From: a virus
Virus record (IMG/VR): IMGVR_UViG_3300020129_000338
Span: 1 to 36,358 of that record
DNA: 36,358 bases
Strand: one strand, 5' to 3'
In this document: piece after piece, positions 1 to 36,358 of the stretch
Position numbering within the stretch: the stretch's first letter is position 1
How the letters are laid out: each line of letters starts with the position of its first letter
Notes under the pieces: generated by a model
What the model was told of the DNA's origin: nothing
What the model saw: only the letters and a program-made list of their open reading frames with translations
Database searches by the model: none
Program-made: the position numbers and the translations under genes

Positions 1-171
1 ACAGTCCCCCTCGCAGCCGTGCGTGCGGCGATTGATGCGATGGAGGCGTATGTGCCCTACGCCCAACGAGAGAATGCGCGGGCACATGCGCTGGCGGTGA
101 GCATCGGCTACGCCTACCCGCCAGCCTCGCGGTCGTTCATCTGTCCCGCCAAGCTGCGTTCCAGGGCTTGA
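1..171 (+). CDS. Possible 3' end of an unknown gene running in from the left edge
   Basis: Frame 1 is open from the first base to a TGA at 169-171 and gives about 56 residues with an Ala-rich helix-like stretch ([19 protein letters not shown]) and then a Ser/Pro/Arg-rich tail. No start is inside the window. The last 35 bases overlap the 3' end of the convergent HAD gene. The composition looks protein-like but no family is recognisable. It could equally be a chance open frame in GC-rich DNA. Confidence 0.3.
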
Positions 172-553
172 ACGCCCGCATGGCGGCTGGCTCCAGTTGC
201 GGGTTGTCCCAGCTTCCGTCGAACCGGATGCACCTGTCGTCGATCGTCAGCCAGGCCGACGGCTTCTTGTCGGCGAAGCTGAACGTCAGTGGCTCGGTCG
301 GGTGACGCTCGCCCCCGGCTTTGATCCACTCGTTGCGCTTCTCATGCAGCCACATCGTCATTGCGATGATGCCGGCTTCGTCCTTCGAGCGGCTGCTGTA
401 GATCACCAGCTCAAAATCATGGCGCACCCGCTCGACCCACTCGAAGAAGCCACGGACGACCTCGCCGTAGATCGTGCCATCCTGCCAGCCGCGTTCGTAG
501 CTATGGATGACGCCATCAAAGTCGATGCAGATCGTCGGCCTGAACTCGGGCAT
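137..553 (-). CDS. HAD-superfamily phosphatase-like protein
   Basis: A 138-residue protein whose N-terminus, [11 protein letters not shown], carries the HAD motif I (DxDG; Asp nucleophile and second acid). Motif II is the serine of VIYSSRS near residue 55. A late acidic TIDDR motif near residue 110 matches motif IV, and the C-terminus FKPWN is typical of small HAD proteins in alphaproteobacterial phages and plasmids. The ATG at 553 is chosen because GAGGAGGGACTG lies directly upstream; longer starts lack this. HAD proteins of this size hydrolyse phosphomonoesters, and some phage versions resemble the 3'-phosphatase half of polynucleotide kinase. The substrate here is unknown. It diverges from the RHH gene at 714 across the 623-708 operator-like array, so the two may be co-regulated. 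Confidence 0.82.
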
Positions 554-622
554 CAGTCCCTCCTCGACCAACTCATGTAAACGGGGATCACCGCCGATTA
601 CACCTGTTGCATTTTCGCCACA

Positions 623-708
623 GTCGGAACCGGATGTTCCCACGCCTCGTTGCCACACGGTTCCCACATGATGCAGCGTGGCAACGTGTAGGAACAAGAC
701 GTGGGAAC
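623..708. promoter_or_regulatory. Dyad array of 8-bp half-sites between divergent genes
   Basis: Six half-sites lie in mirror symmetry around position 672: GTTCCCAC 636-643, GTTGCCAC 649-656, GTTCCCAC 660-667, then GTGGCAAC 678-685, GTAGGAAC 688-695, GTGGGAAC 701-708. Opposite pairs are equidistant from the centre to within 1 bp. A further GTCGGAAC is at 623-630. The array lies between the HAD start (553) and the RHH start (714). This is what a multi-site operator or plasmid-type centromere bound by an RHH protein looks like. Another GTGGGAAC/GTTCCCGC pair lies inside the RHH gene at 847-865. Operator function is inferred. Confidence 0.55.
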
Positions 709-713
709 AGCCG

Positions 714-1136
714 ATGGCGCATGAATGGAAGATCAGAGGCATGGAGGAGGCCGACAGCAAGGCGGCAGTCCAGGCCGCTGCCAACCTCAACATCAATACG
801 GCGGTCTGGCTCGGGCAGGCGATCCGCGCCTATGTGGCCGCAGGACGTGGGAACGCTGTTCCCGCGCATGACGTGATGGGGCCTCTCAAGGTAGACCAGG
901 ACCGGCTGATCGCCCTTGCCGCGCTGGAGCTACCGCAGTGGCTGCGCCGCCGGGTGCATCGCCTCCTCGGCGAGACGCTCGGCGTAGAGCCACCGAAACC
1001 ACCGAGTAGACGAACCGGAACCGCCAGATTGGCTGCGCCTGAGCCAGTTGAGCCCAGCAAAATCAATGGCGCAGCGTTTTCGAGAGATCACCCCGGTGAA
1101 ACGCCAGATGCCACAATTGTCGACGGCCGCGCGTAG
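714..1136 (+). CDS. Ribbon-helix-helix (Arc/CopG-like) DNA-binding protein
   Basis: A 140-residue protein starting [16 protein letters not shown]. The first 45 residues fit a ribbon-helix-helix domain: a basic beta strand (EWKIRGM), helix A ([15 protein letters not shown]) and helix B ([13 protein letters not shown]). The rest is basic then Pro-rich and probably disordered. RHH proteins bind DNA as dimers of dimers on repeated short half-sites, and exactly such an array (623-708) lies just upstream. An in-frame ATG at 678 would add 12 residues but falls inside the array, so 714 is preferred; GGGAAC just upstream is only a weak ribosome site. It is probably an autoregulator or partition-type DNA binder. 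A motif pair inside the gene (847-865) could be a secondary site. Confidence 0.6.
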
Positions 1137-1149
1137 GGATTGCGGCTTT
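1126..1149 (+). terminator. Weak terminator-like hairpin
   Basis: GCCGC (1126-1130) can pair with GCGGC (1142-1146), followed by only three T. It overlaps the stop codon of the RHH gene. The short stem and T tract make the call tentative. Confidence 0.3.
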
Positions 1150-1530
1150 AGTCGGGATAGTTGCAGAATTGAGGCGGGACGCAGCCGGGCTCTGACCCCC
1201 GGCCACGCCCCTGACCATAGAGCTAGCTCGAGAACTGCCCCATGGCTGCACACAGGATGCATAATTTCCCGTGCCAAAGCGACGGCCATGGGGCCGCGCT
1301 CGCCGCTATCTCAGGATTGTGGCAGGCTGATCCGCCGCGAATCGCAGGCGGTTGGAGTGATGCAATGACCTAGAAATAGTCGAGGCCGCCCAAGAAGGAC
1401 GGCCCCCAAAGCAAACTGATGATCTGGCCTCGCAATCCGGATCATCAGACAAGCAGCGCCGAAAATCAAGCCTCGCTTTGGCTGCGGGGGCGCGCGTCCT
1501 GAAGGCTGGCCTCGGCATGGGGGAGAAACC
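1137..1530. other. Intergenic leader with two inverted repeats, no gene seen
   Basis: No convincing coding frame was found in these 394 bases. GGCCG 1384-1388 pairs with CGGCC 1400-1404. A 12-bp stem follows: CTGATGATCTGG at 1416-1427 against CCGGATCATCAG at 1437-1448, one mismatch, 9-base loop. Neither is followed by a T run, so they look more like operator or leader structures for the HTH gene at 1531 than terminators. No promoter could be assigned. Confidence 0.4.
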
Positions 1531-2115
1531 ATGACGACGCGCAGACCAAGTTCCGATCGTATCCGACCCTGGCACTGCGGCTCGGTGTTCGGTGACGGCC
1601 GCCGCCGGCCGATGAACCGCGATGAGAAGGGTATCTGGCGGCGCCTCGTGCATCGCCACGTCAGGGCCGGGCAGATCGGCCCCAAGGGCGGCTGGGTGCT
1701 GGAGGTGCTACCCGACTATCTGGCCAAGGACGGGCGCCTGGACCCGTCCCACGCCTGTCTGGCGGGGGAGGCTGGTGTGGGGGAGAGCACGGTCGCGCGG
1801 GCCCTGGCGGACGCCAAGGCCGTCGGGCTGCTGGATTGGGATCGCCGGCTCGTGCGCACCGGCTGGCGGGCCGAGCAGACCAGCAACGCCTATGTGCTGA
1901 TCCTGCCGGGCAGCAGGGCAGGGGAGGGGGCACCGCCGACTCAGCCTGCACCGCCTATCAAGAGCTTAAAGCTTGAATCTGGTTACACCGTCAGCTTGAA
2001 GGTCGCAGCACTGCCGGTGATGGATCCCGCCGCCCAACAGGCCAGGATCGCTGCCAAATGGGCCGAGGAACGGCGGCTGCGGCTCGCCCGACTCGGTGCG
2101 CGAATCGGGGGGTGA
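1531..2115 (+). CDS. Winged-helix/HTH replication- or regulator-type protein
   Basis: A 194-residue basic protein. Residues about 28-125 match a HTH family I associate with Acetobacteraceae plasmids and prophages: DEKGIWRRLVHRHVRAGQI, a GPKGGWVLEVLPDYL helix, then an HTH core (HACLAGEAGVGESTVARALADAK) followed by GLLDWDRRLV and a conserved EQTSNAYVL strand. The N-terminal RRPSSDRIRPW segment looks like a flexible DNA-contacting arm. The tail after residue 130 is Pro-rich and then Arg-rich. The ATG at 1531 has a good GGGGGAG site 6 bases upstream. Family members often sit near replication genes, so the role could be replication initiation or transcription control. None of its usual partners is in view. 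Confidence 0.75.
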   Translation: MTTRRPSSDRIRPWHCGSVFGDGRRRPMNRDEKGIWRRLVHRHVRAGQIGPKGGWVLEVLPDYLAKDGRLDPSHACLAGEAGVGESTVARALADAKAVGLLDWDRRLVRTGWRAEQTSNAYVLILPGSRAGEGAPPTQPAPPIKSLKLESGYTVSLKVAALPVMDPAAQQARIAAKWAEERRLRLARLGARIGG

Positions 2116-2160
2116 ATCACAGGGGCTAGTTTTGTTCTGGCGGCGGCCTGGGTAGTACGC

Positions 2161-2955
2161 CTAAGCCAGGATCACGGCGCGGGCTTCCTGAGCAACGCCA
2201 CCCGCCACAGCGACTGAAGCCCACATCTCCAAACCAACCTGCGTGGCCACGGCCTGCACGGTGACGCTGCTATTTGACGCCCACATCTCCAGTGCGACCT
2301 GCGTAACCTGTGCTTGCGGATTGGTCGCCAACCAATGTTCGAGGCCGACTTGCGTGGCAAGCGCGTTGCTGGATGGCGTCGCGCCTGAGGTAAAGCCGGA
2401 TGTGAAACCGCTGGGGGCTGTGCCCGAGAAAGCCGTGTCACCAAAATTCGCGGTTATCGAATCCAGATTGGCGCCCATCACAGCGAGCGGGAAAGCCGGA
2501 ATACCTCCGCCACCGGCAGCGCCAATTGAAATGCCGCCTACGCCGGCCCCCGGATCCGCTGTGGCACTCCCATTCCAGTTGCCGCTGGGCGCAACCCGGA
2601 ACCAAGCGAGGCGGCCGCCGCAATCAAGCGCGATGCCGATGATATCGTTGGCGGCGCGGGCGCCGAGCGTGGACCCACTGCTGACGCCATCGATGTTGAT
2701 AGCGCCACTCTTGATCACGACGCACGTTCCGGACGCCGTGGGGGTTGGAGCAGTGACGCCTACCGGACAGAACCCAATGCCAGTGTTGGCGCTGCCCCAA
2801 ACGGTCGGCTTCCCTTCCCAATAGAATTTTCCAGTGACCTGCTTGTCGATCGCCCGAACCCAAGCGGCTGATCCGCTTGTGGTCGCAATCAGATTGCTGC
2901 CGGATAACGTGACATTGGCGCTCTTGTCCGATGAGTTCCAGCTAGTGTTCGCCAT
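2161..2955 (-). CDS. SPRY-like tail-tip or fibre protein with C-terminal WAS repeats
   Basis: A 264-residue protein, last in the leftward tail operon. Residues about 30-185 look like a SPRY/B30.2 beta sandwich as found in phage receptor-type proteins: KFYWEGK, IGIALDCGGRLAWFRV, a Gly-rich loop and NFGDTAFSGTAPSGF near the end. The C-terminus has three short repeats of TQVxLExW (VGLEHWLAT, VALEMWAS, VGLEMWAS), seen at DNA level as units at 2221-2250, 2281-2310 and 2332-2361. Such repeats occur at the ends of many tail proteins as small beta or oligomerisation units. The ATG is 2 bases after the stop of the preceding gene. It probably recognises a host-surface ligand; the ligand is unknown. Confidence 0.7.
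   Translation of the reverse strand: MANTSWNSSDKSANVTLSGSNLIATTSGSAAWVRAIDKQVTGKFYWEGKPTVWGSANTGIGFCPVGVTAPTPTASGTCVVIKSGAINIDGVSSGSTLGARAANDIIGIALDCGGRLAWFRVAPSGNWNGSATADPGAGVGGISIGAAGGGGIPAFPLAVMGANLDSITANFGDTAFSGTAPSGFTSGFTSGATPSSNALATQVGLEHWLATNPQAQVTQVALEMWASNSSVTVQAVATQVGLEMWASVAVAGGVAQEARAVILA
2212..2361 (-). repeat. Three diverged tandem units encoding TQVxLExW
   Basis: The units at 2221-2250 and 2281-2310 are exactly 60 bases apart and share CCACATCTCC then ACCTGCGT. A third, more diverged unit is at 2332-2361. They encode the C-terminal repeats of the SPRY-like protein. Confidence 0.6.
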
Positions 2956-2957
2956 AG

Positions 2958-4436
2958 CTACGAGATCACTTTCGGCCCGATAGTGACGTTATTCACGCCG
3001 CTCGCCGTCCATGCGGCGCTGGTGTCGGGATCGGTCAGATCGGTTCGCCACGCCCACTGCCAGCCAGATGTCGTGAGCGTGAGCGTCGATGATGCGACGG
3101 TTGTGCTACCGCTCTTCAGTTGCACCGCGGCCGTGCGGGATCCGGCATCAGACTTCTGCATATATGCCCGCGTCGTGACGGCGATGATAGAAGCCGGCGT
3201 CGAGGAGATGCTGGCGATACCGTAGAGGTCAACGTCGTTGACGGTGCTGTCGTAGACGTAGGAGGTGGTGGCGTCTTCTTGAGCCTCGTCTACCGCAGCG
3301 TAGTTTCCGCCGAGGGTTATGGTCAGCGAGCAGACGATGGCAGCAGCGGCACTCGTGGTCGGCGATGCGGCCGGGAAGCTTGCGTAAGCCGTCGTGCTGC
3401 TGAGACCGGTCGTGCCGCTGGCGACGCTCCATGTTCCCGATGATGTGTCGCTATCGAAGCCGATCCAGTATTGCGTTCCTTTGGTCACGCTGACAGGCGT
3501 GCCGAAGGTCAATGCGTTGGAGCCGGTAGCTGGGTTCGTAACGGTATTCGCGGAACCAAGCACGGTCGTGGGTGCACTTCCGGAAGAAGCGAAAATGGTG
3601 GCCTTTAGATTTCCGGTATAGCCACTCCCCAGTGAGATCGTCGCCGAGCCGATCGTGCCATCATAAGCAGCGGTGAAGGCACTATAGCGGGCCGTGCCAG
3701 CTGTAATAGAAGCGGTCGTGGATGCTGTGACAGGCGATTGAGTATTGGTGGTCGGTGTTTTCGAGAACTGCACGCTGGAGTCTGAGGATGGCATGCGCGC
3801 GAAGCAGCGAATGTCGCCCAGCCACGTCCCAGTCGATGCACCGCTTTGCCAGAAGATGTCGTCAAGCGTCTGTTGGTTGACCGTCGCGCTTCGTCCGACC
3901 GTCAGCTTGTTCGCGTAGTTGTTTGTCGATGTCGGGCGTGTGTTCAGCGACCCCAGTGCATGGTCATTGCTGGTGTTGCCGTTCTTGCGCACTGCCCAAC
4001 TGCCGGTCGTGTTGTTGATCACCACCTCGATCTCGAACGCATACCATGTGTTGATCGTGGTTGCGGCGCCGGTATAGGTGTCCAATGTCGTTCCTGCTGG
4101 GCCGCCTGACGTGAGGAGGATCGCGCCGTCGCTACGAAACACGATGGAGCATTGCGCCGTCGCGCCATCAAACAACTCGAGATACATTCCTGATGTGGTG
4201 CCGGTGATTGCCGCTGTCTGCATGAACGCGCAAACGATGTGATGGACCGCATCATTCACACCGGATGTCTTGGTCAGATACACAGAATTCGTGGAGGATT
4301 GCAGTGCTTGACTGCCGCTGAACCGGCCCGCCACGAAAACAAATCCGCTACCGCCTACGCCGCTGTCCCAATAGCCATTGGTGGGATCCGTCACCGCCGC
4401 GTACAGGTCGAACCCGTCGCCAAAATTCCACGTCAT
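2958..4436 (-). CDS. Tail fibre/receptor-binding protein with lectin-like fold
   Basis: A 492-residue protein rich in Thr, Ser and Ala. The N-terminal 230 residues look like a concanavalin A-like (LamG) sandwich: [12 protein letters not shown] start, GMYLELFDGATAQ, TINTWYAFEIEVVINNTTGSW, then LDDIFWQSG. The middle and C-terminus repeat beta-rich segments (ATISLGSGYTGNLKATIFASSG, QYWIGFDSDTSSG). This pattern is typical of phage proteins that bind sugars on the cell surface. It overlaps the upstream gene by one base in TGATG, indicating translational coupling. No catalytic motif is evident, so binding rather than cleavage is inferred. Confidence 0.65.
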   Translation of the reverse strand: MTWNFGDGFDLYAAVTDPTNGYWDSGVGGSGFVFVAGRFSGSQALQSSTNSVYLTKTSGVNDAVHHIVCAFMQTAAITGTTSGMYLELFDGATAQCSIVFRSDGAILLTSGGPAGTTLDTYTGAATTINTWYAFEIEVVINNTTGSWAVRKNGNTSNDHALGSLNTRPTSTNNYANKLTVGRSATVNQQTLDDIFWQSGASTGTWLGDIRCFARMPSSDSSVQFSKTPTTNTQSPVTASTTASITAGTARYSAFTAAYDGTIGSATISLGSGYTGNLKATIFASSGSAPTTVLGSANTVTNPATGSNALTFGTPVSVTKGTQYWIGFDSDTSSGTWSVASGTTGLSSTTAYASFPAASPTTSAAAAIVCSLTITLGGNYAAVDEAQEDATTSYVYDSTVNDVDLYGIASISSTPASIIAVTTRAYMQKSDAGSRTAAVQLKSGSTTVASSTLTLTTSGWQWAWRTDLTDPDTSAAWTASGVNNVTIGPKVIS

Positions 4437-5899
4437 CAGACCCTCGCCGCTAACACTGTGATTCCGAGGTCAGCGAGTGTGGCGTCCTGCGTCGGGGCCA
4501 CCAACTGGAGCACATCGCCGATGGCAAGCGATCCGCCAGCGCCCGCCAATGTCGCACTGGTATGCGAGGAAGACGTGATCGTTACAGTGCCGAGCGCCGT
4601 CGTTGACCCGCTAGAGATCTTGTTCAGGGTGAAGACGGCGGAGCTGGTGGCGAGCGTGACATCATACACCACCGTTCCAGCGAGGCTCGCGGGGATAGTC
4701 ACGGCGAACGCCATCGGCACATTCACGGTGGCCCCGGTCGCAGGCTTCCCCGAGAACGCGAAAGCAATCGGGAGTTGCTGCACTTCGGTAGGCAGTTGTG
4801 CGTAGCTCACCGAGCCGGTGACCGCCGAGAACGCCGGGGTCGCCGCCAGAGTGCCGCTCGTCAGCGTCAGGCCCGATAGTGCGCTGACTGCCCCGGCATT
4901 CCATTGCACCGAGAGCGTTCCGGTGGTGGTGATCGGGCCGCCCGAGATCCCCGCGCCTGTGGTGGCAATGCTGGTGACCGAGCCCGCACCAGCAGGTCCG
5001 GTCGGCCCGGCAGGTCCGGTCGCCCCTGTCGCGCCCGTGGGACCTGTGGCGCCAGTCGCGCCAGTCGCGCCGGCGGCCCCCGTGGCACCGGCAGGCCCCG
5101 TCGCCCCGATGTCACCCGTGCGGTCGAACGTCAACGAGATCTCGTCTGCCGCGGCGAATGGGTTGGTGGCTGAGGAGCCGACCACGGCCACGGTCAGTTC
5201 CCGATACCCTGTGTGGCTCACTACTGCCGTTACGTGAAATACGATCCAATGCGTGGGATCCGCCCGTTTGAAGACACGTATCGTCCCGGCTGGCGAACTG
5301 CCGCTGTCGTCGAAGGTGTCGATCACCGCAGTCCAATCAGTGCCGGCCTGGTCCAGCAGATCGACGAAGATCGCGGTCGCTGCGTTCTGTGTTCCCGCAT
5401 TCAGGCGGAGCTTGCCGCTGCCTGGATCCGAATTCGTGGTCGTCGTATCGAACACGTAGCTGATGCCGACCGCGCCACCGGCCGGTCCGGAGATACCAGG
5501 CGGGCCCGGGCCGCCGGCGCCGTATCCAACGCAGTCGGTGCCATCGTTCTGGACGACGGTGCCGCCGCCAGCGACAACGGTTACCGTGCCTCCGGTCGCT
5601 CCACCGACGATCACGTCGAAGGATGAACTGTTGCGGACCGCGAATACGCGCTTCGCTGGGTTCCCGCCGATCGTCAGCGGCACGATCAGATTCTGATTGG
5701 CCGTCAGGCCCGTGCAATTGAAGACGTTGTAACGGGTGTATTGCAGCGAGGTCAGCGTTACGTCGCCGGCCGACATGTCCACGTCGAGCTGGTCGTTTGC
5801 CGCGCCCTCGACGTCGAGGATCATGTCGTTGAGCGTGGTCGTCTTATCGCTCTGCGTTGGCGCGACGAGCGGTATCTGCAGGATCGGTGAGACCGCCAT
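4436..5899 (-). CDS. Tail fibre protein with collagen-like Gly-X-Y shaft
   Basis: A 487-residue fibre. Residues about 1-130 are a beta-rich base domain ([30 protein letters not shown]). A middle domain follows ([22 protein letters not shown] to [16 protein letters not shown]), then an uninterrupted Gly-X-Y run of about 14 triplets rich in GAT, GPT and GPA near residues 265-310, then a distal head ([19 protein letters not shown]) ending in beta-rich sequence. Bacterial and phage collagen-like runs form trimeric triple helices without hydroxyproline, so this is probably the trimeric shaft of a side or tip fibre. The ATG at 5899 is preceded by GGCGGAG at good spacing. Confidence 0.72.
4987..5112 (-). 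repeat. Low-complexity 9-bp collagen-coding repeat
   Basis: Tandem 9-base units encoding Gly-Ala/Pro-Thr/Ala triplets. This kind of tract can change length by slippage, which would alter shaft length in the fibre. Confidence 0.6.
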
Positions 5900-5902
5900 C
5901 TG

Positions 5903-7249
5903 CTATCTCCGCCTACGCGCCATGATCTTACCGAAGGCGGTGATGGTGCCTCCGAATGCTGCGGTCGCACCCAGCGTCAGAGTGACGCCGGCCGCTGCGG
6001 ATACCCGAAGCTGGGTGATCGTAAGCGATGCCAGAGGCACGTTGTTCGGCACAGGCATGATGACATTGCCGCCCAACTGATCAAGCGAGGGTTGGCTGGC
6101 TGCTTGATTGATCCAGGCGCGGAGCGTCACGGCATTCCCGTTCGTCATCTGGAAGCTCACCGAGCCCCACACATCCCAATCGCCGGCGGTCAGCGCGACC
6201 TGCACGACGACAGCGTCAACACCGGTCATCAGCGCGACGGCCGAGGCTTGGAGCAGTATCGCGCTCCGGAATTCCCCGATCTGTCCCGCGGCGGCGTTGT
6301 CGTTGGTGACCGTGCCGGCCAGCGGTGCGCGCGAGGCGTCGGTGGGATGGATGTGATCGGCGCGCGCCCACGTAGTGCCTGTGCCTACCGCTGCGGTGCC
6401 ATCCATGCTGGGCGTCGTGCTGGACGCGGCCGGGACGGACGTTGTCAGCGCATACGGGGAAAGCGTCGCGGCCCAGTCGGTGATATCGGCGTGGGTGAGG
6501 GTGATCGTGCCGGTGCGCGCGGCTACGCTCTGCACCGGAGCTGCCGCAGCAGCGCCAGCCGCATTGACGTAGCCTGCTGGATTGTTGGCGGCGTAGCGCG
6601 ACGTGTCGCTTGGGTGGACATGATCGCCGCGTGCGAAAGTCGTCGCCGTCCCCGCCGCCACAGCGCCATCCATGATCGGTGCGGTGGTGGATGCAGCAGG
6701 CAACGCACTCACCGCGGCCCGCGATATATCGACCGGATGCGTATGATCGGCCCTCGAAAAGCGCTGTGACACACCGGCTGTTGCCATGCCGTCCATGAGC
6801 GGCGGTTGGGTCGATCCCTGGTTCTGGACATACTCTGTCGTCGCCACGAGTTCGGAGTTGTCGTCGATCGCCGGCGTCTGTGTGCGGAGCGTACCGGATT
6901 GGCCAAGGTCGTGAACGAATTTCGTGGTCGCTATTGCGTTCGAGGAGTCGGACGGAAGCATCGTCGGCGCCGTCGGCGAGCCCTTGAACTGCGGCGAATC
7001 GATCGGTGCACGTGACTGGTCAGTGGGATGAACGTGATCGGCGCGAGAATATTGTTCCGCCAGACCCGCGGTCGGCGGCATATCCGACATCTGTGGCGGG
7101 TGCGTGCTCGCGAGCACCGTGACGTATGTCGCGAGGTCGGCCATCGTGGCGTTGAGCGGCATGTCCGTGCCCGCCCGCGCAATCGGCACGAGATCGGTTT
7201 CAAGCAGCGGGCCCGCCGGCGTCGCCTCAGAGATTTTTACGTCAGCCAT
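5903..7249 (-). CDS. Tail fibre with four DHxHP repeats
   Basis: A 448-residue protein beginning MADVKISEATPAGPL, a common N-terminus of phage fibre proteins that attach to the tail. Four repeats of the form (S/A)RADHxHPxDxSR (YSRADHVHPTDQSRA, FSRADHTHPVDISRA, FARGDHVHPSDTSRY, WARADHIHPTDASRA) are encoded near 7000-7055, 6715-6765, 6590-6645 and 6320-6370. His-x-His repeats in fibres such as T4 gp37 bind metal ions along a trimeric shaft; the same is inferred here. The C-terminal 120 residues form a small beta-rich head (DWDVWGSVSFQMTNG). The ATG is one base after the stop of the upstream gene, with GGGGGTAAG as ribosome site. Confidence 0.72.
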   Translation of the reverse strand: MADVKISEATPAGPLLETDLVPIARAGTDMPLNATMADLATYVTVLASTHPPQMSDMPPTAGLAEQYSRADHVHPTDQSRAPIDSPQFKGSPTAPTMLPSDSSNAIATTKFVHDLGQSGTLRTQTPAIDDNSELVATTEYVQNQGSTQPPLMDGMATAGVSQRFSRADHTHPVDISRAAVSALPAASTTAPIMDGAVAAGTATTFARGDHVHPSDTSRYAANNPAGYVNAAGAAAAAPVQSVAARTGTITLTHADITDWAATLSPYALTTSVPAASSTTPSMDGTAAVGTGTTWARADHIHPTDASRAPLAGTVTNDNAAAGQIGEFRSAILLQASAVALMTGVDAVVVQVALTAGDWDVWGSVSFQMTNGNAVTLRAWINQAASQPSLDQLGGNVIMPVPNNVPLASLTITQLRVSAAAGVTLTLGATAAFGGTITAFGKIMARRRR

Positions 7250-7250
7250 C

Positions 7251-10200
7251 TTACCCCCAGAGCCAACCGGCCCAGCCGCCAGTGCCGTCCTCAAGGCCGA
7301 TCGTCAGCCCGCCCAGCGACGGCAGGACGTGCAGAGTTGAGAACCCGCGTCCCACGACTGCCGAGAGCTGATAGATGACCGCGTAGATCGTCCCGGTCGC
7401 CGGATCGAACCCGTCGGTGGTCATCTCTGCTGCGGTGTAGGTCAGGGTCGGCGAAGACAGGGCGAGATAGGCCCGCAGATAGGTCGCTGGATCGGTCGGA
7501 TCGAAGGCCGGGGCATCATCTGCGCTCGCCAGCAAATAGACCTCATACGCCTCCGAGGCCTCGCCGAGCGGCGCAGTGTCCGTGCCGTCCTCCATCATGC
7601 CACCGACGCGGGTGCGCCGGATCCAGGTCAGCACCACATCTGGGCCAACCTGGGTGCGCTCAGCGTTGACCGGCGCATACGGCATCATGTCGCGGCCGTG
7701 GAAAGCGAATGGCTCGACGTTGGCATCGTCAGGCAACATGCCGATCGTCACCAGACGCCAGAACTCGCTGAGATTGCGCTGTCCAAGTGGGATCTGCAGC
7801 AGATCAATCAGGCCCTCGTCGAGGAACACGAAAAGCTCGCCGCTTGTATGACCAAAGGCCATGGTGTCGGTGCCACGCTGGCCACGACGCAGTGTGGAAA
7901 GTTGCCACCGCCCATCGGACAATGCCGTCGCATCCCGGTATTGAATGATCTCCACTTGGCCGTTCGATTTGATCAACGCGATCGGGTTGGCGAAGTTGGC
8001 CATATCGAGGTCGGTCACCGACGACGGGAGGAAGTTGCCACCGATGATGCCCACACGCATGACGCCGCCATGCAGCTCGTCCTGTGTCGCGAAGATCGGT
8101 GGCCAGTCCGCGGCGGCACTCTCGACATAGCCCCAGGCCATCTCGTTGGAGACCGATGATAGGGTCGTCCAGAGACTGCTGCTGGGATCCGCTTGCTGCA
8201 GCACGGCGCCTGGCCACGCTGTGAACCGAGAGAACGGCCCGCCTCCCCAGTAGCCACGGATGGCGCGACCGGCCATGTCATCGACATCCCGCAGCAACGG
8301 CGTATCGAGCAGAATGAGCTCCGACTTGCCCGCAGCGGTGATGAAGTGGGAGCCAAACCACGGCACGCCGGGATCAGCCTCCACGAGCGAGACATACTGC
8401 CCGTCCGTCTCTCCGATCAGCTTGGTCTCAAGCGAGTAGTCGACGCCCAGGCTGATGTTGCCGAGGCGAACCCGCGCGGTATAGCCGTCACTCAAGGTCA
8501 GTTGCACGGCATCAGCCGGATCGAGATAGTCGAATGCCGGCGAGAGACGCGCCGCGAACGTATGTCGCTCATTCCAGGAAGTGTAGAGCAACAGTTCGGC
8601 CATTTGCTTCGCAGGCGTGGATGTCAACACCGCTGCAAGCTGGATATCTATCTGGTTGTCGGAGAAGACCGTCGGATCGGGATTGCGGATGCGCTTTACC
8701 GCTGCGGTGTTCATTTGGTAGTCGCGCTCTTGGTCAATGTAGGTGATCGTGAGACGCATCGGCAGTTCGATCTCCTGCTGCCGTGTCTCGACATAGGGTT
8801 CGGCCGACTGTTCATCAGTACGGATCAGGTCGTCCTGCGACACGTTGGCGACGGTCGCTCCAGCGCGATGCTTAAAATGCAGCGTGTAATCAGTCTCGAC
8901 CGCATCGACGAGATATGCGCCGAGCAGAGGCGTCAGAACGTCCGTCACTGTCGCACGTTGGCTGATGACGAAGCCCTCGATCGGATCGGTCAGCGCCGAA
9001 GCGTCGAAGTCCGCGATCGTAAAGCCAGCCCGTTCGCATTGGTCAGTGACGATATCGGCGAGCGTCGTTGACGTGCTGTCCCTGCGGGCAATAAATGCCT
9101 TCGCCACGTTACCAGGCACCGAAACGCCTTCAGTGAAACCACCGAGCACGGCTTGTGTTTCGCTGTCGTAGATCTGAATGTTGCCTATGCCGATCGGCCA
9201 GCCACCCGGGGATGGGGCGGCAGGCTGGTCGACTAGGATTGCACCAGTTGCGGTGGATACCTGTGTGACACCCGAAAGAGTGAAATAGGCCATGGTGCCA
9301 TGAGTAATGCGGCTTTGCCCGCTGACCGCGGCGGCCGGCTCGGCGGGAACCTCGGTAATCCAGACGAGGCCACTTACCTCAGACCATTTCGCTACCCAGT
9401 TTTTAATGTCATTACCAGGACTGAGTTGTGTTGAGCAGAAGAAGACCAGACTGTCATCGGTCTCGTCATAAACCAGAAACAATCTAGCCGGACCGGTGAA
9501 CTGAAGGGCGGCGGGATCGAACATATCCGGAGTGAATGTCGCAGCCGTCTCGTTGCTGAAAGTGCTACCATCCAAGCGGATGCGGGTTATCCAAATATTC
9601 GGCCCGCCCCCCAAGCTTCCCCTCCATATGGCCCATGCCTCACCGAACCCTAGCCCCCATTTGCCGCTAACAAGGCCCATCGGGAAACCGGTAAAGCCGA
9701 CATCGCCATGAGCCACATGCTCAAGCCCGGGTATCGATAGAACGCCCCACTGGTGCCAAAAGCCGAGCGAGACCAAATAATCTGCCCGCTCTCCTGTCGG
9801 GGTGAAACTACTGATGCTCGCGAAGAACTCGTTATCAATGAAGCCGGTGTCCGTAAAATCAGTAGGGCTTCCGCCAAAGTCTGGGAACGCTGCAGTCTGC
9901 TTCAGCGTGTTCTGGTCGATCCGTATGATCCCGGGAGATGATACGACGTATATTGCCCCATCTGGTCCGACAAACATGCCGGGACGGAGAACACCGCCGA
10001 ACGAGTTGCCACCATCAGTGCCATCGGTGAGAACCTCGGTCATCGGCACTTCACGGAGCGTACGCAACGTCACAGCGTCAGCTACGATCAGCGTGTATGG
10101 GTTCTGCCCCTGCCAGTAGGCGAGATTGCGATCCCAGTCGATGGCCATTGCGTCCTTGGCGAGGGAGTCCGCGCCGCTGACCGGAGCATCGGCCATCGTC

Positions 10201-10877
10201 CAGGTTTGATAAGGATATAACGGCGTGAGGATCTTGGTGACTTCGCATGTGACGTTCGGCATGCGATTTCCGTAGTCGGCGAGTGGCAGGTCGTCGAACA
10301 CCAGATAGCAAGTGCCTCGATAGGCCGGCACGTTCTCGGCACCCTTATCGGCCTGGATGATGCTGTCCGGAAGCTGGTCCTCGCTGCCGGGATAAAAGCG
10401 AAACTTGAAACCTGGCGACTGGATTATCTGCGGACCGGTCGAGTCATAGATAAGCTTGCTGTCGGCCCAGATGCGAACCACGGCATCCACCGGCCCCTCG
10501 CATAGAGCGAGCGCGAACGAACTGAAGTAGGTGTAGGTCGTGCTGGTGACAGACGGGCCGCTTCCGCCCTTGCCGTGCTTCTGCGTGTTCTTCTGTTCAC
10601 GTATCGGCGTCGCCCAGATCACGTTGCCCGCAATCCGTACGCGGCCATAGATGATCGGTCTTACCGCGCCGAACGCGGAACTCGATACAGTGAGGTCATT
10701 GAGCCGCGAGCCCTCCTGCTTAACCTGTTCGGGGAACAGTTGTTGCCCAACCAGCGTGCCGACCGAGAAGCCGATCGAGGCGGCAGTTGCCAGGGCGGCG
10801 AACGTCGTAAGGCCAGCAGCCGCACCGATGCCCAAGCCGGCAACCGCTCCGATGCCAGCCACAGCGAGGACGGCCAT
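7251..10877 (-). CDS. Tail tip/baseplate megatron protein (GTA gp15-like, Phage-tail_3)
   Basis: A 1208-residue central tail-tip protein. The N-terminus is a Gly/Ala-rich hydrophobic helix (MAVLAVAGIGAVAGLGIGA), followed by LTVSSSAFGAVRPIIYGRVRIAGNVIWATP, the signature opening of the alphaproteobacterial host-specificity protein family, then TYTYFSSFALALCEGP. The middle (residues about 230-590) is beta-propeller-like. The region around 600-900 matches the Phage-tail_3 domain (ADFDASALTDPIEGFVISQRA, DQERDYQMN). Fibronectin-like strands (PDVVLTWIRRTRVGG) lie near the C-terminus. The protein closes the tail tube and carries fibres. It overlaps the NlpC/P60 gene by one base (TGATG) and follows the GTA-type order gp12-gp13-gp14-gp15. 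Confidence 0.85.
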   Translation of the reverse strand: MAVLAVAGIGAVAGLGIGAAAGLTTFAALATAASIGFSVGTLVGQQLFPEQVKQEGSRLNDLTVSSSAFGAVRPIIYGRVRIAGNVIWATPIREQKNTQKHGKGGSGPSVTSTTYTYFSSFALALCEGPVDAVVRIWADSKLIYDSTGPQIIQSPGFKFRFYPGSEDQLPDSIIQADKGAENVPAYRGTCYLVFDDLPLADYGNRMPNVTCEVTKILTPLYPYQTWTMADAPVSGADSLAKDAMAIDWDRNLAYWQGQNPYTLIVADAVTLRTLREVPMTEVLTDGTDGGNSFGGVLRPGMFVGPDGAIYVVSSPGIIRIDQNTLKQTAAFPDFGGSPTDFTDTGFIDNEFFASISSFTPTGERADYLVSLGFWHQWGVLSIPGLEHVAHGDVGFTGFPMGLVSGKWGLGFGEAWAIWRGSLGGGPNIWITRIRLDGSTFSNETAATFTPDMFDPAALQFTGPARLFLVYDETDDSLVFFCSTQLSPGNDIKNWVAKWSEVSGLVWITEVPAEPAAAVSGQSRITHGTMAYFTLSGVTQVSTATGAILVDQPAAPSPGGWPIGIGNIQIYDSETQAVLGGFTEGVSVPGNVAKAFIARRDSTSTTLADIVTDQCERAGFTIADFDASALTDPIEGFVISQRATVTDVLTPLLGAYLVDAVETDYTLHFKHRAGATVANVSQDDLIRTDEQSAEPYVETRQQEIELPMRLTITYIDQERDYQMNTAAVKRIRNPDPTVFSDNQIDIQLAAVLTSTPAKQMAELLLYTSWNERHTFAARLSPAFDYLDPADAVQLTLSDGYTARVRLGNISLGVDYSLETKLIGETDGQYVSLVEADPGVPWFGSHFITAAGKSELILLDTPLLRDVDDMAGRAIRGYWGGGPFSRFTAWPGAVLQQADPSSSLWTTLSSVSNEMAWGYVESAAADWPPIFATQDELHGGVMRVGIIGGNFLPSSVTDLDMANFANPIALIKSNGQVEIIQYRDATALSDGRWQLSTLRRGQRGTDTMAFGHTSGELFVFLDEGLIDLLQIPLGQRNLSEFWRLVTIGMLPDDANVEPFAFHGRDMMPYAPVNAERTQVGPDVVLTWIRRTRVGGMMEDGTDTAPLGEASEAYEVYLLASADDAPAFDPTDPATYLRAYLALSSPTLTYTAAEMTTDGFDPATGTIYAVIYQLSAVVGRGFSTLHVLPSLGGLTIGLEDGTGGWAGWLWG

Positions 10878-11299
10878 CAGTCAATGCCTGGCATCTGTAT
10901 CGCGGCGACCCACTTCTGCTGCCACTCGTTGATCACCGGCTCCTCGATCACCTTGCGACGGGTCGCATGCGCGTGGACCATGAGCATCAGATCGCCGTTG
11001 CGCGCAGTGATGATGCCGACATGACAGGGTGACTTTGCGTCCTTGAACAACAGCAGGTCCGCCGGTCTTGCCTTGAGAATTCCGACGCGCGCGCCGCCGG
11101 CGTGGAAGAAGTGGGACATGAATGTTCCGTCCGGTTCGCGCGGGTAGCCGCTGATGTCGTAGTCGCCGATGCCAAGAGCCCTGCGCACCACCACCACCAG
11201 CCCAATGCAATCAATACCGTGCCGGTTGCGACCTTGATGAACCCAGCGCACGTCCGCCCAGGATCGTGCTTCGGCGACCACTGTCTCGCGCGCCACCAT
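10877..11299 (-). CDS. NlpC/P60 family tail peptidase (GTA gp14-like)
   Basis: A 140-residue protein with the NlpC/P60 catalytic set: Cys in HGIDCIGLVVVV near residue 30 and His in CHVGIITARNG near residue 90, with a further His-rich strand MVHAHAT. Family members cleave peptidoglycan stem peptides and help the tail cross the wall. The position between the hub gene and the megatron gene is conserved in GTAs and related phages. The ATG at 11299 lies 8 bases after the upstream stop and puts the catalytic Cys at the usual distance from the N-terminus; a longer open frame upstream reads through the hub gene and is spurious. Confidence 0.85.
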   Translation of the reverse strand: MVARETVVAEARSWADVRWVHQGRNRHGIDCIGLVVVVRRALGIGDYDISGYPREPDGTFMSHFFHAGGARVGILKARPADLLLFKDAKSPCHVGIITARNGDLMLMVHAHATRRKVIEEPVINEWQQKWVAAIQMPGID

Positions 11300-11307
11300 C
11301 GCCGTCT

Positions 11308-12174
11308 TCAGGCTACTGCCGCATTCGGCGTCTGGATGATTGCGTCGAACCCGGGGATGAAGTCCTCGGCGCGACGGTTGATGATGTTGTCGAACTTGTC
11401 GCGGCATGTGTCGTGGCGCTTGTCACACCCCGCATAAAGGCGACAAGTGTCACCGACGGTGATCGGCCTGGGCATCGGCACATACAGCTCGAGCCCGTTC
11501 GTCGATTGCACCCAGAACTTGATCTCCATCGATCGCCCGTTGTTCTCGCCACTTGTCCATGTCAGCGCGCCACCGGCGAACCAGCCGTCGACTGCGCGAG
11601 GCTCAGTGAGATCGAGAGCCAGGCTCCGATTGTCGGCGCCGACATCTGTCACCGTCGCCGTCACGGTGAAAGCGCTCAGATCCACCTTGCATTTGCTGTC
11701 ACCCAGATCGGCCCTGCATTCCGGCGTGTACACGTCGCCCACCTTGGCCACGAGGCGCTGCACCATGCCGCGTAGTTCGCCCTGGAACGTCCCGGCTGGC
11801 GTGGTCGATATCTCCCCCAGCGTGCCTCTGCGCAGCCGCATGATGCCCTGCGAGAGGTCGGCCCAGTTGACGGTGAAGAGGAAGATCTCGGCGAAGTCGA
11901 ACAACCCCGACCGGAGGTCGTCGGCGATCAGCGTCTCGGAATCGAGGATGCCGGTCACCTCGAGGTTGTCGACTGCGAGCGAACTGTCTGCCGTCAGTGC
12001 GGTCTGTTGATAGCCGATCGCCGATAGATAGGTGTCGCCTGAAATCACCAGATCCTGGTCGTGGTCGGTGAAGAAGAAGCTCTGGCCATCGCGCCTGACC
12101 AACTGCCAGCAATTCGCCTTGCTGGTGACCTCCTGGGCGAGATGCGCCTTCAACGCCGGCGTGATTGTCTTCAT
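11308..12174 (-). CDS. Tail hub protein, DUF2163 (GTA gp13-like) with Cys cluster
   Basis: A 288-residue protein. Residues 1-150 match the DUF2163 domain (MKTITPALKAHLAQEVTSKANCW, ITGILDSETL-like strand, LRSGLFDFAEIFLFTVNW). The C-terminal region has YTPECRADLGDSKCKVDL and then CRLYAGCDKRHDTCRDKFDN. This series of cysteines is conserved in the family, and the hub of the Rhodobacter capsulatus GTA has been described as holding an iron-sulphur cluster. A similar cluster is inferred here. The ATG overlaps the previous stop in ATGA. Confidence 0.87.
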   Translation of the reverse strand: MKTITPALKAHLAQEVTSKANCWQLVRRDGQSFFFTDHDQDLVISGDTYLSAIGYQQTALTADSSLAVDNLEVTGILDSETLIADDLRSGLFDFAEIFLFTVNWADLSQGIMRLRRGTLGEISTTPAGTFQGELRGMVQRLVAKVGDVYTPECRADLGDSKCKVDLSAFTVTATVTDVGADNRSLALDLTEPRAVDGWFAGGALTWTSGENNGRSMEIKFWVQSTNGLELYVPMPRPITVGDTCRLYAGCDKRHDTCRDKFDNIINRRAEDFIPGFDAIIQTPNAAVA

Positions 12175-12827
12175 AGCTTCAGCCCTACGACCGGGATGCT
12201 ATCCCACTTGATGAGTTCATTGCCATTGAGCGTGAGGTTCTGCGTGTCGGTGTCGAACCGCACGGGCACGTCGAACTCGAGGAAGCCGCTGATCTCGTGC
12301 CCAGTCGTCGAGTAGATTGCTGACGACAGGGTGACGACGCCGGTATTGACGCTGATCGTGTAATCCGTCGGAGCAGTCATCGGCGTGGCGTTGTTGAATA
12401 GGTTGACCGTCCCAGCCACGACCTTGACGATCTTCCGGTTGAATGGGTTGCCGGCCGCGTCGGTATAGACCTTATAGATCTGGAATGAGTGCGTCGTGCC
12501 GCCGTCGGTCACGAAGAACACTGGGATCGGATCGAGATCCCCGGGCGTCTTGTCCCAGAATGGCAGTCGGTAATCGCCCCAGTCCTTGAACCGGAAGCCG
12601 ATCGCTCGGCCGCGCCTGGCATAAAAGAACTTCTGATACGCCCGCGCATCCTCGGCCGTCTTGATGCCCGTGGACACGTCATATGTCGGCCGTTCCCTCG
12701 ACCAGTTGATGTTGCGTTGCTCGGCGCCTGAACTCAGCGTCAGAATGGTCGTGTTGAAGGCCGGCCCACCCTGAGCACCAGCCGATATGTTGGGCGGGAA
12801 TTGCACCTCATCGAACGAAGCTGGCAC
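12171..12827 (-). CDS. Distal tail protein, DUF2460 (GTA gp12-like)
   Basis: A 218-residue protein matching DUF2460: SFDEVQFPPNISAGAQGGPAF at the N-terminus, the diagnostic RNINWSRERPTYDVSTGIKT, FYARRGRAIGFRFKDWGDY, and YTISVNTGVVTLSSAI. It forms the ring linking tail tube and hub. The start is GTG at 12827, just after the tape measure stop, with GAGGAA about 8 bases upstream. Its order between tape measure and DUF2163 is the canonical GTA/siphophage order. Confidence 0.88.
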   Translation of the reverse strand: MPASFDEVQFPPNISAGAQGGPAFNTTILTLSSGAEQRNINWSRERPTYDVSTGIKTAEDARAYQKFFYARRGRAIGFRFKDWGDYRLPFWDKTPGDLDPIPVFFVTDGGTTHSFQIYKVYTDAAGNPFNRKIVKVVAGTVNLFNNATPMTAPTDYTISVNTGVVTLSSAIYSTTGHEISGFLEFDVPVRFDTDTQNLTLNGNELIKWDSIPVVGLKL

Positions 12828-12828
12828 C

Positions 12829-15800
12829 TCAACGGTTCCTCATCTTCGCCTTGGTCATCTGGTCGCTCATAATCCCGGCGATCTGCGGCAGTGAGCGGCG
12901 GAAGCTGTTCACCGCCTCTGGCGTCGAGTTCCTGGCGTCGATGCTGATGGAGACCGTGTCGCCACCACCGCCCGCAGCGGCTTGCACTTGCTGTTGCTGC
13001 CGCTCCGTCAGTACGCGCTCGCCCCGTTGCAGGATCGCCGCGAACTCGTTTCCGCCGAGACCGCCGTGGAAGCGCGGCAGACCGGCAATCATCGCCGTGG
13101 GGAAAAGCGACATCGGCAGGTTGTCGTTGGAACCCACGATGCCGCCCGCGTGGTGCGCCGGGAGAGGGGTGAACAGCGGTGGCAGTCCGCCGGCGCCCTG
13201 TAATGCCGCGCCGCCAGGCGTGAGGCCCGAGATGTCCCCTACGGCGCCATACAGGCCTGGGTCATAGCTGGCGCTGCCGACACCACCGCCGATCAAGCCG
13301 ATCCCCTTCAAGGCAAGCCCAATGAGCGACCCGGCGAAGCCGCCGCTGCTATCGGAGCTCGTCGAGGATCCCGGCGTCGTCTTGTTCAGTGTGTCGAAGA
13401 CGTCGGTGATGGTCGAACGGTTGCCGCCGAAGAGGTTGTTCAGAATTGGATTGAGCACGGCCAGCTTCAGGAAGGCCTGCAACACTTGTTGCGCTACGCT
13501 TGTCATGATGTTGCGCCAGTTGACCGCCGCGCCCTGGCCCTGGAGGAGCGCCTGGGTGATCGAATTGCCGATCGTGTCGAAGGCGCTTTCGAACGCGCCA
13601 CTGATGGCGGCGAGCGCGTTCTGCTGGCGCTGGAGTTCCAGCGTAGCCGCAGCTATCGCATCGGCCTCCTGCACGTATTTCTGGCGCACTTCCTCGCTGA
13701 CGTTTGGCAGCAGGCGCTTCGCATCCATCTCGTCCTTCAGGTGGGCGAGGTACAGGGTGCGCTGTGTATTGTTCTCAAGGAGCGTATCGGTCTCAGCCTG
13801 GATTGTGGTGAGCGTGTCCTTGTTCTGGAGCGACTGCTGTGCGGCGGCCGTTCCCTGCGCCGACGCTGCTCGCTGCAGGTTCTGCTGGGTCAGGCTCTCG
13901 ATCGCAGCCTGCCGCTGAGTGCCGGCCGGGAATAGCTTGATCGCGTCGTTGTAGGCCTGGGTCGCGGCCGTCGCCTTCGCGACAGCAGCATAGCCCTCAC
14001 CATAGGCGACAGTGAGCGCGTCTTGCTGCGCGATCTGCAGCTCGGTGTCATGAGTGAGTTGCTTATAGGCACCAGACTGCTGCTCAAGAACCGCGTTGAT
14101 CACCTGGCTGCGCTCTGCTTCGCTCGCGGTGTCGGGATGCTGCTTGTTGAGTTCATTCAGTTGCTGCAGCGCTTCGGCAAGCTTGCGATCACCCTCGGTG
14201 ACGATCTGAGCTGTCTCGGCTTGCTGCTTCAGGTTCTTGATGAATTCCTGCTGCGGGCTGATCGCTTGATACTGCTGCCCCTGCAGAGCCAGCAGCCCGG
14301 CACTGTATTTGGCGACGCTGGCATAGTCCCCGGTGGTGAAGCTCAGCGCCAGCGCCTGCTGAAGCACCTTCTGCTGGCCGGCGATCGTGTTCTGCTTGTC
14401 GCCGAGCAGACCGAGGCCTTTGGTGTATTCCTGCGCCTGCTTGAGTATTTCGCGATATGCATCTGGTGTCGTGAGGCCAGCAGCAGCGACCTCGGCGGGG
14501 GTCTTGGCTGTGGGGGCGACCGGCACGGTCGGGACAGCGCCTGGAGGCGCCACGAACGCCTGCGTGGCATTGGTCGGGCCCTGGACGCCGCCGCTCTCCA
14601 CCGTGGCGATCCGCTTGCCCAGCGCGATCAGGTTTGGTGGCAGGTTCAGAACCTTGCCCCAATAGTCGATCATCGCAGAAGTTTCCGTTGGCAGCTTGCT
14701 GACGTCGGCACCAGCCACCTTCTCCGAGTAAGCAGTCGCTGCGCCCGACATGACGTTGCCGTGGGGGCCCGTCAGATATGCTCGCGTGACGCCCTCTTCG
14801 GTGCCGCCAGGGAAGTTCTGCATCTGGGCAGCGAGCTGCTGGATGTATTGCAGACCGCCCTTGACGTTCTCGGTGGGAATGAACGGATTGACACCGAGGC
14901 CCGCGGCCGTGCCAGGCATCAGTTGCATGATGCCCGCGGCGCCGGCGCTGCTCAGCACGGTCGGGACTGCGCCGGGCGCTGCCAGCAGCTTCTGCTGGTC
15001 GGTGGAAAGGAATGGCGTGAAGTTGCCGGTCGCGGTCGCGATGTTCCCCCTGCCCGCGAGATGGTCGAAGAAGCGCTGAAGATACGGGATCATCGAGGCT
15101 GTGAAGTTGATCACTGCGGCCGCCGCATTGGTCATAGCCGTTCCGATAGTGTCGGCGAACGAGCGGCCGGCCTGTCCTGTTTTTGTGAATGCGTCCTCGA
15201 GCTTCTTCAACGCCGTCTGCAGTGGCGTCTGGTTGTCGGTGACATTTGCTGTTTCGCGTGCAAGCGCCTTCATCAGTTCGGCGGCGGCGCCAGCATAGTT
15301 GCCAGCGTCCTGCATCCGCTTGGCATTATCGACCAGTACTTGGTTGAGGCCTTTGAGATGGTTCTGATCGAGGAGCTGCTGCATAACGCCAGCAGGATCT
15401 CGCATCGCATCGCCCATGCGTTTCCAATTGGGCGTCGTCTCGCCAAGCACCTTGGATAGGTCGGCGAAGACCTGCACGATCGCCTTGCCCTGATCCAAGG
15501 TTCCCGTGAACCCTCCCTGAAACAGGGTCTGCGATGCCTCTCTGGATTGCGCAGTCGACAATGTCGTCGTGGCGGCGAGGCTCTTTGCGAGCTGCTCCGC
15601 CGCCGCGGAAGCAGCGAGATAGTCATCACGCACGCCAGACAGCACGTTCCGCGTCGCCTCGAGCCGCCGGGCCGTCGACTCCGCCATGGCTCCGAGCGCG
15701 GCCAAGGCGACAGTGGCGGCGGCGAAGATCGTCACCAGAGGATTGGCGGCGATCCAGCGTCCGACGGACGCGAACATGCTGCCGACGCCAGCCGCCAGGG

Positions 15801-16464
15801 TCTTGAACCCCGTTCCAGTCGCCAGCGCCACGTCGACGACCTGATGCGCCTGGCCGATGAAAGCCTGCAGGAACGGCTGACCAGCCTGCAACGATGAGAA
15901 GAATTGAACCGTTTGCACACCGAGCTGCTGCGTGGCGAAACGCGCATTGTAGACACTGTCGCCGACGGTCTTGGTGCCAGTGGCCAGGTTCTTCTGCGCG
16001 ACGGTCAGCCGGTCGGCCGCCTGCGCTGCCATCTCGAGGGCCCGCGTCTGCACGGCACCGCTCGTCTTCGCCGCAATGTCGTTGAGGACGTCCAGTTGTC
16101 TCGCCGCGCGCTGCACCGCTCCCACCAGCGGATCCCAGGAGCGCGCATACCGGTCGAGAAGGGCCTGCTGCTGCACCGTGCTTTTGACGATACGATCGTT
16201 CGACGTGACCACCGCGTCGGCGCCGGCCTTGGCTGCGGCCGCCTCGACCACGGCCTGATCTTTCGCCCCGCTGGCGCCTCGGGCGCGTGCCGCGGCCTTC
16301 TTCACCTCCGCCGCATCGACGCCAGTCGCTGACTTCTCCGCGGCCGCCTGGACGGCTTGTTCGGCGGCAATGACCTTCTGGCTAGACGCAACAAAATCAG
16401 CGGCGCCCTTCTGAGCGCCGCTGGCATCGAAGATTAGGGCAGTTTTCGCCGTTTCGTCAGCCAA
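12829..16464 (-). CDS. Tape measure protein with a rearranged lytic transglycosylase domain
   Basis: A 1211-residue protein, mostly Ala/Gln-rich helix. The N-terminal 220 residues are coiled coil; a hydrophobic stretch near 230-260 (ANPLVTIFAAATVALAALG) could enter the membrane. A lytic transglycosylase (SLT) region spans about 500-630. The GAAGIMQLMPGTA motif (Met513-Gln514) and the following NVKGGLQYI come first, while the segment that normally precedes them, LPPNLIALGKRIATVESGG with Glu623, comes about 110 residues later. The C-terminus (GGNEFAAILQRGERVLTERQQQQV) is typical of the family. TTG at 16464 is chosen because GGAAGG lies 9 bases upstream; it overlaps the chaperone frame by 8 bases. 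An alternative GTG at 16500 lacks a site. Confidence 0.88.
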   Translation of the reverse strand: MADETAKTALIFDASGAQKGAADFVASSQKVIAAEQAVQAAAEKSATGVDAAEVKKAAARARGASGAKDQAVVEAAAAKAGADAVVTSNDRIVKSTVQQQALLDRYARSWDPLVGAVQRAARQLDVLNDIAAKTSGAVQTRALEMAAQAADRLTVAQKNLATGTKTVGDSVYNARFATQQLGVQTVQFFSSLQAGQPFLQAFIGQAHQVVDVALATGTGFKTLAAGVGSMFASVGRWIAANPLVTIFAAATVALAALGAMAESTARRLEATRNVLSGVRDDYLAASAAAEQLAKSLAATTTLSTAQSREASQTLFQGGFTGTLDQGKAIVQVFADLSKVLGETTPNWKRMGDAMRDPAGVMQQLLDQNHLKGLNQVLVDNAKRMQDAGNYAGAAAELMKALARETANVTDNQTPLQTALKKLEDAFTKTGQAGRSFADTIGTAMTNAAAAVINFTASMIPYLQRFFDHLAGRGNIATATGNFTPFLSTDQQKLLAAPGAVPTVLSSAGAAGIMQLMPGTAAGLGVNPFIPTENVKGGLQYIQQLAAQMQNFPGGTEEGVTRAYLTGPHGNVMSGAATAYSEKVAGADVSKLPTETSAMIDYWGKVLNLPPNLIALGKRIATVESGGVQGPTNATQAFVAPPGAVPTVPVAPTAKTPAEVAAAGLTTPDAYREILKQAQEYTKGLGLLGDKQNTIAGQQKVLQQALALSFTTGDYASVAKYSAGLLALQGQQYQAISPQQEFIKNLKQQAETAQIVTEGDRKLAEALQQLNELNKQHPDTASEAERSQVINAVLEQQSGAYKQLTHDTELQIAQQDALTVAYGEGYAAVAKATAATQAYNDAIKLFPAGTQRQAAIESLTQQNLQRAASAQGTAAAQQSLQNKDTLTTIQAETDTLLENNTQRTLYLAHLKDEMDAKRLLPNVSEEVRQKYVQEADAIAAATLELQRQQNALAAISGAFESAFDTIGNSITQALLQGQGAAVNWRNIMTSVAQQVLQAFLKLAVLNPILNNLFGGNRSTITDVFDTLNKTTPGSSTSSDSSGGFAGSLIGLALKGIGLIGGGVGSASYDPGLYGAVGDISGLTPGGAALQGAGGLPPLFTPLPAHHAGGIVGSNDNLPMSLFPTAMIAGLPRFHGGLGGNEFAAILQRGERVLTERQQQQVQAAAGGGGDTVSISIDARNSTPEAVNSFRRSLPQIAGIMSDQMTKAKMRNR

Positions 16465-17088
16465 CGCCGTTGACCTTCCGCGGCGGCAGCCGGCGCGCAC
16501 CCTTGGCTAGGGTCTTGAAGAACGTCTGCACGGCCTCCGGACCCTCAGCCATGCTCTGCTCATCTTCCTTCTTGCTGCCGAATGGATTGGTTTTCACGAT
16601 GAAATCGATCCTCCCCTTCAGCGCCAAGTTGATTTGCGAGAGCGGCGTGTTCAGAACGGTCTGCGGGTTCCAGCCAAGCCAGCCGGTCGCGGTTTCGAAT
16701 ACCTGATCGATGTAGTCATCGATCGTCAGGAACCGTTTCCCTCCGCACTCTCCATCTCGGCTGCGGCAGCAGCGACGTCATCAGGCATCGGCTTGCCACC
16801 GTTGCTGAGGACACCGACATAGTTCAGCAGGCCGACGAGCAGTTCGGTGTTGAGCCCGTTCTTGAACACCGCTTCAGGAACGTCCCGGCCGGCACGGACT
16901 CCGGCCATGTTCGCACCGTGGAGGATCACACTGACGATGGTCGACAGATCCTGGTCGACGATGGCCTGACGCACCTTGCCCAGTCCGCCACCGGATGAGA
17001 TGGCGCTGAGTGCCTTCAGGGTCGGACGGAGGACGATCTCGTCTCCGTTGAGGCGGATGACGACATCCCCCTCGTTGATCTTGGCCAT
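16457..17088 (-). CDS. Tail assembly chaperone G-T fusion made by -1 frameshift
   Basis: A second open frame, -1 relative to the 16726-17088 gene, runs without its own clear start from 16735 to a TGA at 16457-16459. It reads FLTIDDYIDQVFETATGWLGW, then a helix (LNTPLSQINLALKGRIDFI) and a basic tail. It has no ribosome site, begins inside the end of the first gene and ends overlapping the tape measure start, the arrangement of lambda G-T. Slippage at GGGAAAC (16735-16741) would join 118 residues of the first frame to 92 residues of the second, giving about 210 residues. The product would chaperone the tape measure and recruit tube protein. Frameshifting is inferred from sequence only. Confidence 0.72.
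16702..16741 (-). promoter_or_regulatory. Programmed -1 frameshift site: slippery heptamer plus stem-loop
   Basis: On the minus strand GGGAAAC occupies 16741-16735 in the X-XXY-YYZ register (0-frame codons GGA AAC), four codons before the 0-frame TGA. It differs from the lambda GGGAAAG site only in the last base. After a 4-base spacer a hairpin starts: CCT (16730-16728) pairs with AGG (16704-16702) and GATCGAT (16724-16718) with ATCGATC (16711-16705), with a 3-base bulge and a 6-base loop. Confidence 0.75.
16726..17088 (-). CDS. Tail assembly chaperone, short form (GTA gp10 / TAC_11-like)
   Basis: A 120-residue protein, MAKINEGDVVIRLNGDEIVLRPTLKA, matching the small tail assembly chaperone of GTAs and related phages: an N-terminal beta pair followed by helices (ALSAISSGGGLGKVRQAIV, TIVSVILHGANMAGV) and an Ala/Glu-rich end (DDVAAAAAEMESAEG). 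It is the 0-frame product; a minority of ribosomes probably shift at codons 117-118 to make the longer form. AGGAAAACCCC precedes the ATG. Its place between tube and tape measure genes is diagnostic. Confidence 0.85.
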   Translation of the reverse strand: MAKINEGDVVIRLNGDEIVLRPTLKALSAISSGGGLGKVRQAIVDQDLSTIVSVILHGANMAGVRAGRDVPEAVFKNGLNTELLVGLLNYVGVLSNGGKPMPDDVAAAAAEMESAEGNGS

Positions 17089-17125
17089 GGGGTTTTCCTA
17101 TGCCGGGGCGTTCGGGGCGTAGAGA

Positions 17126-17156
17126 GGTCGGCGGCGCCCCGATAGCTCCGCCGACC
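17126..17156 (-). terminator. Attenuator-like hairpin between tail tube and chaperone genes
   Basis: GGTCGGCGG (17126-17134) is perfectly complementary to CCGCCGACC (17148-17156) with a 13-base loop. On the minus strand it is followed by TCTCTAC, not a full T run. It lies in the 90-base gap between tube stop and chaperone start, so partial termination or mRNA end protection could set the high tube to chaperone ratio. Confidence 0.45.
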
Positions 17157-17178
17157 CCAGGCCTGCGCAGGCTTTCTG

Positions 17179-17661
17179 TTAGGCGGCGCCGATGAAAATC
17201 TCGGTGTTCACCTCGATCCGGATATTCGCTTTGACGATGTTGTTGACGCTCCCGAACTGGAACTCGTACGAGAAAACTTTACCGCCGAAATAGATCGTAT
17301 CGAATGCCGCATCAGCGCCGTTCAGTGTGACCTTGAACGGGAAGGTATCCTGATTCGGACTATTCGCGGCCGCCTCGAGTATGGCTTGCCCAGGATCGGT
17401 GAGATCGGACGCGACGACCATTGCCATGGTGCCGCCGTTGTAGCCACCCTTGTATTTATACATTCGACCGTCCTTCACCGCTTGGAAGGACACCAAGTCG
17501 AACACTTTGCCAAAGTTACCGACACTCTCAATCTGACCGACCTCAGCGTTCACCGACAGCGCGGTAAAGTCGGCAATCGTGTCCGCGCCAGTCTCGATGT
17601 TCACCAAAGGCGTATCACCAACGTATAGACGCGTGCCGAGCACGCCAACAGAACCGGTCAT
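17179..17661 (-). CDS. Major tail tube protein (GTA gp9-like)
   Basis: A 160-residue beta-rich protein: GSVGVLGTRLYVGD at the N-terminus, EVGQIESVGNFGKVFDLVSFQ in the middle, and NIVKANIRIEVNTEI at the C-terminus, all typical of the phage_tail_2/GTA tube family. It stacks as hexameric rings around the tape measure. GGAAGGAG lies 7 bases before the ATG, one of the strongest ribosome sites in the window, consistent with high demand. Confidence 0.85.
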   Translation of the reverse strand: MTGSVGVLGTRLYVGDTPLVNIETGADTIADFTALSVNAEVGQIESVGNFGKVFDLVSFQAVKDGRMYKYKGGYNGGTMAMVVASDLTDPGQAILEAAANSPNQDTFPFKVTLNGADAAFDTIYFGGKVFSYEFQFGSVNNIVKANIRIEVNTEIFIGAA

Positions 17662-17747
17662 GACCGAACTCCTTCCAGGGATGACAGAAATCCGGCGGCT
17701 GCAGTCGTCCCGCTTCGGTCACGCCACCGCGGTGACCGACGGGTAGG

Positions 17748-18200
17748 CTATCGAACGTCGATGACGATGAACGGCACGCTGCCTGAGCACCGGTAGTAAT
17801 TGCCGTTCGGCTGCTGCCGCGGAATGTCCCGGTCGTACATGCTGCGCATCTCGACCGGCGATGGCGGGTTGCCACCATCCATATTGACGCCGGGGGCGAT
17901 AGAGCGAAGCTCCAGCAGGTTCGTCATAGTCTCCACCAAAGCGATGCTGGTCGCCTTGCCGGAACCGAGCGGCGTGAACGCGTGGAAGAAGATGACACCG
18001 GCCTCGATGGAGCTGCGCAGGCCAGGACTGCCGAAGATCCCCTTCTCTGCGTAGGTGCCCTCGATATCGATCGCGACAAACGTCTCAGTCGGATCGTCGA
18101 GCGTGTTCTCCCAAACGAGCGGCACGGCGGCATAGGCCGACGCGGCCCAGCCCGCCTCGATATGCGTGCGCAACGCGGCCTCGGCGCTCGCCCAGTCCAT
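17748..18200 (-). CDS. Tail terminator protein, DUF4128-like
   Basis: A 150-residue protein: MDWASAEAALRTHIEAGWA then VPLVWENTLDDP and FVAIDIEGTYAEKGIFGSPGLR, with IEAGVIFFHAFTPLGSGKATSIALVETM in the middle. These are the features of the tail terminator family (lambda gpU-like) that caps the tail and joins it to the neck. The ATG directly follows the upstream TAA. Position between the neck gene and tube gene supports the call. Confidence 0.75.
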   Translation of the reverse strand: MDWASAEAALRTHIEAGWAASAYAAVPLVWENTLDDPTETFVAIDIEGTYAEKGIFGSPGLRSSIEAGVIFFHAFTPLGSGKATSIALVETMTNLLELRSIAPGVNMDGGNPPSPVEMRSMYDRDIPRQQPNGNYYRCSGSVPFIVIDVR

Positions 18201-18884
18201 TTAGCTGAACTGCCTCGGCGCGAACTGCACACCGGGATAGGTGATCGGCATGCCAGCCCTCGCATCGTTCCTGGGGGCGCCATAGCGCCGGCCGCGATAG
18301 ATGTGCCGCAGGTCGTGCTTGAGCGTGTATGCCGCCTCAAGATCGAGGAACACGATCTGCGCTTCCACCAAGTTTCCGTATTTCGCCAGCACGGCCTGGC
18401 GCACCTTCTCAACGATGCCGGGCGGCACATAGCGCTCGAAGCCCTTCGCGCCCGTGTTGATCTTCCGGGAATAGGGTTGGTTGTTGGTCAAGATGACCTC
18501 GGCATCCGGAGGGATATCCACCTCGTCCGTCTTCCGCCCGTCCACCAGAAAGAACCACGACTCCCGGTAAAGCCCAGGATGCCCCGGCCGCGTGTCGTTC
18601 GCCTGTCCGACCGGAGAGAATTCCCGCGCCATCTTCAGGGCATAAGGCATGATCTCGCTCATGCGCAGGAATCTGTAGACGATGATCCCGAAGGGCTTCA
18701 CCTCCTCCTCGGCCGCGGCCGCGTGGCCATCGACCTCAAGCTTCACGCTTGGGCGTGGACTCTGCGTGCCCAGGTAAGCGGCCAGTCCCGCCTTCGCAGC
18801 GGCGATGTGGCGGCGTTTGGCCTCGGCCGGGCCATACCGGTCCAGTTGCAGCCGGATAACCGTCTCGAACGCGCGGAGGGCCAT
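18201..18884 (-). CDS. Neck/tail completion protein, HK97 gp10-like
   Basis: A 227-residue protein beginning MALRAFETVIRLQLDRYGP. The second half, YRESWFFLVDGRKTD, AEVILTNNQPYSRKINTGAKGF and VPPGIVEKVRQAVLAKYG, is the conserved core of neck proteins seen in alphaproteobacterial siphophages. The ATG at 18884 overlaps the upstream TAA by one base (TAATG). A longer open frame to 19223 reads through the upstream gene and is rejected. The family call rests on position and local motifs. Confidence 0.65.
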   Translation of the reverse strand: MALRAFETVIRLQLDRYGPAEAKRRHIAAAKAGLAAYLGTQSPRPSVKLEVDGHAAAAEEEVKPFGIIVYRFLRMSEIMPYALKMAREFSPVGQANDTRPGHPGLYRESWFFLVDGRKTDEVDIPPDAEVILTNNQPYSRKINTGAKGFERYVPPGIVEKVRQAVLAKYGNLVEAQIVFLDLEAAYTLKHDLRHIYRGRRYGAPRNDARAGMPITYPGVQFAPRQFS

Positions 18885-19213
18885 TATGCGCCCAGCGTCG
18901 TGATCCGGTGCATGACGGTCACCGCGCCTATGATGACCGGATCGTTCGTCGCAATATTCAACGTCTTCCCCTGTGTGATGATCTGGTCGTTCCGCTTCGG
19001 TGGGCCTGGCCAGCCAGCCTGGGCGATCTCGAGGTCGGAGATGACAACCCTCCGCTGGAACTGCGCCATGTTGCCAGCCAACGGCTGTTGCATCGCGTCG
19101 TCGATCTTCGCGAGCACAACGACGTCGATCGGCGGCGTGCCCTGACGACGCAAGATCACTTCCTCGGCGCGCGTCGTCAGCATTCCAAACACGTTTTGTG
19201 GCGTGAAGGTCAT
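18884..19213 (-). CDS. Probable head closure/stopper protein
   Basis: A 109-residue beta-rich protein (EVILRRQGTPPIDVVVLAKID, AQFQRRVVISDLEIAQAGWPGPPKR, DQIITQGKTLNIATNDPVIIGAVTVMHRI). Size, strand-rich pattern and position two genes after the connector fit the head-tail joining proteins that form the neck ring. It overlaps both neighbours, by 4 bases (ATGA) upstream and 1 base downstream. No catalytic motif is present. Confidence 0.6.
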   Translation of the reverse strand: MTFTPQNVFGMLTTRAEEVILRRQGTPPIDVVVLAKIDDAMQQPLAGNMAQFQRRVVISDLEIAQAGWPGPPKRNDQIITQGKTLNIATNDPVIIGAVTVMHRITTLGA

Positions 19214-19401
19214 TGCTTTCCACAGGTCTCGATTAAACGGATCAGCACCCTCTCACGGGCGGCGAGCTGACTGTCCATGTGCCAGACCAGCCCGCCGACC
19301 ATGAGCAAATTGATGGCTATCAACGCAAGAAACTGGGCCGGGAGACCGGTAATCAACCGGCCTCCCAGACCCACGATGGACTTGGTCTCTTCTTCGGTCA
19401 C
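19210..19401 (-). CDS. Small single-pass membrane protein
   Basis: A 63-residue protein with a short charged N-terminus (TEEETKSIVGLGGRL), one hydrophobic helix (FLALIAINLLMVGGLVWHM) and a basic amphipathic C-terminus (AARERVLIRLIETCGKQ). It starts with GTG at 19401 and its last 4 bases overlap the head closure gene. Similar small proteins are common in rhizobial and related prophages without known function. A holin role is conceivable, but one membrane helix inside the head-neck operon is weak evidence. Confidence 0.6.
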   Translation of the reverse strand: MTEEETKSIVGLGGRLITGLPAQFLALIAINLLMVGGLVWHMDSQLAARERVLIRLIETCGKQ

Positions 19402-19412
19402 TTACAGCACGT

Positions 19413-20039
19413 TTACTTCTTCGGCTGTGGCGTCGGAGGCAGGTCTTGGTTCGGTGCGCCTGGCACTGGCGGCAGGTCTTGGTTAGGCAGACCCGGCACC
19501 GTAGACGGTGGAATTACGATCGGATGCGCCGGTTTTAGTGACGTATCAATCGTGGTCCAGCGGTAGCCGACACCCACCACCCAGATGAAGCACAGCACCT
19601 GCCCGGTCACGCTGGGTGGCAACGGCGGCCACACGGCGCCGGGAGGCAGTGGCAGATCGTTGTTCGGCGCCTTGGGCCGATAAATCGGATGCGTTGGCAG
19701 AACGGGCGCGAGCGGCAAGTCATGGTTCGGAAACACGGGCGGGCTCGGCCAGATCCCGGGCACGACGGGGATGCCATATGACGGATCGACGGGATACGTC
19801 GGGGGCAGTGGCTGGTGGCTTGGATACGGCGGCGGGATCGGCTGGTGCGAGGGGCGTTCGCCGCCCGGTGCGATCGGATGGCTCACGACTGGCGGGAGCG
19901 GAATTCCGTAGCCAGGATCGACGGGTCCACCAGGCGGGACAGGTTGGTGGCTCGGATAGTTCGGCCCGCCGGGTAGATCTTGGTTCGGGCCGCCGGGCAC
20001 CACGATGATGCTGCCCTCGGGGAGAGGAAATGCTGCCAT
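19413..20039 (-). CDS. Proline-rich repeat protein
   Basis: A 208-residue protein of which about one third is Pro. Short units recur: GGPNQDLP, PSHQPVPP, PVDPGYGIPLPP, PNHDLPLAP, PNNDLPLPP, PNQDLPPVP. A single non-repetitive hydrophobic segment, VLCFIWVVGVGYRWTTIDTS, lies near residue 155. The pattern implies an extended polyproline-type rod. GGAG lies 7 bases before the ATG. The location between connector and neck genes suggests a virion or head-decoration role, but nothing shows it directly. Confidence 0.6.
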   Translation of the reverse strand: MAAFPLPEGSIIVVPGGPNQDLPGGPNYPSHQPVPPGGPVDPGYGIPLPPVVSHPIAPGGERPSHQPIPPPYPSHQPLPPTYPVDPSYGIPVVPGIWPSPPVFPNHDLPLAPVLPTHPIYRPKAPNNDLPLPPGAVWPPLPPSVTGQVLCFIWVVGVGYRWTTIDTSLKPAHPIVIPPSTVPGLPNQDLPPVPGAPNQDLPPTPQPKK

Positions 20040-20159
20040 TACATCGCTCCATTAAGTTTCAGCTTGAACCCGTGATCGTGACGTATCGCCCGGCGCATAC
20101 GGGGCACTGCGCTGGCAATTCAGTGGCCGTCATCGTCCTGGGTTGATTAAGACCACGAC

Positions 20160-20855
20160 TTAAGCGATTGCGTGATCGCGGTAATTGCTGATGGTGTCAG
20201 CAACAGGCTGCAGATCAGGCGGCAGGGCTTCGTAGAGGCTCTGCTGCGACAGCGGCACCCAGTAGTCCTCCGAGCCGACGTTCTCGATCTGGAAGCGACG
20301 CAGCAATGGATCGCGCGATGATGCCGCCCATTTGTGCCGAAGGATCGTCATCACGGCATCGGTCACGTCTGGAGGGATCGGATAGTAGCCGGCGGAGTAC
20401 TGCACCGTGACACCGCTGCCGCACCAGTTCCCGCGGCAATTGCCGATGAGCCGATAGATCAGCCCACCGGTCTCATTCCACTCGTAGGCGTCTGGCGTCA
20501 GCGTGTTGGTATCCTCGAGGACGCTGCTGACGAAGGTCACCGGGCGGCGGCGAAGCTTGATCGGCAGGCCATATGGATGGCTGCCGCCCCAACCGTGGCC
20601 ATGATGGTAATTGGTCAGTTGGTGGATGCCGGAATAGCCATAGCCACCACCAATCAGACGAAACACCTCGGAGACGTTCTCCTCGGGAAACACGACCCCG
20701 CAGATATTGGCAAAACGGACGGACGTCGCCGTGATCCAGCGCTGGAGCTTGGCATCGCTCGCCGTGTTGGTGATGCCGAGCTCGTCCTTTACCGTCTCGA
20801 GGTCGATCAGGTCGTAGCTGCTCGCCGGATCGATGACTGTCAGGATGCTGTCCAT
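20160..20855 (-). CDS. Head-tail connector protein, gp6-like
   Basis: A 231-residue protein. The N-terminus DLIDLETVKDELGITNTASDAKLQRWITATSVRFANICG is the conserved helical opening of HK97 gp6-like connector (adaptor) proteins, which form the ring below the portal. LPIKLRRRPVTFVSSVLED and VTVQYSAGYYPIPPDVTDAVMTILRHKW continue the fold. A His/Gly/Tyr-rich insertion (GIHQLTNYHHGHGWGGSHPYG) sits near residues 80-100. The ATG at 20855 overlaps the stop of the last glycan-cassette gene as TGATG, coupling the connector to that cassette. Confidence 0.8.
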   Translation of the reverse strand: MDSILTVIDPASSYDLIDLETVKDELGITNTASDAKLQRWITATSVRFANICGVVFPEENVSEVFRLIGGGYGYSGIHQLTNYHHGHGWGGSHPYGLPIKLRRRPVTFVSSVLEDTNTLTPDAYEWNETGGLIYRLIGNCRGNWCGSGVTVQYSAGYYPIPPDVTDAVMTILRHKWAASSRDPLLRRFQIENVGSEDYWVPLSQQSLYEALPPDLQPVADTISNYRDHAIA

Positions 20856-21649
20856 CAGGCCATCAGCCTCCACAGGGTGCCATCGATCAGTTCACTTTCG
20901 TTGAACTGGCAGTATGCGAGCGAATGTACCCACTTCGTCCGATCCGGCATGGCGGGCCGCTCGATCATCTTGAGATCCGTCCGTCCAACCAGCGCGGCCG
21001 CACTGTCGGGGTGCACGAACACCGGACAGCCGAGGATGACCGCCTCCACCGCGGCGATCGAGCCGTGCGACACCAACGCGTGCGCGCCTTCGATGTCAGC
21101 CTGCAGGGGGCGCTTCGTCTCCTTGTCGCGGATCACAAGCTGCCTGTCGGTCACTCGGGCCAGCGCGTCGATCGTGTCGGCGGTCCAGCTTTGGCAGAGG
21201 TGAAACGCCGCATAGGTGCGTGTCGGCGCCGCGATGACGATATGCCGACCGTCCCTCCGCCAGGGCGCGACACCGATCTTCAGTGCGTTCCAGCGATCGT
21301 CTGACACGTCCCGGATGGTCTGCATCTGATAGCTGCCGGGATGCCACCGGTAGTAGCCGCCATGCTCGCCTCGCGGCAGCCAGGTCGCGAACACACGGCG
21401 CGCGTAGCCGCGATCCCAGTATACGAACGGCCTACCCGTCCGCCGCCACTCGGCAATCAATGACGTCAGCAAAGGCGTGCAGCCGACAATCGGGATGAAG
21501 TCGGAGGAGAGCGCGGCCATTGCCTCGACGTCGTGTCGGACAATCCTGCCACCCTTAGCGACGATGTGTCGGCCGATGCGTTCGAACAGGTCCAGCTTGA
21601 ACTTCTTCAGTTCTGGTGGGATCCAGAGGCAGGCCTGCGCCGGGTTCAT
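20855..21649 (-). CDS. GT-B-like glycosyltransferase / capsule-synthesis-like protein
   Basis: A 264-residue protein beginning MNPAQACLWIPPELKKFK. The C-terminal half has ADIEGAHALVSHGSIAAVEAVILGCPVFVHPDSAA, the motif by which GT-B transferases and capsule-synthesis (PF05159-type) proteins bind nucleotide sugar. RRDGRHIVIAAPTRTYAAF resembles the second Rossmann start. The N-terminal part is unusually short. It overlaps the gene before and after by one base each (TGATG). The donor and acceptor sugars cannot be told from sequence. Confidence 0.65.
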   Translation of the reverse strand: MNPAQACLWIPPELKKFKLDLFERIGRHIVAKGGRIVRHDVEAMAALSSDFIPIVGCTPLLTSLIAEWRRTGRPFVYWDRGYARRVFATWLPRGEHGGYYRWHPGSYQMQTIRDVSDDRWNALKIGVAPWRRDGRHIVIAAPTRTYAAFHLCQSWTADTIDALARVTDRQLVIRDKETKRPLQADIEGAHALVSHGSIAAVEAVILGCPVFVHPDSAAALVGRTDLKMIERPAMPDRTKWVHSLAYCQFNESELIDGTLWRLMA

Positions 21650-22296
21650 CACGCCACCCAGTTCTGCTGGACCCACGGCAGCTTTGTGAACAGGCTCGGA
21701 TCCCGATAACCCGGAAACACCACCAGCCTCGCATCAGCCGGAAGCGCCGTGCGTCCATCCGGCCACCCGGGCTTCTGGAACGCGTAAACGCCGCTCTCTG
21801 CACCGACCTTCCAACCCGCCGCATCCGGCAGCTTGTGCGCGAGCCAGCCCTGATCGTCGGGGAACCGATAATACGGGATGGTCGCCGCGGCCTCGAGCGA
21901 GAAGTCGGACCACACATCTGGCCGATAACCGCCCCTTACCATCATAACCGATCCGTTAAAGGGACACGGGTTCGAGGCATTGGCCCCTTGCAGGATGAGG
22001 AACGGCTCGGGCCGATCGAATAGCGGATCGAGCGGGCCGGTCACAATGCTATCGAGGTCGAGGCACACCAAGCGCTCGCCCGATCCGATGCCCTGGCGCG
22101 CCTGCCAGTCCGGATCGAACATCCGGAGTCGAGCGAAGCAGCCCGACGCGAGAACGAGACGCTCGTCGCCCCGCTCTGGATGAAAGACTGACCACCGGTA
22201 GGGCTGCTTGAGATGACGTCCCACGCCCGCCCGCAGCCTGTCGATGTACTCAACGCCATACTTGGGGCCCCAGTGCCAGCAGCAGACGTGCAGCAT
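21649..22296 (-). CDS. GT-A-like nucleotide-diphospho-sugar transferase
   Basis: A 215-residue protein: MLHVCCWHWGPKYGVEYIDRL, then LVCLDLDSIVTGPLDPLFD with the DxD metal/nucleotide-sugar motif near residue 80, followed by PCPFNGSVMMVRGGYRPDVWSDF and DDQGWLAHKL. This is the layout of a compact alphaproteobacterial GT-A family. The DxD is intact, so it should be active. The ATG at 22296 lies 2 bases after the upstream stop. Confidence 0.75.
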   Translation of the reverse strand: MLHVCCWHWGPKYGVEYIDRLRAGVGRHLKQPYRWSVFHPERGDERLVLASGCFARLRMFDPDWQARQGIGSGERLVCLDLDSIVTGPLDPLFDRPEPFLILQGANASNPCPFNGSVMMVRGGYRPDVWSDFSLEAAATIPYYRFPDDQGWLAHKLPDAAGWKVGAESGVYAFQKPGWPDGRTALPADARLVVFPGYRDPSLFTKLPWVQQNWVA

Positions 22297-22298
22297 GC

Positions 22299-22859
22299 TC
22301 AGTCTCGCACCCACAAGATCCCGAGCCCGTTGTCCCGCCCGGTCGGGTCGAGCCGGATCTCCTCGTGGCGATAGCTCTCCTTGATGTTGGTCCAGAATAG
22401 CGGGACGTCGATCTGGTAACCGGTCCAATCTGGCGGCCGCGACCACGCGATATCATGGAACGCCACGATGCGGCCCATGGGGCCGTAGTGCATCCAGTCG
22501 GCGCGCACGAACGGCAGCGTGTGACCGCCGTCGATCAGGATTAGATCGAACGGCCCGAGCGCCGAAACCTGGCTGACCACCGCGTCGTCCGTGCTGTCGC
22601 CCCAGATCAGGTGCGTGTCGTAACCGAGCCTCTTCAGTTCAGCGACGCAGGCGGTGAGCGCAACGCGACTTTGCGCCCAGTGCTTGTTCCCGGCCGGCAG
22701 ATCGACAGCGACCGCCCTCGATCCCGACGGCATCGCTCTGGTCACCGCGGCGAACGTCCCACCAAACTTGCAGCCGATCTCGAGGTAGCTGCGCACGCCC
22801 TCGCGCGCCACGAGCCCAACGAAGCGAGCCAATTCTGCCGGATGCTGCAGTGCCTTCAC
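22299..22859 (-). CDS. Class I SAM-dependent methyltransferase (Methyltransf_24-like)
   Basis: A 186-residue protein with motif I YLEIGCKFGGTFAAV, an acidic strand end AVDLP, GDSTDD and the FDLILIDGGHTLPFVRADW motif, then GRIVAFHDIAW. This matches methyltransferases of sugar or small-molecule type, with the IDGGH signature. The GTG at 22859 is chosen because it overlaps the upstream stop as GTGA and has GGGAG 6 bases before it; ATG at 22871 is possible and adds four residues. It may methylate the sugar built by the neighbouring transferases. Confidence 0.75.
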   Translation of the reverse strand: MKALQHPAELARFVGLVAREGVRSYLEIGCKFGGTFAAVTRAMPSGSRAVAVDLPAGNKHWAQSRVALTACVAELKRLGYDTHLIWGDSTDDAVVSQVSALGPFDLILIDGGHTLPFVRADWMHYGPMGRIVAFHDIAWSRPPDWTGYQIDVPLFWTNIKESYRHEEIRLDPTGRDNGLGILWVRD

Positions 22860-23425
22860 GGGCGCTCCCATATCGCTGCCACGCCGAGCGTCTTCGAAAT
22901 ATGGGATGTGTGGATCCGTTTCAGCGGCGCGAGCTGCTTATCCAGCACCTTCATCTCCTCGTGGTTCTCCAGCGGCTTGTCCGAGGTCGCGCGCCACCCG
23001 AACCATTTGACTGTGCGTTCTCCGAGACCGGTCATCAGCGCGTCGAGGATGCCAGGATCCATGATGCGCTTCAGCTTGTGATAGGTCGCGAGCATCAGCA
23101 CGATGTCGTAGCGCACACCGCCGAATACCTTCAGCGCCGGCATCCCTCGTGCCAGATCCACCACCTCGAACTGGCTCTCGACGCCGCGCAGGTCAGCGAA
23201 CAGTTGCCTGGCCGTCTCGATGCCCGGAGCGTAGTTGTCGCAGCCGTGCACCAGGCGGGCGCCATTGTTGGCCATTTCAAACGCGACCAACCCGCGATTG
23301 CAGCCGAGATCCATCACCGAGGCGCCCTTGGCACGGATCGTCAGATCCAGCATGCCGTCGAGCCGGATGTCGTGGTAGCCGGCGACCCGCCGCTGCAGCG
23401 TGGTCTCAGTCGTCACGCTGGGCAT
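22856..23425 (-). CDS. Class I SAM-dependent methyltransferase
   Basis: A 189-residue protein with VMDLGCNRGLVAFEMANNG as motif I (SAM-binding glycine loop) near residue 40, LVHGCDNYAPGIETA as motif II and YDIVLMLATYHKL as the post-motif strand. KWFGWRATSDKPLENHEEMKVLD near the C-terminus has no obvious assignment. The start is ATG 23425 (13-base overlap with the GT9-like gene) or GTG 23416 (GTGA overlap); neither has a strong ribosome site. It is the second methyltransferase of the cassette. Confidence 0.7.
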   Translation of the reverse strand: MPSVTTETTLQRRVAGYHDIRLDGMLDLTIRAKGASVMDLGCNRGLVAFEMANNGARLVHGCDNYAPGIETARQLFADLRGVESQFEVVDLARGMPALKVFGGVRYDIVLMLATYHKLKRIMDPGILDALMTGLGERTVKWFGWRATSDKPLENHEEMKVLDKQLAPLKRIHTSHISKTLGVAAIWERP

Positions 23426-24207
23426 AACCGCGCCATGACGTGCTCCAGCACCTCGCCCACGCCAATCGCCTGCATGGCGGCCGCACAATGTGCACAGGGC
23501 TGCAGCGAGCCACAGGCGTCCGCGCCGCCCGTCAGATTGGTGTGCAGGGCGTAGCCGGTGACCTCGGGAGGGATGAAGCCACCGAACAGGACAACGCCCC
23601 CTACGCCCACAGCAGCGGCGCCGTGGTGCAAACCACCCTCGCCACCGATGTAGAGTTTCGCGCGGGCCAGTACCGCCAGAGCACGACGAAAGCCTGGGCT
23701 GGCGAGATGCCGCGCATGTCGGAGCAGCCTGGCGCCGCGATAGTGAAACTGGATCACGTCCCAACCTGTTGCTCGCACAGCGCGCGCAACCTCCTCATAT
23801 CGATCGAACGGCCATTGCTTGTTGGCGACCGGGGACTTCGGCGATGGGTTCGGCTCCATGATGACGAACGGATGATCGCCGGCCAGCTTGGCGAACTGTC
23901 TCTCTTCCTTGGTCAAGTAGATCTCACCAGGAATGCAGCGGAACTGGTAATTCCATTCCCAACGGCCTGGCGTCCAGCGATTGTAAAGACGATTCGATTT
24001 GTAAAACGGGATCCACTCCAGCTCGAATTGGGTATTCACGTTCATGGCCGTCGCTTTCGGCGAAGCGATGTTCGGATTGCCGGCGAAGATCGTCGCGCTG
24101 TTGCTGTCCCACAGGATCCGCTTGCCATCGCCGAAGGCTATCTTCTTGCCCCGTGCCGCGGCACCCTTCGCGAGACCGGTTCCGATCAACTGGTCGCCGA
24201 TGCCCAC
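23413..24207 (-). CDS. Glycosyltransferase family 9-like (heptosyltransferase fold)
   Basis: A 264-residue protein starting MGIGDQLIGTGLAKGAAARG, the N-terminal loop of GT9 enzymes. FVIMEPNPSPKSPVANKQWPF and RYEEVARAVRATGWDVIQF form the second domain, and KLYIGGEGGLHHGAAAVGVGGVVLFGG is the conserved ADP-sugar-binding region. A Cys-rich tail (CGSLQPCAHCAAAM) follows. GT9 enzymes add heptose or similar residues to lipopolysaccharide cores. It is shorter than typical chromosomal GT9 (about 320-350 residues), with the loss in the first domain. The stop of this gene is followed at once by the next overlapping frame. Confidence 0.8.
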   Translation of the reverse strand: MGIGDQLIGTGLAKGAAARGKKIAFGDGKRILWDSNSATIFAGNPNIASPKATAMNVNTQFELEWIPFYKSNRLYNRWTPGRWEWNYQFRCIPGEIYLTKEERQFAKLAGDHPFVIMEPNPSPKSPVANKQWPFDRYEEVARAVRATGWDVIQFHYRGARLLRHARHLASPGFRRALAVLARAKLYIGGEGGLHHGAAAVGVGGVVLFGGFIPPEVTGYALHTNLTGGADACGSLQPCAHCAAAMQAIGVGEVLEHVMARLCPA

Positions 24208-24936
24208 TTAATCAGCCCAGCGCGCCAGTTCCTGCCGCCATTCATCGGCGTAGGGATCGTCCTCGTATCCCGGCATGTCAGGCGTGCCCTCGGTGAAGTG
24301 GACGATCTGCGGCGAATTCAGCGTGAGAGGCTCGCTTTGCCGCACCAGCCAGTTCCACTTCGGATCAAGCTCGCCGATCTCCTCGTCATCGAGCCACACG
24401 AAGCGATGCAGATCCCGCCCGGCCAGCGAATTGACCGCGTCGACGGTAAGCGTGCGGTTGGACGGATGCTGGCAGTTCCAGACCACCACGGAAGACCAGT
24501 TCTTCCGCACGTATCGGGTCTGCTCCTGACCGTCCATCTTCACCCCGGCCGGCGGCATGTGGCGATGCTTGACGCAATAGACCGCCTTCGCCGGGTCGAG
24601 GCCATCGAACAGGCGGACGACATTGCCACGCACCAGGACGTCGCCGTCCATGAACAGCGCCCAACCGGTGCCTGCCAGATGCGGCACGAGGAAGCGCGCG
24701 TTGGCGTGCTGCGTGGACATCGGCGCGTCCGAGATCGTATCCCACATGATCCGGTTCGCAGTCGGTCCTTCGCGCCACTCGATCGGCCGGTTGTAGAGCC
24801 CGTCCTCCTGCAGCGCCGCCAGGACCACGCCACGGATGGCGAGCGGCTGCGTCAGCCGCCGCTTGGTGGACGAGCGCGCCACGGCGTAAGCCGCTGCCTC
24901 GCGCGGATCGAACCCGATCCAGATGCTGCGGTTCAT
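24208..24936 (-). CDS. GT-A glycosyltransferase with DxD motif
   Basis: A 242-residue protein: MNRSIWIGFDPREAAAYAVARSS opens like GT8-type and related transferases, and GTGWALFMDGDVLVRGNVVRLFD contains the DxD motif near residue 105. YCVKHRHMPPAG, SSVVVWNCQHPSN and HRFVWLDDEEIGELDPKWNWLV follow, then IVHFTEGTPDMPGY. All core residues seem present. The ATG at 24936 overlaps the upstream stop as ATGA. The retaining or inverting mechanism cannot be told from this. Confidence 0.78.
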   Translation of the reverse strand: MNRSIWIGFDPREAAAYAVARSSTKRRLTQPLAIRGVVLAALQEDGLYNRPIEWREGPTANRIMWDTISDAPMSTQHANARFLVPHLAGTGWALFMDGDVLVRGNVVRLFDGLDPAKAVYCVKHRHMPPAGVKMDGQEQTRYVRKNWSSVVVWNCQHPSNRTLTVDAVNSLAGRDLHRFVWLDDEEIGELDPKWNWLVRQSEPLTLNSPQIVHFTEGTPDMPGYEDDPYADEWRQELARWAD

Positions 24937-25577
24937 GTCCATTCGTGCAGCGCCTGTTCGACTGTGACCTTGGGAAAGCACGTCAGGACCGACAGATCCG
25001 ACGCATTCAGCACTTGAACGCCGGCGGTCTTCAGTTGCACCGAGGCGGTGTCGAAGGCGGCCCGCCAGCGCTTGAAGTTCCACTCGGCCGGATTGCTCCG
25101 CCCGTTGCCGCTCGCCCGGCCATACCAGTGCACGCCGTAGTGGTCGGTCATGTCGAAGCCGATCAGCAGCACGCGCCGCGCACCGAACTGCACCGCGAGG
25201 TTTAACGCCTGGAACCCGCTGTTGCCGCCGGAACCGACGGTGCCAGGCGGCGAGAAGATCAATCGATCGCCAGACGGGTCCGCGACTTGCACGATCCGAA
25301 TGTCGGGGAACCGAGTGGCAATCCTACCGGTGGCCGAGACCTTCAGTCCGCCGTACTTCGGCATGCCGTTGGCATTGCGCCACCACGCCGCGTCGCAGCC
25401 GTAGAGCACGTCAGCCTTGGCGAAGAGTTCGATGTTCTCCTTGATCGCGATGACACGTAGCTGGTCGCGTAGCGCCGTGATGTTCGCTCGCTTGGCCGAC
25501 GGACCGGACGCGATGATCGCACACGCCTCGCCGGTCCAATCGAGGAACCAAGCAGGCTTCTCACCACTTGGTGCCAT
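24933..25577 (-). CDS. Glycosyltransferase-like protein (GT42/MAF-like Rossmann)
   Basis: A 214-residue protein. CAIIASGPSAKR is a nucleotide-binding first loop; VLYGCDAAWWRNANGMPKYGG follows. GTVGSGGNSGFQALNLAVQFGARRVLLIGFDMTDHYGVHWYG resembles the second conserved block of sialyltransferase-like GT42 and of MAF/DUF115-type proteins. These act on nonulosonic-acid or flagellin sugars in other systems; that substrate is not implied here. It overlaps the collagen-like gene by 17 bases and the next gene by ATGA, so it is the first gene of the glycan cassette. Confidence 0.7.
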   Translation of the reverse strand: MAPSGEKPAWFLDWTGEACAIIASGPSAKRANITALRDQLRVIAIKENIELFAKADVLYGCDAAWWRNANGMPKYGGLKVSATGRIATRFPDIRIVQVADPSGDRLIFSPPGTVGSGGNSGFQALNLAVQFGARRVLLIGFDMTDHYGVHWYGRASGNGRSNPAEWNFKRWRAAFDTASVQLKTAGVQVLNASDLSVLTCFPKVTVEQALHEWT

Positions 25578-26421
25578 CTTGCCCCAGTTGCGTCAGATCC
25601 CGTCCAGGCTTGCCTTCGGGCCCAGGCTCGCCAGGCTTGCCGTCGTGACCGTCCTTGCCATCGCGGCCTTTCTTCACCGCGAGCCGCCAATCCGAATTCG
25701 GGCCATACACAGGGCGGAGCTTGGTATCGCGCCGGGCGATCCAGAATTCGCCGCCGAGCGAAACGCCGTCGCCCTTGGTGTACGCGCCTTCCTTCCAAAC
25801 CCCACGATCGACTGGCAGACCTGTCGTGATGACGTTCTGGCTGATCACCTCGCCGTTGCGCGCCAGCGTGATGACGATCGTCCGACCGTCGTCTGGCGTG
25901 GAGGCGGTCATGTCCTCCGCACTGAGACCATCGCGTCCGTCTTTGCCGGGCGAACCATCCTTGCCGTCATTCCCGTCGCGTCCCGGCGGTCCCGGCACAC
26001 CGTCACGACCATCGCGCCCGGGGGCGCCATCCTTGCCTGCCTCGGCGGGCGGGATGTCCGCCACGGCCTCCGCCACCAGAGTCCTCACGATGCCTTTGAC
26101 GACTTCCGGATCGACTTCCGCGCCGTCGCGCCCGGGGGCGCCGTCTTTGCCCGGTGCACCAGCTTCAGCGGGCGGCAATACCGCCACGGCTTCTGCAACC
26201 ATCTCAGCGACCAAGGTCTTGGTGATCTCGGGATCCGCATCACGTCCATCCTTGCCGGCGGGCCCAGGCTCGCCTCTGGCGCCCGGTTCCGGCGCAGGCA
26301 GCGCGGCAACCGCGCGCTCAAGCAATTTCCCAATCTCACCGATGTCCACGCTCTTGCCGTCTTCGCCATCGCGCCCAGGTGGTCCCTGCGGCCCCTCGAC
26401 CGGCGCGCGTGCCTCGAGCAC
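25561..26421 (-). CDS. Collagen-like virion protein with CBM-like module (5'-truncated)
   Basis: From the GTG at 26421 this gives 286 residues. Gly-X-Y blocks (GPQGPPGRDGEDG; GARGEPGPAGKDGRD; GAPGKDGAPGRDG; a long block of PGRDGNDGKDG type) alternate with two similar helices (TKTLVAEMVAEAVAVLPPAEAG and GIVRTLVAEAVADIPPAEAG). Then comes a CBM5/12-like module (GVWKEGAYTKGDGVSLGGEFW, DWRLAVKKG) and a last GRDGKDGHDGKPGEPG run. It sits between portal and glycan cassette, a common place for head fibre or decoration proteins. No good ribosome site precedes the GTG; the natural start seems to be ATG 26520, cut off by an amber codon. Confidence 0.72.
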   Translation of the reverse strand: MLEARAPVEGPQGPPGRDGEDGKSVDIGEIGKLLERAVAALPAPEPGARGEPGPAGKDGRDADPEITKTLVAEMVAEAVAVLPPAEAGAPGKDGAPGRDGAEVDPEVVKGIVRTLVAEAVADIPPAEAGKDGAPGRDGRDGVPGPPGRDGNDGKDGSPGKDGRDGLSAEDMTASTPDDGRTIVITLARNGEVISQNVITTGLPVDRGVWKEGAYTKGDGVSLGGEFWIARRDTKLRPVYGPNSDWRLAVKKGRDGKDGHDGKPGEPGPEGKPGRDLTQLGQDGTKW

Positions 26422-26520
26422 CTCGATGCGGGCCAGCAGCGGCGCTGACGCACGCTCGATCGCCTTCTACAGCGGAGACATCAGGGCTTGTACGAAGGTT
26501 CGCACCTCCAGCGCGTTCAT
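26422..26520 (-). pseudogene. Original 5' end of the collagen-like gene, interrupted by TAG
   Basis: ATG at 26520, 20 bases after the portal stop and preceded by AAGGGG at 8 bases, opens the frame MNALEVRTFVQALMSPL, then TAG at 26469-26467, then KAIERASAPLLARIEVLEAR directly in frame with the collagen-like protein. The sequence on both sides reads as one helical N-terminus. The TAG is a single-base change from CAG, AAG or similar. It could be a nonsense mutation, an assembly error, or recoded/suppressed amber. Confidence 0.65.
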
Positions 26521-26540
26521 CTGCCGGGCCCCTTGCTGGG

Positions 26541-28007
26541 TTACGCCGCGAAAAGCGCGCGCAGTTGCGTATTCGCCTCCAGCGCGACGATCGCGGCGAG
26601 CGCCTCGATGTCGAGGTCACGCTGTTGATCGTCGGCTGGAGGCGGTGCTGCTGGGGCCGGGCTCGGGGCAGGCGCGGCCGCAGCGAACGGGTTGTCGCTT
26701 TCATCACGCTTCGCCAGCGCGGCGAGCGAGTAATCCTGATGTTGCATCATCGGGCTATCGCCGCCCTCAACCGGCTTGTAGCCGAGGCGTTTGCGGCCTT
26801 CGTTCGGGGCGAGGATGCCGCCACGGACGCCGTCACCAAGCGCTTTGATCATGGTGGCCGTGTCCATGCGCATCAGGTCGTCGAGATCGAATTCAGTGCC
26901 GTAGGTCTTCCCCACCAGGTCAGTGAGGCCGAGGCCTTCGTCGAGGCAAAGCTCGATGTTCTCGAATAAGCCCTGAAGGCATTGCGAGTAATACTGCTGA
27001 TCGAGCGCCTCAATGTTGGTATAGGTTGGCTGCGGGCCGATCGAGATCTTGTGCGTCGGGACATGGAAGGCGGAGCACACCGTCTCTGCGCTCCACTTCA
27101 GTTGCTCGATCAGTTGCGAGTCGACGGCGTTGAACGACATCGCCTCGTACTTGAGGCCATCGCCGACAACAGCAACGCGGCCGACGTTGTTGCCCGAGTA
27201 GTGTTGCTCCCAATGGGCCTTCAGCCGATCGGCGTCGTCTTTGGTGATCCGCCCAGGCGCCACGAGAATGCCGCTCGGCTGTGACTGCTGCGAGAAGAAT
27301 GTCGCAGACTGGCGCTGGATATTGAGCCCGGTCGCCGCGGCGAGGCCACACGCCGTCAGCGGAGACACACCGCACAGCGGATGATACAGCGGCACCATCA
27401 CATCGTGGATTATCTCGCTCGCCGGAACGACGAGGTTGTCGCCGATCTCCTCGTTGATGCCAGCCAGATTATCGCGCGACAGTTGGTAGAATACCTCGCC
27501 GTCGGGTGCGACGAGCGCCCGCGTGCGTAGCGGATCGAGGATGTACATCGCGCGCACCGCGCCCTGCAGCGGCCCGCTGCCACGATTGTCTCGCTCCTTC
27601 AGCACATACGTGTTGCCGTGAACCAGCTTGGAGACGATCCATTGCTCGTAGAATTTGATCCTGTTTTGGTAACGGTTGGGTTTCTCCAGTACCGGGCTGA
27701 AGGTCGGCGAGAACGTCTCCGACCAGATCCCGTTGTCATCCTGCTCAACCAGACGAACTCGGACTTTACTCACGTCGCTCGCGATCAGGGTGATGCACGA
27801 ATAGACCGCATGGAACGTCGCAACACTCTCTGGCCGAAGCGCGATATTGCGCTGCCAGGCTCCAGTGAATGGTTCATTGACGAGCGGATAAAGCGGATAC
27901 CACGACCGACCGCTGTCGATTGCGCCAGAGCCGGAATAGGACTTCGCCTCGCTCTCGCGGCGCTGCTCAAGCGCAGCGCGACGCCTCCTGCGCCCACCTC
28001 GCGACAT
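26541..28007 (-). CDS. HK97-family portal protein
   Basis: A 488-residue portal, the dodecameric ring through which DNA enters and leaves the head. Diagnostic segments are VATFHAVYSCITLIASDVSKV, KFYEQWIVSKLVHGNTYVLKERD, IIHDVMVPLYHPLCGVSPLTACG, SGILVAPGRITKDDADRLKAHW and VCSAFHVPTHKISIG. The N-terminus is strongly basic (SRGGRRRRRAALEQRR) and the C-terminus is Ala/Pro-rich before a final helix. The start is 3 bases after the upstream stop. It lies downstream of the capsid gene, opposite to the usual HK97 order. Confidence 0.92.
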   Translation of the reverse strand: MSRGGRRRRRAALEQRRESEAKSYSGSGAIDSGRSWYPLYPLVNEPFTGAWQRNIALRPESVATFHAVYSCITLIASDVSKVRVRLVEQDDNGIWSETFSPTFSPVLEKPNRYQNRIKFYEQWIVSKLVHGNTYVLKERDNRGSGPLQGAVRAMYILDPLRTRALVAPDGEVFYQLSRDNLAGINEEIGDNLVVPASEIIHDVMVPLYHPLCGVSPLTACGLAAATGLNIQRQSATFFSQQSQPSGILVAPGRITKDDADRLKAHWEQHYSGNNVGRVAVVGDGLKYEAMSFNAVDSQLIEQLKWSAETVCSAFHVPTHKISIGPQPTYTNIEALDQQYYSQCLQGLFENIELCLDEGLGLTDLVGKTYGTEFDLDDLMRMDTATMIKALGDGVRGGILAPNEGRKRLGYKPVEGGDSPMMQHQDYSLAALAKRDESDNPFAAAAPAPSPAPAAPPPADDQQRDLDIEALAAIVALEANTQLRALFAA

Positions 28008-28010
28008 GCG

Positions 28011-28319
28011 TCAGTTCTCGGGCTGCAGATCGCGGCGGCGATAGCGGCCACGCGCGGTGTTCTGCTCGGCTTCGTCAACGTCCGACATTGACCGCGTCGT
28101 CATCACAGCGGCAGGCCGCGGCGCTGGCGTGGGTGGCGACGGTGCTGGTGGTGGCGCCGGCGGCGTTGGCGCTTCAGGCGGAGCTTCCGACGCGTAGCCA
28201 CGATGCCGCAGCACCCGCGCCTCGATCTCCTTCACCTCAACCACGTCGCCTTCCTTGGCCTCGCGGTGGTTTTCCCGGTCCCAAACCTTGCGGCCTTTGT
28301 TCACGACGATCTTGACCAT
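28011..28319 (-). CDS. Small Pro/Ala-rich protein of unknown role
   Basis: A 102-residue protein. The first 45 residues (VKIVVNKGRKVWDRENHREAKEGDVVEVKEIEARVLRHRGYA) look like a small beta domain. A Pro/Ala spacer (PPEAPTPPAPPPAPSPP) follows, and then a charged tail (SDVDEAEQNTARGRYRRRD). GGAG lies 6 bases before the ATG. Its place between capsid and portal suggests a head accessory or decoration function; no family is recognised. Confidence 0.65.
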   Translation of the reverse strand: MVKIVVNKGRKVWDRENHREAKEGDVVEVKEIEARVLRHRGYASEAPPEAPTPPAPPPAPSPPTPAPRPAAVMTTRSMSDVDEAEQNTARGRYRRRDLQPEN

Positions 28320-28331
28320 GCTTTTCTCCGA

Positions 28332-28403
28332 TCAGGTGACGCCAGCCACGATGATGACGAGCATCACGCCGGACAGGACGAGCAGGATGACGTGCTGTCC
28401 CAT
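28332..28403 (-). CDS. 23-residue hydrophobic microprotein
   Basis: ATG at 28403 opens MGQHVILLVLSGVMLVIIVAGVT, a single membrane helix, ending TGA at 28334-28332. GGCGGAG precedes the ATG at 7 bases, and that GGAG is the 3' arm of the 28404-28439 hairpin. The frame fills the gap between capsid and the 28319 gene. Being short it may be chance, but the ribosome site and uniform hydrophobicity favour a real peptide. Confidence 0.5.
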   Translation of the reverse strand: MGQHVILLVLSGVMLVIIVAGVT

Positions 28404-28439
28404 GAGAAAACTCCGCCTCGCCATGGTGACGAGGCGGAG
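28404..28439 (-). terminator. Rho-independent terminator after the capsid gene
   Basis: On the minus strand a perfect 10-bp stem (CTCCGCCTCG, 28439-28430, with CGAGGCGGAG, 28420-28411) closes a 9-base loop and is followed by TTTTCTC. It lies 10 bases after the capsid stop. Partial readthrough would be needed to express the portal and downstream genes. Confidence 0.75.
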
Positions 28440-28448
28440 ATCAAAAGC

Positions 28449-30404
28449 TCACTCGGCGTATTTCGCGCCCGAGATGTAGCCCACGCATTCAGGCCGGCGC
28501 TTCGCCCAGTTGATGTAGCGCTCGGCCTTGATGGCCATCATGTTCTGCTGCCACATCGATATCATTGTGGTCGAGGACGTCGGTGGCGAGTCAGGTGAAG
28601 TGTCCATCTGCAGCGACGCTTCACTGCTGGCATCGATCACCACCTGACCGTCATCAGCGAGCAAAACATCGCTCGCATTGACCAGGATGATCGGGAAGCC
28701 GTCCGCCGGCGAACCGCCCGACTGCGGCACGCCCTCAGATGTCACGACCGGCATGCCAATGAACGTGCCGCCCTGCATCGTGATCCCCGGATATTCCGGC
28801 TGGCCGAGGGCGTTCAGCATCAAGTGGATCCCGAGCGCCGTCTGCTGCGTCATGATCCAGACCGCGCTGCTCATCTGCAGGTTGCTGTCGAGGAACGTGG
28901 CCATGAGGTTACGAACATCGGCTCGCAATGCCGCAGCGGTAGTGCCGGATGCCGGAACGGGTGTCACGCCGTAGGTGATCGAGGCCGGCGAGACGTCGTT
29001 CGCCGCTTTGGTCGGATCTACGAACTGACTGTCCATGTACTGGATGATCGCCGCCGCCAGTTCGTCACGCACCAACATCTCGGCCGCAGGATTGGACAGA
29101 CGCACCAACTCGTCGGTCAACACGATGATGCCGGCGATCTTGGCGATGTCCAGCGTGATGCTGTCGAACGCCATCGAGGTGATCGGCTTGACCTTGCCTT
29201 CGCCAACCCAACTCACGGATGCCGCGCCAGTCTGCCGCGGGATCTTCACCTTGAACGGCACCCGCCTCAAGCCAGGGATCCGGCCAATGATGGTCAACGG
29301 ACGCAGGTATTCGATGAACTCGCTCTGCAGGTTCTGATAGACAACCAGTGGGCCAGCCCAGGTCGGATCCGTCGTGGTGCCAGCAGCGACCGCTGCACGC
29401 AGCACCGTCTCGACTTCCGGTGTCTCATTGCGCCACCGGTCGTTGCTCATGGCGATGCGCTCGGCGAGCATCAGATTGCCCTTGGCAATCATGAGTGACA
29501 TCGCGAAGCGGGTGAACGGAATTCCAGGCGGCAGCTTCGGCGCCTTCACAGTAGCCGCCACGGAGCCACCGCGCGCCTGACTGGCGCTATCCGGATCCTT
29601 GACGTCTACCACAGCCTTCGCCGCGGCGATGTTCATCTTCTCCATCTTGCGGAGGTCGACGAGTTCCCGGTCGATGCTCTCCAGCTCGCGCTGCAGCGTC
29701 TCGAACTCCTCGCGCTCACCTTCGTCCTTGGTGCGGTTCTCCTCGCTCGCACCATCCTGGATCTCGGAGAGGCGCGCCGACTTGGCCTGGCGCGTAGCCT
29801 CGAATGCGGCGATCTGTTCGCCGATTGTACGCTTACTCATGGTTTTTGCCCTTTGAACCGGCTTGGCTTTTCCCGATGCGCCGGGCTGTGAATCGGCCGA
29901 TTGCGCAGTTCCATTCGCGGCGCGCAGGTCGGCGTCGATGCTCTTGATGGAGGTGATTGTTGCGTCGACGTTGGCCGGAATCGTCACCAGCGACAGCTCC
30001 AGCACCTCGCTCTCGACGTAACGCACTCCGCCACCATCGATGAACGAATATTCGATCGGCCGGAAACCGACGGACACGCCGCGCACGAGACCGGCCTTGA
30101 GCGACTGCCACGCCTCGTCGATACGATCCTTTAGCGTCCCAGGCTCACTGACCGATGCGAGCTGCGCCTCGAACCCAATGCCGCCCTTGATCGGCTTGTC
30201 GAACGTGGCCAGCCCGACCGGCTTGTCGCTCTTGTGCTGCCACAGCAGCGGCATCGGGTTGCTGAACTTCACGCCGAGCGGCTCGATGATGTCGCCCATT
30301 CGATCGGTGCTTGGCGTCGTCGCCATCCCGCGAATGGTATGGGTGTCCTCGTTGACCGATTTGATCTCGAGCAACGAGTACGCGCGGCCCCTCGACATAT
30401 CCAT
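28449..30404 (-). CDS. Fused prohead protease and HK97-type major capsid protein
   Basis: A 651-residue fusion. Residues 1-150 are a peptidase U35/S78 prohead protease: His57 in PLLWQHKSDKPVG, Ser111 in GLVRGVSVGF and the late ELSLVTIPAN strand. A Gln/Gly/Lys-rich linker (160-188) leads to a coiled-coil scaffold (SKRTIGEQIAAFEATRQAK to LVDLRKMEKMNIAAAK) and then the HK97 capsid fold (EFIEYLRPLTIIGRIPGLRRVPFKVKIPRQTG, KPITSMAFDSITLDIAKIAGIIVLTDELV, VNASDVLLADDGQVVIDASSEASL). The ATG at 30404 has GGAGAGG upstream; a TTG at 30467 is less likely. An internal ATG at 29840 (Met189), with AAAGGG nearby, could start a free 463-residue capsid protein. Confidence 0.9.
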   Translation of the reverse strand: MDMSRGRAYSLLEIKSVNEDTHTIRGMATTPSTDRMGDIIEPLGVKFSNPMPLLWQHKSDKPVGLATFDKPIKGGIGFEAQLASVSEPGTLKDRIDEAWQSLKAGLVRGVSVGFRPIEYSFIDGGGVRYVESEVLELSLVTIPANVDATITSIKSIDADLRAANGTAQSADSQPGASGKAKPVQRAKTMSKRTIGEQIAAFEATRQAKSARLSEIQDGASEENRTKDEGEREEFETLQRELESIDRELVDLRKMEKMNIAAAKAVVDVKDPDSASQARGGSVAATVKAPKLPPGIPFTRFAMSLMIAKGNLMLAERIAMSNDRWRNETPEVETVLRAAVAAGTTTDPTWAGPLVVYQNLQSEFIEYLRPLTIIGRIPGLRRVPFKVKIPRQTGAASVSWVGEGKVKPITSMAFDSITLDIAKIAGIIVLTDELVRLSNPAAEMLVRDELAAAIIQYMDSQFVDPTKAANDVSPASITYGVTPVPASGTTAAALRADVRNLMATFLDSNLQMSSAVWIMTQQTALGIHLMLNALGQPEYPGITMQGGTFIGMPVVTSEGVPQSGGSPADGFPIILVNASDVLLADDGQVVIDASSEASLQMDTSPDSPPTSSTTMISMWQQNMMAIKAERYINWAKRRPECVGYISGAKYAE

Positions 30405-30496
30405 GTCGGACCTCTCCAGGTTGTAATGGGACTTGTGTTCCGCAACCGGCTTGATCCGGCCTTGCAATCGCTCAGCGCTCTGGGCTAGGAGCGAAC

Positions 30497-30531
30497 GGAC
30501 CGCCGCCGTGGAGCAAACACAGCGACGGTCC
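30497..30531. repeat. Inverted repeat in the divergent region before 30561
   Basis: GGACCGCCGC (30497-30506) pairs with GCGACGGTCC (30522-30531) with one mismatch and a 15-base loop. It lies between the capsid start (30404) and the rightward gene at 30561. There is no T run. It could be a leader hairpin or operator for the rightward trio. A second weaker repeat is at 30442-30465. Confidence 0.35.
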
Positions 30532-30560
30532 TAACCTAACCGAAGAAGGAACCTTCGATC

Positions 30561-30860
30561 ATGGCTACCAACATCTTATCACGCAGCCTCGTTGTTGCCG
30601 CCATCATTGCAGCCAGCCTGGGCGGGCAGGTTAATGCGATGAGTCCCCAAGAGGAGTTCATCCAAAGCCTGCGGCAGCAAAAGGGAGACGCCCACAACCC
30701 GGATAACTGGGACAACTACAGCCAAGCCGATCAGGCCGAATGCCGAGCACAGGCCAACAGCGGCTTCGGCAACCTATCGACCAAACTTGCCGTGATGAAC
30801 GACTGCCTCAAGGCGAAATGGTATCGCACCCACCCGGCAGTTCACGCGCGGAAGAACTGA
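30561..30860 (+). CDS. Small secreted protein
   Basis: A 99-residue protein with a signal peptide (SRSLVVAAIIAASLGGQVNA, likely cut after VNA near residue 26), leaving about 73 residues: PQEEFIQSLRQQKGDAHNPDNW then QAECRAQANSGFGNLSTKLAVMNDCLKAKW with two Cys able to form a disulphide. AGAAGGAA precedes the ATG. It runs against the late operon and is followed by the lipoprotein one base later, so the two form an operon. A moron-type periplasmic function is inferred; no family is recognised. Confidence 0.65.
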   Translation: MATNILSRSLVVAAIIAASLGGQVNAMSPQEEFIQSLRQQKGDAHNPDNWDNYSQADQAECRAQANSGFGNLSTKLAVMNDCLKAKWYRTHPAVHARKN

Positions 30861-30861
30861 G

Positions 30862-31203
30862 GTGTCGCCGCACCGTTACGCCGCGCTGGCTCTCTTGGCG
30901 TCGCTCGGCGCCTGCGCAGCATCGCCTGAGAGCATTCCAGCCACCGTTATCCCGCCTTCGATCTACGCCGGGTATTCGTGCGACCGGTTGCTCGGTCTGC
31001 AACAGCGGATCGAGGTTGCCTTGCGGACCGCCATGCTGCAGCAGCAGTCCGCGTCGAATAACGACGCCTGGGGTGTGTTCCTGATCGGTCTACCGACCGC
31101 TTCAATGGCGGGCGGCGACATCGCCCCGCAGGTCGCCTCACTGAAGGGCCAACGTGCCACGGTCAGCGACCTGATCTCCACGCAGCGATGTGTCACGCCC
31201 TAA
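30862..31203 (+). CDS. Predicted lipoprotein
   Basis: A 113-residue protein starting GTG at 30862, one base after the previous stop. Residues 4-18, HRYAALALLASLGAC, form a lipoprotein signal with Cys18 in the LGAC lipobox. The mature part starts with a flexible segment, then SCDRLLGLQQRIEVALRTAML, a possible second hydrophobic patch (WGVFLIGLPTASMAGGD), and IAPQVASLKGQRATVSDL. A paired periplasmic protein and lipoprotein resembles spanin-type lysis or immunity units, but no holin or endolysin is nearby. Confidence 0.65.
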   Translation: MSPHRYAALALLASLGACAASPESIPATVIPPSIYAGYSCDRLLGLQQRIEVALRTAMLQQQSASNNDAWGVFLIGLPTASMAGGDIAPQVASLKGQRATVSDLISTQRCVTP

Positions 31204-31233
31204 GCGAAGAATAACTGAGACCCGGAGAAGGCG

Positions 31234-31353
31234 ATGATGGCTCTGGTCTGCCTATGCTGGGTGATCGCCTTCGGCAGCGTTGTGGCGACCGGATTCACGC
31301 TGCGCCGGCTATTCGAGATGCGGCGCCGTCCCCCACACAGTCCTGCGCTCTAG
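31234..31353 (+). CDS. 39-residue membrane microprotein
   Basis: ATG at 31234 follows CGGAGAAGGCG, a good ribosome site. The product, MMALVCLCWVIAFGSVVATG then FTLRRLFEMRRRPPHSPAL, has one membrane helix and a basic cytoplasmic tail. It is third in the rightward trio and its stop overlaps by 4 bases the stop of the convergent XRE gene. No family is known. Confidence 0.5.
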   Translation: MMALVCLCWVIAFGSVVATGFTLRRLFEMRRRPPHSPAL

Positions 31354-31673
31354 TCCCGTTCACCAGGATCTGGGGGCTCAACTGCCTTCGGTCGTGCGCG
31401 CCGGCGATTAAGCCGAAGTCCTTCGCCGCCATCACCGTCAGCATTGATAAACCGAATGCCGGCGACCTCGAACGCATGTTCGATGCGCACCATCGTGCTG
31501 AGCCGAGGATCGGTCGCTGACCGTTCAATGTTCTTGATGACAATCAGCGCAACCCCCGAGGCCTCGGCCAGATCGGTCTGCTTCCAGCCCAGCAGCGCGC
31601 GTGCAGCGCGGATCATGGCGGGGTTGATCATGAACTCCGCACGGTAGGCTGGGCCTATTTCTACAGCAACCAT
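31350..31673 (-). CDS. XRE-family HTH transcriptional regulator
   Basis: A 107-residue regulator. The HTH is IRAARALLGWKQTDLAEASGVALIVIKNIERSATDPRLSTMVRIEHAFEVAGIRFI, the standard XRE helix pattern with a Q-T-D-L recognition start. The short Arg-rich tail (RLNRRRARPK) has no dimerisation or protease domain, so it is not a LexA/CI-type cleavable repressor. ATG 31673 has GAGG 7 bases upstream; a shorter form from 31631 would also keep the HTH. It diverges from the 31791 gene, and a palindromic operator lies between them, so it probably represses both. Confidence 0.78.
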   Translation of the reverse strand: MVAVEIGPAYRAEFMINPAMIRAARALLGWKQTDLAEASGVALIVIKNIERSATDPRLSTMVRIEHAFEVAGIRFINADGDGGEGLRLNRRRARPKAVEPPDPGERD

Positions 31674-31695
31674 GGACAAACCTCAGGTTTCCAAC

Positions 31696-31743
31696 TTGAC
31701 CAGATAAGGTTGCCCATAGCATACTGAAGGTTGCGATGCAACC
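31696..31743. promoter_or_regulatory. Divergent promoter and palindromic operator
   Basis: GGTTGCGATGCAACC at 31729-31743 is a perfect 6-bp half-site palindrome with a 3-base centre; a further GGTTGC half-site is at 31708-31713. Rightward, TTGACC (31696-31701) and CATACT (31720-31725) at 18-base spacing look like a -35/-10 pair. Leftward, TTGGTT and TATGCT on the minus strand at 16-base spacing overlap the palindrome. Assignments are by eye. Confidence 0.55.
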
Positions 31744-31790
31744 AACAATAGTATGTTTACTTGAACTTCAAGGGTTTGGAGACTGTCATT

Positions 31791-32561
31791 ATGAGCGAGA
31801 CCACCCAAACCTTGGCCGGCCGCCCTGTCGGGCGCATGATCGAGGCCGAGTACGATCAGGAGCGCGCCCGGCTACGAGTGCTCTATGGCGTGCGTTCCAA
31901 AAACAATGCCAAACTCGATCAGGCGATCGCCCTGCTGTTCGCCCGTACCGGCTGGACCCAGGAAGAACTGGCCGCGAAGGAACCCAGGGCGCGGGCGCAG
32001 ATTGCAAGGCTCCTACGATTGGGGCGCTTTCTGACGTTCACGGAACTAAGCTCCGACTCGCTGCGGAAGAGCCTCACCGAAAAGCTGTTTTTCTCCTATT
32101 GGCAGGACACCGACGAGAGCGAGACCAACGAGCGCATCCGCTTCGCCGCAGTGCAACGCCTCATCGAGGCCGACACCACCATCAGGCGCGATCCCCGTCC
32201 GAGCATCCGCGCCGCTATCATCGAACGCTTCGGTGATGGCGAATGGCACGCGCTCAAGACCATTGCCGCTGCCGTTGCCGATGGCGACGAGGACCATGTC
32301 GCCAAGACGATAGAGCACATGCATGGTTCGCGCGCGTCTGGTGCCACCACCGAACGCCGCCGCTATGGCACGTCCTACCAGTATCGGATCTTTCGCATCG
32401 GCGGTCGCAAGATCGGGATCGAGGAGATCCGCACGAAACTCGGTCCGCTCATCGAAGGGCTAATCGCTGAAGGCAAAAAGAACATGGCCACCATGTCTCC
32501 CGGCACAGTGGCCATGCTCGCAGTCCGCTTAGAGCGTCTGCTTGACGAATGGACCAAGTAA
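31791..32561 (+). CDS. HTH protein of unknown function
   Basis: A 256-residue protein. An HTH-like segment near residues 50-85, FARTGWTQEELAAKEPRARAQIARLLRLGRFL, resembles the KorB/ParB-type HTH. The C-terminal half has a winged-helix-like pattern (GDGEWHALKTIAAAVADGDEDHVAKTIEHM then RRRYGTSYQYRIFRIGG). ATG 31791 is preceded by GGAG at 9 bases. It is driven by the divergent promoter and closed by the terminator at 32561-32596. It may bind DNA for regulation or partition. The next gene has a ParB-N-like domain, so the two might act together. Confidence 0.55.
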   Translation: MSETTQTLAGRPVGRMIEAEYDQERARLRVLYGVRSKNNAKLDQAIALLFARTGWTQEELAAKEPRARAQIARLLRLGRFLTFTELSSDSLRKSLTEKLFFSYWQDTDESETNERIRFAAVQRLIEADTTIRRDPRPSIRAAIIERFGDGEWHALKTIAAAVADGDEDHVAKTIEHMHGSRASGATTERRRYGTSYQYRIFRIGGRKIGIEEIRTKLGPLIEGLIAEGKKNMATMSPGTVAMLAVRLERLLDEWTK

Positions 32562-32596
32562 CCGCCCCGCCTGAGGACACAGGCCCTGCGGTTTTT
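32561..32596 (+). terminator. Rho-independent terminator after the HTH gene
   Basis: ACCGC (32561-32565) pairs with GCGGT (32588-32592) and GCCTG (32569-32573) with CAGGC (32580-32584), with matching 3-base internal loops and a 6-base hairpin loop, followed by a run of five T at 32592-32596. It starts on the last base of the stop codon. Confidence 0.7.
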
Positions 32597-32625
32597 CTCC
32601 ACCGTCCTAACTGGAGCCTAGAGAA

Positions 32626-33510
32626 ATGCCGGAACCCTTTTTCCGTTTGCTGAAGTCCGAGGTTATACCATTAACCAAGGAGCTTGCTATCGAGTTCCAC
32701 TCGATGCAGGCGTCGCCTACCGAGCGCTTGCTCGACAAGAAGCGCGTCCAGCATCTACGCCAAAAAATCCTCGCCGGACAGGCGGTTACCTTTCAATGGG
32801 CGACCGCGAAGCTGGGCGACATAGAGTTGCGCATGAACGGCAATCACTCCAGCGGCGCGCTGGTAGAGTTGAACGGCTCGTTTCCGGATGGGTTGATGGT
32901 GCATCGCGAGACCTACGAAGTCCCCGACGAGCCATCTCTGGCGTACCTCTTCCGCCAGTTCGACGACCGCAAATCAGGGCGCACGCCGGCCGACGTCTCC
33001 GGCGCCTACCAAGGGTTGCACGAACCTTTGCGCGACGTACCGCGAACAGTCGCCAAGCTCGGTATCGAGGGTGTCATCTGGTACCGGCGCTATGTCGAAG
33101 GTCTACCGGTCCCCAACGGTGACGACATCTATTCGCTGTTCGCTGAGACCGGGCTCTACACATTCCTGCGCTGGCTCGGCGAGGTGATCACCATGAAGAC
33201 CCCAGAGCTACGGCAGGCAGCGCCGATCGTGTCTGCAATGTATGCCACATTCAACGCCTCGGAGAGCGGAGCGCGGGCGTTCTGGGCCAGCGTCGCGCGC
33301 GGGGGAGTTGAGTTCGACGACACCGCCCCGGCGACCGTGCTCGACTGCTGGCTCAAGGAGACGAAAGAGAACAAAGACCCGAGACGGAAGGTGCCACCTG
33401 CCGAGTTCTACCAGGGATGTATCTTCAGCTGGACGGCGTTCCGCCAGGAGGAGCCGATCAAGGTAGTAAAGCACGACGTCAGAAAGGGGCTACACGAGGT
33501 CGTCCATTGA
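32626..33510 (+). CDS. ParB-like N-domain protein of unknown function
   Basis: A 294-residue protein. Residues about 30-90, RLLDKKRVQHLRQKILAGQAV then FQWATAKLGDIELRMNGNHSSGALVEL, fit the ParB/sulfiredoxin-like fold in which a NGxHR-like motif marks the nucleotide site. Here the Arg is replaced (NGNHSS), so CTP or ATP binding is uncertain. The rest is helical (GARAFWASVARGG, PPAEFYQGCIFSW). There is no HTH. The first gene upstream (31791) has an HTH and no ParB-N domain. GGAG and AGAG lie before the ATG. Confidence 0.5.
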   Translation: MPEPFFRLLKSEVIPLTKELAIEFHSMQASPTERLLDKKRVQHLRQKILAGQAVTFQWATAKLGDIELRMNGNHSSGALVELNGSFPDGLMVHRETYEVPDEPSLAYLFRQFDDRKSGRTPADVSGAYQGLHEPLRDVPRTVAKLGIEGVIWYRRYVEGLPVPNGDDIYSLFAETGLYTFLRWLGEVITMKTPELRQAAPIVSAMYATFNASESGARAFWASVARGGVEFDDTAPATVLDCWLKETKENKDPRRKVPPAEFYQGCIFSWTAFRQEEPIKVVKHDVRKGLHEVVH

Positions 33511-33515
33511 TCCTG

Positions 33516-33540
33516 GGGGCGGTCGCAAGGCCGCCCCTTT
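33516..33540 (+). terminator. Terminator-like hairpin after the ParB-like gene
   Basis: GGGGCGG (33516-33522) pairs perfectly with CCGCCCC (33531-33537) with an 8-base loop, followed by only TTT. It lies 5 bases after the stop. The T run is short, so termination may be partial. Confidence 0.5.
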
Positions 33541-33559
33541 GAACGCCTACTTCCGCATC

Positions 33560-33802
33560 ATGGCCTGGATCGGCCAACGGCGGCGCTATGCCATGCCGCT
33601 CTGGATCATCCTGCTCGCCGTCTTCATCGGCATAGCGATCTGGATGGGCGGCAACGAGCGCGACGAACGCGATGCCACCTTCCTCACCCAGTGCCGTGAC
33701 GCGGGCTACGACGAGGCCAAGTGCCGGTTCTTCCTCACCGTGACCGGCCGCGCCGGGAACAACGCGGCGGTGCAGATGATCATCCAATCGGCCACGCATT
33801 GA
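33560..33802 (+). CDS. Small single-pass membrane protein
   Basis: An 80-residue protein: MAWIGQRRRYAMPLWIILLAVFIGIAIWMGG with one membrane helix after a basic start, then NERDERDATFLTQCRDAGYDEAKCRFFLTVTG with two Cys and a helical tail. A TTG at 33539 would add seven residues but falls inside the terminator-like hairpin, so 33560 is preferred, though no clear ribosome site is seen for either. Periplasmic exposure of the C-terminus is inferred from the positive N-terminus. No family is recognised. Confidence 0.55.
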   Translation: MAWIGQRRRYAMPLWIILLAVFIGIAIWMGGNERDERDATFLTQCRDAGYDEAKCRFFLTVTGRAGNNAAVQMIIQSATH

Positions 33803-33836
33803 GGGACTATCACCACTGTTTTCTGCCACGCCGCCT

Positions 33837-34298
33837 TTAATGGTTCTCCGGAAACCACGGGCCGAGAACCTGTTCTGAAGTGTAGTTGAGCCGGTCGAGC
33901 GGCACGGTGGGGGTCTCGCCGTGCTCCTCTAGGGCAACTGCGGCGATCCCGCGAGCCGTCGGCAATTCCGCCGCGATGACAGTCGCGAGGCTCTCACGCA
34001 GCGTTCGGTTGCCCCTCAGCAGCCTGTCCACCTCGCCACGGGTCCGCACGATGGTTGAACGCCAGCCACGCCGTGGATCGGCCGCAGGCGACGCCTGTAG
34101 GCGCATGAGGTGGTCGAGGATGGTGCTGACGCGGTTGGCGAGTTCCTGTTCCTGCGAGCGGCCCAAGCTCTCGATCTCCTCGATTATATTGTCCCAATCG
34201 ACCAGATCGTTCACTCGCTCGCCCGCCGCGACCCGGCGCAACAGTGCGGCTTGCTGATCCGTCCAGCGCGCATAGTCGGTATCGTAGAGGTCGCTCAT
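33837..34298 (-). CDS. DUF29 family protein
   Basis: A 153-residue protein with the DUF29 opening YDTDYARWTDQQAALLRRVAAGE and VDWDNIIEEIESLGRSQEQELANRVSTILDHLMRLQ. The rest is helical with RTRGEVDRLLRGNRTLRES, and it ends in LGPWFPE. The family is widespread in alphaproteobacteria and cyanobacteria and has no known function. It lies between TerL and the rightward island and is read with the late strand. It may be a host-derived accessory gene. Confidence 0.85.
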   Translation of the reverse strand: MSDLYDTDYARWTDQQAALLRRVAAGERVNDLVDWDNIIEEIESLGRSQEQELANRVSTILDHLMRLQASPAADPRRGWRSTIVRTRGEVDRLLRGNRTLRESLATVIAAELPTARGIAAVALEEHGETPTVPLDRLNYTSEQVLGPWFPENH

Positions 34299-34335
34299 GG
34301 CGACACCCTACATACTCAGCCTCCGGGAGGCCACT

Positions 34336-36006
34336 TCACGCGAAAAACAACTGATACTGCGGCTTCATCTTCGGGTCAGGGTTGGTCGTCAGGATATCGA
34401 CCGCGTCGAACATCGCCATTGCCGGATCGATCTTCGCGTCGCCGGCATTGGCCTTGGTCGCCCGCAGCGCGGTCGCGGTCGCCTCGATCTTCAGGTTGCC
34501 GACGCACCACGCCATCAGCCGCGTGCCGTTGTGGCGCATCGTGCCGCTCGCCAGCCGGCGCTCCGTCGTCTTGATCGCGCGCATCAGCCGAATGCCCTGG
34601 TTCACGCCGACCAGCAGCTTGTTCTCCTGCGTGACCTCGATCTGATCGAGCAAGTCGACGAACTCGCCGAACGGGCCCTCACTGTCCGCCGCCACCGCGC
34701 CGAGCAGATCGCGCTCCTTGATCTCGGTGACCATACCCACGATCGCTGGCTCGACCGCGGCGATGTCCTCGACGATCGTCAAATCCCCGTCGGCCTCGAA
34801 GTCCAGAAGGTGCTGGGCGATCGAGCGGCGCCGGGTTAGCACACCGACGTGGCACCATGCGTGCGACCACAGCAGCCAGTCCTTGGTCTCCTTGTCGCGG
34901 CCGAGGATGGCCAGGCCGAACAGGTCGTCCAAGCCGCCGCCATCGATCCCGACCACGATCACCTCGGACCGCAGCAGCACCTCGTCGTAGGTCAGCGAAG
35001 GGTCAGCCCGGTCCTGCCAATACTCGGCACCCGGCCAGCGATCCGTCCGCAAGTTGATGCCGATCTCGATGTTGAAGTGCTGACTGGCGAACAACCCCAG
35101 CGCCTGCACGCCCTCGCGCTCGGCCTTCATCAGTTCCCGCGCCAGGAACCCCTCGTCCACCGACCGATTGATGTTCGGGTTCACCAGCCCCCAATACTGC
35201 CGCTCCTTCCACGCACCGTCGTTCGCGATCCGCGCCGGCAACTCGTAGAGGACAGGCAGCAGCGGAAGCTCCAGCTTGCCGTCCCGCACGTCGCGCGCAT
35301 TGTGCAGCTCGGTGCGGAACACCCCGACGGGCGGGCTCTTCGACTGCGTGGTGATCTGGATCAGGAACCCGTCAGGCCTCGCCGCCAGGGCGCCTCGGAT
35401 CTCGAGGAAGATCGCATTGGCGGCTGACTTCGTGGCAAAGACGTGCGTCTCGTCGATCATCATGTAGGCGGAGCGGATGCCGGTGACGATGTCGGTGTCA
35501 GCCGCCTTGACCTGCAGCTTTGCACCCGTGTTCCGGTTGGTAATGGTCCGGATGTGGTTCTGTCCGTGGAATAGCTTGGCGAGCTGGGCGTCCAGCCGGA
35601 TCGATCCCTGGACATGCCCGAACGCTCTGTCCGCCACATCCTTGGTGGGCGCGATCAACGTCAGTTCCGCTTCGGGCCGACGGTTCAGGATCAGCGCCGT
35701 CAGCATGATGCAGGCCGAGGCGCCGGTCTTCCAGTTCTTCTTCGGCACGAGCAGGAAGCATTCCTGGATCGCCCGTCGATTGGTCGTCGCGTCGTAGGCG
35801 CCGAAGATCGCCTCGACGATCGGGAACAACCAAGGGCCAGCAGCCTCGCCGTTGGTGGGCGTCCCGATCACATCGGGGATCCGCAGGCGCTTGAACACCC
35901 GCAACGCCCTGTCGGCCTCGGAACGGAACAAAGGCAGATCCGGCACGAGCGAGCGGCCGGCGAGTAGCCGCTCTTCCCAGTCGGTGCAGGAGGTATCCCA
36001 CTCCAT
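34336..36006 (-). CDS. Terminase large subunit (HK97-type, Terminase_1)
   Basis: A 556-residue packaging motor. The N-terminal ATPase has a Walker A-like FLLVPKKNWKTG (residues 84-95; the classic GK(S/T) is written here as K-x-W-K-T-G) and Walker B AYMMIDETHVF (180-190, Asp-Glu 185-186), with LIQITTQS as the coupling motif near 216-222. The RNase H-like nuclease begins at VVGIDGGGLDDLFGLAIL (Asp355) with later acidic residues near 420-450. It pumps DNA into the head and cuts concatemers. It overlaps TerS by one base in TGATG. Confidence 0.92.
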   Translation of the reverse strand: MEWDTSCTDWEERLLAGRSLVPDLPLFRSEADRALRVFKRLRIPDVIGTPTNGEAAGPWLFPIVEAIFGAYDATTNRRAIQECFLLVPKKNWKTGASACIMLTALILNRRPEAELTLIAPTKDVADRAFGHVQGSIRLDAQLAKLFHGQNHIRTITNRNTGAKLQVKAADTDIVTGIRSAYMMIDETHVFATKSAANAIFLEIRGALAARPDGFLIQITTQSKSPPVGVFRTELHNARDVRDGKLELPLLPVLYELPARIANDGAWKERQYWGLVNPNINRSVDEGFLARELMKAEREGVQALGLFASQHFNIEIGINLRTDRWPGAEYWQDRADPSLTYDEVLLRSEVIVVGIDGGGLDDLFGLAILGRDKETKDWLLWSHAWCHVGVLTRRRSIAQHLLDFEADGDLTIVEDIAAVEPAIVGMVTEIKERDLLGAVAADSEGPFGEFVDLLDQIEVTQENKLLVGVNQGIRLMRAIKTTERRLASGTMRHNGTRLMAWCVGNLKIEATATALRATKANAGDAKIDPAMAMFDAVDILTTNPDPKMKPQYQLFFA

Positions 36007-36323
36007 CAGTTCGGCCTGACATCCTCCGAACGGAGATCGTCACCCCAGTCGCTGTCCTGGCCCGCCGTTGCCGCAGCAGCCTGCAGCTTCTGCTTCTTGC
36101 CGACGACCGTGTCCGACACGCGCTCATGAACGAAGGGGGCCGCAGCCATAGCCATTCGATCGCGACGGTCAACCGAGGCCTTCGGATCGTTGATAACGTG
36201 CAGCATGTATTCGAGAGGCGTCACTACTTGGTCCGAGCCGGGTGGCCAGGACATCAGCACCGCTTCCTTCGGTGGTCGTCCGACCTTGGGGGCAGATTTC
36301 TTGCTGGGTCGTTCGGCTGGCAA
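36006..36323 (-). CDS. Terminase small subunit-like protein
   Basis: A 105-residue protein: a basic N-terminus with a GRPPKE hook (KKSAPKVGRPPKE), then TPLEYMLHVINDPKASVDRRDRMAMAAAPFVHERV, a helical core typical of small subunits in alphaproteobacterial phages, and an acidic tail. It recognises phage DNA and loads TerL. The start is TTG at 36323, with GGAGG 5 bases upstream, which decides this start despite the unusual codon. It is the first late gene visible; its promoter would be to the right of the window. Confidence 0.82.
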   Translation of the reverse strand: MPAERPSKKSAPKVGRPPKEAVLMSWPPGSDQVVTPLEYMLHVINDPKASVDRRDRMAMAAAPFVHERVSDTVVGKKQKLQAAAATAGQDSDWGDDLRSEDVRPN

Positions 36324-36358
36324 ATTATCCTCCGTAGGGAAAAAATTCTGCGCGTGAG

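Follow-up and report, generated by a model that had tools for sequence, protein, structure and literature searches.

In mycobacteriophages (Che8, Corndog, Myrna), both the capsid and the tail tube are glycosylated by glycosyltransferases (GTs) that the phage itself encodes (Freeman 2023, as reported in PMC11256854, PMC12363180 and PMC12619734). In the parts of this literature available to us, virion glycosylation is demonstrated for mycobacteriophages only, other actinobacteriophages being predicted cases, and one or few GT genes are described, which in Maravista lie near the 3' end of the genome (PMC11256854). Related genes, named here after the families described below, are also found elsewhere. 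The hdm operon of P7 (hdmA-D, annotated 'head morphogenesis') stands separate, near baseplate genes; by family, hdmB and hdmC are DUF115 proteins and hdmD is a GTB protein, and profiles found no GT8-like gene 2, GT9, ORF7 or methyltransferase. Pseudomonas phage PAJU2 has the head type of our locus and the same portal-collagen-module order; its head-closure and tail-terminator genes enclose DUF115 and a methyltransferase, and the stretch read gave no match to GT8, GT9, ORF7 or GTB. In Caulobacter phage CcrSC and its relatives (Bertelyvirus, CcrColossus), DUF115, two ORF7-like genes, a GT8-like gene, a methyltransferase and GT9 follow one another, flanked by tail-fibre and endolysin genes; this set is mostly annotated as hypothetical and gave no GTB or MT24 match.

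Here, we analysed a window of 36,358 nucleotides comprising the viral record IMGVR_UViG_3300020129_000338, which stems from a soil phage. Like the mycobacteriophage systems, its cassette comprises phage-encoded GTs with the capsid or another virion protein as proposed target. It differs in that five GT-like proteins and two SAM methyltransferases are encoded, within the head operon and with conserved gene order, and in that their glycan is predicted. Its carriers are mostly alphaproteobacterial phages, unlike the mycobacteriophage cases, and protein searches of a phage collection with the cassette proteins gave no mycobacteriophage among the matches listed. Our literature searches found no paper on a phage collagen-glycosyltransferase-portal linkage, nor on a sialyltransferase in combination with head-tail terms. 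The cassette is best explained as a larger, mobile and head-linked variant of the virion glycosylation known from mycobacteriophages, with glycosylation itself being predicted.

Layout of the cassette and its head-gene neighbours

The sequence-only reading had described a seven-gene GT/methyltransferase set within the head operon, and ORF analysis of the window bore this out: seven intact, tightly packed genes occupy positions 20855-25577 on the minus strand, flanked by a collagen-like gene on one side and the head-tail connector on the other. The connector (20160..20855, minus strand) matches phrog_442 (E 1.2e-23), and the collagen-like, virion-type protein (25561..26421, minus strand) matches PF01391 (E 3.2e-14). 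The same strand carries the portal protein (26541..28007; PF04860, E 1.7e-80) and a prohead protease fused to the major capsid protein (28449..30467; PF05065, E 3e-22, and PF04586). The stop-start overlaps said to run into both flanking genes were also recovered, with junctions between -17 and +2, namely -17 (collagen/DUF115, i.e., gene 1), -4 (DUF115/GT8, ATGA), 0 (GT8/GT9), -13 (GT9/MT1), -16 (MT1/MT24), +2 (MT24/GTB), -1 (GTB/ORF7, TGATG) and -1 (ORF7/connector, TGATG), the connector start overlapping the ORF7 stop. For the CBM-like module ascribed earlier to the collagen-like protein, no CBM family was found at the thresholds used, and this module also occurs C-terminally in phage portal families (phrog_1289).

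The earlier claim that nucleotide-sugar synthesis genes are lacking was examined with two families. The CMP-sugar synthetase family PF02348 occurs in 0/16 cassette-bearing records, and the nucleotide-sugar epimerase family PF01370, present in two of the 16, is absent from the window; by these two families, the cassette lacks the nucleotide-sugar synthesis genes of its own that would mark a polysaccharide operon. Phage GTs often glycosylate DNA bases (PMC12619734, citing Pyle 2024), and such a role in hypermodification of phage DNA could be imagined for the GTs of the cassette as well. We consider this highly improbable, as the thymidylate-synthase/hydroxymethylase family PF00303 was found in 0/16 cassette-bearing records (some of them fragments), the genes lie in the late head region away from replication genes, and the set includes GT9- and Kdo-type enzymes. 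A PADLOC defence-system search returned a single weak match to a generic methyltransferase and nothing more, and a defence-system reading was dropped on this ground.

Families and folds of the seven enzymes

The five GTs comprise a GT42-like enzyme, two GT8/GT-A-like enzymes, a GT9 and one protein with a putative KpsC/WbbB Kdo-transferase fold. Gene 1 (24933..25577, minus strand, 214 aa) encodes a DUF115/MptE-like protein with a putative GT42-sialyltransferase-like fold. It matches phrog_4603 'sialyltransferase' with an E-value of 8.3e-39 and PF01973 below the cut-off (E 6.4e-4; 20 vs 34.6 bits needed), and its AlphaFold model (pLDDT 96.6) found CstII as best Foldseek match (E 1.4e-5, TM 0.59). 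Gene 2 (24208..24936, minus strand) is a GT8-like GT-A glycosyltransferase as judged by phrog_28018 (E 1.3e-45) and a weak match to GT8 PF01501 (E 0.0021, below cut-off); D97 and D99 of its D97-x-D99 motif are invariant across 26 aligned sequences. Gene 3 (23413..24207, minus strand, 264 aa) scores above the cut-off for GT9 PF01075 (E 3.1e-9; 37 bits vs a gathering score of 22). Its profile matches heptosyltransferases I and II, and it stays below the LPS heptosyltransferase I and II equivalog scores (22.4 vs 185.3 and 15.4 vs 134.6, respectively). Truncation of this short GT9 was ruled out, because its entire family has about the same length.

Genes 4 and 5 encode the two SAM methyltransferases, both above cut-off. 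MT1 (22856..23425, minus strand) belongs to Methyltransf_25 (PF13649, E 5.7e-6) and conserves the motif D39-x-G41-x-N43-x-G45, and MT24 (22299..22871, minus strand) belongs to Methyltransf_24 (PF13578, E 2.7e-8), with a weak, below-cut-off match to the NCBIfam sugar O-methyltransferase TIGR04371. Gene 6 (GTB; 21649..22296, minus strand) encodes a GT-A-like glycosyltransferase that matches phrog_1962 'glycosyltransferase' (E 1.3e-7) and, weakly, the profiles of Skp1 galactosyltransferase and glycogenin; its D80-L-D82 is invariant. Gene 7 (ORF7; 20855..21649, minus strand) had no Pfam or PHROG match in profile searches, and its profile gave nothing meaningful against the sequences of solved structures. 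Only the fold search succeeded: the AlphaFold model (pLDDT 95.7) matched the beta-Kdo transferases KpsC/WbbB in Foldseek (E 5e-5, probability 1.0, TM 0.41-0.56 for the best KpsC matches). Within its YWDRGY motif, D79 is invariant and a candidate catalytic Asp.

In predicted fold, ORF7 and gene 1 resemble KpsC/WbbB beta-Kdo transferases and GT42 sialyltransferases, respectively, and gene 3 belongs to the family of GT9 heptosyltransferases. Identity is only ~10-12% for the fold matches, and the cassette proteins are shorter than these enzymes and not near capsule or LPS genes. None of the seven contains a predicted membrane segment (largest KD19 of 1.61), and all appear soluble as judged by their sequences.

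Recurrence and placement of the cassette

Dozens of viral contigs repeat the gene order of the cassette, as do prophages of Mesorhizobium and Bradyrhizobium. In a survey centred on ORF7, all 37 loci with a length of at least 12 kb contained four or more of the seven families, a structural gene was recognised on the cassette strand in 33 of them, and all 434 cassette genes of the survey shared one strand. Within one head type the cassette takes at least three positions: between portal/collagen and connector, between capsid and portal (arrangement B, as in the prophage of Mesorhizobium jarvisii LMG 28313) and after the connector. A further position, between the portal and scaffold genes, is seen in phages whose head module is unrelated (phrog_145 portal, phrog_206 scaffold, phrog_247 major head protein). 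The sequence-only reading had named conserved linkage with head genes as a test; such linkage is present, even in phages with unrelated heads. In the ORF7 tree the window falls into a supported clade (97*) containing both head types, indicating transfer of the cassette, or of its genes, between heads, after which it came to lie beside head genes again.

Comparison of the window genes with three close relatives yielded dN/dS values of 0.08-0.36, and the cassette genes are under purifying selection. Conservation of gene set and order across many contigs, together with this low dN/dS, is far beyond chance. It refutes the idea that a fragment of a bacterial polysaccharide operon was caught by recombination with no selected function. 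Chromosomal relatives do exist for individual families; however, order is conserved, frames are intact and dN/dS is low across divergent phages, and ORF7 is rare in host genomes (7/146 in the genus of M. jarvisii and 3/297 in the family of the Bradyrhizobium), leaving this explanation practically no probability.

Alternatively, the enzymes might alter the LPS core or another surface glycan of the host, be it in lysogens or late in infection, where the change would prevent superinfection or keep progeny from re-adsorbing. Both the GT9 and the KpsC-like fold are those of LPS and capsule enzymes, the putative donors are LPS precursors, and core LPS glycosyltransferases are cytosolic too. Moreover, Verrucomicrobial chromosomes carry an ORF7-GT9-GT8 trio with no phage context seen, so that these enzymes also have targets other than virions. 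We nevertheless regard this alternative as rather unlikely. The cassette is wedged among head genes on the late strand, repeatedly and in different head modules, whereas genes for surface conversion would be expected close to an attachment site or to lysogeny genes. The lack of predicted membrane segments also argues against it, since components of the GtrA/GtrB type are thereby missing; neither the flippase GtrA nor the polyprenyl-linked GtrB of serotype-conversion gtr systems is found among the seven proteins. Head linkage is not universal, given that in CcrSC the set has tail-fibre genes on one side and lysis genes on the other, and that a related set in Pelagibacter phage Mosig adjoins nucleotide-metabolism genes.

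Candidate acceptors and a proposed pathway

The sequence-only reading had proposed that virion proteins receive a methylated glycan at a late stage, with emphasis on a collagen-like fibre. The former remains the best reading, while co-occurrence weakens the latter. An acceptor role specifically of the collagen-like protein, as a glycosylated head or neck fibre comparable to glycosylated bacterial collagen-like proteins, would fit its 17-base translational overlap with the cassette in the window and the portal-collagen-cassette order of many loci. However, many cassette loci lack a Gly-X-Y ORF of seven or more repeats in the stretch seen, some of these loci being cut short, and 14 cassette-free portal loci do have Gly-X-Y proteins. 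The collagen-like protein is therefore not an obligate partner of the cassette, and collagen as the sole acceptor was dismissed. In addition, the window's Gly-X-Y stretches contain almost no Thr or Ser, and arrangement B places the cassette between capsid and portal. Relatives of the collagen-like gene start at the position of ATG 26520, from which an in-frame amber codon (TAG, 26469-26467) is codon 18 in the window, where the cassette is intact. Taken together, we judge this alternative improbable.

The capsid or another head protein is more likely to be the acceptor than the collagen-like fibre. A candidate site in the capsid protein is the TSPDSPPTSSTT loop. The loop motif PDSPxTxST tracks the cassette, with PDSP in 25/27 cassette-bearing vs 0/20 cassette-poor rows, a correlation that amounts to only ~1-3 evolutionary changes and is confounded by kinship. 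Two short cassette-free contigs (L011 and L049) also carry the PDSP motif.

We thus favour, at a probability of roughly 60%, a cytoplasmic pathway that is expressed late and equips at least one virion protein with a short O-methylated glycan during head assembly. The chain would be started on Ser/Thr of a head protein by the GT42/Maf-like enzyme or one GT8-like enzyme and extended by the GT8, GT9 and Kdo-transferase-like enzymes from donors supplied by the host, which are probably UDP-hexoses together with precursors of LPS, for instance ADP-heptose and CMP-Kdo. Capping or other modification of the glycan would fall to the two methyltransferases, and the acceptor would most likely be the capsid protein, with the collagen-like protein second. 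We infer donor sugars, step order and acceptor, as well as the benefit to the phage, which may be particle protection, adsorption or decoy. The occurrence of the same set in many phages, including some with unrelated heads, points to a methylated sugar chain with which these viruses would cover their own virions. Only tentatively do we go further and envisage a mobile virion-glycocalyx module, in which a fixed pathway of five transferases and two methyltransferases would draw on host CMP-Kdo and ADP-heptose, be exchanged between non-homologous heads, coat the capsid via a conserved Pro/Ser/Thr loop and be widespread in soil alphaproteobacterial phages.

If a multi-enzyme cassette indeed tracks head genes across unrelated heads, particle glycosylation would be a general phage trait and the cassettes a source of soluble enzymes for methylated glycans on protein shells. 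Caulobacter phages with a relative of the cassette are already culturable, making the hypothesis testable there.

In six loci, a lone stop codon (TAA in five, TAG in one) separates the portal and collagen frames. Translational readthrough from portal into collagen was rejected, as an independent ATG follows the stop and most loci have the collagen gene in another frame.

Layout of the cassette and its enzymes

The window, a viral contig from IMG/VR, comes from a tailed phage and encodes TerL, a protease-capsid fusion (28449-30467), a PF04860 portal (26541-28007), a collagen-like protein (25561-26421), a connector (20160-20855) and a tape measure protein on the minus strand. A DUF29 protein (33837-34298; E 1.9e-26) adjoins the large terminase gene, and a GTA-like host-specificity tail protein with an Rcc01698 C-terminal domain is found at 7251-10877 (minus strand); a GTA-type protein of this kind also lies near the cassette in Caulobacter phage CcrSC. 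The seven packed genes that the sequence-only reading had placed between the collagen-like gene and the connector are present (20855-25577, minus strand) and intact; their junctions range from -17 to +2 bases. Their GC and GC3 resemble those of the flanking genes and thus give no sign of a recent foreign insertion.

Family, motif and fold assignments likewise uphold the tally of five glycosyltransferases (GTs) and two methyltransferases (MTs) from the same reading. Gene 1 (DUF115/phrog_4603) has a modelled fold like that of GT42 CstII. Gene 2 is GT8-like (phrog_28018), with D97 and D99 invariant among aligned relatives, and gene 3 (GT9) is closest to LPS heptosyltransferases, its profile scores lying below the equivalog cut-offs. 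Genes 4 and 5 (MT1 and MT24) encode SAM methyltransferases with conserved SAM motifs; additional copies in relatives are TylF-like. Gene 6 (GTB) encodes a GT-A enzyme with a D80-L-D82 motif; it weakly resembles Skp1 galactosyltransferase and glycogenin, both of them protein-glycan enzymes. Gene 7 (ORF7) belongs to no sequence family; its confident model (pLDDT 95.7) matches the fold of the beta-Kdo transferases KpsC and WbbB, and D79 is invariant. Membrane segments were predicted in none of the seven proteins.

Linkage to head genes

The cassette follows head genes. Its position varies among phages of the window's head type: some have it after portal-collagen, others after the connector, and L095 and the Mesorhizobium prophages L143 and L144 have it between capsid and portal. 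In locus L128 and the Bradyrhizobium prophage L145, a GT8-GT9-MT1-MT24-GTB-ORF7 run is flanked by a phrog_145 portal on one side and a phrog_206 scaffold on the other, and L145 carries a phrog_247 major head protein, i.e., a head module different from the window's. Further cases in the different module are L190, L191, L192, L195 (the same contig as L128), L201 and L217, some of them without a gene or cut off. The ORF7 tree places the window inside a 97* clade containing both head types, and several changes are needed to explain the arrangement labels on the GT9 tree.

An ORF7-centred scan yielded 195 relatives, of which 80 were kept; 78 of these were newly fetched, and 37 of the 78 were at least 12 kb long. 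All 37 contain at least four cassette families, 33 have a recognised structural gene on the cassette strand, and across all 78 loci every cassette gene lies on one strand (434/434); these counts are not independent events, since some loci are contigs fetched before. Among earlier loci with at least three cassette families, 56 of 75 lie next to a structural gene; the rest include many short contigs and six verrucomicrobial loci.

The linkage has exceptions. Between its tail-fibre and endolysin genes, CcrSC (L181, NC_048048.2) carries DUF115, two ORF7-like, GT8, MT and GT9 genes (10482-14968), most of them annotated as hypothetical, and in Pelagibacter phage Mosig a GT8-ORF7-sulfotransferase-ORF7-GTB run adjoins ribonucleotide-reductase genes. 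Verrucomicrobia (L161-L165, L176) have a chromosomal ORF7-GT9-GT8 trio; at the two loci checked, its neighbours are MFS/enolase-like (L162) and DUF3419/YidC (L164) genes, and no phage genes were seen beside it. ORF7 is rare in host genomes (7/146 in the genus of M. jarvisii, 3/297 in the family of the Bradyrhizobium).

Conservation and exchange of cassette genes

Scans with portal, GT9 and GT8 gave ~140 viral loci, with a few contigs counted twice. The complete order portal-collagen-DUF115-GT8-GT9-MT1-MT24-GTB-ORF7-connector also occurs in L002, L004, L005, L012, L013 and, but with insertions, L118. Purifying selection acts on every cassette gene: compared with three relatives, dN/dS is 0.08-0.36, a range overlapping that of portal and connector. 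Compared with locus L111, MT24-GTB (window 21649-22871) shows 94/91% identity and the remaining cassette genes 75-86%, suggesting recent recombination within the cassette at this block; GT8 is only 57% identical to that of L005. These uneven identities suggest that single enzymes are swapped and that the glycan varies.

Putative pathway and acceptor candidates

Most likely, the cassette specifies a late cytosolic pathway of predicted chemistry, in which an O-glycan would be attached to a head protein, extended and then methylated. Donor sugars would be drawn from the host, because among 16 cassette-bearing records none has a CMP-sugar synthetase and two have a nucleotide-sugar epimerase. One relative (L135) has an epimerase-like gene inside its cassette (G011:11219-11704). 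Kdo and heptose are candidate donors solely by fold similarity. The main rival reading is that the cassette modifies surface LPS.

In mycobacteriophages, phage GTs have been established to glycosylate the capsid and the tail tube (Freeman 2023, as cited in PMC12363180, PMC11256854 and PMC12619734), and the authors of a Rhodococcus phage paper interpreted a GT together with a methyltransferase as pointing to extensive glycosylation of the virion (PMC13313380). The P7 hdm genes and PAJU2 represent smaller sets, and the literature searches turned up no description of the seven-gene head-linked cassette.

The collagen-like protein is not required for the cassette: loci with the cassette but no Gly-X-Y protein are common, as are loci with such a protein but no cassette. 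A capsid loop, TSPDSPPTSSTT, in the C-terminal region of 28449-30467 reads PDSPxT(A/S)ST; scored as PDSP, it is present in 25 of the 27 rows that bear the cassette, against none of the 20 cassette-poor rows that extend 8 kb or more downstream. Among shorter contigs, the cassette-free L011 and L049 also carry it. Kinship accounts for much of this association, as the tree requires only one to three changes, and the association is a lead rather than proof. Another possible glycan carrier is a proline-rich repeat protein (PNQDLPP, PSHQPLPP; 19413-20039) encoded between the connector and the head-tail attachment protein.

The collagen-like gene itself contains an in-frame amber TAG (26467-26469, minus strand) at codon 18 from the relatives' ATG position, where L002/L112, L003, L005 and L111 have sense codons. 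It may reflect a nonsense mutation, a sequencing error, or a start at the downstream GTG (26421).
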